From: Psychrobacillus soli
Lineage (GTDB): Bacteria; Bacillota; Bacilli; Bacillales_A; Planococcaceae
DNA length: 32,872 nucleotides
Direction: 5' to 3'
Assembly (NCBI RefSeq): GCF_006861775.1
Contig: NZ_VDGG01000042.1
Location: forward strand, 1 to 32,872
The translations under genes were made by a program, and so were the position numbers. The notes beneath the pieces were generated by a model, which saw nothing but the letters and a program-made list of their open reading frames with translations, searched no databases and was not told where the DNA came from. Shown one piece after another: positions 1 to 32,872 of the stretch (position 1 is its first letter; every line of letters starts with the position of its first letter).

Positions 1-153
1 TTTCCTAATTGCGTGCATCCATTAAATGGCATAGGGAAACCAATTAATCATTGAAAGCAACCAAATCTCCAAATAGCAAGTTTACTTGGATTGAGGCGAT
101 GATGATTTTTACATATTTATAGGAATAATATGTCTTAAAGCTAGAGGAACTTG

Positions 154-177
154 CCAGTCTAGTATTTGCTAGACCGG
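154..177 (+). terminator. terminator-like hairpin
   Basis: The arms CCAGTCTAG (154-162) and CTAGACCGG (169-177) pair with one mismatch around a 6-nt loop and are followed by only three T residues. It could end a plus-strand gene lying left of the window. The T tract is weak, so this is tentative. Nothing else recognisable is seen in 1-240. Confidence 0.35.
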
Positions 178-240
178 TTTGTCGCGTTCAACCATTTAAT
201 TTTAATGTTAGATTCTGATAAGTTAGTCTTTACCATGGAT

Positions 241-372
241 TTTCGCTGCTGGGAGGCGACTCCAGTGGGATCAAGTGAGCAAAATGAGACTTCACAACGG
301 ACGCGCGCAGGCGCGGCGGTGAAGGCTCATCGCTCACCCACGGAAAGCGTCCGCCCAGCAGCGGAAATCCCA
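241..372. repeat. GC-rich intergenic repeat with inverted ends
   Basis: This block is visibly richer in G and C than its surroundings. Its ends are inverted: CGCTGCTGGG at 244-253 pairs with CCCAGCAGCG at 354-363. Internal phrases such as GGAGGCGACTCC, CTCATCGCTCACCCACGG and GGAAAGCGTCCGC resemble, from memory, an intergenic element scattered in Bacillaceae and Planococcaceae genomes. No convincing protein is encoded: the open frame across it is low in complexity and overlaps the end of gltC. No second copy is seen in this window. Confidence 0.6.
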
Positions 373-432
373 GCGGACACTCATTTTCAACCCACTACCA
401 CGCATTATACCTATATTGCGCAATTTATTTTT

Positions 433-1335
433 TCATTGGTATTGTCCAAGCACAGCGAAAAATCGGATCACAAATTGATGAAACACCTTTTCAGACGGGG
501 ATAGTTCCCTCGTAGTGGGGCTAATGATTCCTACGGTTCTCCTAATAATCGGCGTTTCTATTGGTATTTTAACCGTAAATCTCGGAGTGGAATCATAAAA
601 AGAACTTTCTGGTAAAAGGCTTACTCCCATTCCTGCTGCGACTAAACCCTTTATAGCATCCATATCTTCTCCTTCTGAAGAAGTGTTCGGCGTGAATCCA
701 ACAGAATGACAAGCTTCTAGTGCGATTTTGCGTAATACATAACCTTCTGGAAATAAAATGAAATCATCATCTATCAAATCTTTTAAATAGATTTTCTCCC
801 GTTTTGACAGTGGATGAGTAGAAGGTAAAAGTGCAGAAAAATTCTCCGTAAATAAAATAGATGTGTTAATCGAATGATCCTTAGGAGGAAGTGGTCCTAA
901 AAAAGCAAGATTTAGCTCTCTATTTTTCACAGCATCGATTAAATAATTATAAGAACCTTGACGTAAATGGAACGCAACATGCGGATACTCTTTTTTAAAT
1001 GCGGAAATGACAGTAGGTAAAAAATGACCAGCTAAACTTGTAGGGAAGCCAATTTTAATCGTACCTGTATCTGGATTCAAATATTCGTCGATTTGTTTTT
1101 TCGCATAATCGATTGCTTGTAACGCAGAGATGCTATGTTCTAAAAAAATCTTCCCTATTGGCGTTAACTTTACATTTCTTCCGACCCTTTCGAAAAGTTC
1201 TACTCCAAGCTCGTCTTCTAAATTGGCGATTTGTCTGCTGACAGCTGATTGTGCCACATGCAAATGAATAGCTGCTTCTGAAATATGTTCCCGTTCTGCT
1301 ACTTCGATAAAGTACCTCAATTGGCGTATTTCCAT
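433..1335 (-). CDS. gltC: LysR-type activator of glutamate synthase genes, GltC
   Basis: This 300-residue LysR-family regulator has the same length as Bacillus subtilis GltC and closely resembles it. The N-terminal winged helix-turn-helix (about residues 1-60, with SQSAVSR-type recognition: HVAQSAVSRQIANLE) is followed by the two-lobed effector domain (about 90-295). The phrases GTIKIGFPTSLA, EGEDMDAIKGLVAAGMGVSLLPES and RFTVKIPIETP match GltC rather than a generic LysR protein. The start is supported by AGGAGG at 1341-1346 on the minus strand. It is divergent from gltA with a 119-bp gap that holds a palindromic box. In Bacillus, GltC activates gltAB and represses its own gene, with 2-oxoglutarate and glutamate as signals; the same role is inferred here. 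Confidence 0.93.
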   Translation of the reverse strand: MEIRQLRYFIEVAEREHISEAAIHLHVAQSAVSRQIANLEDELGVELFERVGRNVKLTPIGKIFLEHSISALQAIDYAKKQIDEYLNPDTGTIKIGFPTSLAGHFLPTVISAFKKEYPHVAFHLRQGSYNYLIDAVKNRELNLAFLGPLPPKDHSINTSILFTENFSALLPSTHPLSKREKIYLKDLIDDDFILFPEGYVLRKIALEACHSVGFTPNTSSEGEDMDAIKGLVAAGMGVSLLPESSFYDSTPRFTVKIPIETPIIRRTVGIISPTTRELSPSEKVFHQFVIRFFAVLGQYQ

Positions 1336-1351
1336 CGTTTCCTCCTAATCT

Positions 1352-1366
1352 ATCTAAAATGTAGAT
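1352..1366. promoter_or_regulatory. GltC-type operator box
   Basis: ATCTAAAATGTAGAT is a perfect 5-bp inverted repeat with a 5-nt spacer and contains the T-N11-A core of LysR sites. Its length and ATCT/AGAT ends match Box I of the B. subtilis gltC-gltA region, as I recall it. It lies 21 bp upstream of the gltA -35 and next to the gltC start, suiting activation of gltA and autorepression of gltC. Confidence 0.6.
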
Positions 1367-1387
1367 GATTTATATCCAAATTATATA

Positions 1388-1416
1388 TTGTTTGTATTAG
1401 TTTGAAAACATACAAT
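1388..1416 (+). promoter_or_regulatory. gltA promoter
   Basis: TTGTTT (1388-1393) and TACAAT (1411-1416) are separated by 17 bp, a sigma-A layout. The palindromic box at 1352-1366 lies just upstream, where a LysR activator would contact polymerase. The gltA ribosome binding site GGAGGG follows at 1443-1448. Confidence 0.65.
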
Positions 1417-1454
1417 ATTCCTAAGTTAGTTTTTAAAAAGATGGAGGGAATCAC

Positions 1455-4400
1455 ATGACATTTCATCAAATACCGAAAGCACAAGGCATGTACGATCCAG
1501 CGTTTGAACATGACGCGTGTGGGATAGGTTTATATGCACATATAAAAGGAAAGCAAACACATGATATTGTCAAAAAAGGATTAGAAATGTTATGTCGTCT
1601 TGATCACCGTGCAGGACGTGGAAGCGATGGTCAAACGGGTGACGGTGCTGGGCTTATGGTTCAAATCCCGGATGTATATTTTCGTGTTGTTTGTAACAAA
1701 TGGAATTTGCCGAAAAGCGGGGCATACGGCGTAGGAATGCTATTTTTTACAAATAACACGGAAGAACGCGAAGCAATTGAGCAAAAGATAAACGAGACTA
1801 TAGCAGCGGAAGGGCAAGAGCTTATCGGCTGGAGAACTGTCCCGATTAATGCAGAATGCTTAAGCGAAAAAGCAAAAGAAACGGTGCCAGTCGTTCGCCA
1901 AGTATTTATCAAAGCAGTTAACTTAACTGATTCACTTTCATTTGAACGTAAATTGTATGTCATTCGAAAGCAAGTGGAGCACTGGGCACTACAACAAGAT
2001 AAAAAGTTTTATTGTGCGAGCCTTTCTAGCCAAACAATTGTTTACAAAGGATTGCTCACACCGGAAGAAGTGGACCTATTTTACGTAGATTTGCAAGATG
2101 AGTTATTTATGTCAGCATTTTCATTAGTACATTCTCGTTATAGCACGAACACTTTTCCAAGTTGGGAAAGAGCACATCCAAACCGATACATCGTCCACAA
2201 TGGAGAGATCAATACTTTACGTGGAAATATAAATTGGATGAAAGCTCGAGAACAACAATTTGTTTCCGAAGCATTTGGAGAAGATCTTCCGAAGCTGTTG
2301 CCGATCATTGATACAAACGGAAGTGACTCTTCCATGCTCGATAATGCTTTTGAATTTTTTGTACTTGCCGGTAGAACACCTGCCCATACTGCGATGATGT
2401 TAATACCAGAGCCTTGGACAGAAAACCCGCATATTAGTGAGGAGAAAAAGGCTTTCTATGCATATCACAGCAGTTTAATGGAGCCATGGGATGGACCAAC
2501 TGCTATTTCATTTACAGATGGCAAACAAATCGGAGCCATTTTAGATCGCAACGGGTTACGTCCAGCTCGCTACTATGTAACAAAAGATGATTATATTATT
2601 TTTTCATCTGAAGTAGGGGTAGTAGATGTGGAAGAAGAAAATATTTTAATCAAAGACCGTTTAAGCCCTGGTAAAATGTTACTTGTCGATTTGGAACAAG
2701 GTCGTATTATTTCAGATGAAGAAATTAAATCCGAGATGGCAAATGCATTACCTTATGAAAAGTGGTTAAATGCCAATTTAGTTACAATTATATCCGAAAA
2801 TGAAAAACCGGAGAAAATAGATAATCTATTATTCAAGCAAAAAGCATTTGGTTACACATATGAAGATATTCAAAAATATATTGTTCCGATTGCATTAGAT
2901 GGCAAAGACCCAATAGGATCAATGGGTAGCGATACACCACTTGCCGTTTTATCGGATCGTCCACAATCGTTATTTAATTATTTTAAACAACTATTTGCAC
3001 AAGTGACCAATCCACCAATCGATTCCATACGAGAACATATTGTCACATCGACGATGACATTACTCGGAGCAGAAGGAAATTTACTACATCCAGCTGCACA
3101 AAATAGTAAACGAATCTTTTTGGAAACACCAGTTTTAACAAATAGCCAGTTTAAACAGCTGACAAAAATGAAGCCAAACTATTTTCAAAGTGCAACTATT
3201 CAGTTATATATGTCAGAAAACTTAGAAAACGATTTGAAAGTTATTAATAAACAAGCAGATGAGTATATAACGCAAGGGAAAACATTACTTATCCTATCCG
3301 ACCGTCAGCTAGATGAAGGCATGTCTACGATTCCTGTACTACTTGCAGCAAGTAATCTCCATCAACACTTACTTCACACAGGAAATCGAACGCAAGTAAG
3401 TATTATCGTAGAATCTGGTGAAGCAAGAGAAGTCCATCAATTCGCAGCACTAATCGGTTTCGGTGTGGATGCGATCAATCCATACCTTGCTTATGCAACG
3501 ATCGCAGAAGCAATAGAAAATGGGCATATTACGACATCTTATACAGAAGCGATTGCAAAGTATAGTAAAGGAATAGCTGATGGTGTCGTCAAAGTAATGT
3601 CGAAAATGGGAATATCGACTGTTCAAAGTTATCGAGGGGCACAGGTTTTTGAAGCAGTAGGTATTAGTAAAAAAGTAATCGATCGCTATTTCACAGGAAC
3701 TGTTTCTCAATTAGGAGGAATCAATCTAGAAACGATTGCACAAGAAGCAAATAAACGTCTTCAAGAAGCTCGAGATTCCAAGGGGACATCTTTAGATTCA
3801 GGTAGTGAGTTCCAGTGGAGAAGCACAGGAGAGCATCATGCATTTAATCCGAAAACAATTCATACACTTCAGTGGGCTACTCGAAAAGGAGATTACGGTT
3901 TATATCGGCAATATGCGGAAATGGCAAATGAAGAACGTATCGGATTTTTACGAAATTTATTGACATTTAAACAAGACGTTAAACGTATACCATTGGAAGA
4001 AGTCGAGTCTGTAGATTCCATCGTCAAACGCTTTAAAACCGGTGCAATGTCATTTGGTTCACTAAGCAAAGAAGCACATGAAACACTTGCTATTGCCATG
4101 AACCGGATTGGCGGTAAAAGTAATAGTGGAGAAGGCGGGGAGCATCCAAGCCGCTATGAACTAGATGCAAACGGAGATAACCGTAGAAGTGCTATTAAAC
4201 AAATTGCTTCCGGTCGATTTGGTGTAAAAAGCCATTATTTAGTGCAAGCAGATGAGTTGCAAATAAAAATGGCGCAAGGGGCAAAACCAGGGGAAGGTGG
4301 CCAGTTACCTGGCAATAAAGTATATCCATGGGTAGCGGATGTTCGAGGTTCTACAACTGGAGTTGGATTAATATCTCCGCCACCTCATCATGATATTTAT

Positions 4401-5987
4401 TCGATTGAAGATATGGCGCAATTAATCCATGACTTGAAAAACGCCAATAGAACTGCTCGTATTAGTGTGAAATTAGTGGCGAAATCGGGCGTTGGAACAA
4501 TCGCGGCTGGTGTTGCAAAAGGTGCAGCAGACGTTATTGTCATTAGTGGCTACGACGGAGGAACAGGGGCATCTCCGAAAACGAGCATTAAGCATACGGG
4601 ACTTCCATGGGAGCTCGGTCTTGCAGAAGCTCATCAAACATTAATGCTCAATGGTCTTCGTGATCGAGTCAGACTGGAAACAGACGGAAAATTGATGACT
4701 GGTAAAGACGTTGTGATGGCAGCACTTCTCGGTGCAGAAGAATATGGTTTTGCAACGGCTCCTTTAATCGTTTTAGGGTGCGTGATGATGCGGGCTTGTC
4801 ATTTAGATACTTGTCCAGTAGGTATTGCTACTCAAAATCCAGAGCTTCGTGACAAATTTACAGGAACTGCGGATTATGTTGTCAACTTTATGAAATTCGT
4901 AGCAGAAGAAGTACGTGAATATATGGCATTACTTGGATTTAGAACGTTAGAAGAAATGGTAGGACGCACGGATGTGCTAGAAGTTAGCAACCGAGCAAAA
5001 GAGCATTGGAAAGCGAAGCAACTGAATTTAACCGCACTTCTTTATCAGCCAGAGGGAACGCGAACGTTTAAAACAGTGCAAAATCATAAAATAGAACAAT
5101 CTTTTGACTTGCGTGAACTATTACCGAAAGTAGAACATGCCATTTTAAACGAATCGAAAGTGGAGTTGAATTATCCAATTTCAAATACGGACCGTGTAGT
5201 AGGCACGGTCATTGGAAGTGAAATTTCTAAGCTATACGGGGCTAGGGGATTAGCGAATGATTCCATTACACTTCGATTTACGGGAAGTGCCGGTCAGAGC
5301 TTTGGCGCTTTTGTACCAAAAGGGATGTCCATGTATGTAACAGGAGATGTAAATGATTATTTTGGCAAAGGATTATCTGGGGGAAAATTGATTGTCACTG
5401 CACCTATTCCAGGTGTTGCTGAAGAAAATGTTATTGCTGGAAATGTTGCGCTTTACGGTGCAACAAGTGGAACTGTATTTATTAATGGTCGTGCTGGGGA
5501 GCGCTTTGCAGTTCGAAATAGTGGGGTAGATGTAGTCGTAGAAGGTATTGGGGATCATGGTTGTGAATATATGACTGGTGGTCGTGCCGTTATACTAGGG
5601 GATGTAGGGAAAAACTTCGCAGCAGGAATGTCAGGCGGAGTTGCGTATGTACTTGCCCGCGACTTGGACGGATTGATGGAAAAATGCAATATGGAAATGA
5701 TTCAGTTGGAAAGAGTAGAATTGTCAGAAGAAAAGCACTCCATTCGCCAATTAATAATGGATCATTATTATTACACGAAAAGTACGAAAGCAATGAACAT
5801 ACTAGATAAATGGGATGTAGTAGTTCAACAAATAGTAAAAGTAGTTCCGATTGATTATAAGAAAATGCTCGATAAAATTGCTGACTTTAAACGGAATGGT
5901 TTAACGGATGACGCAGCTGCAATGCAAGCATTTCTTGCCACTTCTGTGAAGGAAGAAAAGAAGCCACTTTCGCTAATAAAAAAATAA
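1455..5987 (+). CDS. gltA: Glutamate synthase (NADPH), large subunit
   Basis: The protein has 1510 residues, the usual length for the bacterial alpha subunit. It takes ammonia from glutamine and transfers it to 2-oxoglutarate, making two glutamates. Cys22 (DACGIG) is the expected N-terminal nucleophile of the glutaminase domain after removal of a short propeptide. The central and FMN/2-oxoglutarate synthase domains follow (about 480-1210), with the SGEGGEHPSR, GAKPGEGGQLPG and GYDGGTGASP motifs. Cys1109, Cys1115 and Cys1120 (C-x5-C-x4-C) are the likely 3Fe-4S ligands. The C-terminal GXGXG beta-helix is at about 1260-1430. gltB starts 15 bp after the stop, so the two form an operon. The promoter and box upstream indicate GltC control. 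The name follows Bacillus usage; enteric bacteria call it gltB. Confidence 0.97.
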   Translation: MTFHQIPKAQGMYDPAFEHDACGIGLYAHIKGKQTHDIVKKGLEMLCRLDHRAGRGSDGQTGDGAGLMVQIPDVYFRVVCNKWNLPKSGAYGVGMLFFTNNTEEREAIEQKINETIAAEGQELIGWRTVPINAECLSEKAKETVPVVRQVFIKAVNLTDSLSFERKLYVIRKQVEHWALQQDKKFYCASLSSQTIVYKGLLTPEEVDLFYVDLQDELFMSAFSLVHSRYSTNTFPSWERAHPNRYIVHNGEINTLRGNINWMKAREQQFVSEAFGEDLPKLLPIIDTNGSDSSMLDNAFEFFVLAGRTPAHTAMMLIPEPWTENPHISEEKKAFYAYHSSLMEPWDGPTAISFTDGKQIGAILDRNGLRPARYYVTKDDYIIFSSEVGVVDVEEENILIKDRLSPGKMLLVDLEQGRIISDEEIKSEMANALPYEKWLNANLVTIISENEKPEKIDNLLFKQKAFGYTYEDIQKYIVPIALDGKDPIGSMGSDTPLAVLSDRPQSLFNYFKQLFAQVTNPPIDSIREHIVTSTMTLLGAEGNLLHPAAQNSKRIFLETPVLTNSQFKQLTKMKPNYFQSATIQLYMSENLENDLKVINKQADEYITQGKTLLILSDRQLDEGMSTIPVLLAASNLHQHLLHTGNRTQVSIIVESGEAREVHQFAALIGFGVDAINPYLAYATIAEAIENGHITTSYTEAIAKYSKGIADGVVKVMSKMGISTVQSYRGAQVFEAVGISKKVIDRYFTGTVSQLGGINLETIAQEANKRLQEARDSKGTSLDSGSEFQWRSTGEHHAFNPKTIHTLQWATRKGDYGLYRQYAEMANEERIGFLRNLLTFKQDVKRIPLEEVESVDSIVKRFKTGAMSFGSLSKEAHETLAIAMNRIGGKSNSGEGGEHPSRYELDANGDNRRSAIKQIASGRFGVKSHYLVQADELQIKMAQGAKPGEGGQLPGNKVYPWVADVRGSTTGVGLISPPPHHDIYSIEDMAQLIHDLKNANRTARISVKLVAKSGVGTIAAGVAKGAADVIVISGYDGGTGASPKTSIKHTGLPWELGLAEAHQTLMLNGLRDRVRLETDGKLMTGKDVVMAALLGAEEYGFATAPLIVLGCVMMRACHLDTCPVGIATQNPELRDKFTGTADYVVNFMKFVAEEVREYMALLGFRTLEEMVGRTDVLEVSNRAKEHWKAKQLNLTALLYQPEGTRTFKTVQNHKIEQSFDLRELLPKVEHAILNESKVELNYPISNTDRVVGTVIGSEISKLYGARGLANDSITLRFTGSAGQSFGAFVPKGMSMYVTGDVNDYFGKGLSGGKLIVTAPIPGVAEENVIAGNVALYGATSGTVFINGRAGERFAVRNSGVDVVVEGIGDHGCEYMTGGRAVILGDVGKNFAAGMSGGVAYVLARDLDGLMEKCNMEMIQLERVELSEEKHSIRQLIMDHYYYTKSTKAMNILDKWDVVVQQIVKVVPIDYKKMLDKIADFKRNGLTDDAAAMQAFLATSVKEEKKPLSLIKK

Positions 5988-6002
5988 GAGGGGGGAACAC
6001 AA

Positions 6003-7484
6003 ATGGGTAAACCTACTGGATTTATGGATTATAAACGAGAAAAAGGAAAGGAGGAAGCCCCCCTTAAGCGTATTAAAAACTGGGGGGAGTATGCCTCCAA
6101 GTTAACAGACGAGGCGCTTCAAACACAAGGGGCTAGATGTATGGATTGCGGGACACCTTTTTGTCATATGGGAATTGAAATACGAGGCGCAACTGCAGGA
6201 TGTCCAATTAATAACTTAATACCCGAGTGGAATGATTTGGTATATAAAGGGAAATGGCAAGAGGCGCTAGAAAGACTATCGATGACGAATAATTTCCCGG
6301 AATTTACTGGTAGGGTTTGTCCAGCTCCTTGCGAAGGATCTTGTACACTTGCTATTTCAGATCCAGCTGTGTCCATCAAAAATATTGAACGGACGATTAT
6401 CGATAAAGGCTTTGAAAATGGCTGGGTCGTACCTAGAATTCCGAATGAGCGTACTGGGAAAAAAATTGCCATCATAGGATCGGGACCTGCTGGACTTGCA
6501 AGTGCCGATGAGCTAAATCAAGCTGGTCACTCTGTAACTGTCTATGAGCGTGCGGATCGGGCTGGAGGGTTACTTACTTACGGGATACCTAACATGAAGC
6601 TAGAAAAAGAAGTGGTGGAACGTCGAATTCAGTTACTGGAGCAAGAAGGAATCGATTTTGTCTTAAATACAGAAATCGGTAAAGACATTTCAGCCCAGCA
6701 ATTAAAAGACCAATTCGATGCGATTATTTTATGTATTGGCGCACAAAAACAACGAGAGCTTCATATGGAAGGTAGTACTTCAAATGGGGTTCATCTTGCA
6801 ATGGATTATTTAACGACAACAACAAAAAGTTTACTAGATTCTAATTTTGCTGACGGACAGTATATTGATACGAAAGGAAAAGACGTCATCGTAATTGGTG
6901 GGGGAGACACAGGTGCCGATTGTGTTGCGACTGCAATTCGTCAAAAATGTAAATCGGTTGTCCAGTTCGGTAAACACCCACAATTACCTGCTTCCAGAAC
7001 AGAAGATAATTTATGGCCGACTGATCCAACTATTTATAAATTAGAATATGCCTATGAAGAAGCAGAAGCAAAATATGGAAAAGATCCACGTGAATATTTG
7101 ATCCAGACAACAAAGATGGTCGGGGATGAAAAAGGTAATTTGAAAGAGCTCCATACAATTCAAATGGAAAAAATACTAGGAGAAGATGGCTATCATTTTT
7201 TCCGTGAAGTTCCTGGTACTGAAAAAATTTGGCCAGCACAATTTGTGTTTGTCGCTATTGGTTTTGAAGGTCCAGAGCTTTCATTACCTAGCCAATTTGG
7301 GGTAAACATCGTGAATAAGAAAATTTCCGCATCAACAAAAGACTATGCCACGAATATCGAAGGGATATTTACAGCTGGAGATGCAAGAAAAGGGCAAAGT
7401 CTTATCGTTTGGGCGATGAAAGAAGGGCAAGAAGTAGCGAAAAAAGTAGATGCATACGTCAGTAAAAAACCAGTCATTTCCTAA
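6003..7484 (+). CDS. gltB: Glutamate synthase (NADPH), small subunit
   Basis: The 493-residue beta subunit, equal in length to B. subtilis GltB, passes electrons from NADPH through FAD and iron-sulfur clusters to the large subunit. N-terminal cysteines are seen at 46, 49, 54, 67, 106, 110 and 114 (MDCGTPFCHMG, GRVCPAPCEGSC), the ligand region for 4Fe-4S clusters. An FAD Rossmann motif, IIGSGPAGLASADEL, starts near 157. A second nucleotide-binding motif, VIGGGDTGADC, near 300 serves NADPH. The C-terminal EGIFTAGDARKGQSLIVWA element closes the FAD site. The ribosome binding site is a GAGGGGGG stretch. The stop codon sits in the loop and arm of a hairpin (7468-7493), which probably ends the operon. 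Confidence 0.96.
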   Translation: MGKPTGFMDYKREKGKEEAPLKRIKNWGEYASKLTDEALQTQGARCMDCGTPFCHMGIEIRGATAGCPINNLIPEWNDLVYKGKWQEALERLSMTNNFPEFTGRVCPAPCEGSCTLAISDPAVSIKNIERTIIDKGFENGWVVPRIPNERTGKKIAIIGSGPAGLASADELNQAGHSVTVYERADRAGGLLTYGIPNMKLEKEVVERRIQLLEQEGIDFVLNTEIGKDISAQQLKDQFDAIILCIGAQKQRELHMEGSTSNGVHLAMDYLTTTTKSLLDSNFADGQYIDTKGKDVIVIGGGDTGADCVATAIRQKCKSVVQFGKHPQLPASRTEDNLWPTDPTIYKLEYAYEEAEAKYGKDPREYLIQTTKMVGDEKGNLKELHTIQMEKILGEDGYHFFREVPGTEKIWPAQFVFVAIGFEGPELSLPSQFGVNIVNKKISASTKDYATNIEGIFTAGDARKGQSLIVWAMKEGQEVAKKVDAYVSKKPVIS

Positions 7485-7493
7485 TGACTGGTT
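7468..7493 (+). terminator. terminator hairpin overlapping the gltB stop
   Basis: AACCAGTCATT (7468-7478) pairs perfectly with AATGACTGGTT (7483-7493) around a 4-nt loop. The TAA stop of gltB lies at the loop-arm junction. The following T tract is short and broken, so termination may be partial, with some read-through into hisH. Confidence 0.6.
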
Positions 7494-7579
7494 TACTCTG
7501 TTAGCAGACTAAAGTTTTTCTGTTTTTTTAGCTCAATTGGTGGCATAATAGAAGTATACTGATAAGTGGGGGCAGAACA

Positions 7580-8179
7580 ATGATTGGCATAATCGATTAT
7601 GGAGCAGGAAATTTACATAGTGTTTTAAAAGCAATCGACCGTCTAGATTATAAAACGAAGCTTATTACGAAACCGAGTGATCATGATGATGCGATTACGA
7701 AACTCATTTTACCTGGCGTTGGAAATGCAAAAGTTGCCATGGATGTGTTAAACGAAACAGGCTTAGCGATATATATAAAAGAACAAGTAGCAAATGGAAC
7801 ACCACTGCTAGGCATTTGTTTAGGAATGCAGCTCCTCCTTGAAACAAGTGAAGAAGGCAATGTGGAATGCTTAGGACTTATTAAAGGAACGGTTCCGGAA
7901 TTTAAAGAAATGGTCAAAAAAGTGCCTCATATGGGTTGGAACCAAGTGATGGATGTCCAAAATCATTTCTTATTTCATCAAATTCCGCAAAACACAGACT
8001 TTTACTTTGTACACTCTTTCTTTGCGAATCCTACAGATGAAAAGGATATTTTAGGAATTACTAATTACGGATTTGCTTTTGCTAGCGTTATAGGGAACGA
8101 ACAAGTAATGGGTGTACAATTCCATCCGGAAAAAAGTGGTAAGTATGGCATTCAATTATTAGAAAACTACTGTAAATAA
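7580..8179 (+). CDS. hisH: Glutamine amidotransferase HisH-like
   Basis: This 199-residue class I glutamine amidotransferase would release ammonia from glutamine and feed it to the partner synthase encoded by the next gene. The triad is visible: Cys80 in GICLGMQ, with His182 and Glu184 in VQFHPEKSG. Other HisH features are IDYGAGNLHSV at the N terminus, LPGVGNA near 45 and the PHMGW motif near 117. It forms an operon with hisF (12-bp gap). No other histidine genes are in the window. TATACT at 7555-7560 could be a -10, but no good -35 was found. The histidine pathway role is likely; because the partner is divergent, a HisHF paralogue acting in another amidation pathway cannot be excluded. Confidence 0.82.
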   Translation: MIGIIDYGAGNLHSVLKAIDRLDYKTKLITKPSDHDDAITKLILPGVGNAKVAMDVLNETGLAIYIKEQVANGTPLLGICLGMQLLLETSEEGNVECLGLIKGTVPEFKEMVKKVPHMGWNQVMDVQNHFLFHQIPQNTDFYFVHSFFANPTDEKDILGITNYGFAFASVIGNEQVMGVQFHPEKSGKYGIQLLENYCK

Positions 8180-8191
8180 GGAGAAAAATAT

Positions 8192-8965
8192 ATGCTTAGA
8201 AAAAGAATTGTTCCAGCAATCGATGTGTTGAATGATAAAGCCGTAAAATATGTACAGTTCCGTAATCCCACCATTATTGGAGATCCGGCAGAGCTCGGTA
8301 AAAAATATACAGAAGATGGAGCAGACGAATTAATTTATCTAGACACAACTGCTTCACTTAAAAGCCAAGAATTGAAAATCGAATGGATTCGTAAAGTTGC
8401 AGAGCAAGTATATATTCCGTTTTCTGTCATTGGCGGTGTACGAACAATCGATGATTTTAAACGTTTACTACGTGCTGGTGCAGATAAAGTAGGCGTAAAC
8501 TCTGCAGCAGTTCAGCGGCCAGAACTTCTTAGAGAAGCTGCCGAAATTTATGGGAAACAATGTGTCGTTTTGGGGTTAGATGCTATGCCTATTTATAATG
8601 ATGACGAAGAAATTATTAGATGGGAAGTGTATACACATTCCGGTCATGAAAAAACAGGGATGGACGTCATTGAGTGGGCACAGCAAGCTACCGAACTTGG
8701 GGCAGGTGAAATCATTTGCACAAGTATTCATAAAGATGGTATGAAAAACGGCTATGATGTAGCGCTTATCAAATTACTTTCTGAAAAAGTAAATGTGCCA
8801 ATTATCGCTTCGGGTGGTGCGGGAGAACTTGCACATATCGAGGAAGTTTTCACAGAAGGGTATGCAGACGCAGCACTTGTAGCATCGATGATTCACTACG
8901 GTGATTACACGATTTCAGAAATTAAATCCTATTTACGAGATAAGCATATTAATGTACGAATTTAA
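8192..8965 (+). CDS. hisF: Imidazole glycerol phosphate synthase cyclase subunit-like, HisF (divergent)
   Basis: This 257-residue TIM barrel of the HisF family would use ammonia from HisH to form imidazole glycerol phosphate and AICAR. Aligning by eye to Thermotoga HisF, Asp11, Lys19 and the GADKV lysine are kept, as is the Asp of the GLDA strand (equivalent to Asp130). Several normally constant positions differ: PCLDV is PAIDV, VKG is VKY, the phosphate-loop VGGGI is VIGGV, and the TS(I/M)D-x-DG segment reads TSIHKDG, so the first Asp is His. ASGGAG and the ADAALVAS loop are intact. The ribosome binding site GGAG lies 8 bases upstream. It may be a functional but fast-evolving HisF, or a paralogue for a related reaction. 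Confidence 0.8.
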   Translation: MLRKRIVPAIDVLNDKAVKYVQFRNPTIIGDPAELGKKYTEDGADELIYLDTTASLKSQELKIEWIRKVAEQVYIPFSVIGGVRTIDDFKRLLRAGADKVGVNSAAVQRPELLREAAEIYGKQCVVLGLDAMPIYNDDEEIIRWEVYTHSGHEKTGMDVIEWAQQATELGAGEIICTSIHKDGMKNGYDVALIKLLSEKVNVPIIASGGAGELAHIEEVFTEGYADAALVASMIHYGDYTISEIKSYLRDKHINVRI

Positions 8966-8988
8966 TAAAATAAAGAAATAAGGTTAAA

Positions 8989-9014
8989 GGGCGGATGTTT
9001 TAAGTCCGCCTTTT
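8989..9014 (+). terminator. intrinsic terminator after hisF
   Basis: GGCGGA (8990-8995) pairs with TCCGCC (9005-9010) around a 9-nt loop and is followed by TTTT. It lies 24 bp after the hisF stop. Confidence 0.75.
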
Positions 9015-9045
9015 AGTATTTCAAAAGAATATGCACTTATATTTT

Positions 9046-9174
9046 TTATGAAATAAAAGTTGCACCTACGATAATAAGAAGAATAAACAACACAACAATC
9101 AATACAAAGCTTGAGCCAGCGCCACCATAGCCGCCGCCACCGCCTTCATAGCCTCCACCATATCCAAAGCTCAT
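9046..9174 (-). CDS. YjcZ-family sporulation miniprotein
   Basis: This 42-residue protein starts MSFGYGGGYE, runs through a Gly/Tyr-rich segment to about residue 22, and then has one hydrophobic helix of the form FVLIVVLFILLIIVG before a short tail ending FIS. That layout (Gly-rich head, single membrane helix with VVLFILLIIVG) is the signature of the YjcZ/YczN sporulation family of Bacillales. The start is supported by an AGGAGGT ribosome binding site just upstream on the minus strand (about 9183-9188). It stands alone between the hisF terminator and a pseudogene. The exact function of the family is unknown; expression during sporulation and membrane location are inferred from the family. Confidence 0.85.
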   Translation of the reverse strand: MSFGYGGGYEGGGGGYGGAGSSFVLIVVLFILLIIVGATFIS

Positions 9175-9291
9175 TACTTTCACCTCCTACATTGAAATGA
9201 AGGATATTAGAATTCATCCCTCCTGATATGTTATGTCATAAATAGGAATGGACTTAGACTAATGCGTTAAACATGGTGAAAATGATGGAAT

Positions 9292-9539
9292 TTAGATTGC
9301 AGAGCTAGTGGAAATAATTTGGTGAAGCTCCCCATTTAAAGCGAAAGAAACCTTTCCAGTCTTTTCGGAAACAACAAGTATAAGCGCATCGCTTTTTTCT
9401 GATAATCCAAGTGCAGCACGATGACGTGTACCAAGCTTTTTTTACCACCAGACAAAGGAAGTACATTGGACACAGTAGAAGAGGAATATAAAGGAACAAA
9501 AGTGACAAACGTGACAATTATTTGAAAGGATATGCCATG
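9292..9539 (-). pseudogene. Remnant of a diadenylate cyclase (DAC domain, CdaS-like)
   Basis: Two minus-strand frames must be joined to read homology. The upstream frame gives [12 protein letters not shown]. After a shift at an A7 run (plus-strand T7 at 9437-9443) the downstream frame gives [18 protein letters not shown] and then [20 protein letters not shown], ending at a TAA at 9292-9294. LPLS, GTRHRAA and VVSE(E/K)TG are hallmark motifs of cyclic-di-AMP synthases; GTRHRAA is the ATP-binding loop. The N-terminal part, including the DGA motif, is missing, and an in-frame TGA lies at 9540-9542. The single-domain end and short C terminus recall the sporulation-type CdaS rather than CdaA or DisA. 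It is truncated and frameshifted, so probably non-functional. Confidence 0.75.
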
Positions 9540-9598
9540 TCATTAGCCAATCTAAAAGCTCTACTTAAGGGAGAGGAGCTACCGTTTATAAGGTAATC

Positions 9599-9629
9599 AA
9601 AAAAAGCATCTATGCTGAGCCAGATGCTT
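9599..9629 (-). terminator. intrinsic terminator of the HAD gene
   Basis: On the minus strand AAGCATCT and AGATGCTT (plus positions 9622-9629 and 9604-9611) form a stem with a 10-nt loop, followed by a run of T residues (A run on plus, 9599-9605). It lies just after the stop at 9638. Confidence 0.8.
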
Positions 9630-9637
9630 CCTTTGTA

Positions 9638-10297
9638 TTAAATTATCTCCCAACTACGCTCTTTTGCGATGACCTGTAGTTTTTCCTCAGGATTTACCAC
9701 AACAGGATTTCCGACGAGTTCTAGAACAGGCAAGTCGGAAAAGCTATCTCCATATGCGTAGCTATTTTCCCAATCAATTTGTTGCCCTTCTAGTGCCTGT
9801 AATATTTTCTCCGTTTTTCGAGTTCCATTCACATGTTCAATAACAGTTTGTGTATCCACTTTATTCTCTTTATAGGAAATCTCTGTGCCGATTATTTGGT
9901 TAAAAGAAATTCCTGCTGTAACTTGATGCAAAAATTGCGTATAAGCACCAGAAACAAGCAGTATATGTATATTTTCAGCTTGATGCTTTTGAAGTCTAGC
10001 CAAAACCGCTGGATTGAAATCTTTTTGAACCGGTTTTGTTAGTTCATCAAAATAAGCGACCATTTCTTTTTCAGCTATCCCATCAAAAGCTTCTATGTAT
10101 AATTGCATCGAACGTTCTTTCATTTTGGCATCTGGATAAAGCTTTAATTTATTCGCGATATAAGGTGGAACGATGGATCTGTAAAAACGTCTATATTTTG
10201 TTTGATAAATTGGATGTTCTTTCAAATGGTTCATCAACAGCTTGAATGTTTCTTCTGCATATAGTGTTCCGTCAAAGTCAAAAATTGCAACTCTCAT
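9638..10297 (-). CDS. HAD-family hydrolase (SerB-like, subfamily IB)
   Basis: This 219-residue cytosolic phosphatase of the haloacid dehalogenase superfamily has motif I IFDFDGTLY, with nucleophile Asp7 and acid/base Asp9. Motif II is LLVSGAY near 115, a lysine lies in the RKTEK region near 160, and motif III is YGDSFSDLPVLE near 183. A helical cap at about 20-90 is typical of the phosphoserine-phosphatase-like IB group. The substrate is not evident. I prefer the ATG at 10297, which has AGGTG seven bases upstream; a GTG three codons earlier would overlap that site. It has its own terminator and stands between the DAC remnant and a coat gene, so no pathway is implied. Confidence 0.85.
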   Translation of the reverse strand: MRVAIFDFDGTLYAEETFKLLMNHLKEHPIYQTKYRRFYRSIVPPYIANKLKLYPDAKMKERSMQLYIEAFDGIAEKEMVAYFDELTKPVQKDFNPAVLARLQKHQAENIHILLVSGAYTQFLHQVTAGISFNQIIGTEISYKENKVDTQTVIEHVNGTRKTEKILQALEGQQIDWENSYAYGDSFSDLPVLELVGNPVVVNPEEKLQVIAKERSWEII

Positions 10298-10374
10298 GCC
10301 AATCACCTTTTCTTTCCATTGTATATAGTTGATATCAATTATAACGTAAATGGAAAGGGAAACAATCGATAAAA

Positions 10375-10405
10375 AACTCGTCCCTACTGCAAATAGGGAC
10401 GAGTT
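10375..10405 (-). terminator. intrinsic terminator of the coat protein gene
   Basis: AACTCGTCCCTA (10375-10386) and TAGGGACGAGTT (10394-10405) form a perfect 12-bp stem with a 7-nt loop. On the minus strand it is followed by a T run. The gene's stop at 10410 lies five bases away. Confidence 0.85.
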
Positions 10406-10409
10406 ACTA

Positions 10410-11048
10410 TTATTGTACTTGGTTATTCATCATTTGTCCTTGTACAGGAGCAAACGAATTTAACAATGCTTGCATATCTTGCTGATTTAGCTGTGGAACT
10501 TGGTAATAATGATGTTTGTTTTGATAAATAGCAAGTTCATATGCCATTTCAATACAGTTTGGGATTGAATCTGCAAGTACTCGTCTTACAACAGGATTTG
10601 TTGTTTCTAAAGCGGCAGCTGTTTTAGCCGTTGCAGCTGCTTTGGATGAACCAAGTAAGTACCCAGAAATCATTTCATCTGTAATTTCATTAGGTCCTTG
10701 TACTGGTTTCTTAGGTTGCGTCGGCTTCATTCCGTAAATAAAATCATTTCCAGTTTGCATTTTATACGTGGAAGTAGGGTGAGAAGGGTCTCCACCTGTT
10801 TTAAAACATTCTACCGTAATATTGTATTCATCCAATGCAAATGCATATTGACGATTTAGGATATTAAGTAGTTCTTGATCTTTCACATGAGGACGAAGTA
10901 TCGTTTTCAAGTTTAACCCCGAAACAACTGTAGATAAAACTTCATGAACATCAAATAATTCATGACCACCATGATTTAGTTGTTGTGGAACATTACCAGT
11001 TTGCATATTTTGATGTGTCTGACCTTGACCAAATGAGTTTTGATTCAT
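10410..11048 (-). CDS. Spore coat protein, CotF/YhcQ family
   Basis: The 212-residue protein starts with a Gln/Asn-rich stretch (residues 1-28) and continues with a helical ferritin-like region that begins near HELFDVHEVLSTVV and includes PHVKDQELLNILNRQ and ISGYLLGSSKAAATAKTAAA. It ends in a Gln/Met-rich tail. This pattern matches the CotF-domain spore coat proteins, with YhcQ of B. subtilis as the closest remembered relative in length and order. The start is set by AAGGAGG eleven bases before the ATG at 11048; an earlier in-frame ATG at 11087 has no such site and would add 13 residues. It probably locates to the spore coat or spore interior. Confidence 0.8.
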   Translation of the reverse strand: MNQNSFGQGQTHQNMQTGNVPQQLNHGGHELFDVHEVLSTVVSGLNLKTILRPHVKDQELLNILNRQYAFALDEYNITVECFKTGGDPSHPTSTYKMQTGNDFIYGMKPTQPKKPVQGPNEITDEMISGYLLGSSKAAATAKTAAALETTNPVVRRVLADSIPNCIEMAYELAIYQNKHHYYQVPQLNQQDMQALLNSFAPVQGQMMNNQVQ

Positions 11049-11143
11049 TCGAATTATTTCCTCCTTGTAGAAAATGTAATGGGACATCTTCTATAGTCTG
11101 GTCAATTCATTTGGTGATATACAAAGTCGTTTGGACAAATTAA

Positions 11144-11590
11144 TTAATTTTCGATTGCTTCGACTAATGAAGTGATGAAAGATTGTAGGAAATGATACGC
11201 TTCTTCAATCGTAAAGTTTTCACTAAATTGATCGATGTAATCTAATGGCAAATTTATTTCCCATAAGCCTTCATCTCCTGAAAAAATCAGGCTGTAGTTC
11301 ATCTTTTCTTTGTTATAACGGGCACTTAGAAACGCCTCTATTTTAGGAGCAAACTTTTTCTGGATGGAGAGTCCAAACATTGCTGTGTATACTTCAAATA
11401 CTTCGTCGTATTCTATTACCAGTCCATCTACTTTTAGTGCTTCCAAGTTTTCTGCTTGCAAATATACATATTCATTTTTCTTTTCTTTAAAATGAGATAG
11501 GGGAGTATTCAAAAACTCCAAAGAATCTTTAGATACTAGTTCTTCCGTTTCTTTATCATATCTTTCACATAATACATTTTGTTTACTCAT
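11144..11590 (-). CDS. Conserved-type hypothetical protein, coupled to ypsA
   Basis: I do not recognise this 148-residue protein. It is acidic and soluble, with no signal peptide or membrane segment. A central stretch around FGLSIQKKFAPKIEAFLSARYN and a C-terminal helix, EEAYHFLQSFITSLVEAIEN, look like a compact alpha/beta fold. Its ATG overlaps the ypsA stop as ATGA (11587-11590), so the two are translationally coupled and probably expressed together. That arrangement suggests a link to the YpsA function, but nothing in the sequence shows what it does. Confidence 0.75.
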   Translation of the reverse strand: MSKQNVLCERYDKETEELVSKDSLEFLNTPLSHFKEKKNEYVYLQAENLEALKVDGLVIEYDEVFEVYTAMFGLSIQKKFAPKIEAFLSARYNKEKMNYSLIFSGDEGLWEINLPLDYIDQFSENFTIEEAYHFLQSFITSLVEAIEN

Positions 11591-12153
11591 ATAAAATCAT
11601 TCCTCGTTTCTTCTGCAATTTCTTCCGCGATCGTTTGAAGGTCATAAGCATCTATCGTAAAAAGGGTATAATTTTCCTTCTCCATGTATGCTTCCGCTAA
11701 TTTTTTCATAAACTTTGGAGAGCCTTCGTTTTCTTCGTCGTAAACAATAAGTATACCATCCGAATTACGAAGTAAAAATTTATTTTTTTCGATGAATTGC
11801 CAAGGTGCTTCGTACGGTTTTTTCGTTAAGCTTGTTTCATAATCTGCTTGAAACAATAAGGTTCTATATTTTTCTTGTTTCAGCTCATTCCAATTCTTTT
11901 CTTGCTCTAAAAAAGGAGTGATAATGGCGTACTTTAATGAAGGGAATTCATCTTTCAATTCGAGTACAATCTCAGCTGCCCAAGTTTCGACACCTTGCTG
12001 TCCACTTAGTATGACCCATTCTAATCCTTCATCGATTAAAAGCAGTAGTCGGTTTTTAATCGCTTGTTTAATGATTGGGATACCTGGATGTGAATCGTTA
12101 AAGATCCCTAATTCATGTGCTTTATACCCTGTTACAACTAATCGTTTAACCAT
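11587..12153 (-). CDS. ypsA: YpsA, SLOG-superfamily protein (DUF1273)
   Basis: The 188-residue protein resembles B. subtilis YpsA along its length: VVTGYKAHELGIF at the N terminus, AIKNRLLLLIDEGLEWVILSGQQGVETWAAE at 32-62 (quoted only as its two halves AIKNRLLLL and GLEWVILSGQQGVETWAAE), ITPFLEQEKNWNE near 78 and a C-terminal SDGILIVYDEENEGSPK. The SGQxGVExWAAE region is the expected nucleotide-ligand loop of this Rossmann-like SLOG family. In Firmicutes, YpsA has been connected with cell division and oxidative stress; here that is only inference. AGAAGGT precedes the ATG. It is first in a two-gene unit with the coupled unknown gene downstream, and diverges from the DUF2642 gene. Confidence 0.88.
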   Translation of the reverse strand: MVKRLVVTGYKAHELGIFNDSHPGIPIIKQAIKNRLLLLIDEGLEWVILSGQQGVETWAAEIVLELKDEFPSLKYAIITPFLEQEKNWNELKQEKYRTLLFQADYETSLTKKPYEAPWQFIEKNKFLLRNSDGILIVYDEENEGSPKFMKKLAEAYMEKENYTLFTIDAYDLQTIAEEIAEETRNDFI

Positions 12154-12257
12154 GTAAATTACCTTCTTTGTATAACATCTCTCTTTATCTTACCACTTTA
12201 TTGTCACCTTATAAAACTTCTTCTCATACAATACAACGATTGAAGTGAAAGGATGGG

Positions 12258-12494
12258 ATGCAAGTGAACACAAATCCACAATCATCTGTTGAATTTGTAA
12301 GTAGTTTTGAGCCGTATTTATATCATCTACTTCAAACGTTAAGCGGAAAACGAGTTGCTGTACAAACGTCGACTAATAATACTATCCAAGGAAATTTAAC
12401 AATGGTCGCACCAGATCATATTGTCGTTGAAGTTAGTGGCAGTCCTTTTTATATAAGAAATCAAGAAATTGTATGGGTCACACTATCAAGATAG
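12258..12494 (+). CDS. YuzF-like protein (DUF2642)
   Basis: This 78-residue protein has a conserved pattern: FEPYLYHLLQTLSGKRVAVQT, then TIQGNLTMVAPDHIVVE and FYIRNQEIVWV (each quoted separately). It reads as a small beta-barrel of the DUF2642/YuzF type that is common, and often sporulation-linked, in Bacillales. The ATG at 12258 has AAGGA a few bases upstream; a GTG two codons later is a possible alternative start. The manganese catalase gene starts 18 bp after its stop, so the two form a likely operon. In sporulating bacilli such a pair would suit a spore-surface or late-sporulation role, which is inference. Confidence 0.75.
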   Translation: MQVNTNPQSSVEFVSSFEPYLYHLLQTLSGKRVAVQTSTNNTIQGNLTMVAPDHIVVEVSGSPFYIRNQEIVWVTLSR

Positions 12495-12512
12495 GAAAAG
12501 GAGTATGATGCA

Positions 12513-13406
12513 TTGTTCAATCGGGTGAACAAATTATTAATTGAACTCCCAAACTTAGAGTATGGTGATGCAAATGCCGCCGCAGCTGTACAAGAATTAC
12601 TAGGTGGAAAGTTTGGCGAAATGTCTACTTTGAATAATTATATGTATCAATCATTTAACTTCAGAGAAAAGACGAAACTCAAGCCTTTTTACGATCTAGT
12701 AGCGAGTATAACAGCTGAGGAATTTGGACACGTGGAGCTTGTTTCTAATACGATAAACTTATTACAAAAAGGTACGACATTTAATGGCGATCCAGATGTT
12801 ACACCACTTCAAAGTGCAAAGGATAAAAGAAACACTTATCACTTTATAGCGAATGCGCAAACCTCTCTAGCAGGCGATTCCATGGGGAGCCCATGGAGAG
12901 GGGACTATGTTTTTTCAAGCGGCAATCTAGTACTTGATTTACTTCATAACTTTTTCTTAGAATGTGGTGCAAGAACGCATAAAATGCGCGTATATGAAAT
13001 GACGGACCATCCTACTGCAAGAGAAATGATTGGTTACTTGCTCGTTCGCGGAGGCACCCATATTTTGGCATATGCAAAAGCAATGGAGATAGCTACTGGA
13101 GTAGATGTAACTAAAATGCTTCCAATTCCAAATTTAGACAACAGAGCTTTTGATCAAGCGAAAAAATACGAGGACCTTGGTTATGGAAATGTATTATTTA
13201 CGTGGAATAACGTAGGAGACTATGCAGATATAAAGCAAATTTGGAAAGGAACGAACCCAGCAAGTGGCGCACAGCTAATTGTAAAAGAAGGTAGTCCACA
13301 AGGGTATGATATACCAGATTTAGATTCTCTTCCAGAAGAGTTCGCTCCTGGAATTGGACCGGAAGAGTATAAAGCAATTGCTAAAAGGCTTATGGAAAAT
13401 ATGTAA
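12513..13406 (+). CDS. Manganese (non-haem) catalase
   Basis: The 297-residue ferritin-like catalase breaks down hydrogen peroxide at a dimanganese centre. The ligands line up with known manganese catalases: Glu36 (GGKFGE), Glu70 and His73 (EEFGHVE), Glu150 (FFLECGAR) and His183 (RGGTHI). The DSMGSPWRGDYV and SSGNLVLDL segments are also typical. The RGGTH form resembles the Thermus type rather than the RETQH form of Lactobacillus. The start is a TTG with AAGGAG nine bases upstream; nearby ATGs are out of frame. The coat-associated relative CotJC is much shorter, so this is the full-length enzyme. It is co-transcribed with the DUF2642 gene and ends at a strong terminator. Confidence 0.92.
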   Translation: MFNRVNKLLIELPNLEYGDANAAAAVQELLGGKFGEMSTLNNYMYQSFNFREKTKLKPFYDLVASITAEEFGHVELVSNTINLLQKGTTFNGDPDVTPLQSAKDKRNTYHFIANAQTSLAGDSMGSPWRGDYVFSSGNLVLDLLHNFFLECGARTHKMRVYEMTDHPTAREMIGYLLVRGGTHILAYAKAMEIATGVDVTKMLPIPNLDNRAFDQAKKYEDLGYGNVLFTWNNVGDYADIKQIWKGTNPASGAQLIVKEGSPQGYDIPDLDSLPEEFAPGIGPEEYKAIAKRLMENM

Positions 13407-13410
13407 AAAA

Positions 13411-13434
13411 GACCGATTGCATGTGCAATCGGTC
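13411..13434. terminator. bidirectional terminator
   Basis: GACCGATTGCA (13411-13421) pairs with TGCAATCGGTC (13424-13434), flanked by AAAAAA on the left and AATTTTTT on the right. It can therefore end the catalase operon on the plus strand and the long met operon on the minus strand. The stop codon of the CoA-transferase gene lies at its right arm. Confidence 0.88.
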
Positions 13435-14626
13435 AATTTTTTAGTACACTATTTGCTAAAAAAGTATCTATCTCATCAGCAGAATAGCCAAGTTCCACTA
13501 GTACCTCTTTATTATGCTGTCCAAGAAGAGGGGCAGGGCTTTTAATTTGTCCTGGTGTTTCTGAAAATTTAGCAGGGAAGCCAAGTGTTTTCATCGCACC
13601 GGCTACTGGGTGTTCGTATTCTAAAATCATTTCTCTTGAAAGAATATGTTCGTCTGCAAGTGTTTGATCATACGAATAAATTGGTCCAGAAGGGATACCA
13701 TTTTTGTCTAGTAGGTCAAGCCAGTATGCGGAATCCTGTTCTTTCAACACATTTTCCATCTCTATTTCTAATTCATCCACATGGTGTGCGCGAATACTAT
13801 TCGTTAAAAATCGCTCATCTTCAATCCATTCAGGTTTATGTACAACAGATAAACAAAAATTTTCCCAAAGTTTTTGGTTCGCTGCGCCAATAAGGATGAA
13901 ACCATCTTTTGTTTTATAACCTTGATAAGGAGCAGAAACACGATGAGCAGTTCCGTTTCTACGCGGTACTTCACCTTTTCCGAAATATGCTGCTGCTTCC
14001 CAAACTGTCCAAGCAAGACCAGAATCGACTAGTGAGACATCGATATATTGTCCAGTACCAGTTTTCAAACGGTGAATATAAGCTGCTAAAATAGATTGAA
14101 TAGCTGTTTGTGCAGCCGCAATATCATGAATGGCAATACCTACTTTTACAGGTTTTCCTTCTCGTTCTCCTGTCATATCGATTAGACCGGAAAGACCTTG
14201 TGCCATAATATCAAATCCACCCTTATTTGTGTAAGGACCTGATTGACCATAACCAGAGATCGAACAATAAATAATACTAGGATTAATCGATTTTAACGTA
14301 TCATAATCAATACCAAGTTTTTTCGTAACACCTGGACGATAGTTTTCGATAAATACATCCGCGTCTTTTATTAATTTATATAATACCTGTACACCTTCAT
14401 CTGTTTTTAAATTTAGGCAAACCCCGCGTTTATTGCGATTCACCATCATATACATATAGCTTTCTTCATTTATATAAGGTCCCATTAATCTAGTATCATC
14501 ACCAGATGGGAACTTTTCTACTTTGACAACATCAGCTCCCATATCTCCAAGTACCATCGTGCAGTATGGTCCAGCTAACACTTGAGATAAATCGACTACT
14601 TTCAACCCTTTTAATGCTTGTTCCAT
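13433..14626 (-). CDS. Family III (CaiB/BaiF) acyl-CoA transferase
   Basis: The 397-residue protein belongs to the formyl-CoA/carnitine CoA-transferase family, which moves CoA between carboxylic acids. N-terminal LKGLKVVDLSQVLAGPYCT, GADVVKVE, NRNKRG and FIENYRPG motifs are present. Asp168 (VGIAIHDIA) lies where the family has its catalytic aspartate (Asp169 in Oxalobacter Frc). AAPYQGYK-like and NGIPSGPI elements follow. The ribosome binding site is AAAGGTGGTAA before the ATG. It is the last gene of the SAM-riboswitch operon, 26 bp after the oxidase gene, and ends at the bidirectional terminator. The acid substrate is unknown; context points to a methionine-related or 2-hydroxy acid. Confidence 0.88.
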   Translation of the reverse strand: MEQALKGLKVVDLSQVLAGPYCTMVLGDMGADVVKVEKFPSGDDTRLMGPYINEESYMYMMVNRNKRGVCLNLKTDEGVQVLYKLIKDADVFIENYRPGVTKKLGIDYDTLKSINPSIIYCSISGYGQSGPYTNKGGFDIMAQGLSGLIDMTGEREGKPVKVGIAIHDIAAAQTAIQSILAAYIHRLKTGTGQYIDVSLVDSGLAWTVWEAAAYFGKGEVPRRNGTAHRVSAPYQGYKTKDGFILIGAANQKLWENFCLSVVHKPEWIEDERFLTNSIRAHHVDELEIEMENVLKEQDSAYWLDLLDKNGIPSGPIYSYDQTLADEHILSREMILEYEHPVAGAMKTLGFPAKFSETPGQIKSPAPLLGQHNKEVLVELGYSADEIDTFLANSVLKN

Positions 14627-14652
14627 TTCGAGTTACCACCTTTAATAATCTA

Positions 14653-15795
14653 TTAGCTTTTCACAATTTTTAACTTGTGAAGTTCATTTAAGTTACGCAC
14701 TCCACTTAAAGAAATGGAAACCTTTGTCTCTTGAAGGAAATTTTCTAATACTCTTTCCACTCCAGCTTGTCCACCAGAAGCTAACCCCCATAAAAATGGG
14801 CGACCTATACATACGGCAGTTGCACCTAGTGCTAAAGCTTTAACAGCATCTGAGCCACGACGAATACCACTATCAAACAATACTGGAATTCTACCGGCTA
14901 CTGCATCGACGATTGTAGGAAGTGCATCGATACTCGCAATAACACCATCTAATTGACGGCCACCATGATTGGATACAATAATCCCATCAATTCCTTTTTC
15001 AAATGCCAATTTCGCATCATCTGGATGAAGAATTCCTTTTATTAGAATCGGAAGTGACGTTCTTTCTTTTAGTTCAGCAATATTGTCCCAATTTAAGGAA
15101 GGGTGATAAATGTTTTCAATTATACTATTAATAATCGTGTCTTCATCATAGTCTGGAAGTGAAGCCATAAACACAGGATCGGATGCATAGTTTCCTTTTG
15201 CAAATCCTCTTTTAAGGGGAGAGAATTGGTTACGAATATCCTCTTCACGCCAGCCGAGCATTACTGTGTCAACTGTTAGCACAATTGCTTCATAACCAGC
15301 TTCCTCTGCTCTTTTTACCATGCTAAATGAGATTTCTTTATTTTGTGACCAATATAATTGATACCATTTCGAGCTTCCTTCTGTCACCGCAGCAATTTCC
15401 TCTATAGCATAGCTGGAAACTGTACTTTGTATATATGGAAACTCATATTTTGCCGCTGCTTTTGCGACAGCAATTTCGCCGTCCACATGTGCAATTTTGT
15501 TTACCCCAACTGGAGCGATGAAAAGAGGGTGGGGGTATGTACGACCAAAAATCGTCACTTCCGTATTTAAAACAGATACATCTGTCAAAAATCTTGGAAC
15601 GATAGAGTATTTAGCAAATGATTCTGTATTTTTACGATACGTTTCTTCTCCACCAGCAGATGACCGGATGTAACCAAAAGGACCGGCTGCTAATTTTTGT
15701 TTTGCAGCTTGTTCTAATTCGTTGAAGTTAATCGGAAAATTTTCAGTTGAACTAATAGTATCTAATAATAAATCATTATTTTTTATATTTGTCAT
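14653..15795 (-). CDS. FMN-dependent 2-hydroxy-acid oxidase (lactate/glycolate oxidase family)
   Basis: This 380-residue flavoprotein would oxidise an L-2-hydroxy acid to the 2-keto acid. Active-site residues of the family are all visible: Tyr42 (GYIRSSAGG), Tyr148 (WYQLYW), Asp176 (LTVDT), Arg183 (LGWREEDIRN), Lys253 (PILIKGI), and His277 with Arg280 (SNHGGRQLDG). The LGWRxxDI form recalls lactate 2-monooxygenases rather than LGRR of glycolate oxidase, so the outcome with oxygen is uncertain. I prefer the ATG at 15795, eight bases after AAGGAG; a GTG at 15804 lies inside that site. It is the fifth gene of the SAM-controlled operon, 12 bp after the crotonase. A plausible substrate is 2-hydroxy-4-methylthiobutyrate, giving the keto acid used by MtnE. 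Confidence 0.87.
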   Translation of the reverse strand: MTNIKNNDLLLDTISSTENFPINFNELEQAAKQKLAAGPFGYIRSSAGGEETYRKNTESFAKYSIVPRFLTDVSVLNTEVTIFGRTYPHPLFIAPVGVNKIAHVDGEIAVAKAAAKYEFPYIQSTVSSYAIEEIAAVTEGSSKWYQLYWSQNKEISFSMVKRAEEAGYEAIVLTVDTVMLGWREEDIRNQFSPLKRGFAKGNYASDPVFMASLPDYDEDTIINSIIENIYHPSLNWDNIAELKERTSLPILIKGILHPDDAKLAFEKGIDGIIVSNHGGRQLDGVIASIDALPTIVDAVAGRIPVLFDSGIRRGSDAVKALALGATAVCIGRPFLWGLASGGQAGVERVLENFLQETKVSISLSGVRNLNELHKLKIVKS

Positions 15796-15807
15796 TTTTT
15801 CCACTCC

Positions 15808-16584
15808 TTACGAAAAGTTAGGTTTTCTTTTTTCTAAAAATGCTGCAATTCCTTCTTTATAATCATCCGAACTAAATGAATCTAAAATGAGTTGTTCGAT
15901 TTCTTTCGTTTCTGCATTTTCTCCATCGATAATCGATTGGATTACTTGTTTAATCCCATTGTTTGCAACGGAAGATTTGCGAATAATGTGACCGGCAAAT
16001 TCTAAACATTTTACTTCAATTTCTTCCATTGAATAAACGTAATCGATTAAGCCAATTTCTTTTCCTTCTTCCGCACGAATCAATTTAGCCGTATATAATA
16101 ATTCTTTCGCTTTCGATGGTCCGATTAAGTTAACTAACCGTTTAGTGCTCGTTAAATTGTAAATAATCCCGATATTAGCAGCAGTAATGCCGAGTTTACT
16201 TCCGGTTGTAGCAAAACGGAAATCACAAGAGTTTGCTAATTCTAAGCCCCCACCAATTGCTAGTGTTTTAATAAGGGCGATTGTAGGCTTTGGAAAACGA
16301 TACAATTTTTCGATAGACTCAAGTGTAGCATCATTATAATCTTTTGCCTTTTGAGCAGAAAAACGATTTTCTAGAAACTCCGAAATATCAGCGCCGGATG
16401 AAAATGCTGTTTCATCTACTCCTTTCAAAATCAGTACTTTAATTTGCTGATCCGATTCCAAGTCTTCTAGTAATTCGCCTAATTGTTTAAACATAGCAAG
16501 AGAAAAAGAATTTTTCTTTTCTGCACGATTAAAAATAAGTGTAGCGATAGCACCATTTTTTTCTACATATAAATTATTCGACAT
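15808..16584 (-). CDS. Crotonase-superfamily protein (enoyl-CoA hydratase/isomerase), atypical active site
   Basis: The 258-residue protein has the crotonase fold: N-terminal IATLIFNRAEKKNSF, oxyanion-hole segments FSSGADISEF (61-70) and TLAIGGGLELANSCDFR (107-123), and the C-terminal EGIAAFLEKRKPNF. Glu115 matches catalytic Glu144 of rat enoyl-CoA hydratase, but the second glutamate (Glu164, in QPE) is Ala135 here (GITAANIG). Many crotonase-fold isomerases, hydrolases and other non-hydratases have one or neither of these acids, so simple hydratase activity is doubtful. GGTGGAGG precedes the ATG. It follows metI by 14 bp and its stop TAA overlaps the next ribosome binding site, so it is firmly in the SAM-riboswitch operon. 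The substrate is unknown. Confidence 0.87.
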   Translation of the reverse strand: MSNNLYVEKNGAIATLIFNRAEKKNSFSLAMFKQLGELLEDLESDQQIKVLILKGVDETAFSSGADISEFLENRFSAQKAKDYNDATLESIEKLYRFPKPTIALIKTLAIGGGLELANSCDFRFATTGSKLGITAANIGIIYNLTSTKRLVNLIGPSKAKELLYTAKLIRAEEGKEIGLIDYVYSMEEIEVKCLEFAGHIIRKSSVANNGIKQVIQSIIDGENAETKEIEQLILDSFSSDDYKEGIAAFLEKRKPNFS

Positions 16585-16598
16585 TTGAAAACCTCCAC

Positions 16599-17270
16599 CT
16601 AATCTTTTTTCAGTCTTGCAGCCAGTCTATTTCCAATAGACTGGATACTTTGAACAAGGACAATTAAAATGAAGACAGTAGCATACATAACATCCACTTC
16701 ATAACGCAAATGTCCGAAACGATAAGCTAAATCCCCAAGACCACCAGCACCTACCATACCAGCCATCGCAGTTGCTCCTATTAAGCTAACGGTTGAAATC
16801 GTTAATCCTAAAATAATGGAAGGGCGAGCTTCACGAAGGAGCACATGCCAAATAATTGATCTTGTTTTAATACCCATTGCGGTGTAAGCTTCGACAACGC
16901 CATTTTCAACTTCAAGTAATGCGGACTCCATCAGACGCGCAATATACGGTGCCGTATAAATAACAAGAGGGACGATTACTCCTTTTACACCGATAGTTGT
17001 TCCAACGATGTATTTTGTAAAAGGGAGAATGAAAAATAGCAAAATGATAAATGGAATAGAACGAAGTATATTAATTACTAAGTTGCTAAGTTGATATAAA
17101 ATCTTATTTTGTAAAGCCTGACCCGGTCTCGTTAATACGATTAATATTCCGAGCGGTATTCCAATAAGCACGGAGAAAAACAAAGAAATTCCAACCATTT
17201 GAAACGTTTCAATGACTGATTTGCCGATAATCGGTAGCCATTGATCTGTAAAAGTCTCTAATCTATTCAT
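16599..17270 (-). CDS. metI: Methionine ABC transporter permease MetI
   Basis: The 223-residue integral membrane protein has about five hydrophobic segments and the EAA-type loop VVEAYTAMGIKTRSIIWHVLLREARP (residues about 123-149; only the ends VVEAYTAMG and LLREARP matter), which couples to the ATPase. The C-terminal GATAMAGMVGAGGLGDLAYRFG is the MetI hallmark, quoted here as GATAMAGMVGAGGLG. It forms the membrane channel for methionine import with MetN and MetQ. Its ATG overlaps the metN stop as ATGA (17267-17270), so the two are translationally coupled. In B. subtilis the same protein is called MetP. Confidence 0.95.
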   Translation of the reverse strand: MNRLETFTDQWLPIIGKSVIETFQMVGISLFFSVLIGIPLGILIVLTRPGQALQNKILYQLSNLVINILRSIPFIILLFFILPFTKYIVGTTIGVKGVIVPLVIYTAPYIARLMESALLEVENGVVEAYTAMGIKTRSIIWHVLLREARPSIILGLTISTVSLIGATAMAGMVGAGGLGDLAYRFGHLRYEVDVMYATVFILIVLVQSIQSIGNRLAARLKKD

Positions 17271-18286
17271 GATTGTCCCTCCAAGTTCTCAATGCCCACG
17301 CCATGTTCCTCTAAAAATCTTAACGCAGCATTTACTTGATCTTTTTCTCCTGTTAAATGAATGACGATATTGCCAACAATACCATTTTTTAATTCAATAA
17401 TATTTGCCGCTAAAATATTTGGTTGCACATTAAATTTTTGACTTATTTCTGCAAGTAATGGCTGACCGGCACTTTCTCCAACGAATGTTAATCGAGTAAC
17501 GCTACCCGTCACATGTAATTGTGAAATTAATGCAGAGGATAGATTGCGCTGACTAATTGTATTTAAAAACTTTTTCGTAGTAGGATGTGTAGGTTTTGTA
17601 AATAACTGAATGGCATTATTTTGTTCTACGACATGACCGTTTTCCATTACATATACATGATCACAAATTTTTTGAATGACATTCATCTCATGCGTAATGA
17701 GTAAAATAGTAATTCCTAACTCCTTATTAATTTTTAATAGAAGGTCTAAAATAGAATCGGTTGTTTCAGGGTCAAGTGCGCTTGTTGCTTCATCACTTAA
17801 TAAAATTTCTGGTTCTTGAGCAAGTGCTCTTGCAATAGCGACGCGTTGTTTCTGGCCACCGGATAATTGGTTTGGATAGTTTTTGTGTTTATCTGTTAAT
17901 CCAACAATCTCTAAATACTTTTCGACTCTAATCTTTACTTCTTCTTTGTCATATCCGAGAAGCTTTAGGGGAATCGCAATATTGTCGTACACTGTCGCTG
18001 TTTTTAAAAGGTTGAATCCTTGGAAGATCATCCCTATTTTATTTCGAGCTTTACGTAATTTGGGAAGGGGGAGGGAAGTGGTTTCTACTCCATTTATATA
18101 TACTTTTCCTTCTGTTGGTCTTTCGAGTAAATTAACGCAGCGAATAAGCGTACTTTTTCCAGCGCCGCTATAACCGATAACACCGTGAATTTCTCCTTTT
18201 TTTACGTGTACATTTACATCACTTACTGCTTTTACTATTCCACTTTTACTATGGAATTCTTTCGAAATATTTTCTAATACAATCAT
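17267..18286 (-). CDS. metN: Methionine ABC transporter ATP-binding protein MetN
   Basis: The 339-residue ATPase energises methionine uptake. Walker A is GYSGAGKST (about 38-46), the signature is LSGGQKQRVAIARAL (about 141-155) and Walker B is ILLSDEATSALDPE, followed by the switch histidine in LLITHEM. Residues from about 260 to the end form the NIL domain, which binds methionine and inhibits transport when the cytosol is replete; the stretch SLISQLHVTGSV-like ALISQLHVTG, then NIVIHLTGEKDQV and VGIENL, marks it. AAAGGA precedes the ATG. It is the second gene after metQ, with a hairpin in the 57-bp gap, and overlaps metI. Confidence 0.96.
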   Translation of the reverse strand: MIVLENISKEFHSKSGIVKAVSDVNVHVKKGEIHGVIGYSGAGKSTLIRCVNLLERPTEGKVYINGVETTSLPLPKLRKARNKIGMIFQGFNLLKTATVYDNIAIPLKLLGYDKEEVKIRVEKYLEIVGLTDKHKNYPNQLSGGQKQRVAIARALAQEPEILLSDEATSALDPETTDSILDLLLKINKELGITILLITHEMNVIQKICDHVYVMENGHVVEQNNAIQLFTKPTHPTTKKFLNTISQRNLSSALISQLHVTGSVTRLTFVGESAGQPLLAEISQKFNVQPNILAANIIELKNGIVGNIVIHLTGEKDQVNAALRFLEEHGVGIENLEGQS

Positions 18287-18306
18287 TATATGTCTTCCTT
18301 TCTAAA

Positions 18307-18336
18307 GAAAACGTTACCGATGTCGGTAACGTTTTC
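18307..18336 (-). terminator. perfect hairpin between metQ and metN (attenuating terminator?)
   Basis: GAAAACGTTACCGA (18307-18320) and TCGGTAACGTTTTC (18323-18336) are a perfect 14-bp inverted repeat with a 2-nt centre. On the minus strand the arm ends in TTTTC followed by TTT. It probably terminates part of the transcripts after metQ, or protects the metQ 3' end, giving more binding protein than transporter. Confidence 0.6.
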
Positions 18337-18343
18337 AAAATCT

Positions 18344-19165
18344 TTACTCATCCCAGCTAGGTAATACAGAACCTTGAAACTCTTCTTCAATGAATTGTTT
18401 TACTTCTTCTGATTGATAAGCTTTAACAAATTTTTGAATCGTTGGGTCATCTTTGTTTTCGGCACGTACTACAACATAGTTTACATATGGTGAGTTAGAT
18501 GATTCTAGTAAAATAGAATCTGCTTTTGGACTAATACCAGCTGCTAGTGCAAAGTTTGTATTAATCGCAGCAGCGTCTACTTCACTTAACTGTTTTGGAA
18601 TTTGAGCAGCTTCTAGTTCAATGAATTTTAAGTTTTTTGGGTTTTCTTCAATGTCGTATATAGAAGCAGTTTCTCTTTTGTCTTCTTTAATTTTGATGAA
18701 TCCATTTTCTTCTAAAATATATAATGCACGTGCGCCATTTGTAGGATCATTTGGTAAACCAAAAGTTGCGCCATCTGGAAGGTCATCCATCGATTTGTAT
18801 TTATCCGAATACACGCCCATTGGGTTTAATATTGTTTTTCCTACTGGCACTAAATCTGTACCATGATCTTCGTTAAACGTATTTAAAAACGGTTCGTGTT
18901 GGTAACTGTTTGCATCTAAATCACCTTCTGATAATGCTGTGTTTGGAAGGATGTAATCAGAAAATACTTTAAGTTCCACTTCTAGTCCGTCTTTAGCGGC
19001 TACTTCTTTTGCCACTTCTACAATTTGTTCATGCGGTCCTGCAGTTACACCAATAACTAATTTTTTCTCGTCTAACGTTTTATCCCCACTACTAGAGTCA
19101 TCTCCACATGCAGCAAGTGCTCCAGTTAATAATACGCTTGATAAAAGTAATCCGAATTTTTTCAT
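18344..19165 (-). CDS. metQ: Methionine-binding lipoprotein MetQ
   Basis: The 273-residue protein begins with a lipoprotein signal, MKKFGLLLSSVLLTGALAAC, with the lipobox cysteine at 20, so it would be anchored outside the membrane. The mature part has the NlpA/MetQ fold: VIGVTAGPHEQIVEVAKEVA, then SYQHEPFLN, PNDPTNGARAL and NTNFALAAG (each separate). It captures methionine for MetNI; D-methionine is also a known ligand class for the family. AGGAGG precedes the ATG. It is the first gene after the SAM riboswitch, whereas the common order is metN-metI-metQ, so this operon puts the binding protein first. Confidence 0.94.
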   Translation of the reverse strand: MKKFGLLLSSVLLTGALAACGDDSSSGDKTLDEKKLVIGVTAGPHEQIVEVAKEVAAKDGLEVELKVFSDYILPNTALSEGDLDANSYQHEPFLNTFNEDHGTDLVPVGKTILNPMGVYSDKYKSMDDLPDGATFGLPNDPTNGARALYILEENGFIKIKEDKRETASIYDIEENPKNLKFIELEAAQIPKQLSEVDAAAINTNFALAAGISPKADSILLESSNSPYVNYVVVRAENKDDPTIQKFVKAYQSEEVKQFIEEEFQGSVLPSWDE

Positions 19166-19212
19166 TTCTTATTCCTCCTAATAATTATGAGTAACGTTGA
19201 ATAAAAATAAAA

Positions 19213-19240
19213 GCCTCTCTTTCCAAAAAGAAAGAGAGGC
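19213..19240 (-). terminator. riboswitch-controlled terminator
   Basis: GCCTCTCTTTC (19213-19223) and GAAAGAGAGGC (19230-19240) form a perfect 11-bp stem with a 6-nt loop, followed on the minus strand by TTTTATTTTT. Its first arm contains CCTCTCTT, which can instead pair with AAGAGAGG at the 3' side of riboswitch helix P1. This is the classic choice between antiterminator and terminator in S-box leaders. Confidence 0.9.
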
Positions 19241-19258
19241 GCATAAATAAAAGTTGTC

Positions 19259-19378
19259 CTCTCTTATCTTCCAAAACAAAATGTTTTGCAGGATTTAGCA
19301 CCTTTCTACATAGATTATTATGTAGATGGTTGCCGAGCTTCATCGGGCCAGTCCCTCAGCTACTCTTGATAAGAGATA
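19259..19378 (-). promoter_or_regulatory. SAM-I (S-box) riboswitch
   Basis: Read on the minus strand, helix P1 is TCTCTTATC (19376-19368) pairing with GATAAGAGA (19268-19260). Between them are the conserved S-box blocks AAGAGTAGCTGAGGGACTGG, then CCCGATGAAGCTCGGCAACC, a P3 stem (TCTACATA/TATGTAGA), AAGGTGCTAAATCCTGCA and a P4 stem (AAAACA/TGTTTT). High SAM would favour the terminator at 19213-19240 and switch the operon off; low SAM would allow metQ and the downstream genes to be read. Confidence 0.96.
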
Positions 19379-19414
19379 TAGTCTATTAAATTTTTCAGTC
19401 GTTCCATAAATGAT

Positions 19415-19443
19415 AATTTACTACATCACTTTGCTAAAGTCAA
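19415..19443 (-). promoter_or_regulatory. promoter of the met operon
   Basis: On the minus strand TTGACT (19443-19438) and TAAATT (19420-19415) are separated by 17 bp, a good sigma-A promoter placed about 40 bp before the riboswitch. Confidence 0.8.
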
Positions 19444-19525
19444 CAAAATTTTTCTAATTGAAATATTCAGTCGCTATAGTTTAAAGTAAGTATCAATAAA
19501 TAATTATACAAGGATGATGAAAATA

Positions 19526-20032
19526 ATGGCAACAGTAAAAGTTAATTATGCAACAGGAAAGTTCGGAAAAACGGTAGGTGCTAGATTAGTATTCGGAACG
19601 GATTTACTAGAAGGTATCGAGCAATTATGTGCAGAAAACGATATACAATATGCAACGATTATTAGCTGTTTTGGTAGTTTTCAGCGCAGTGGCTTCGTGT
19701 ATTTAGTGCCAAATGAAACATCTATTATTGGTGTTGGATATAATGACCTGGTCGTAAAAGAGGGGCCAATCGAATTTTTACAAGGTACTGGGGTTGTTTG
19801 TAAGAGAGAAGGAGCATACGAAACTCATTTTCACGGTACAATGTGTGACCAAAAAGGGAATATTTTTGGAGGTCATTTTATAAAAGGGGAAAACCCGGTT
19901 ATTACGGTGGATCTTGTATTAGCAGAAGTTACTGGAATGGAATTTCATCGAAAATTTGATCCAGAAACTGGTGCCAATCAATTTTTTCCGATAGAAATCA
20001 ATTCAAACGAACCGAAAAAAATAGAAAAATAA
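19526..20032 (+). CDS. PPC-domain protein (DUF296)
   Basis: The 168-residue protein is almost entirely one PPC/DUF296 domain. Typical elements are GTDLLEGIEQLCAENDI, ATIISCFGSF, and the metal-binding-like HFHGTMCDQKGNIFGGH motif followed by VDLVLAEVTGMEF. In plants this domain is part of AT-hook proteins; stand-alone bacterial versions are trimeric and their role is unclear. Earlier in-frame ATGs at 19514 and 19517 overlap or crowd AAGGA, so the ATG at 19526 is preferred. It is divergent from the SAM-riboswitch operon and convergent with mtnE, so it sits inside a methionine neighbourhood, but no function can be read from that alone. Confidence 0.85.
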   Translation: MATVKVNYATGKFGKTVGARLVFGTDLLEGIEQLCAENDIQYATIISCFGSFQRSGFVYLVPNETSIIGVGYNDLVVKEGPIEFLQGTGVVCKREGAYETHFHGTMCDQKGNIFGGHFIKGENPVITVDLVLAEVTGMEFHRKFDPETGANQFFPIEINSNEPKKIEK

Positions 20033-20041
20033 AGTAAAGGA

Positions 20042-20080
20042 AGAGTCTGTCTCAAAAGAATAAAGTCTGAGACAGCCTCT
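20042..20080. terminator. bidirectional terminator between the PPC gene and mtnE
   Basis: AGAGTCTGTCTCA (20042-20054) and TGAGACAGCCTCT (20068-20080) pair with one mismatch around a 13-nt loop, followed by TTATT on the right. It lies between two convergent genes, so it can serve both. Confidence 0.75.
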
Positions 20081-20083
20081 TTA

Positions 20084-21247
20084 TTAAAATAGCTCTAATT
20101 TGGCAATTCGATCAATCGCTTCTTCCAAACGATGTTCATCTACAAGTAAACCTACGCGAATATAGCCTTCTCCAACTGCCCCAAATCCATTACCAGCAGC
20201 AACGGCTACATCCGCTTTATCTAATAGTAAATCTGCAAACTCTTCACTTGTGTATCCGTTGGCAACAGGCAACCACGCGAAAAAAGATCCTTTTGGTGCT
20301 TTTACATCCCAATCAATTTTGGCACAAGCATTGACTAATGCATTTCTTCGACGTTCATACAAGGAAACTAATTCATCTACGCATTGTTGACTTTCATTAA
20401 GCGCCGCTGCGGCTGCTGATTGAACAGCAGGGAAGAGACTCACAAATAAATGATCTTGTATAATATTAATCGCTTCAATCATTTTAGCATTTCCTACTGC
20501 AAATCCCACACGCCAGCCTGCCATATTATACGTTTTCGAGAGCGTGTACATCTCTACACCAACTTCTTTAGCACCATCCACTTGAAGGAAGCTTATTGGT
20601 TTTACACCGTCGAATCCTACCGCTCCATAAGCAAAATCATGCACAATGGCAATATCAGATTCTTTAGCTAGTAGCACTGTCTCTTCAAAAAACTCTTTCG
20701 TAGCAGTAGCGCCAGTTGGGTTATTTGGATAATTTAAATACATTAATTTTGCTGCTTGTTTTTGTTCATTCGTTAACTTCCTGTAATCTGGTAAGTATTC
20801 ATTTTCTTCAAGCAGAGGCATTGTATCAAATCGAACATTTGCAAGACCCGCTCCGGACAAGTAATCAGGATAACCTGGATCCGGAAGTAACATCAATTCT
20901 TGTTCATTCATCATCGCAAGTGGTAATTCTACTAATCCTATTTTTGTTCCGAACATAACTGCTACTTCCGTGTGAGGATCTATGTCCACATTATATTCAC
21001 GTTTATAAAAGTCAGCAGCTGCTTGTTTGAGATCATTTGTACCTCTAAAAGGGGAATATCTATGTGACCCGGGATTAGCAGCCGCCTCTTGTAGTGCTTT
21101 CACAATATGTTCTGGAGTCGGTTGATCTGGATTTCCTTGCCCCAGATTGATAACATCTCTTCCTTCCGCAACAGCAGTTGTTACTTTTTGAACAAGAGAA
21201 GCAAAAAACTGTGTTGGTAGATTTTTTAATCGATTTGAAAAGTCCAT
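20084..21247 (-). CDS. mtnE: MtnE aminotransferase (methionine salvage)
   Basis: The 387-residue class I/II PLP aminotransferase closely resembles B. subtilis MtnE (YkrV), which converts 4-methylthio-2-oxobutyrate to methionine, typically with glutamine as amino donor. Shared stretches include QFFASLVQKV, DVINLGQGNPDQPTPEHIV, LMYLNYPNNPTGA, HDFAYGAVGFDG and TLSKTYNMAGWRVGFAVGNA; Lys238 there binds PLP. GAGGT precedes the ATG. It diverges from mtnU over 85 bp, as in B. subtilis, but I see no S-box leader in that gap and no other mtn genes in the window. It can serve the keto acid expected from the hydroxy-acid oxidase in the neighbouring operon. Confidence 0.92.
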   Translation of the reverse strand: MDFSNRLKNLPTQFFASLVQKVTTAVAEGRDVINLGQGNPDQPTPEHIVKALQEAAANPGSHRYSPFRGTNDLKQAAADFYKREYNVDIDPHTEVAVMFGTKIGLVELPLAMMNEQELMLLPDPGYPDYLSGAGLANVRFDTMPLLEENEYLPDYRKLTNEQKQAAKLMYLNYPNNPTGATATKEFFEETVLLAKESDIAIVHDFAYGAVGFDGVKPISFLQVDGAKEVGVEMYTLSKTYNMAGWRVGFAVGNAKMIEAINIIQDHLFVSLFPAVQSAAAAALNESQQCVDELVSLYERRRNALVNACAKIDWDVKAPKGSFFAWLPVANGYTSEEFADLLLDKADVAVAAGNGFGAVGEGYIRVGLLVDEHRLEEAIDRIAKLELF

Positions 21248-21293
21248 GTACGTTACCTCTTTTTCTTAATAGTTGCATATATTAGTCAAATCT

Positions 21294-21299
21294 TATAAT
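21294..21299 (+). promoter_or_regulatory. -10 of the mtnU promoter
   Basis: A consensus TATAAT lies 33 bp before the mtnU start codon. TTGCAT at 21273-21278 could be the -35, but with a short 15-bp spacer. On the opposite strand TTGACT at 21286-21281 may be part of the mtnE promoter. Confidence 0.5.
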
Positions 21300-21332
21300 C
21301 TTTTTAGTATTATGTCTATAGGTGGTGTCGAG

Positions 21333-22112
21333 ATGAAAGTTGCTTGTGTTCAATCAGATATTGTTTTTGGTGAGCCAAAAGAAAATTTTAAAAATGTAGA
21401 GAAACAGATTCGAGAGGCAGCTTCAAGTGGAGCAGATGTAGTCGTATTACCAGAAATGTGGAATTCGGGATATGATTTAACTCGATTAGAAGAAATTGCA
21501 GATGTGAACGGAGAAGAAGCAAAAAAACTATTATCCCAACTCTCCAAAGAATTAAATGTACATATTGTTGGAGGCTCTGTTTCGATAAAAAAAGGGGACA
21601 AATTTTACAACACTATGTATGTTACGAATACTTTAGGTGAAGTCATAGCTGAATATGACAAAGCGCATTTGATTAAATTGATGGATGAACATCTTTACTT
21701 TGAAGCAGGTAATGAGAAAAATCTATTTACACTTGATGGCGTCAAAATGGGTGGAATTATTTGCTATGATTTGCGTTTTCCGGAATGGACGAGAGCACAT
21801 TCGTTAAATGGTGCAAAAGTCATGTTTATTCCAGCGCAATGGCCGACTAAACGGATCGATCATTGGAAAATTCTTTTGCAAGCAAGAGCAATTGAAAACC
21901 AAAGCTTTATCATAGCAGTGAATCGTGTAGGAAGTGATCCGCATAATGAATTTGGCGGTAATTCTCTGGTAATATCTCCTTGGGGAGAGGTTTTATGGAA
22001 TGGTGGAGACGAGGAATGTGTGCAAATCGTCGATATTAATCTGGAAGAAATAGATGATGTGCGAGGGCGCATTCCGGTGTTTTCGGATAGAAGAGAAGAA
22101 CTTTATAAATAA
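21333..22112 (+). CDS. mtnU: MtnU, nitrilase-family omega-amidase
   Basis: The 259-residue carbon-nitrogen hydrolase equals B. subtilis MtnU (YkrU) in length. The catalytic Glu-Lys-Cys set is Glu41 (VVLPEMWN), Lys110 (EYDKAHL) and Cys144 (GGIICYDLRFPEW). Omega-amidases hydrolyse 2-oxoglutaramate left by glutamine-dependent transaminases, pulling the MtnE reaction toward methionine. The ATG at 21333 is preferred because AGGTGG lies just upstream; a longer frame from 21273 has no such site and would run into the promoter. It is divergent from mtnE, the pairing expected for joint function, and ends at a strong hairpin. Confidence 0.9.
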   Translation: MKVACVQSDIVFGEPKENFKNVEKQIREAASSGADVVVLPEMWNSGYDLTRLEEIADVNGEEAKKLLSQLSKELNVHIVGGSVSIKKGDKFYNTMYVTNTLGEVIAEYDKAHLIKLMDEHLYFEAGNEKNLFTLDGVKMGGIICYDLRFPEWTRAHSLNGAKVMFIPAQWPTKRIDHWKILLQARAIENQSFIIAVNRVGSDPHNEFGGNSLVISPWGEVLWNGGDEECVQIVDINLEEIDDVRGRIPVFSDRREELYK

Positions 22113-22120
22113 TTCACTTG

Positions 22121-22165
22121 ACAGTAGAGAAACTCGAAAAATCTGAGTTTCTCTACTGTTATTTT
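22121..22165 (+). terminator. intrinsic terminator after mtnU
   Basis: ACAGTAGAGAAACTC (22121-22135) and GAGTTTCTCTACTGT (22145-22159) form a perfect 15-bp stem with a 9-nt loop, followed by TATTTT. Confidence 0.85.
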
Positions 22166-22245
22166 ATAGAAAGAATAAAACTTTCCATTTTATGAACCCA
22201 TTACTCCTAGCAATTTAAAAGATCTATGAGATAGCTTTTCTTTTT

Positions 22246-22275
22246 TTGCATTTTTCAAATAAATTCAAGTATAAT
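22246..22275 (+). promoter_or_regulatory. promoter of the hotdog thioesterase gene
   Basis: TTGCAT (22246-22251) and TATAAT (22270-22275) are separated by 18 bp, 31 bp before the chosen start codon. Confidence 0.65.
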
Positions 22276-22306
22276 AGAGTTGTAGTTGAAAAGGGGGAGA
22301 AATGAA

Positions 22307-22789
22307 ATGACAAATGACGTTCGTGCAATACAGGATGATTATCCAGACGATTTTGCGTGGTGTTACGGTTGTGGGAGATTAAATGAAGAAGGGTATCATT
22401 TCCGAACAGTTTGGAACGGTAATAATACAGAAACTATTTACGATCCAAACGAAAAGCATATCGCGATTCCTGGCTTTGTTTATGGGGGATTAATCGCTGC
22501 ACTTATCGATTGTCATGGGACAGGCTCGGCTTCACTAGCGTTACACCGTAAAAATGGTTTTGAACCAGGAAGTGAAGAAGCACCGCCGAGGTTTGTTACT
22601 GGATCTTTACATGTGGATTTCTTAAAACCAACTCCGCAAAAAGTAATGCTTAAAGCGGTTGGAACGATAGAAGAAATTCATCCGAAGAAATGGAAAGTGA
22701 CAACAGAAGTTTTTGCTGGAGATACGCTATGTGCTAAAGGGGAAGTAGTAGCGGTCGTAATGCCAGTAACATTTGCGGTAACCAATTAA
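22307..22789 (+). CDS. PaaI/hotdog-fold acyl-CoA thioesterase
   Basis: The 160-residue protein has the hotdog thioesterase layout: an N-terminal CYGCGRLNEEGYHFRTVW segment, the central helix IPGFVYGGLIAALIDCHGTGSA-type element (key GFVYGGLIAALIDCHG) carrying the catalytic acid in IDCHG, and the strand TGSLHVDFLKPTPQ. It probably hydrolyses acyl-CoAs in the cytosol; the substrate is unknown. The ATG at 22307 has AAGGGGGAG seven bases upstream; a TTG at 22286 would place the start before this site. It is a single-gene unit with its own promoter and terminator. The Cys-x2-Cys near the N terminus occurs in this subgroup. Confidence 0.8.
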   Translation: MTNDVRAIQDDYPDDFAWCYGCGRLNEEGYHFRTVWNGNNTETIYDPNEKHIAIPGFVYGGLIAALIDCHGTGSASLALHRKNGFEPGSEEAPPRFVTGSLHVDFLKPTPQKVMLKAVGTIEEIHPKKWKVTTEVFAGDTLCAKGEVVAVVMPVTFAVTN

Positions 22790-22818
22790 TTAACTAAACA
22801 TAAAATAAATACTTATCA

Positions 22819-22849
22819 AACACAGGATTACAATTTCCTGTGTTTTTTT
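22819..22849 (+). terminator. intrinsic terminator after the thioesterase gene
   Basis: AACACAGGA (22819-22827) and TCCTGTGTT (22836-22844) form a 9-bp stem with an 8-nt loop, followed by a T run. Confidence 0.85.
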
Positions 22850-22891
22850 GTGTGGCAAAACATATATATGAAGTAGTGGAAGGTGGGGGAA

Positions 22892-23473
22892 ATGTATTTT
22901 ATAAATAAAACGTTAATCATTTTAGTCGGAAGTTTATTAATTGCATTGGGAATTAATTTTTTTCTAGTTCCTTTTCATTTATTAGATGGTGGAGGGATTG
23001 GATTAGGATTAATCATCCACTACTTATTAGATATAAAGGTAGGGATTGCAATTTTATGTATAAGTGTACCGATTTTTCTCTTAGCTTGGATCTATTACCG
23101 TCCTTTTTTTTACAACGGGATACATGGACTGTTGATTTCTTCCGTCGTCATTGATTTCTTTTATCCTTTACATATTGTTGGGGGGAAATTTGTTACGTCT
23201 AGTATGGTTGGAGCTATTTGTGGAGGCATACTGATTGGATGCGGGGTAGGTATCATGCTTCGCTCCAAAATAACGCTTGGAGGAACTGATTTACTTGCGC
23301 AAATGCTTGCAAAACGGCTACATTTTAACCCAGGGCTTTGTATTCTATCCATTGATATTGTAATCGTATCATTTGGTAGCATATTAGTCGAAGCTGTCTC
23401 TTTTGTTTATTCCTGTGTAACAGTAATTTCTGTTGGAATCACCACTTCGTTTATTGTAAAAAAGCATTATTAA
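22892..23473 (+). CDS. YitT-family membrane protein (short form)
   Basis: The 193-residue protein is hydrophobic, with about five to six membrane segments. It starts KTLIILVGSLLIALGINFFL and carries the conserved HLLDGGGIGLGLIIHYLL and RSKITLGGTDLLAQMLAKRL blocks of the YitT/DUF161 family. Full-length YitT proteins have about 280 residues with a cytosolic DUF2179 domain at the end; this one stops after the last helix with VKKHY, so that domain is absent. Function is unknown. The ATG at 22892 follows AGGTGGGGG; a GTG three codons earlier lies inside that site. Confidence 0.85.
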   Translation: MYFINKTLIILVGSLLIALGINFFLVPFHLLDGGGIGLGLIIHYLLDIKVGIAILCISVPIFLLAWIYYRPFFYNGIHGLLISSVVIDFFYPLHIVGGKFVTSSMVGAICGGILIGCGVGIMLRSKITLGGTDLLAQMLAKRLHFNPGLCILSIDIVIVSFGSILVEAVSFVYSCVTVISVGITTSFIVKKHY

Positions 23474-23475
23474 AG

Positions 23476-23519
23476 TAAAAAGAGAAGGTCGTAGAAATAA
23501 TCTACACCCTCTCTTTTTG
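23476..23519 (+). terminator. intrinsic terminator after the YitT gene
   Basis: AAAAAGAGAAGGT and ACCCTCTCTTTTT pair with one mismatch, with an inner GTAGA/TCTAC stem. The T run forms the end of the second arm. Confidence 0.8.
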
Positions 23520-23792
23520 CTTCTTAGGAAACCATAAAATTGATGTATTTACTTCTCGACATAGGTGCTTCCGTAATCTTAAAAAATAAGTAAGTATTGG
23601 TGCATAAAGTCACAGGTACTAGAAACGATAGGAAAATGCAGTGGATCGTGATTTTACGCAAGGTAAGGTAGAGGGGGGACCTGTTATCTATCAAGAATCT
23701 TTCGGAAAAGGATTACTGCTAATTTTCTTCTACTGGTAGAAGAGTATATAACCAAAAATAGTAAGTATCTATCGTATAGAGGGGCTACTTGG

Positions 23793-23818
23793 GCACCTGA
23801 AATTGTATCTTCAGGTGC
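23793..23818. repeat. hairpin motif, copy 1 (loop ATTGTATC)
   Basis: GCACCTGAA (23793-23801) and TTCAGGTGC (23810-23818) form a perfect 9-bp stem with the 8-nt loop ATTGTATC. It closely resembles the hairpin at 29812-29839: same loop length and near-identical loop sequence, with compensating stem changes. It may act as a terminator, but no nearby gene is an obvious client. Confidence 0.6.
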
Positions 23819-23934
23819 TTCCTTTATGAGTTGGAAAGCGTCTTTTCACTCATTGCCCAAAAAGTTCTTAACCTTATTTGTATTGTTGCAGGAGGGCGAC
23901 GAAGAGACAAACGCAATAAGATTACCGAGAAAAG

Positions 23935-23967
23935 AGAGGCTGGTCGTGACGGTAGTGACCAGCCTCT
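23935..23967 (-). terminator. strong hairpin, possible terminator of the MFS gene
   Basis: AGAGGCTGGTC (23935-23945) and GACCAGCCTCT (23957-23967) form a perfect 11-bp stem with an 11-nt loop. On the minus strand it is followed by CTTTTCTC, a modest T tract. It lies about 100 bp beyond the stop of the minus-strand transporter gene. Confidence 0.5.
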
Positions 23968-24070
23968 GTTGAAAATCAAACGGTAATGATATAGCAATAA
24001 AAGTCTATCCAAAGACCACCGAAAATGATATAAAACAGGTTTTGTAATTAAGTCCACTTGCACTCTACTA

Positions 24071-25348
24071 TTAATTTATACCAACTTCATCAACGGCAGG
24101 ACTAGTCTTTGGTTCTGGAACTCTCGACAAGATGATGAATCCAATAATAAATAAGATAACTAAACTAAATACACCATAATTGGATTTTCCAGTTATTTGA
24201 GCAGTTAAAGCGACTAGTAAAGGTCCCATAATGGCAGCAAACTTACCAAAAATATTATAAAACCCAAAAAACTCATTGGAATTTTCTTTCGGTATAAGTT
24301 TTCCAAAGTAAGATCTACTAAGTGCCTGGATTCCACCTTGTGAAGTGGCAACTAACATGGCTAAAATCCAAAAATCCACTACTGTTTCTAAGAAAAATGC
24401 ATACGTACACACAATAATATACACAATAATTCCTACATACAGCATTTTCTTTTCCGAAAATTTTCCTGCCAATTTCCCGTATAAAAGCGCAAAAGGTGCA
24501 GCTACAACTTGGGTGGCAAAAAGAATGATTAATAAACTAGTAGCGCTAAGTCCTAAATCTGTCCCGTAGGCGGTGGACATATTAATAACCGTACCAACTC
24601 CATCAATATAAAAAAAGTATGCTAGTAAAAATAAGAACAATGCTTTATATTGACGGATTTCTTTAAATGTTTTGCCTAAGCGCTTAAAACTTTGCACAAT
24701 AGGTTTTCCTTCCCGTTCAATAAAATGAATCTGTTGTACATTTTTAAACAGTGGAATAGAGAATACAAGCCACCAAACAGCTGTAATGAAAAATGCAATT
24801 CGACTAGCATTTGTAGTCGACAACGCAATTATTTCTTGTTGAGATAACACAATGATGATAATACTTACTAAAAAGGGTATAGTACTACCAATATAACCAA
24901 GACTATAGCCCCTGGAAGATACTTTATGCATACGTTCATTCGTCGTCACATCGACGATAAACGCATCATAAAACACATTTGCACCAGTTGCGCCAAGTGC
25001 AGCTAATGTATAGCAAATGAGTAAAAGTAACCAATTATCAAATGGTACAAATGCAAGCATCGCAGTGAACGTCACTCCGAGTACAAAGAAAAACGTAAAA
25101 AATTTCTTTTTCATTCCACGATAATCAGCAATCGTCCCTAAAATAGGGCCAAGCATAGCTAAAATAAAAGTGAAAATAGCAATTGTATATCCTAAATAAG
25201 CGGTAGAATCAGCAGCATCGACTCCGGCTGCGGTTGCTGAAGATTTATAAAATATTGGAAATACTGCGGTAGTAATAGTGATTGAGTAGGCCGATGATCC
25301 CCAGTCGTAAAGCGACCAACTGTTCTCCTTTTTGGTGAACTTTTTCAT
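24071..25348 (-). CDS. MFS transporter, UMF1/Atg22-like family
   Basis: The 425-residue membrane protein has about twelve hydrophobic segments. Its start, KENSWSLYDWGSSAYSITI, and the segments GPILGTIADYRGMKKKFF and FYDAFIVDVT are the markers of the UMF1 family, related to vacuolar Atg22 and to B. subtilis YxiO. Atg22 exports amino acids from the yeast vacuole; the bacterial substrate is unknown. I prefer the ATG at 25348 (MKKFTKKENSW); GGGGG lies about 12 bases upstream. An ATG at 25390 would add 14 polar residues and has no ribosome binding site. It is a single-gene unit, divergent from ppx-ppk. Confidence 0.85.
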   Translation of the reverse strand: MKKFTKKENSWSLYDWGSSAYSITITTAVFPIFYKSSATAAGVDAADSTAYLGYTIAIFTFILAMLGPILGTIADYRGMKKKFFTFFFVLGVTFTAMLAFVPFDNWLLLLICYTLAALGATGANVFYDAFIVDVTTNERMHKVSSRGYSLGYIGSTIPFLVSIIIIVLSQQEIIALSTTNASRIAFFITAVWWLVFSIPLFKNVQQIHFIEREGKPIVQSFKRLGKTFKEIRQYKALFLFLLAYFFYIDGVGTVINMSTAYGTDLGLSATSLLIILFATQVVAAPFALLYGKLAGKFSEKKMLYVGIIVYIIVCTYAFFLETVVDFWILAMLVATSQGGIQALSRSYFGKLIPKENSNEFFGFYNIFGKFAAIMGPLLVALTAQITGKSNYGVFSLVILFIIGFIILSRVPEPKTSPAVDEVGIN

Positions 25349-25414
25349 TTGTCTAATAATCCCCCTATCCTCATTTTCCTTATTGTACATGATTCAAAAC
25401 AGTCGAGGAAAAAA

Positions 25415-25443
25415 TTTGTTAAACATTACGTTAATTTAACAAA
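25415..25443. promoter_or_regulatory. inverted repeat upstream of the UMF1 transporter (possible operator)
   Basis: TTTGTTAAA (25415-25423) and TTTAACAAA (25435-25443) are perfect 9-bp inverted arms with an 11-nt spacer, so the arm centres are 20 bp (two helical turns) apart. It lies 66 bp upstream of the transporter start. An operator for a dimeric regulator is possible; the factor is unknown. Confidence 0.4.
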
Positions 25444-25583
25444 GATCATCCTGTATAATAAAATAACTAAATTCCTAATTTTCAGTTTATAAAAATTACG
25501 TCTCGGCATCATTGCGTCCATATTTTAAGTGAACATTACTCTAGTACCCCTTTCAAAAATTGTGACATCCGCTCGAGGCTTAC

Positions 25584-25623
25584 CTTGAATCAGTAGGAAA
25601 TCCAAACTCCTTACTGATTCAAG
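25584..25623. terminator. hairpin between the transporter and ppx
   Basis: CTTGAATCAGTA (25584-25595) and TACTGATTCAAG (25612-25623) form a perfect 12-bp stem with a 16-nt loop. It abuts the PHO-box-like repeat. The T tract is weak (TTAAATTT), so it may be regulatory rather than a true terminator. Confidence 0.45.
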
Positions 25624-25628
25624 TTAAA

Positions 25629-25645
25629 TTTACAAAACATTTACA
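25629..25645 (+). promoter_or_regulatory. PhoP-box-like repeat before ppx-ppk
   Basis: TTTACA at 25629-25634 is repeated at 25640-25645 with a 5-nt spacer, the 11-bp periodicity of Bacillus PhoP binding sites (TT(A/C/T)ACA repeats). A weaker match, TTCAAG, lies one period upstream (25618). A possible -10 (TATAAA, 25665-25670) follows about 20 bp downstream, the usual distance. This suggests induction of the polyphosphate genes by phosphate starvation. Confidence 0.5.
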
Positions 25646-25696
25646 AAAATATTGGACAGATGCGTATAAAATAATTAAATAGAGGAGTAGGAGCTA

Positions 25697-27223
25697 ATGA
25701 ACACAATGACAAATCGAAAAGCAATTATTGATATAGGATCAAACTCTATTCGTCTAGTAGTATACAGTTACAACTCATTACAAGGATTAGTAGAACATCA
25801 TAACTTTAAAACAGTAGCACGACTTAGTATGTATATCGATTCTACCGGAAATTTGAATGACGATGGTATCCAATTACTTTTTGAAACGTTGAAGAAATTT
25901 AAAGAAATATTAGAAGATATTCAAGTAAAGCATGTGTTTGCGGCGGCAACTGCAGCTATTCGTCAAGCTAAAAATAAGGAAGAGATTTTAGCATACATAA
26001 AAAGCAAGTTAGGTTTATCGCTAAATATTTTATCTACCGACGAAGAAGCATATTTTGGCTATTTAGCTGTCATTCACTCTACGAAAATAGAAACAGCAGT
26101 TACGATCGACATGGGTGGGGGAAGCACGGAAATAACGTTATTTGTAAACAAAGAGCTCATACATATGCATAGTTTTCCATTTGGTGCAGTTTCATTAACA
26201 AGAAAATTTATGAAAAATGCTGAAATGACGCAAGAAGAAATTATTCAGTTACGAGAATATGTAAACGAACAATTACTATCGCTTACTTGGTTACATAATG
26301 TCCAAGTTCCAATCATTGCAATTGGTGGAAGTGCGCGAAATATTGCACAAGTAGATCAGCAACGGAAGAATTACTCGTTGAATGGTATCCATCAATATGA
26401 GTTGCTTTCAACTGATTTACAAGAAATTAGTTCCCAGTTTGCACAATGCTCATTAGTTGAACTAAAAAAAATAGACGGATTATCAAGTGATCGAGCCGAT
26501 ATTATCGTTCCAGCTCTTGAAACTTTTAGACTATTTATGGAGAAGGTAAATGCCCCCTCCTTTATATATAGTAAGCGGGGATTGAGGGAAGGTATCATTC
26601 TATCGCAATTAGTCGAGAAGTTTCCTTTAGAATTTAATTTGAATGAAGTTGGGCAAAATGCGGTACGGCATGTTTTAGGTAAATTTAATGTTATAGAAGA
26701 AGATACATTGCATTTATACGCTATTTTTACATCAATTTATGACCAATTTGTAGAATGGAATTATATAGAACCACTAGAAAATAAGCAATTATTGCGCTTT
26801 GCTTACATATTGTTTTATATAGGCGAACATATCGATCAAGATGCAGCAAGTCAGCATACTTTCTATTTATTAACCAACTTTAACATAGACGGGCTTTCAC
26901 ATGAAGAACGGTTAAAGATTGCGCTTTTAGCTTCTTATAAAAATAGGGATACGTTTAAACAGTATGTTTCGGCATATGAAAAGCTAATACATGGAAACGA
27001 GTATAAAAAACTCCGAGATATAGGCGCATTAATACGCTTTACAAAAGGCATCGATGTATTAGGTCGTTCTAACATTAAAGATGTTATGTTAACAAAATCC
27101 ACAGAAAAAATAGTACTTACTTTTTCTGTTTCTGGAAATTGTTTGTTAGAAAAATATCAGGCCGAAAAATTAAAAAAACATATCGAGAAAATCGTGAATA
27201 ATCAACTGGAATTAATTTTTTAA
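25697..27223 (+). CDS. ppx: Exopolyphosphatase (Ppx/GppA family)
   Basis: The 508-residue enzyme removes terminal phosphates from polyphosphate, or hydrolyses pppGpp in the GppA branch. The actin-like fold shows IIDIGSNSIRLVVY at residues 9-22, AAATAAIRQAKN near 90, and the second phosphate loop TIDMGGGSTEI near 137. IAIGGSARNIA near 208 completes the nucleotide/phosphate region. From about residue 315 a helical HD-like C-terminal domain follows, giving the long Ppx form. GAGGAG precedes the ATG. ppk starts 22 bp after its stop, so the degrading and synthesising enzymes share an operon. Confidence 0.9.
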   Translation: MNTMTNRKAIIDIGSNSIRLVVYSYNSLQGLVEHHNFKTVARLSMYIDSTGNLNDDGIQLLFETLKKFKEILEDIQVKHVFAAATAAIRQAKNKEEILAYIKSKLGLSLNILSTDEEAYFGYLAVIHSTKIETAVTIDMGGGSTEITLFVNKELIHMHSFPFGAVSLTRKFMKNAEMTQEEIIQLREYVNEQLLSLTWLHNVQVPIIAIGGSARNIAQVDQQRKNYSLNGIHQYELLSTDLQEISSQFAQCSLVELKKIDGLSSDRADIIVPALETFRLFMEKVNAPSFIYSKRGLREGIILSQLVEKFPLEFNLNEVGQNAVRHVLGKFNVIEEDTLHLYAIFTSIYDQFVEWNYIEPLENKQLLRFAYILFYIGEHIDQDAASQHTFYLLTNFNIDGLSHEERLKIALLASYKNRDTFKQYVSAYEKLIHGNEYKKLRDIGALIRFTKGIDVLGRSNIKDVMLTKSTEKIVLTFSVSGNCLLEKYQAEKLKKHIEKIVNNQLELIF

Positions 27224-27245
27224 TGGAAATGGAGGATGCCATATT

Positions 27246-29354
27246 ATGAACGTGAAAATAGTAGATGATCATCCATTTAATGATTACGCAAATTATAATA
27301 ATCGAGAAATAAGTTGGTTAGCTTTTAATGAACGAGTTTTACAAGAAGCAGAAGATGAGACAAATCCTTTATTGGAACGTCTTAAGTTTTTAGCTATTTT
27401 TAGCTCCAATTTAGATGAATTTTTCATGGTACGGGTTGCGGGTCTTCAAGATCAAGTAAGGGCTGGTTTCAATAAACCAGAAAATAAAGCGGGGCTAACA
27501 CCTAAAGAACAGTTAGCACAAATATCAGCGATCACCAAAAAACTAGTTGATAGGCAAATGGCTATATATAAAGATTTAGTCGAAAATCATCTTCCACAAC
27601 ACGGTATTTCCTTATTGAAATATTCCCAGTTATCGAAAGTACAAGTGAAAGAATTACAAATTATTTTTGATGAAGAAATATTCCCAATACTCACTCCAGT
27701 TGCAGTAGATGCCTATCGACCATTTCCAATATTATTGAGCAAAACAATGAATATACTGGTAATGGTAGAAGAAAGAAACTGTTGTGACCAAGACAACGAA
27801 CAAAACAAAATTGCGATTGTACAAGTTCCATCTGTGTTAAGAAGATTTATCCAAGTATCGACGAAAGATGGATCATTTGCGGCAGTATTATTAGAAGATG
27901 TCATTATTGCCAATATTTCTAAACTTTTTCATGGATACAATGTAAAGCATGCCAATCCTTTTAGAATTACACGAAATGCCGATTTAACGATCCACGAAGA
28001 AGGGGCACGTGATTTACTTATTGAAATAGAAAAGGAGTTAAAGAAAAGAAAATGGGGAGCAGTTAGTCGGCTTGAAGTGAAAACGAGCGAAATTCAGCAA
28101 AAAGTATTGAGCTACCTATTGGAACAGTTAGAAATTCATCGAGACGATGTTTATAAAGTACAAGGACCACTTGATATTACTTTTTTATTTTCCTTTATTC
28201 AATTTTTTGAAGGGAATTATAATGAGCTATTTTACGAACCATATATACCACAACCACCGAAAGATTTAGCAAACGACGAAGATATTTTTGCAAAAGCATT
28301 AAAGCAAGATTTGTTTTTTCATCATCCATATGAATCATTTCAGCCTATTATTGATTTCATTGACAAAGCAGCAGATGATCCAAAAGTGTTAGCGATTAAA
28401 CAAACATTGTATAGAGTGAGTGGTAACTCTCCGATTATTTTAGCTTTAAAAAGAGCAGCGGAAAATGGAAAACAAGTGACCGTACTTGTTGAACTGAAAG
28501 CACGATTCGACGAGGAAAACAATGTTCATTGGGCGCGAGAGCTAGAAAAAGCTGGATGTCTTGTGATTTACGGAATGCATAATTTAAAAACACATTCTAA
28601 AATTACGTTAGTTGTTAGAAGCCGGAACAATCGTATTGAACAATTTGTCCATCTCGGTACGGGAAATTATAATGATAAAACTGCTCGGATGTATACAGAT
28701 ATGGGAATCATTACGACGAATAAAAGAATAGGCTCGGATGCGACACAATTTTTCAATTATTTAAGTGGTTATACAAATAAACCGGAATATGACAAGTTGT
28801 TTGTCTCTCCGTACGATATTCGGGATAAATTCTTATACTTGATAGACGAAGAAATAGAATATCATCAAGCTTTTTCAAATGGCCATATTAAACTTAAAAT
28901 GAATTCACTGACGGATAAGGATTTAATCGTTAAATTGTATGAAGCCTCAGCTGCAGGAGTGAAAATCGATTTAATTGTTCGAGGGATATGTTGTTTGCGT
29001 CCGGGGATTGCAGGTGTAAGTGAAAACATAACGGTTACGAGTATAGTAGGAAGATTTCTAGAACACTCAAGAATTTATTGGTTTCACAGAAATGGAGCGA
29101 GTAGATTATATTTATCTTCTGCGGATATGATGACCCGGAATATGGTAAAACGAGTAGAAATTTTGTTTCCTGTTCTAGCACCAGCTATTAAAAAGCGAGT
29201 GATGGAAATTTTAGATATTGAACTTCAAGATACCGCTAAAGCAAGAGTGCAAGATTTACATGGAATTTATCACTATAAAGCAATCGATGGAAAAAGCATT
29301 AATAGTCAGCAAATTTTTCTAGAAAAAGCATCTAGCCATATACAACATGTGTAA
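27246..29354 (+). CDS. ppk: Polyphosphate kinase (PPK1)
   Basis: The 702-residue enzyme makes polyphosphate from ATP reversibly. The N domain carries NREISWLAFNERVLQEA and FLAIFSSNLDEFFMVRV (residues about 19-60). The catalytic phospholipase D-like domains carry LAIKQTLYRVSGNSPI, GMHNLKTHSK with the likely phosphorylated His450 (equivalent to E. coli His435), VHLGTGNYNDKTARMYTD and LEHSRIYWFHRNG, with the second conserved His nearby. MMTRNMVKRVEILFPV closes the C-terminal domain. GGAGG precedes the ATG. Length and domain order are normal. It probably works with Ppx to set polyphosphate level, and the upstream PHO-box-like repeat suggests phosphate control. Confidence 0.96.
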   Translation: MNVKIVDDHPFNDYANYNNREISWLAFNERVLQEAEDETNPLLERLKFLAIFSSNLDEFFMVRVAGLQDQVRAGFNKPENKAGLTPKEQLAQISAITKKLVDRQMAIYKDLVENHLPQHGISLLKYSQLSKVQVKELQIIFDEEIFPILTPVAVDAYRPFPILLSKTMNILVMVEERNCCDQDNEQNKIAIVQVPSVLRRFIQVSTKDGSFAAVLLEDVIIANISKLFHGYNVKHANPFRITRNADLTIHEEGARDLLIEIEKELKKRKWGAVSRLEVKTSEIQQKVLSYLLEQLEIHRDDVYKVQGPLDITFLFSFIQFFEGNYNELFYEPYIPQPPKDLANDEDIFAKALKQDLFFHHPYESFQPIIDFIDKAADDPKVLAIKQTLYRVSGNSPIILALKRAAENGKQVTVLVELKARFDEENNVHWARELEKAGCLVIYGMHNLKTHSKITLVVRSRNNRIEQFVHLGTGNYNDKTARMYTDMGIITTNKRIGSDATQFFNYLSGYTNKPEYDKLFVSPYDIRDKFLYLIDEEIEYHQAFSNGHIKLKMNSLTDKDLIVKLYEASAAGVKIDLIVRGICCLRPGIAGVSENITVTSIVGRFLEHSRIYWFHRNGASRLYLSSADMMTRNMVKRVEILFPVLAPAIKKRVMEILDIELQDTAKARVQDLHGIYHYKAIDGKSINSQQIFLEKASSHIQHV

Positions 29355-29490
29355 ATAACTGATGTATTGTTACACACGTTTTCATTAACTTAAATTATCC
29401 AGTAAATTGATTATTAAGATTGTGATAACACACAAGGCGCTCTATATATAGGTCTTTTTGAAGTGCTTTGAACGGAACGAGTTCTACACC

Positions 29491-29558
29491 ATTACCGAGA
29501 TTTCTTGATGCGTAGGAATGCGACTTTGTTGCATCCCTACGCATTTTTTTTCGGTAAT
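29491..29558 (+). terminator. nested terminator downstream of ppk
   Basis: ATGCGTAGGAATGC (29508-29521) and GCATCCCTACGCAT (29531-29544) pair with one mismatch around a 9-nt loop and are followed by a long T run (29544-29551). An outer stem, ATTACCGA (29491-29498) with TCGGTAAT (29551-29558), encloses it and would compete with the T run. It is 150 bp after ppk, the first good terminator there. Confidence 0.7.
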
Positions 29559-29658
29559 CGTGTGGTAGTCGTTCGTCCGTCGCACTCCGTTAGCACAGGT
29601 AATAAAAGTGCGAAAGCTTTTGGGAATGAAAGAATAGCCACTTTCCTATCAAGAGAAA

Positions 29659-29686
29659 AGCAGCCAAAGATGCAATTTTGGCTGCT
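29659..29686. repeat. hairpin in the spacer
   Basis: AGCAGCCAAA (29659-29668) and TTTGGCTGCT (29677-29686) form a perfect 10-bp stem with an 8-nt loop. No T tract follows on the plus strand; on the minus strand TTTTCTCTT follows, so it could serve as a weak terminator for minus-strand transcripts. Confidence 0.5.
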
Positions 29687-29811
29687 CAGTCCTTCTCTAG
29701 AATATTTCCTCTTTTTGTTTGGAAGGAAGTGTCCCTTTTCTATATAACATCACCATTTAGCCAGTAATACCTACAAAAAATAAGTCAGGAACGCATGATA
29801 GAAAGCGATAG

Positions 29812-29839
29812 AGTGCCCGAAATTGCATCTTCGGGCACT
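29812..29839. repeat. hairpin motif, copy 2 (loop ATTGCATC)
   Basis: AGTGCCCGAA (29812-29821) and TTCGGGCACT (29830-29839) form a perfect 10-bp stem with the loop ATTGCATC. It matches the hairpin at 23793-23818 in loop and inner stem, with paired changes (CTG/CAG there, CCG/CGG here). It lies 87 bp beyond the stop of the small gene coupled to tetR and could end that minus-strand transcript. Confidence 0.6.
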
Positions 29840-29925
29840 GCTACAATGAATAGAAAGGTAGTTATTCTTTCATTTCGGTGGAAATTGGTTAATCAACAGG
29901 TGTAACTTTATTAATAATTATGGAG

Positions 29926-30204
29926 TCAGCACTTTTCATGTTTGTCAGCTTCTACGGAAACAACGAATGCAAGATCTTCATTACCGAAAAGTTGAAGCAC
30001 ATTCAAAAGTGTTTCTGTATCTATCGTTAATGTATCTTCATCCATTTCTTCTACTGCTTTTTCAAGCAATAAATTCTTTTCTTGCTGAGGGTAGGCTTGT
30101 GCATACAACGTTAATGCATCTAATTGATGATTAGCACACCATCTAGCAAACAACTGGATCATCACATTTTCATCCTCTTGATATTGCAAAATCACTTTGT
30201 CCAT
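29926..30204 (-). CDS. Hypothetical protein coupled to the TetR gene
   Basis: I do not recognise this 92-residue protein. It starts MDKVILQYQEDENVMIQLFA and is acidic, mostly helical by composition and soluble, with no membrane segment. Its ATG shares one base with the TetR stop (TAATG, 30206-30202 on the minus strand), so it should be translated by re-initiation after the regulator. The longer frame from 30243 would overlap the regulator by 40 bases and is less likely. An accessory role to the regulator is possible but not shown by the sequence. Confidence 0.65.
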   Translation of the reverse strand: MDKVILQYQEDENVMIQLFARWCANHQLDALTLYAQAYPQQEKNLLLEKAVEEMDEDTLTIDTETLLNVLQLFGNEDLAFVVSVEADKHEKC

Positions 30205-31088
30205 TATTCTTGACCTACTTTCCATCCATCTAAAAGCGTCCATAGTTTATAAATAATAACGGTAGATTTTTGTTCAAGTTGAGTTCCAGTGAATCCTTCT
30301 GTAAGGGCAGGAACAATATTTTCGAGCAAAAAGATTCTTGGCGTTTCTGTCGCCAATTCTTCCAGTACAAATTCAATCGCTTGTATTGTATTTGGTAATA
30401 ATGAATCTTTCTCTTCCAAATAAAAGGTTTCTAACTGTTCGATTACATGCTCCTTTGTTATAGATGGCTCTTCTGTTTTTAGTTTGAAAAACGAGTTAAT
30501 AAGTAAGGTATCGTTTGTGTCTGCCATTTCATAAATAATCGTTTTAATCCGTCTGAGGATAAATTGAATTAATTGATCAAAGGAAATATTCGTAGATGGA
30601 TTAATCCATGGATGCTGTAGTTGTTGGATCATTCCAAGTGCAAGTACAGCACATTCTGTAGCCACATTTTTCGTTTGTTCACCGAAAACATCTACCAGTC
30701 GATTCGAGAGCCAGTTAATTTCTTCAATATAATTTTTTTTGATAAGGTCACGAAGCCCCACGTCTTGTGAGTTAATAATCGATGCAAAAAGAGGAAATAG
30801 ATTATGTTCCTCATAAACAGTTAATCGAATAGACAGTTGTTTCGTTAATATATTTACATCGGATCTATTCTGTTGTGAATGGACTTCTTTTCTTTTGATC
30901 AACGTTTCGTTTCTTGCATTTTCGAGAATGGCGATAATACATTCGTTTTTAGATGAAAAATAATTATAAAATGTACCTTTGGAAACATTTGCTTCTTCTA
31001 TTATATCGTTTACTGTAGTGGACCTAAAACCTTTTTCTATAAAAAGTTTTTGCGCTGCTTCTAATATATTTCGTTTTTTAGTGTTCAT
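30204..31088 (-). CDS. TetR/AcrR-family transcriptional regulator (extended C terminus)
   Basis: The N-terminal helix-turn-helix is typical: KRNILEAAQKLFIEKGFRST, then TVNDIIEEANVSKGTFYNYF (residues about 4-45). At 294 residues it is about 100 longer than the usual TetR protein; the extra part from about 195 (FFKLKTEEPSITKEHVIEQL onward) is helical with no family I can name. AAAGGTGATT precedes the ATG. It diverges from a DHA2-type exporter over 183 bp, the standard layout of a drug-responsive repressor beside its target, as with LmrA and LmrB in B. subtilis. Ligand and target are inferred from this layout. Confidence 0.87.
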   Translation of the reverse strand: MNTKKRNILEAAQKLFIEKGFRSTTVNDIIEEANVSKGTFYNYFSSKNECIIAILENARNETLIKRKEVHSQQNRSDVNILTKQLSIRLTVYEEHNLFPLFASIINSQDVGLRDLIKKNYIEEINWLSNRLVDVFGEQTKNVATECAVLALGMIQQLQHPWINPSTNISFDQLIQFILRRIKTIIYEMADTNDTLLINSFFKLKTEEPSITKEHVIEQLETFYLEEKDSLLPNTIQAIEFVLEELATETPRIFLLENIVPALTEGFTGTQLEQKSTVIIYKLWTLLDGWKVGQE

Positions 31089-31180
31089 ATATCAATCACC
31101 TTTAGACTAGTAGTATAATTCATATAATAACCGTTAAATCAATGTTTATCAAACTATTTTAGTTGGATAAATTTTTTTAT

Positions 31181-31209
31181 TTGATTTTTTTGTACTATGA
31201 GTATAAAAT
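31181..31209 (+). promoter_or_regulatory. promoter of the exporter gene with a small palindrome
   Basis: TTGATT (31181-31186) and TAAAAT (31204-31209) are separated by 17 bp. The palindrome TACT-ATG-AGTA (31193-31203) fills the end of the spacer next to the -10. A repressor bound there would block polymerase, so it is a candidate site for the divergent TetR protein, but it is short for a TetR operator. Confidence 0.4.
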
Positions 31210-31271
31210 GTTCAAGTATCATAAACAAGAAAGAAATAGAGAAGCTTAGAAATATAGGAGGAATGAAAGTA

Positions 31272-32741
31272 ATGAAAGAAATGCAACAAAAGCCACCATA
31301 TGCAATGATTGCAATCCTCTTTGTAGGAGCATTCATTGCGTTTTTGAATAATACACTTTTAAATGTAGCTTTACCAACGATTATGCATGAGTTTGATGTG
31401 AAGCCTACTGTTGTTCAATGGCTAACAACAGGATATATGTTAATAAACGGAATATTAATACCCGCAAGTGCTTTTTTTGTGCAAAGATTTTCAAATAGAA
31501 AATTATTTATTACGGCGATGGTGTTTTTTACAGCTGGTACATTATTAGCTGCTATGGCTCCTGCTTTTGGAGTATTAATCGCAGCACGAATGATTCAAGC
31601 GGTAGGTTCTGCGATGATGATGCCATTACTAATGAACGTTATGTTAACTGCATTTCCAATTGAGCGACGAGGTGCAGCAATGGGAATGTTCGGGCTAGTA
31701 ATGATTTTAGCGCCAGCTATTGGTCCATCTTTATCAGGGTTTATATTAGAACATGCCGAATGGCGAGCGTTATTTGAAATTATTTTGCCGTTTGCAGTAA
31801 TTGTATTATTATTTGCTATTTTTAAACTTCGTAATATTACACCTAATAGTAAAGTAAAGTTAGACGTATTTTCACTTATCTTATCAAGTATAGGTTTTGG
31901 AGCATTGCTTTATGGGTTTAGTACTGCAGGGGATAAAGGTTGGGATGCTCTAATCGTATACGGAACAATCATCATCGGATTTGTAGCACTCGTTCTTTTT
32001 GTATGGAGACAGTTAAGACTGGAAGAACCGATGTTGGACGTTAGAATTTACAAATATCCAATGTTCACTTTGTCTTCCATTATTTCGATCGTTGTATCTG
32101 CTGCGATGTTTTCTGGGATGATTTTAACGCCACTTTATGTACAAACAATACGTGGGATTTCCCCGTTCCATTCAGGTCTATTAATGCTACCTGGAGCACT
32201 TGCAATGGCGATTATGTCACCAATTACAGGGAAAATTTTCGATAAATACGGTGCTAGAATATTAGCGATTATTGGGCTAACGATTACGGCGGCTGCGACT
32301 CATTATATGAGCGAATTTACGCAGGATACTGATTATTATTATATTATGGGAATTTATACGCTTCGTATGTTTGGTATGTCGATGGTCATGATGCCTATTA
32401 TGACCAATGGGTTAAACCAATTGCCGATGAATATGAATCCACATGGTACTGCGATGAACAATACATTACAACAAGTTTCTGGTGCAATAGGATCTGCGAT
32501 ATTCTTAACAATAATGAATGCGAGAATGGAATCTTCTGCAGAAAGACTTGCTAGTGCGGCGGCCACAGCAGGAAATATGCCTACCACTCAAGAAGGACTT
32601 GCTCAGTTCCAAGTAGACTTGGGTATGAAAGCGATGTTAGAAGGTATCAATTACACATTCTTTATCGCGACACTTGTTACAGTAGTTGCATTAGTATTAT
32701 CTTTATTTGTCAGAAGAGTAAAAGTAAATAAAGAAAGCTAA
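31272..32741 (+). CDS. MFS multidrug exporter, DHA2 (EmrB/QacA/LmrB) family
   Basis: The 489-residue membrane protein has about fourteen hydrophobic segments. The DHA2 motifs are clear: FLNNTLLNVALPTIMHEF in helix 1, WLTTGYMLINGILIPASAF, RMIQAVGSAMMMPLLMN with the motif B arginine, and motif C GLVMILAPAIGPSLSGFI. It would export drugs or toxic compounds by proton exchange and resembles LmrB-type proteins. The ATG at 31272 has AGGAGG ten bases upstream; the ATG at 31263 is too close to that site, and a frame from 31197 has none. Regulation by the divergent TetR protein is likely. It ends at a hairpin with a T run. Confidence 0.9.
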   Translation: MKEMQQKPPYAMIAILFVGAFIAFLNNTLLNVALPTIMHEFDVKPTVVQWLTTGYMLINGILIPASAFFVQRFSNRKLFITAMVFFTAGTLLAAMAPAFGVLIAARMIQAVGSAMMMPLLMNVMLTAFPIERRGAAMGMFGLVMILAPAIGPSLSGFILEHAEWRALFEIILPFAVIVLLFAIFKLRNITPNSKVKLDVFSLILSSIGFGALLYGFSTAGDKGWDALIVYGTIIIGFVALVLFVWRQLRLEEPMLDVRIYKYPMFTLSSIISIVVSAAMFSGMILTPLYVQTIRGISPFHSGLLMLPGALAMAIMSPITGKIFDKYGARILAIIGLTITAAATHYMSEFTQDTDYYYIMGIYTLRMFGMSMVMMPIMTNGLNQLPMNMNPHGTAMNNTLQQVSGAIGSAIFLTIMNARMESSAERLASAAATAGNMPTTQEGLAQFQVDLGMKAMLEGINYTFFIATLVTVVALVLSLFVRRVKVNKES

Positions 32742-32755
32742 ACCGGAGTAAAATG

Positions 32756-32806
32756 TACCCTATAGAATAGACACTTTTAAAAAAGTCTATCCTATGGGGT
32801 ATTTTT
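32756..32806 (+). terminator. intrinsic terminator after the exporter
   Basis: TACCCTATAGAATAGAC (32756-32772) and GTCTATCCTATGGGGTA (32785-32801) pair with two imperfect positions around a 12-nt loop, followed by TTTTT. Confidence 0.8.
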
Positions 32807-32841
32807 GTTTATAATGAGAAAACATAGAAGGGCGGATAAAC

Positions 32842-32872
32842 ATGACAAAAAGATTACTAACTAAAGAAGAAC
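32842..32872 (+). CDS. partial gene at the window edge
   Basis: The ATG at 32842 is preceded by GAAGGGCGG about six bases upstream and by TATAAT at 32810-32815. Only ten codons (MTKRLLTKEE) are inside the window, too few to identify the product. Confidence 0.5.
   Translation, partial: MTKRLLTKEE

Follow-up and report, generated by a model that had tools for sequence, protein, structure and literature searches.

Methionine uptake operons of the metNPQ/metNIQ type with an S-box leader are already described, for example (SAM)-metN-metP-metQ in B. methanolicus (excerpt of PMC4342826). In enterobacteria, ybdH (hcxA) is regulated by MetJ and, in E. coli, has its metboxes in common with mtnE; its function within the MetJ regulon is called unknown in the available part of the source (PMC3228920). 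In animals, an L-2-hydroxy acid oxidase makes L-HMTBA into KMB, which is then transaminated (excerpt of PMC8941097). We analysed a 32,872-nucleotide stretch of the Psychrobacillus soli genome (hereafter the window), in which a SAM-I leader and the importer families are shared with the B. methanolicus operon as excerpted, whereas metQ comes first and an FMN-dependent hydroxy acid oxidase (HAO), joined in a subset of species by a crotonase and a CoA-transferase, follows metI. This pairing of an S-box importer with HAO hints that the hydroxy form of methionine may be put to use. A description of the operon was not found in the literature searched, which included few subscription journals.

Six genes behind a predicted SAM-I switch

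The operon comprises six minus-strand genes in the order metQ-metN-metI-crotonase-HAO-CoA-transferase (family III), with a complete SAM-I riboswitch upstream (Table 1). The Rfam score, the domain matches and the coordinates agree with the leader and gene order proposed in an earlier sequence-only reading. The aptamer was the sole Rfam match in the window at gathering scores, and the leader is, by its architecture, a predicted SAM-I switch: in 11 of 11 leaders tested, an exact antiterminator pairing of 8-9 bases was present, and terminator and antiterminator were mutually exclusive. The same reading had recognised the only strong terminator at the operon end, which has to be corrected, as the leader carries its own. 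Its expectation that S-boxes go with methionine genes held elsewhere in the genome, where 10 of the 11 other S-boxes precede genes reading as methionine genes, those of mtnW and mtnK (methionine salvage) and metY type included; the remaining one is found at the edge of a contig.

Table 1. Features of the operon and its surroundings, in window coordinates
Feature	Position	Strand	Evidence
promoter-like -35/-10, TTGACT-17-TAAATT	19415..19443	-	pattern scan, 9/12 match
SAM-I riboswitch aptamer (S-box)	19261..19375	-	Rfam RF00162, 96.1 bits vs gathering score 44.4
antiterminator arm overlapping aptamer P1	19258..19265	-	exact 8-base complement to 19232-19239
leader terminator hairpin with T run	19213..19240	-	terminator scan and leader pairing analysis
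metQ, methionine-type substrate-binding lipoprotein	18344..19165	-	TIGR00363 above cut-off; PF03180; 44% identity to E. coli MetQ
hairpin between metQ and metN	about 18307..18336	-	13-pair stem, T-rich end
metN, ATPase with C-terminal NIL domain	17267..18286	-	PF00005 and PF09383
metI, permease	16599..17270	-	best NCBIfam model MetI PRK10782, 203 bits vs cut-off 212
crotonase-fold protein	15808..16584	-	PF00378; E115 and Y142 present, Ala135 replaces second hydratase Glu
FMN-dependent L-2-hydroxy acid oxidase (HAO)	14653..15804 (alternative ATG start at 15795)	-	PF01070; PDB kin; pocket residues
family III CoA-transferase	13433..14626	-	PF02515; D168 invariant
operon-end terminator	13411..13434	-	10 pairs and T run
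PCC-domain protein, divergent	19514..20032	+	PF03479; co-inherited with crotonase and CoA-transferase
aminotransferase, PRK08068 type (MtnE-like)	20084..21247	-	676 bits vs cut-off 494
carbon-nitrogen hydrolase, putatively MtnU-like	21273..22112	+	PF00795; position and family

With an NlpA/MetQ lipoprotein, a MetI permease and a NIL-domain MetN in one operon, MetNIQ is a predicted methionine-type importer. MetQ scored above its NCBIfam cut-off (MetQ/NlpA, 259 versus 229), and MetN (374 versus 500) and MetI (Table 1) scored below theirs. Aligned with E. coli MetQ, the window's protein keeps the E. coli-like QH motif, so plain methionine may be the sole ligand.

The intergenic gaps from metQ to the CoA-transferase gene measure 57, -4, 14, 3 and 26 bases, as the sequence-only reading had them except for the fourth, for which its figure of 12 holds only with the ATG start of HAO. 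Across 25 loci, the spacings between successive genes of the metI-crotonase-HAO-CoA-transferase series were mostly -68 to 27 bases and once 64, larger values belonging to loci in which the crotonase was absent or not called. A terminator between metI and the crotonase gene, which the same reading had named, along with a promoter there, as evidence against itself, was not found on the operon strand by the terminator scan of the window, a scan that missed the metQ-metN hairpin and is therefore not exhaustive. This hairpin recurs in 11 of the 14 in-genus relatives in which the gap was seen and, as it ends T-rich, may attenuate or stabilise. The single promoter claimed earlier exists as a site, but a second candidate at 19532-19503 matches better (11/12), and the 17 promoter-like sites in the window are no excess over chance (shuffle mean 21.9). 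We infer that the six genes lie on a single transcript. An accidental adjacency, with the last three genes transcribed separately, would be compatible with so uninformative a promoter prediction, but it is rendered highly improbable by the short gaps in the 25 loci, by the interval between metI and the crotonase gene with no terminator-like site in the window, and by the coordinates in 35 of 35 genomes, which all preserve the order crotonase-HAO-CoA-transferase.

Conservation of the importer-oxidase linkage in the family

In a family sample of 261 genomes, this type of HAO was present in 56, and 44 neighbourhoods were read. HAO shared one gene run with metI in 40 of these, in seven genera, either directly behind metI or with only the crotonase between, and the full six-gene order recurred in three genera; together these place the linkage beyond chance, and the search of relatives bears out the linkage on which the sequence-only reading had staked itself. 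Of the 38 importer-HAO operons that could be tested, 35 had an S-box (Rfam was run on part of them), and in the other three (L058, L195, L196) none was detectable. Around four upper-group HAO copies without metNIQ (G221, G236, G253, G227), no S-box was seen within the 19 kb read, so the switch goes with the importer and not with HAO. A scan of genome contigs with A1 gave at least 80 loci, the best among the matches listed reaching 62% (Cytobacillus horneckiae) and the next less than 50%; metNIQ stood beside HAO in none of the four annotated loci (L063-L066). A search of plasmids for HAO returned 210 records, all below 60% identity.

HAO is the core partner of the importer, and the crotonase and CoA-transferase are a module that comes and goes. 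The latter two were found together in the same 35 of 261 genomes, which belong to three genera, and HAO stood between them in every case. In a phylum-wide crotonase search at E 1e-70 (at most six candidates scored per genome), the only positive among 398 sampled genomes was the window's own, so the module is confined to the family as far as sampled. The earlier interpretation is thus partly supported overall: of the three enzymes it had joined to MetNIQ as a set, HAO keeps its place, while the other two separate from it together with a PCC-domain gene outside that set.

The oxidase and a possible route from a hydroxy acid to methionine

HAO belongs to the FMN_dh family (PF01070) and carries the expected catalytic His, Arg, Lys, Asp and Tyr, which we take to be H280, R283, K256, D179, R186, Y151 and Tyr45. 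All 39 operon copies, including G012 with its stop, had the first six, and Tyr45 was His in four, namely the g7 copies. HAO scored under the curated cut-offs of the L-lactate oxidase and LldD equivalogs (261/645 and 238/550 bits, respectively).

We propose that under low SAM the S-box would permit transcription into metQNI and the enzymes, and that MetNIQ would import methionine and also L-2-hydroxy-4-methylthiobutyrate (HMTB), known as a feed additive, or a like acid. HAO would then use O2 to oxidise the L-hydroxy acid, yielding KMTB, its 2-oxo counterpart, along with H2O2, and the adjoining aminotransferase would carry KMTB on to methionine. We give an even chance to this proposal, in which the substrate, the direction of flux and the identity of the aminotransferase are predictions. 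The aminotransferase is the genome's only gene over the PRK08068 cut-off, a model that we take to be MtnE. Within the fetched neighbourhoods, an MtnE-like gene was present for 13 of 15 g1 relatives and for all 10 g14 loci, and for none of the four g7 and nine g3 loci. The g7 and g3 loci count against the proposal, as do His in place of Tyr45 in the g7 HAO, the QH motif of MetQ, the three importer-HAO operons in which no S-box was detectable and the importer-less HAO copies with no S-box in the stretch read. The carbon-nitrogen hydrolase adjoins the operon in part of the relatives.

HAO might instead be an ordinary lactate or 2-hydroxybutyrate oxidase, co-regulated out of a need for carbon balance (e.g. 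2-oxobutyrate). Its closest solved kin in the PDB, HAO1, lactate 2-monooxygenase and lactate oxidase, would fit this, since kin use lactate and glycolate; so would the importer-less HAO copies with no S-box nearby and a pocket with no mark of specificity. Gly100 had been considered as a mark of an HMTB pocket and was dropped, as all 12 non-operon copies examined have it too, and HAO thus bears no sign of such a pocket; for the lactate-oxidase A95G variant, the available part of the source discusses loop structure only (PMC7039449). We nevertheless regard an ordinary oxidase as unlikely, for the position in metNIQ gene runs of seven genera and the parallel with YbdH point to methionine acids.

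YbdH/HcxA-type oxidoreductases occur in relatives and not in the window. Of the 36 genomes having YbdH, 24 place it within a metNIQ or metQ operon, and in 21 of these the operon has an S-box. Four g3 YbdH proteins had PRK10586 as their best model at 297-309 bits, short of its cut-off of 429, and two of the four are 38-41% identical to E. coli HcxA. The idea that the module plainly replaces YbdH was rejected as a rule because in three genomes (G163, G164, G173) the module coexists with a YbdH locus under an S-box. In one study of uropathogenic E. coli, ybdH and ybdL were induced with met genes in urine, but strains lacking them were not significantly less fit according to the part of the source available (PMC5404293), a result that neither helps nor harms the HMTB reading.

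HAO and YbdH could also serve metabolite repair, reoxidising HMTB that dehydrogenase side reactions had formed from KMTB, with the importer only co-regulated. The salvage-type genes mtnW and mtnK under S-boxes in this genome agree with such a role, as does the co-occurrence of ybdH with salvage genes in enterobacteria (excerpt of PMC3228920), but in 40 of 44 neighbourhoods HAO and the importer belong to one gene run, and the MtnE-like and MtnU-like neighbours are the only salvage genes recognised by eye in the window, which leaves repair improbable.

The CoA module and its bearing on known systems

The family III CoA-transferase carries D168, presumably the catalytic Asp of that family, and all 10 aligned rows have it. 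The crotonase keeps E115 and has Ala135 at the second hydratase position in 10 of 10 aligned rows, likewise in g14 and g7 examples, and so lacks the two Glu of enoyl-CoA hydratase, which we take to be 144 and 164 of the rat enzyme. It is 31% identical to E. coli ScpB, a methylmalonyl-CoA decarboxylase (L210), and shares the GG..E and Y-N-L active-site stretch, whereas of the presumed active-site residues Glu113, Tyr140 and His66, the Glu and Tyr are present and His66, which we assume to be catalytic in ScpB, is replaced by Ala; its score against PRK11423 was 156 bits, under the cut-off of 257. An AlphaFold model of the crotonase was set aside (mean pLDDT 43). A PCC gene of the window's type (E 1e-80) was found in 33 of 35 module genomes versus 0 of 226 others, with the HxH and GGH motifs of its family and H105, H107 and H121 invariant in 11 of 11; its fold is related to acetolactate decarboxylase, and the title of a relative, 2h6l, describes that protein as metal-containing. 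Significant phylogenetic support for the link of PCC with crotonase and CoA-transferase was rejected, as supported branches yielded only four independent pairs for the test (median p 0.125), and for the same reason the hypergeometric co-occurrence figures are not independent evidence.

The separable module, made up of the CoA-transferase, the PCC protein and a crotonase that lacks the hydratase Glu pair, may broaden the acid range in a subset of species, where it would make and rearrange a CoA ester feeding HAO or clear the HAO product. As a tentative and rather doubtful version, an external hydroxy or other sulfur acid could reach methionine by a CoA-ester route, with the CoA-transferase loading, the crotonase doing enolate chemistry (epimerisation, elimination or decarboxylation) and the PCC protein acting as a metalloenzyme on a 2-hydroxy acid and not binding DNA. 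The two CoA enzymes might otherwise belong to organosulfur catabolism, resembling AcuN-AcuK (AcuK presumably being a crotonase) or DmdD in acting on methylthiopropionate or acrylate-like acids, with methanethiol reused by O-acetylhomoserine sulfhydrylase. AcuN, of the acyl-CoA transferase family, and AcuK are a known pair in DMSP/acrylate clusters (excerpt of PMC3338564), in B. methanolicus, both dmoA and an operon for sulfonate uptake follow SAM riboswitches (excerpt of PMC4342826), and this genome has its metY-type gene under an S-box. We give such catabolism little credence, however: no acyl-CoA dehydrogenase or DMSP gene was recognised by eye among the window's ORFs, the crotonase is without the second catalytic Glu, and HAO finds no obvious place in such a pathway.

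Among described systems, AcuN-AcuK, likened here by description only, shares a CoA-transferase with a partner enzyme in an organosulfur cluster (excerpt of PMC3338564), but differs in that the window has no recognised DMSP gene. YoaD was dropped as a precedent, since the available part of its source proposes cysteine degradation and not hydroxyacid use (PMC2885750). The animal route has the same named activity and the chemistry proposed here (excerpt of PMC8941097), whereas ours is a bacterial operon under predicted riboswitch control, with a predicted substrate. With the enterobacterial ybdH (hcxA)-mtnE (ybdL) pair, the locus shares SAM-sensing control of a hydroxycarboxylate oxidoreductase beside a methionine aminotransferase; ybdH encodes an Fe-ADH under MetJ (excerpt of PMC3228920), in place of an FMN enzyme under a riboswitch, and in the E. 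coli K-12 ybdH stretch seen, the importer is not among the neighbours. For a prokaryotic PCC-domain protein, the conserved setting offers a first enzymatic role that can be put to the test. The FMN oxidase and YbdH/HcxA, from unrelated families of hydroxyacid oxidoreductases, are both tied to a SAM-sensed importer, so the place of the hydroxycarboxylate enzyme in methionine regulons becomes testable with one substrate, HMTB.

The operon, its leader and the surrounding S-box regulon

The sequence-only reading put forward a run of six genes between a SAM-I aptamer (S-box) and a closing terminator: metQ, metN, metI and those for a crotonase, an FMN-dependent L-2-hydroxy acid oxidase (HAO) and a family III CoA-transferase. 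This set was borne out on the minus strand. Besides the aptamer, the leader carries a terminator and an antiterminator, and its P1 3′ arm runs on into bases that exactly match the terminator 5′ arm over 8-9 bases, a match found in the window's leader and in those of 10 relatives, hence in all 11 that were tested; as far as sequence tells, the layout is that of the usual S-box off-switch. The genome holds 12 S-boxes, and 10 of the other 11 precede methionine-type genes (metA; a metI/metC pair; a metH/yitJ-like gene; a metE-like gene; a second metN-metI; a lone metQ; mtnW; metY; mtnK-mtnA; metK), named by reading translations without a family search, the eleventh (L005) lying at a contig edge. 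The odd enzymes of the operon, crotonase, HAO and CoA-transferase, therefore sit in what looks like a purely methionine regulon.

Several neighbouring features were also recorded (see table). The metQ-metN gap was widened in L043 and L052 as well, and the manganese-catalase-like gene, whose product could remove H2O2 formed by HAO, kept this position in 8 of the 15 relatives from within the genus. The QT-type MetQ was also seen in HAO operons of genus g3 and in the S-box-YbdH-metQ loci L219 and L220, and the motif perhaps marks binding of a further ligand, for instance a hydroxy acid.

Coordinates of individual features in the window and in other loci
Feature	Locus	Positions	Strand	Observation
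Manganese-catalase-like gene	window	12513-13406	+	Name read from sequence; converges on operon end
Two Bacillaceae-1 RNA elements	L053	12633-12808		Inside widened metQ-metN gap (371 bases)
S-box ahead of lone metQ	L008 / L252 (G000:C58, window's genome)	3250	+	QH motif of MetQ reads QT
HAO broken by one in-frame stop	L052 (G012)	9530-10681		G012 also without crotonase/CoA-transferase module
Paralogous HAO (48%)	L062 (G000:C26, window's genome)	8655-14387		Behind Liv-type ABC importer genes (by reading); second importer-oxidase pairing, without S-box
Distant crotonase-CoA-transferase pair	L163 (G264)	9514-15847		With TRAP-type transporter and second CoA-transferase (by reading); first Glu of crotonase is Gln

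Importer-oxidase linkage and a separable module

A HAO profile search of 261 family genomes at E 1e-125 matched 74, of which 56 formed an upper group at E 1e-170 or better, a cut set after the gap between 7e-174 and 3e-163 had been seen. Neighbourhoods were read for 44 of the 56 (16/16 in g1, the window's genus, 10/22 in g14, 4/4 in g7 and 10/10 in g3, together with G032, G025, G128 and G129). HAO and metI lay in one same-strand run in 40 of these 44, spanning seven genus codes, with HAO directly after metI or with the crotonase alone between them. An S-box was present in 35 of the 40 runs (Rfam being used on part of them), absent from three (L058, L195, L196) and undecidable in two that meet contig ends (L048, L199). 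HAO occurred without metNIQ in G221, G236, G253 and G227, with no S-box in the 19 kb read around it, and the profile search found no upper-group HAO in the genus members G002, G005 and G015.

The linkage proposed for the whole operon thus held in relatives for importer and HAO, and gave way for the crotonase and CoA-transferase, which are separable and present in 35 of the 56 HAO genomes. One and the same set of 35 genomes out of 261, from three genera and all within the 56, carried operon-type copies of both (crotonase E 1e-100 or better, CoA-transferase 1e-200 or better, cuts set at visible gaps), in the order crotonase-HAO-CoA-transferase by coordinates in every case. Weaker matches were seen for the crotonase in G038, G247 and G264, and for the CoA-transferase at E 1e-100 in 41 more genomes. 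HAO and importer occur without the module; no operon-type module without them was found among the 261 genomes.

The divergent PCC-domain gene of the window type (E 1e-80 or better; next match 2e-28) was present in 33 of 35 module genomes (missing from G164 and G173; the G010 copy contains stops) versus 0 of 226 others, and some PCC gene was detected at 1e-20 in 72 of 261. The HAO tree, built on 51 rows, calls for at least 5 changes of the module and 6 of the PCC gene. Two well-supported sets, G012/G018 and G097/G115/G118/G119, lack all three genes that their tree neighbours have, which we read as joint loss of crotonase, CoA-transferase and PCC gene from three separate places. Since the sign test of co-change had 4 pairs alone (median p 0.125), joint inheritance of the PCC gene with the other two is suggestive, not proven.

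Enzyme features and a candidate route

HAO residues K256, H280, R283, R186, D179 and Y151, likely catalytic, were constant in the 39 operon copies checked; Tyr45, otherwise constant, was His in all four g7 copies (L158-L161), Tyr132 was Phe in three of the 39, and the side-chain pocket positions checked in these copies bore no mark for a given acid. The crotonase kept E115 and had Ala at the second hydratase Glu place in 10/10 aligned rows; it shares 31% identity and a Tyr-Asn-Leu stretch with E. coli ScpB (methylmalonyl-CoA decarboxylase), and ScpB His66 is not kept. The Glu pair is catalytic in hydratases, as His66 is in ScpB; with the second Glu replaced, we do not call this protein a hydratase. 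The CoA-transferase kept the family III Asp in aligned rows and scored under cut-off in all seven models listed. The predicted fold of the PCC protein (mean pLDDT 89) best matched other PCC proteins in the PDB (one titled metal-containing), followed at E 7e-4 to 4e-3 by acetolactate decarboxylases, enzymes that bind zinc through three His. Together with the invariant H105, H107 and H121, these matches favour a metalloenzyme over a DNA-binding role.

A second oxidoreductase offers an independent parallel. The first gene of the run in five g3 genomes matched PRK10586, the model for E. coli YbdH (HcxA), better than any other NCBIfam model (four tested), though below cut-off. Such a gene occurred at E 1e-90 in 36 of 261 genomes, and all 36 neighbourhoods were read, some cut by contig ends: 17 read S-box-metN-metI-metQ-YbdH (counting L234 and L235, in which the metI position is covered by a predicted antisense ORF), 5 YbdH-metQ-metN-metI-HAO (S-box in two, L192 and L221), 2 S-box-YbdH-metQ, and 12 were unlinked.

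For both HAO and YbdH, the simplest candidate substrate would be 2-hydroxy-4-methylthiobutyrate (HMTB, or HMTBA), the hydroxy acid of methionine, with its 2-oxo acid (KMTB, or KMB) as product. In animals two enzymes oxidise HMTBA, L-2-hydroxy acid oxidase acting on the L-form and D-2-hydroxyacid dehydrogenase on the D-form, and transamination of KMB follows (PMC8941097). A gene for an MtnE-like aminotransferase, the sole one in the window's genome to exceed the PRK08068 cut-off, is a neighbour of the operon in 13/15 g1 relatives and 10/10 g14 loci, and in none of the fetched neighbourhoods of 4 g7 and 9 g3 loci. Whether the core of importer, HAO and this aminotransferase serves use of HMTB via KMTB we consider an even call. 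The module might admit the D-acid through epimerisation of a CoA ester, or might handle another sulfur acid; it coexists with an S-box YbdH locus in three genomes, which argues against its simply replacing a dehydrogenase of that kind.

Relation to known systems

In E. coli K-12, hcxA adjoins the methionine transaminase gene ybdL, and a comparative study describes ybdH as MetJ-regulated and co-occurring with salvage genes, with its function given as unknown (PMC3228920). Control is thus SAM-sensing as in the S-box operons, and two unrelated regulators govern two unrelated hydroxycarboxylate oxidoreductase families, both near methionine uptake or transamination genes. The literature searched, with few subscription journals in its scope, yielded no description of the importer-HAO operon; a 2013 survey goes no further than calling various S-box genes, in Bacillales among other groups, probable genes of methionine or cysteine (PMC3766115). 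The S-box methionine-uptake operon is the known frame, and we file the importer-HAO operon, not described before in that literature, as a variant of it.
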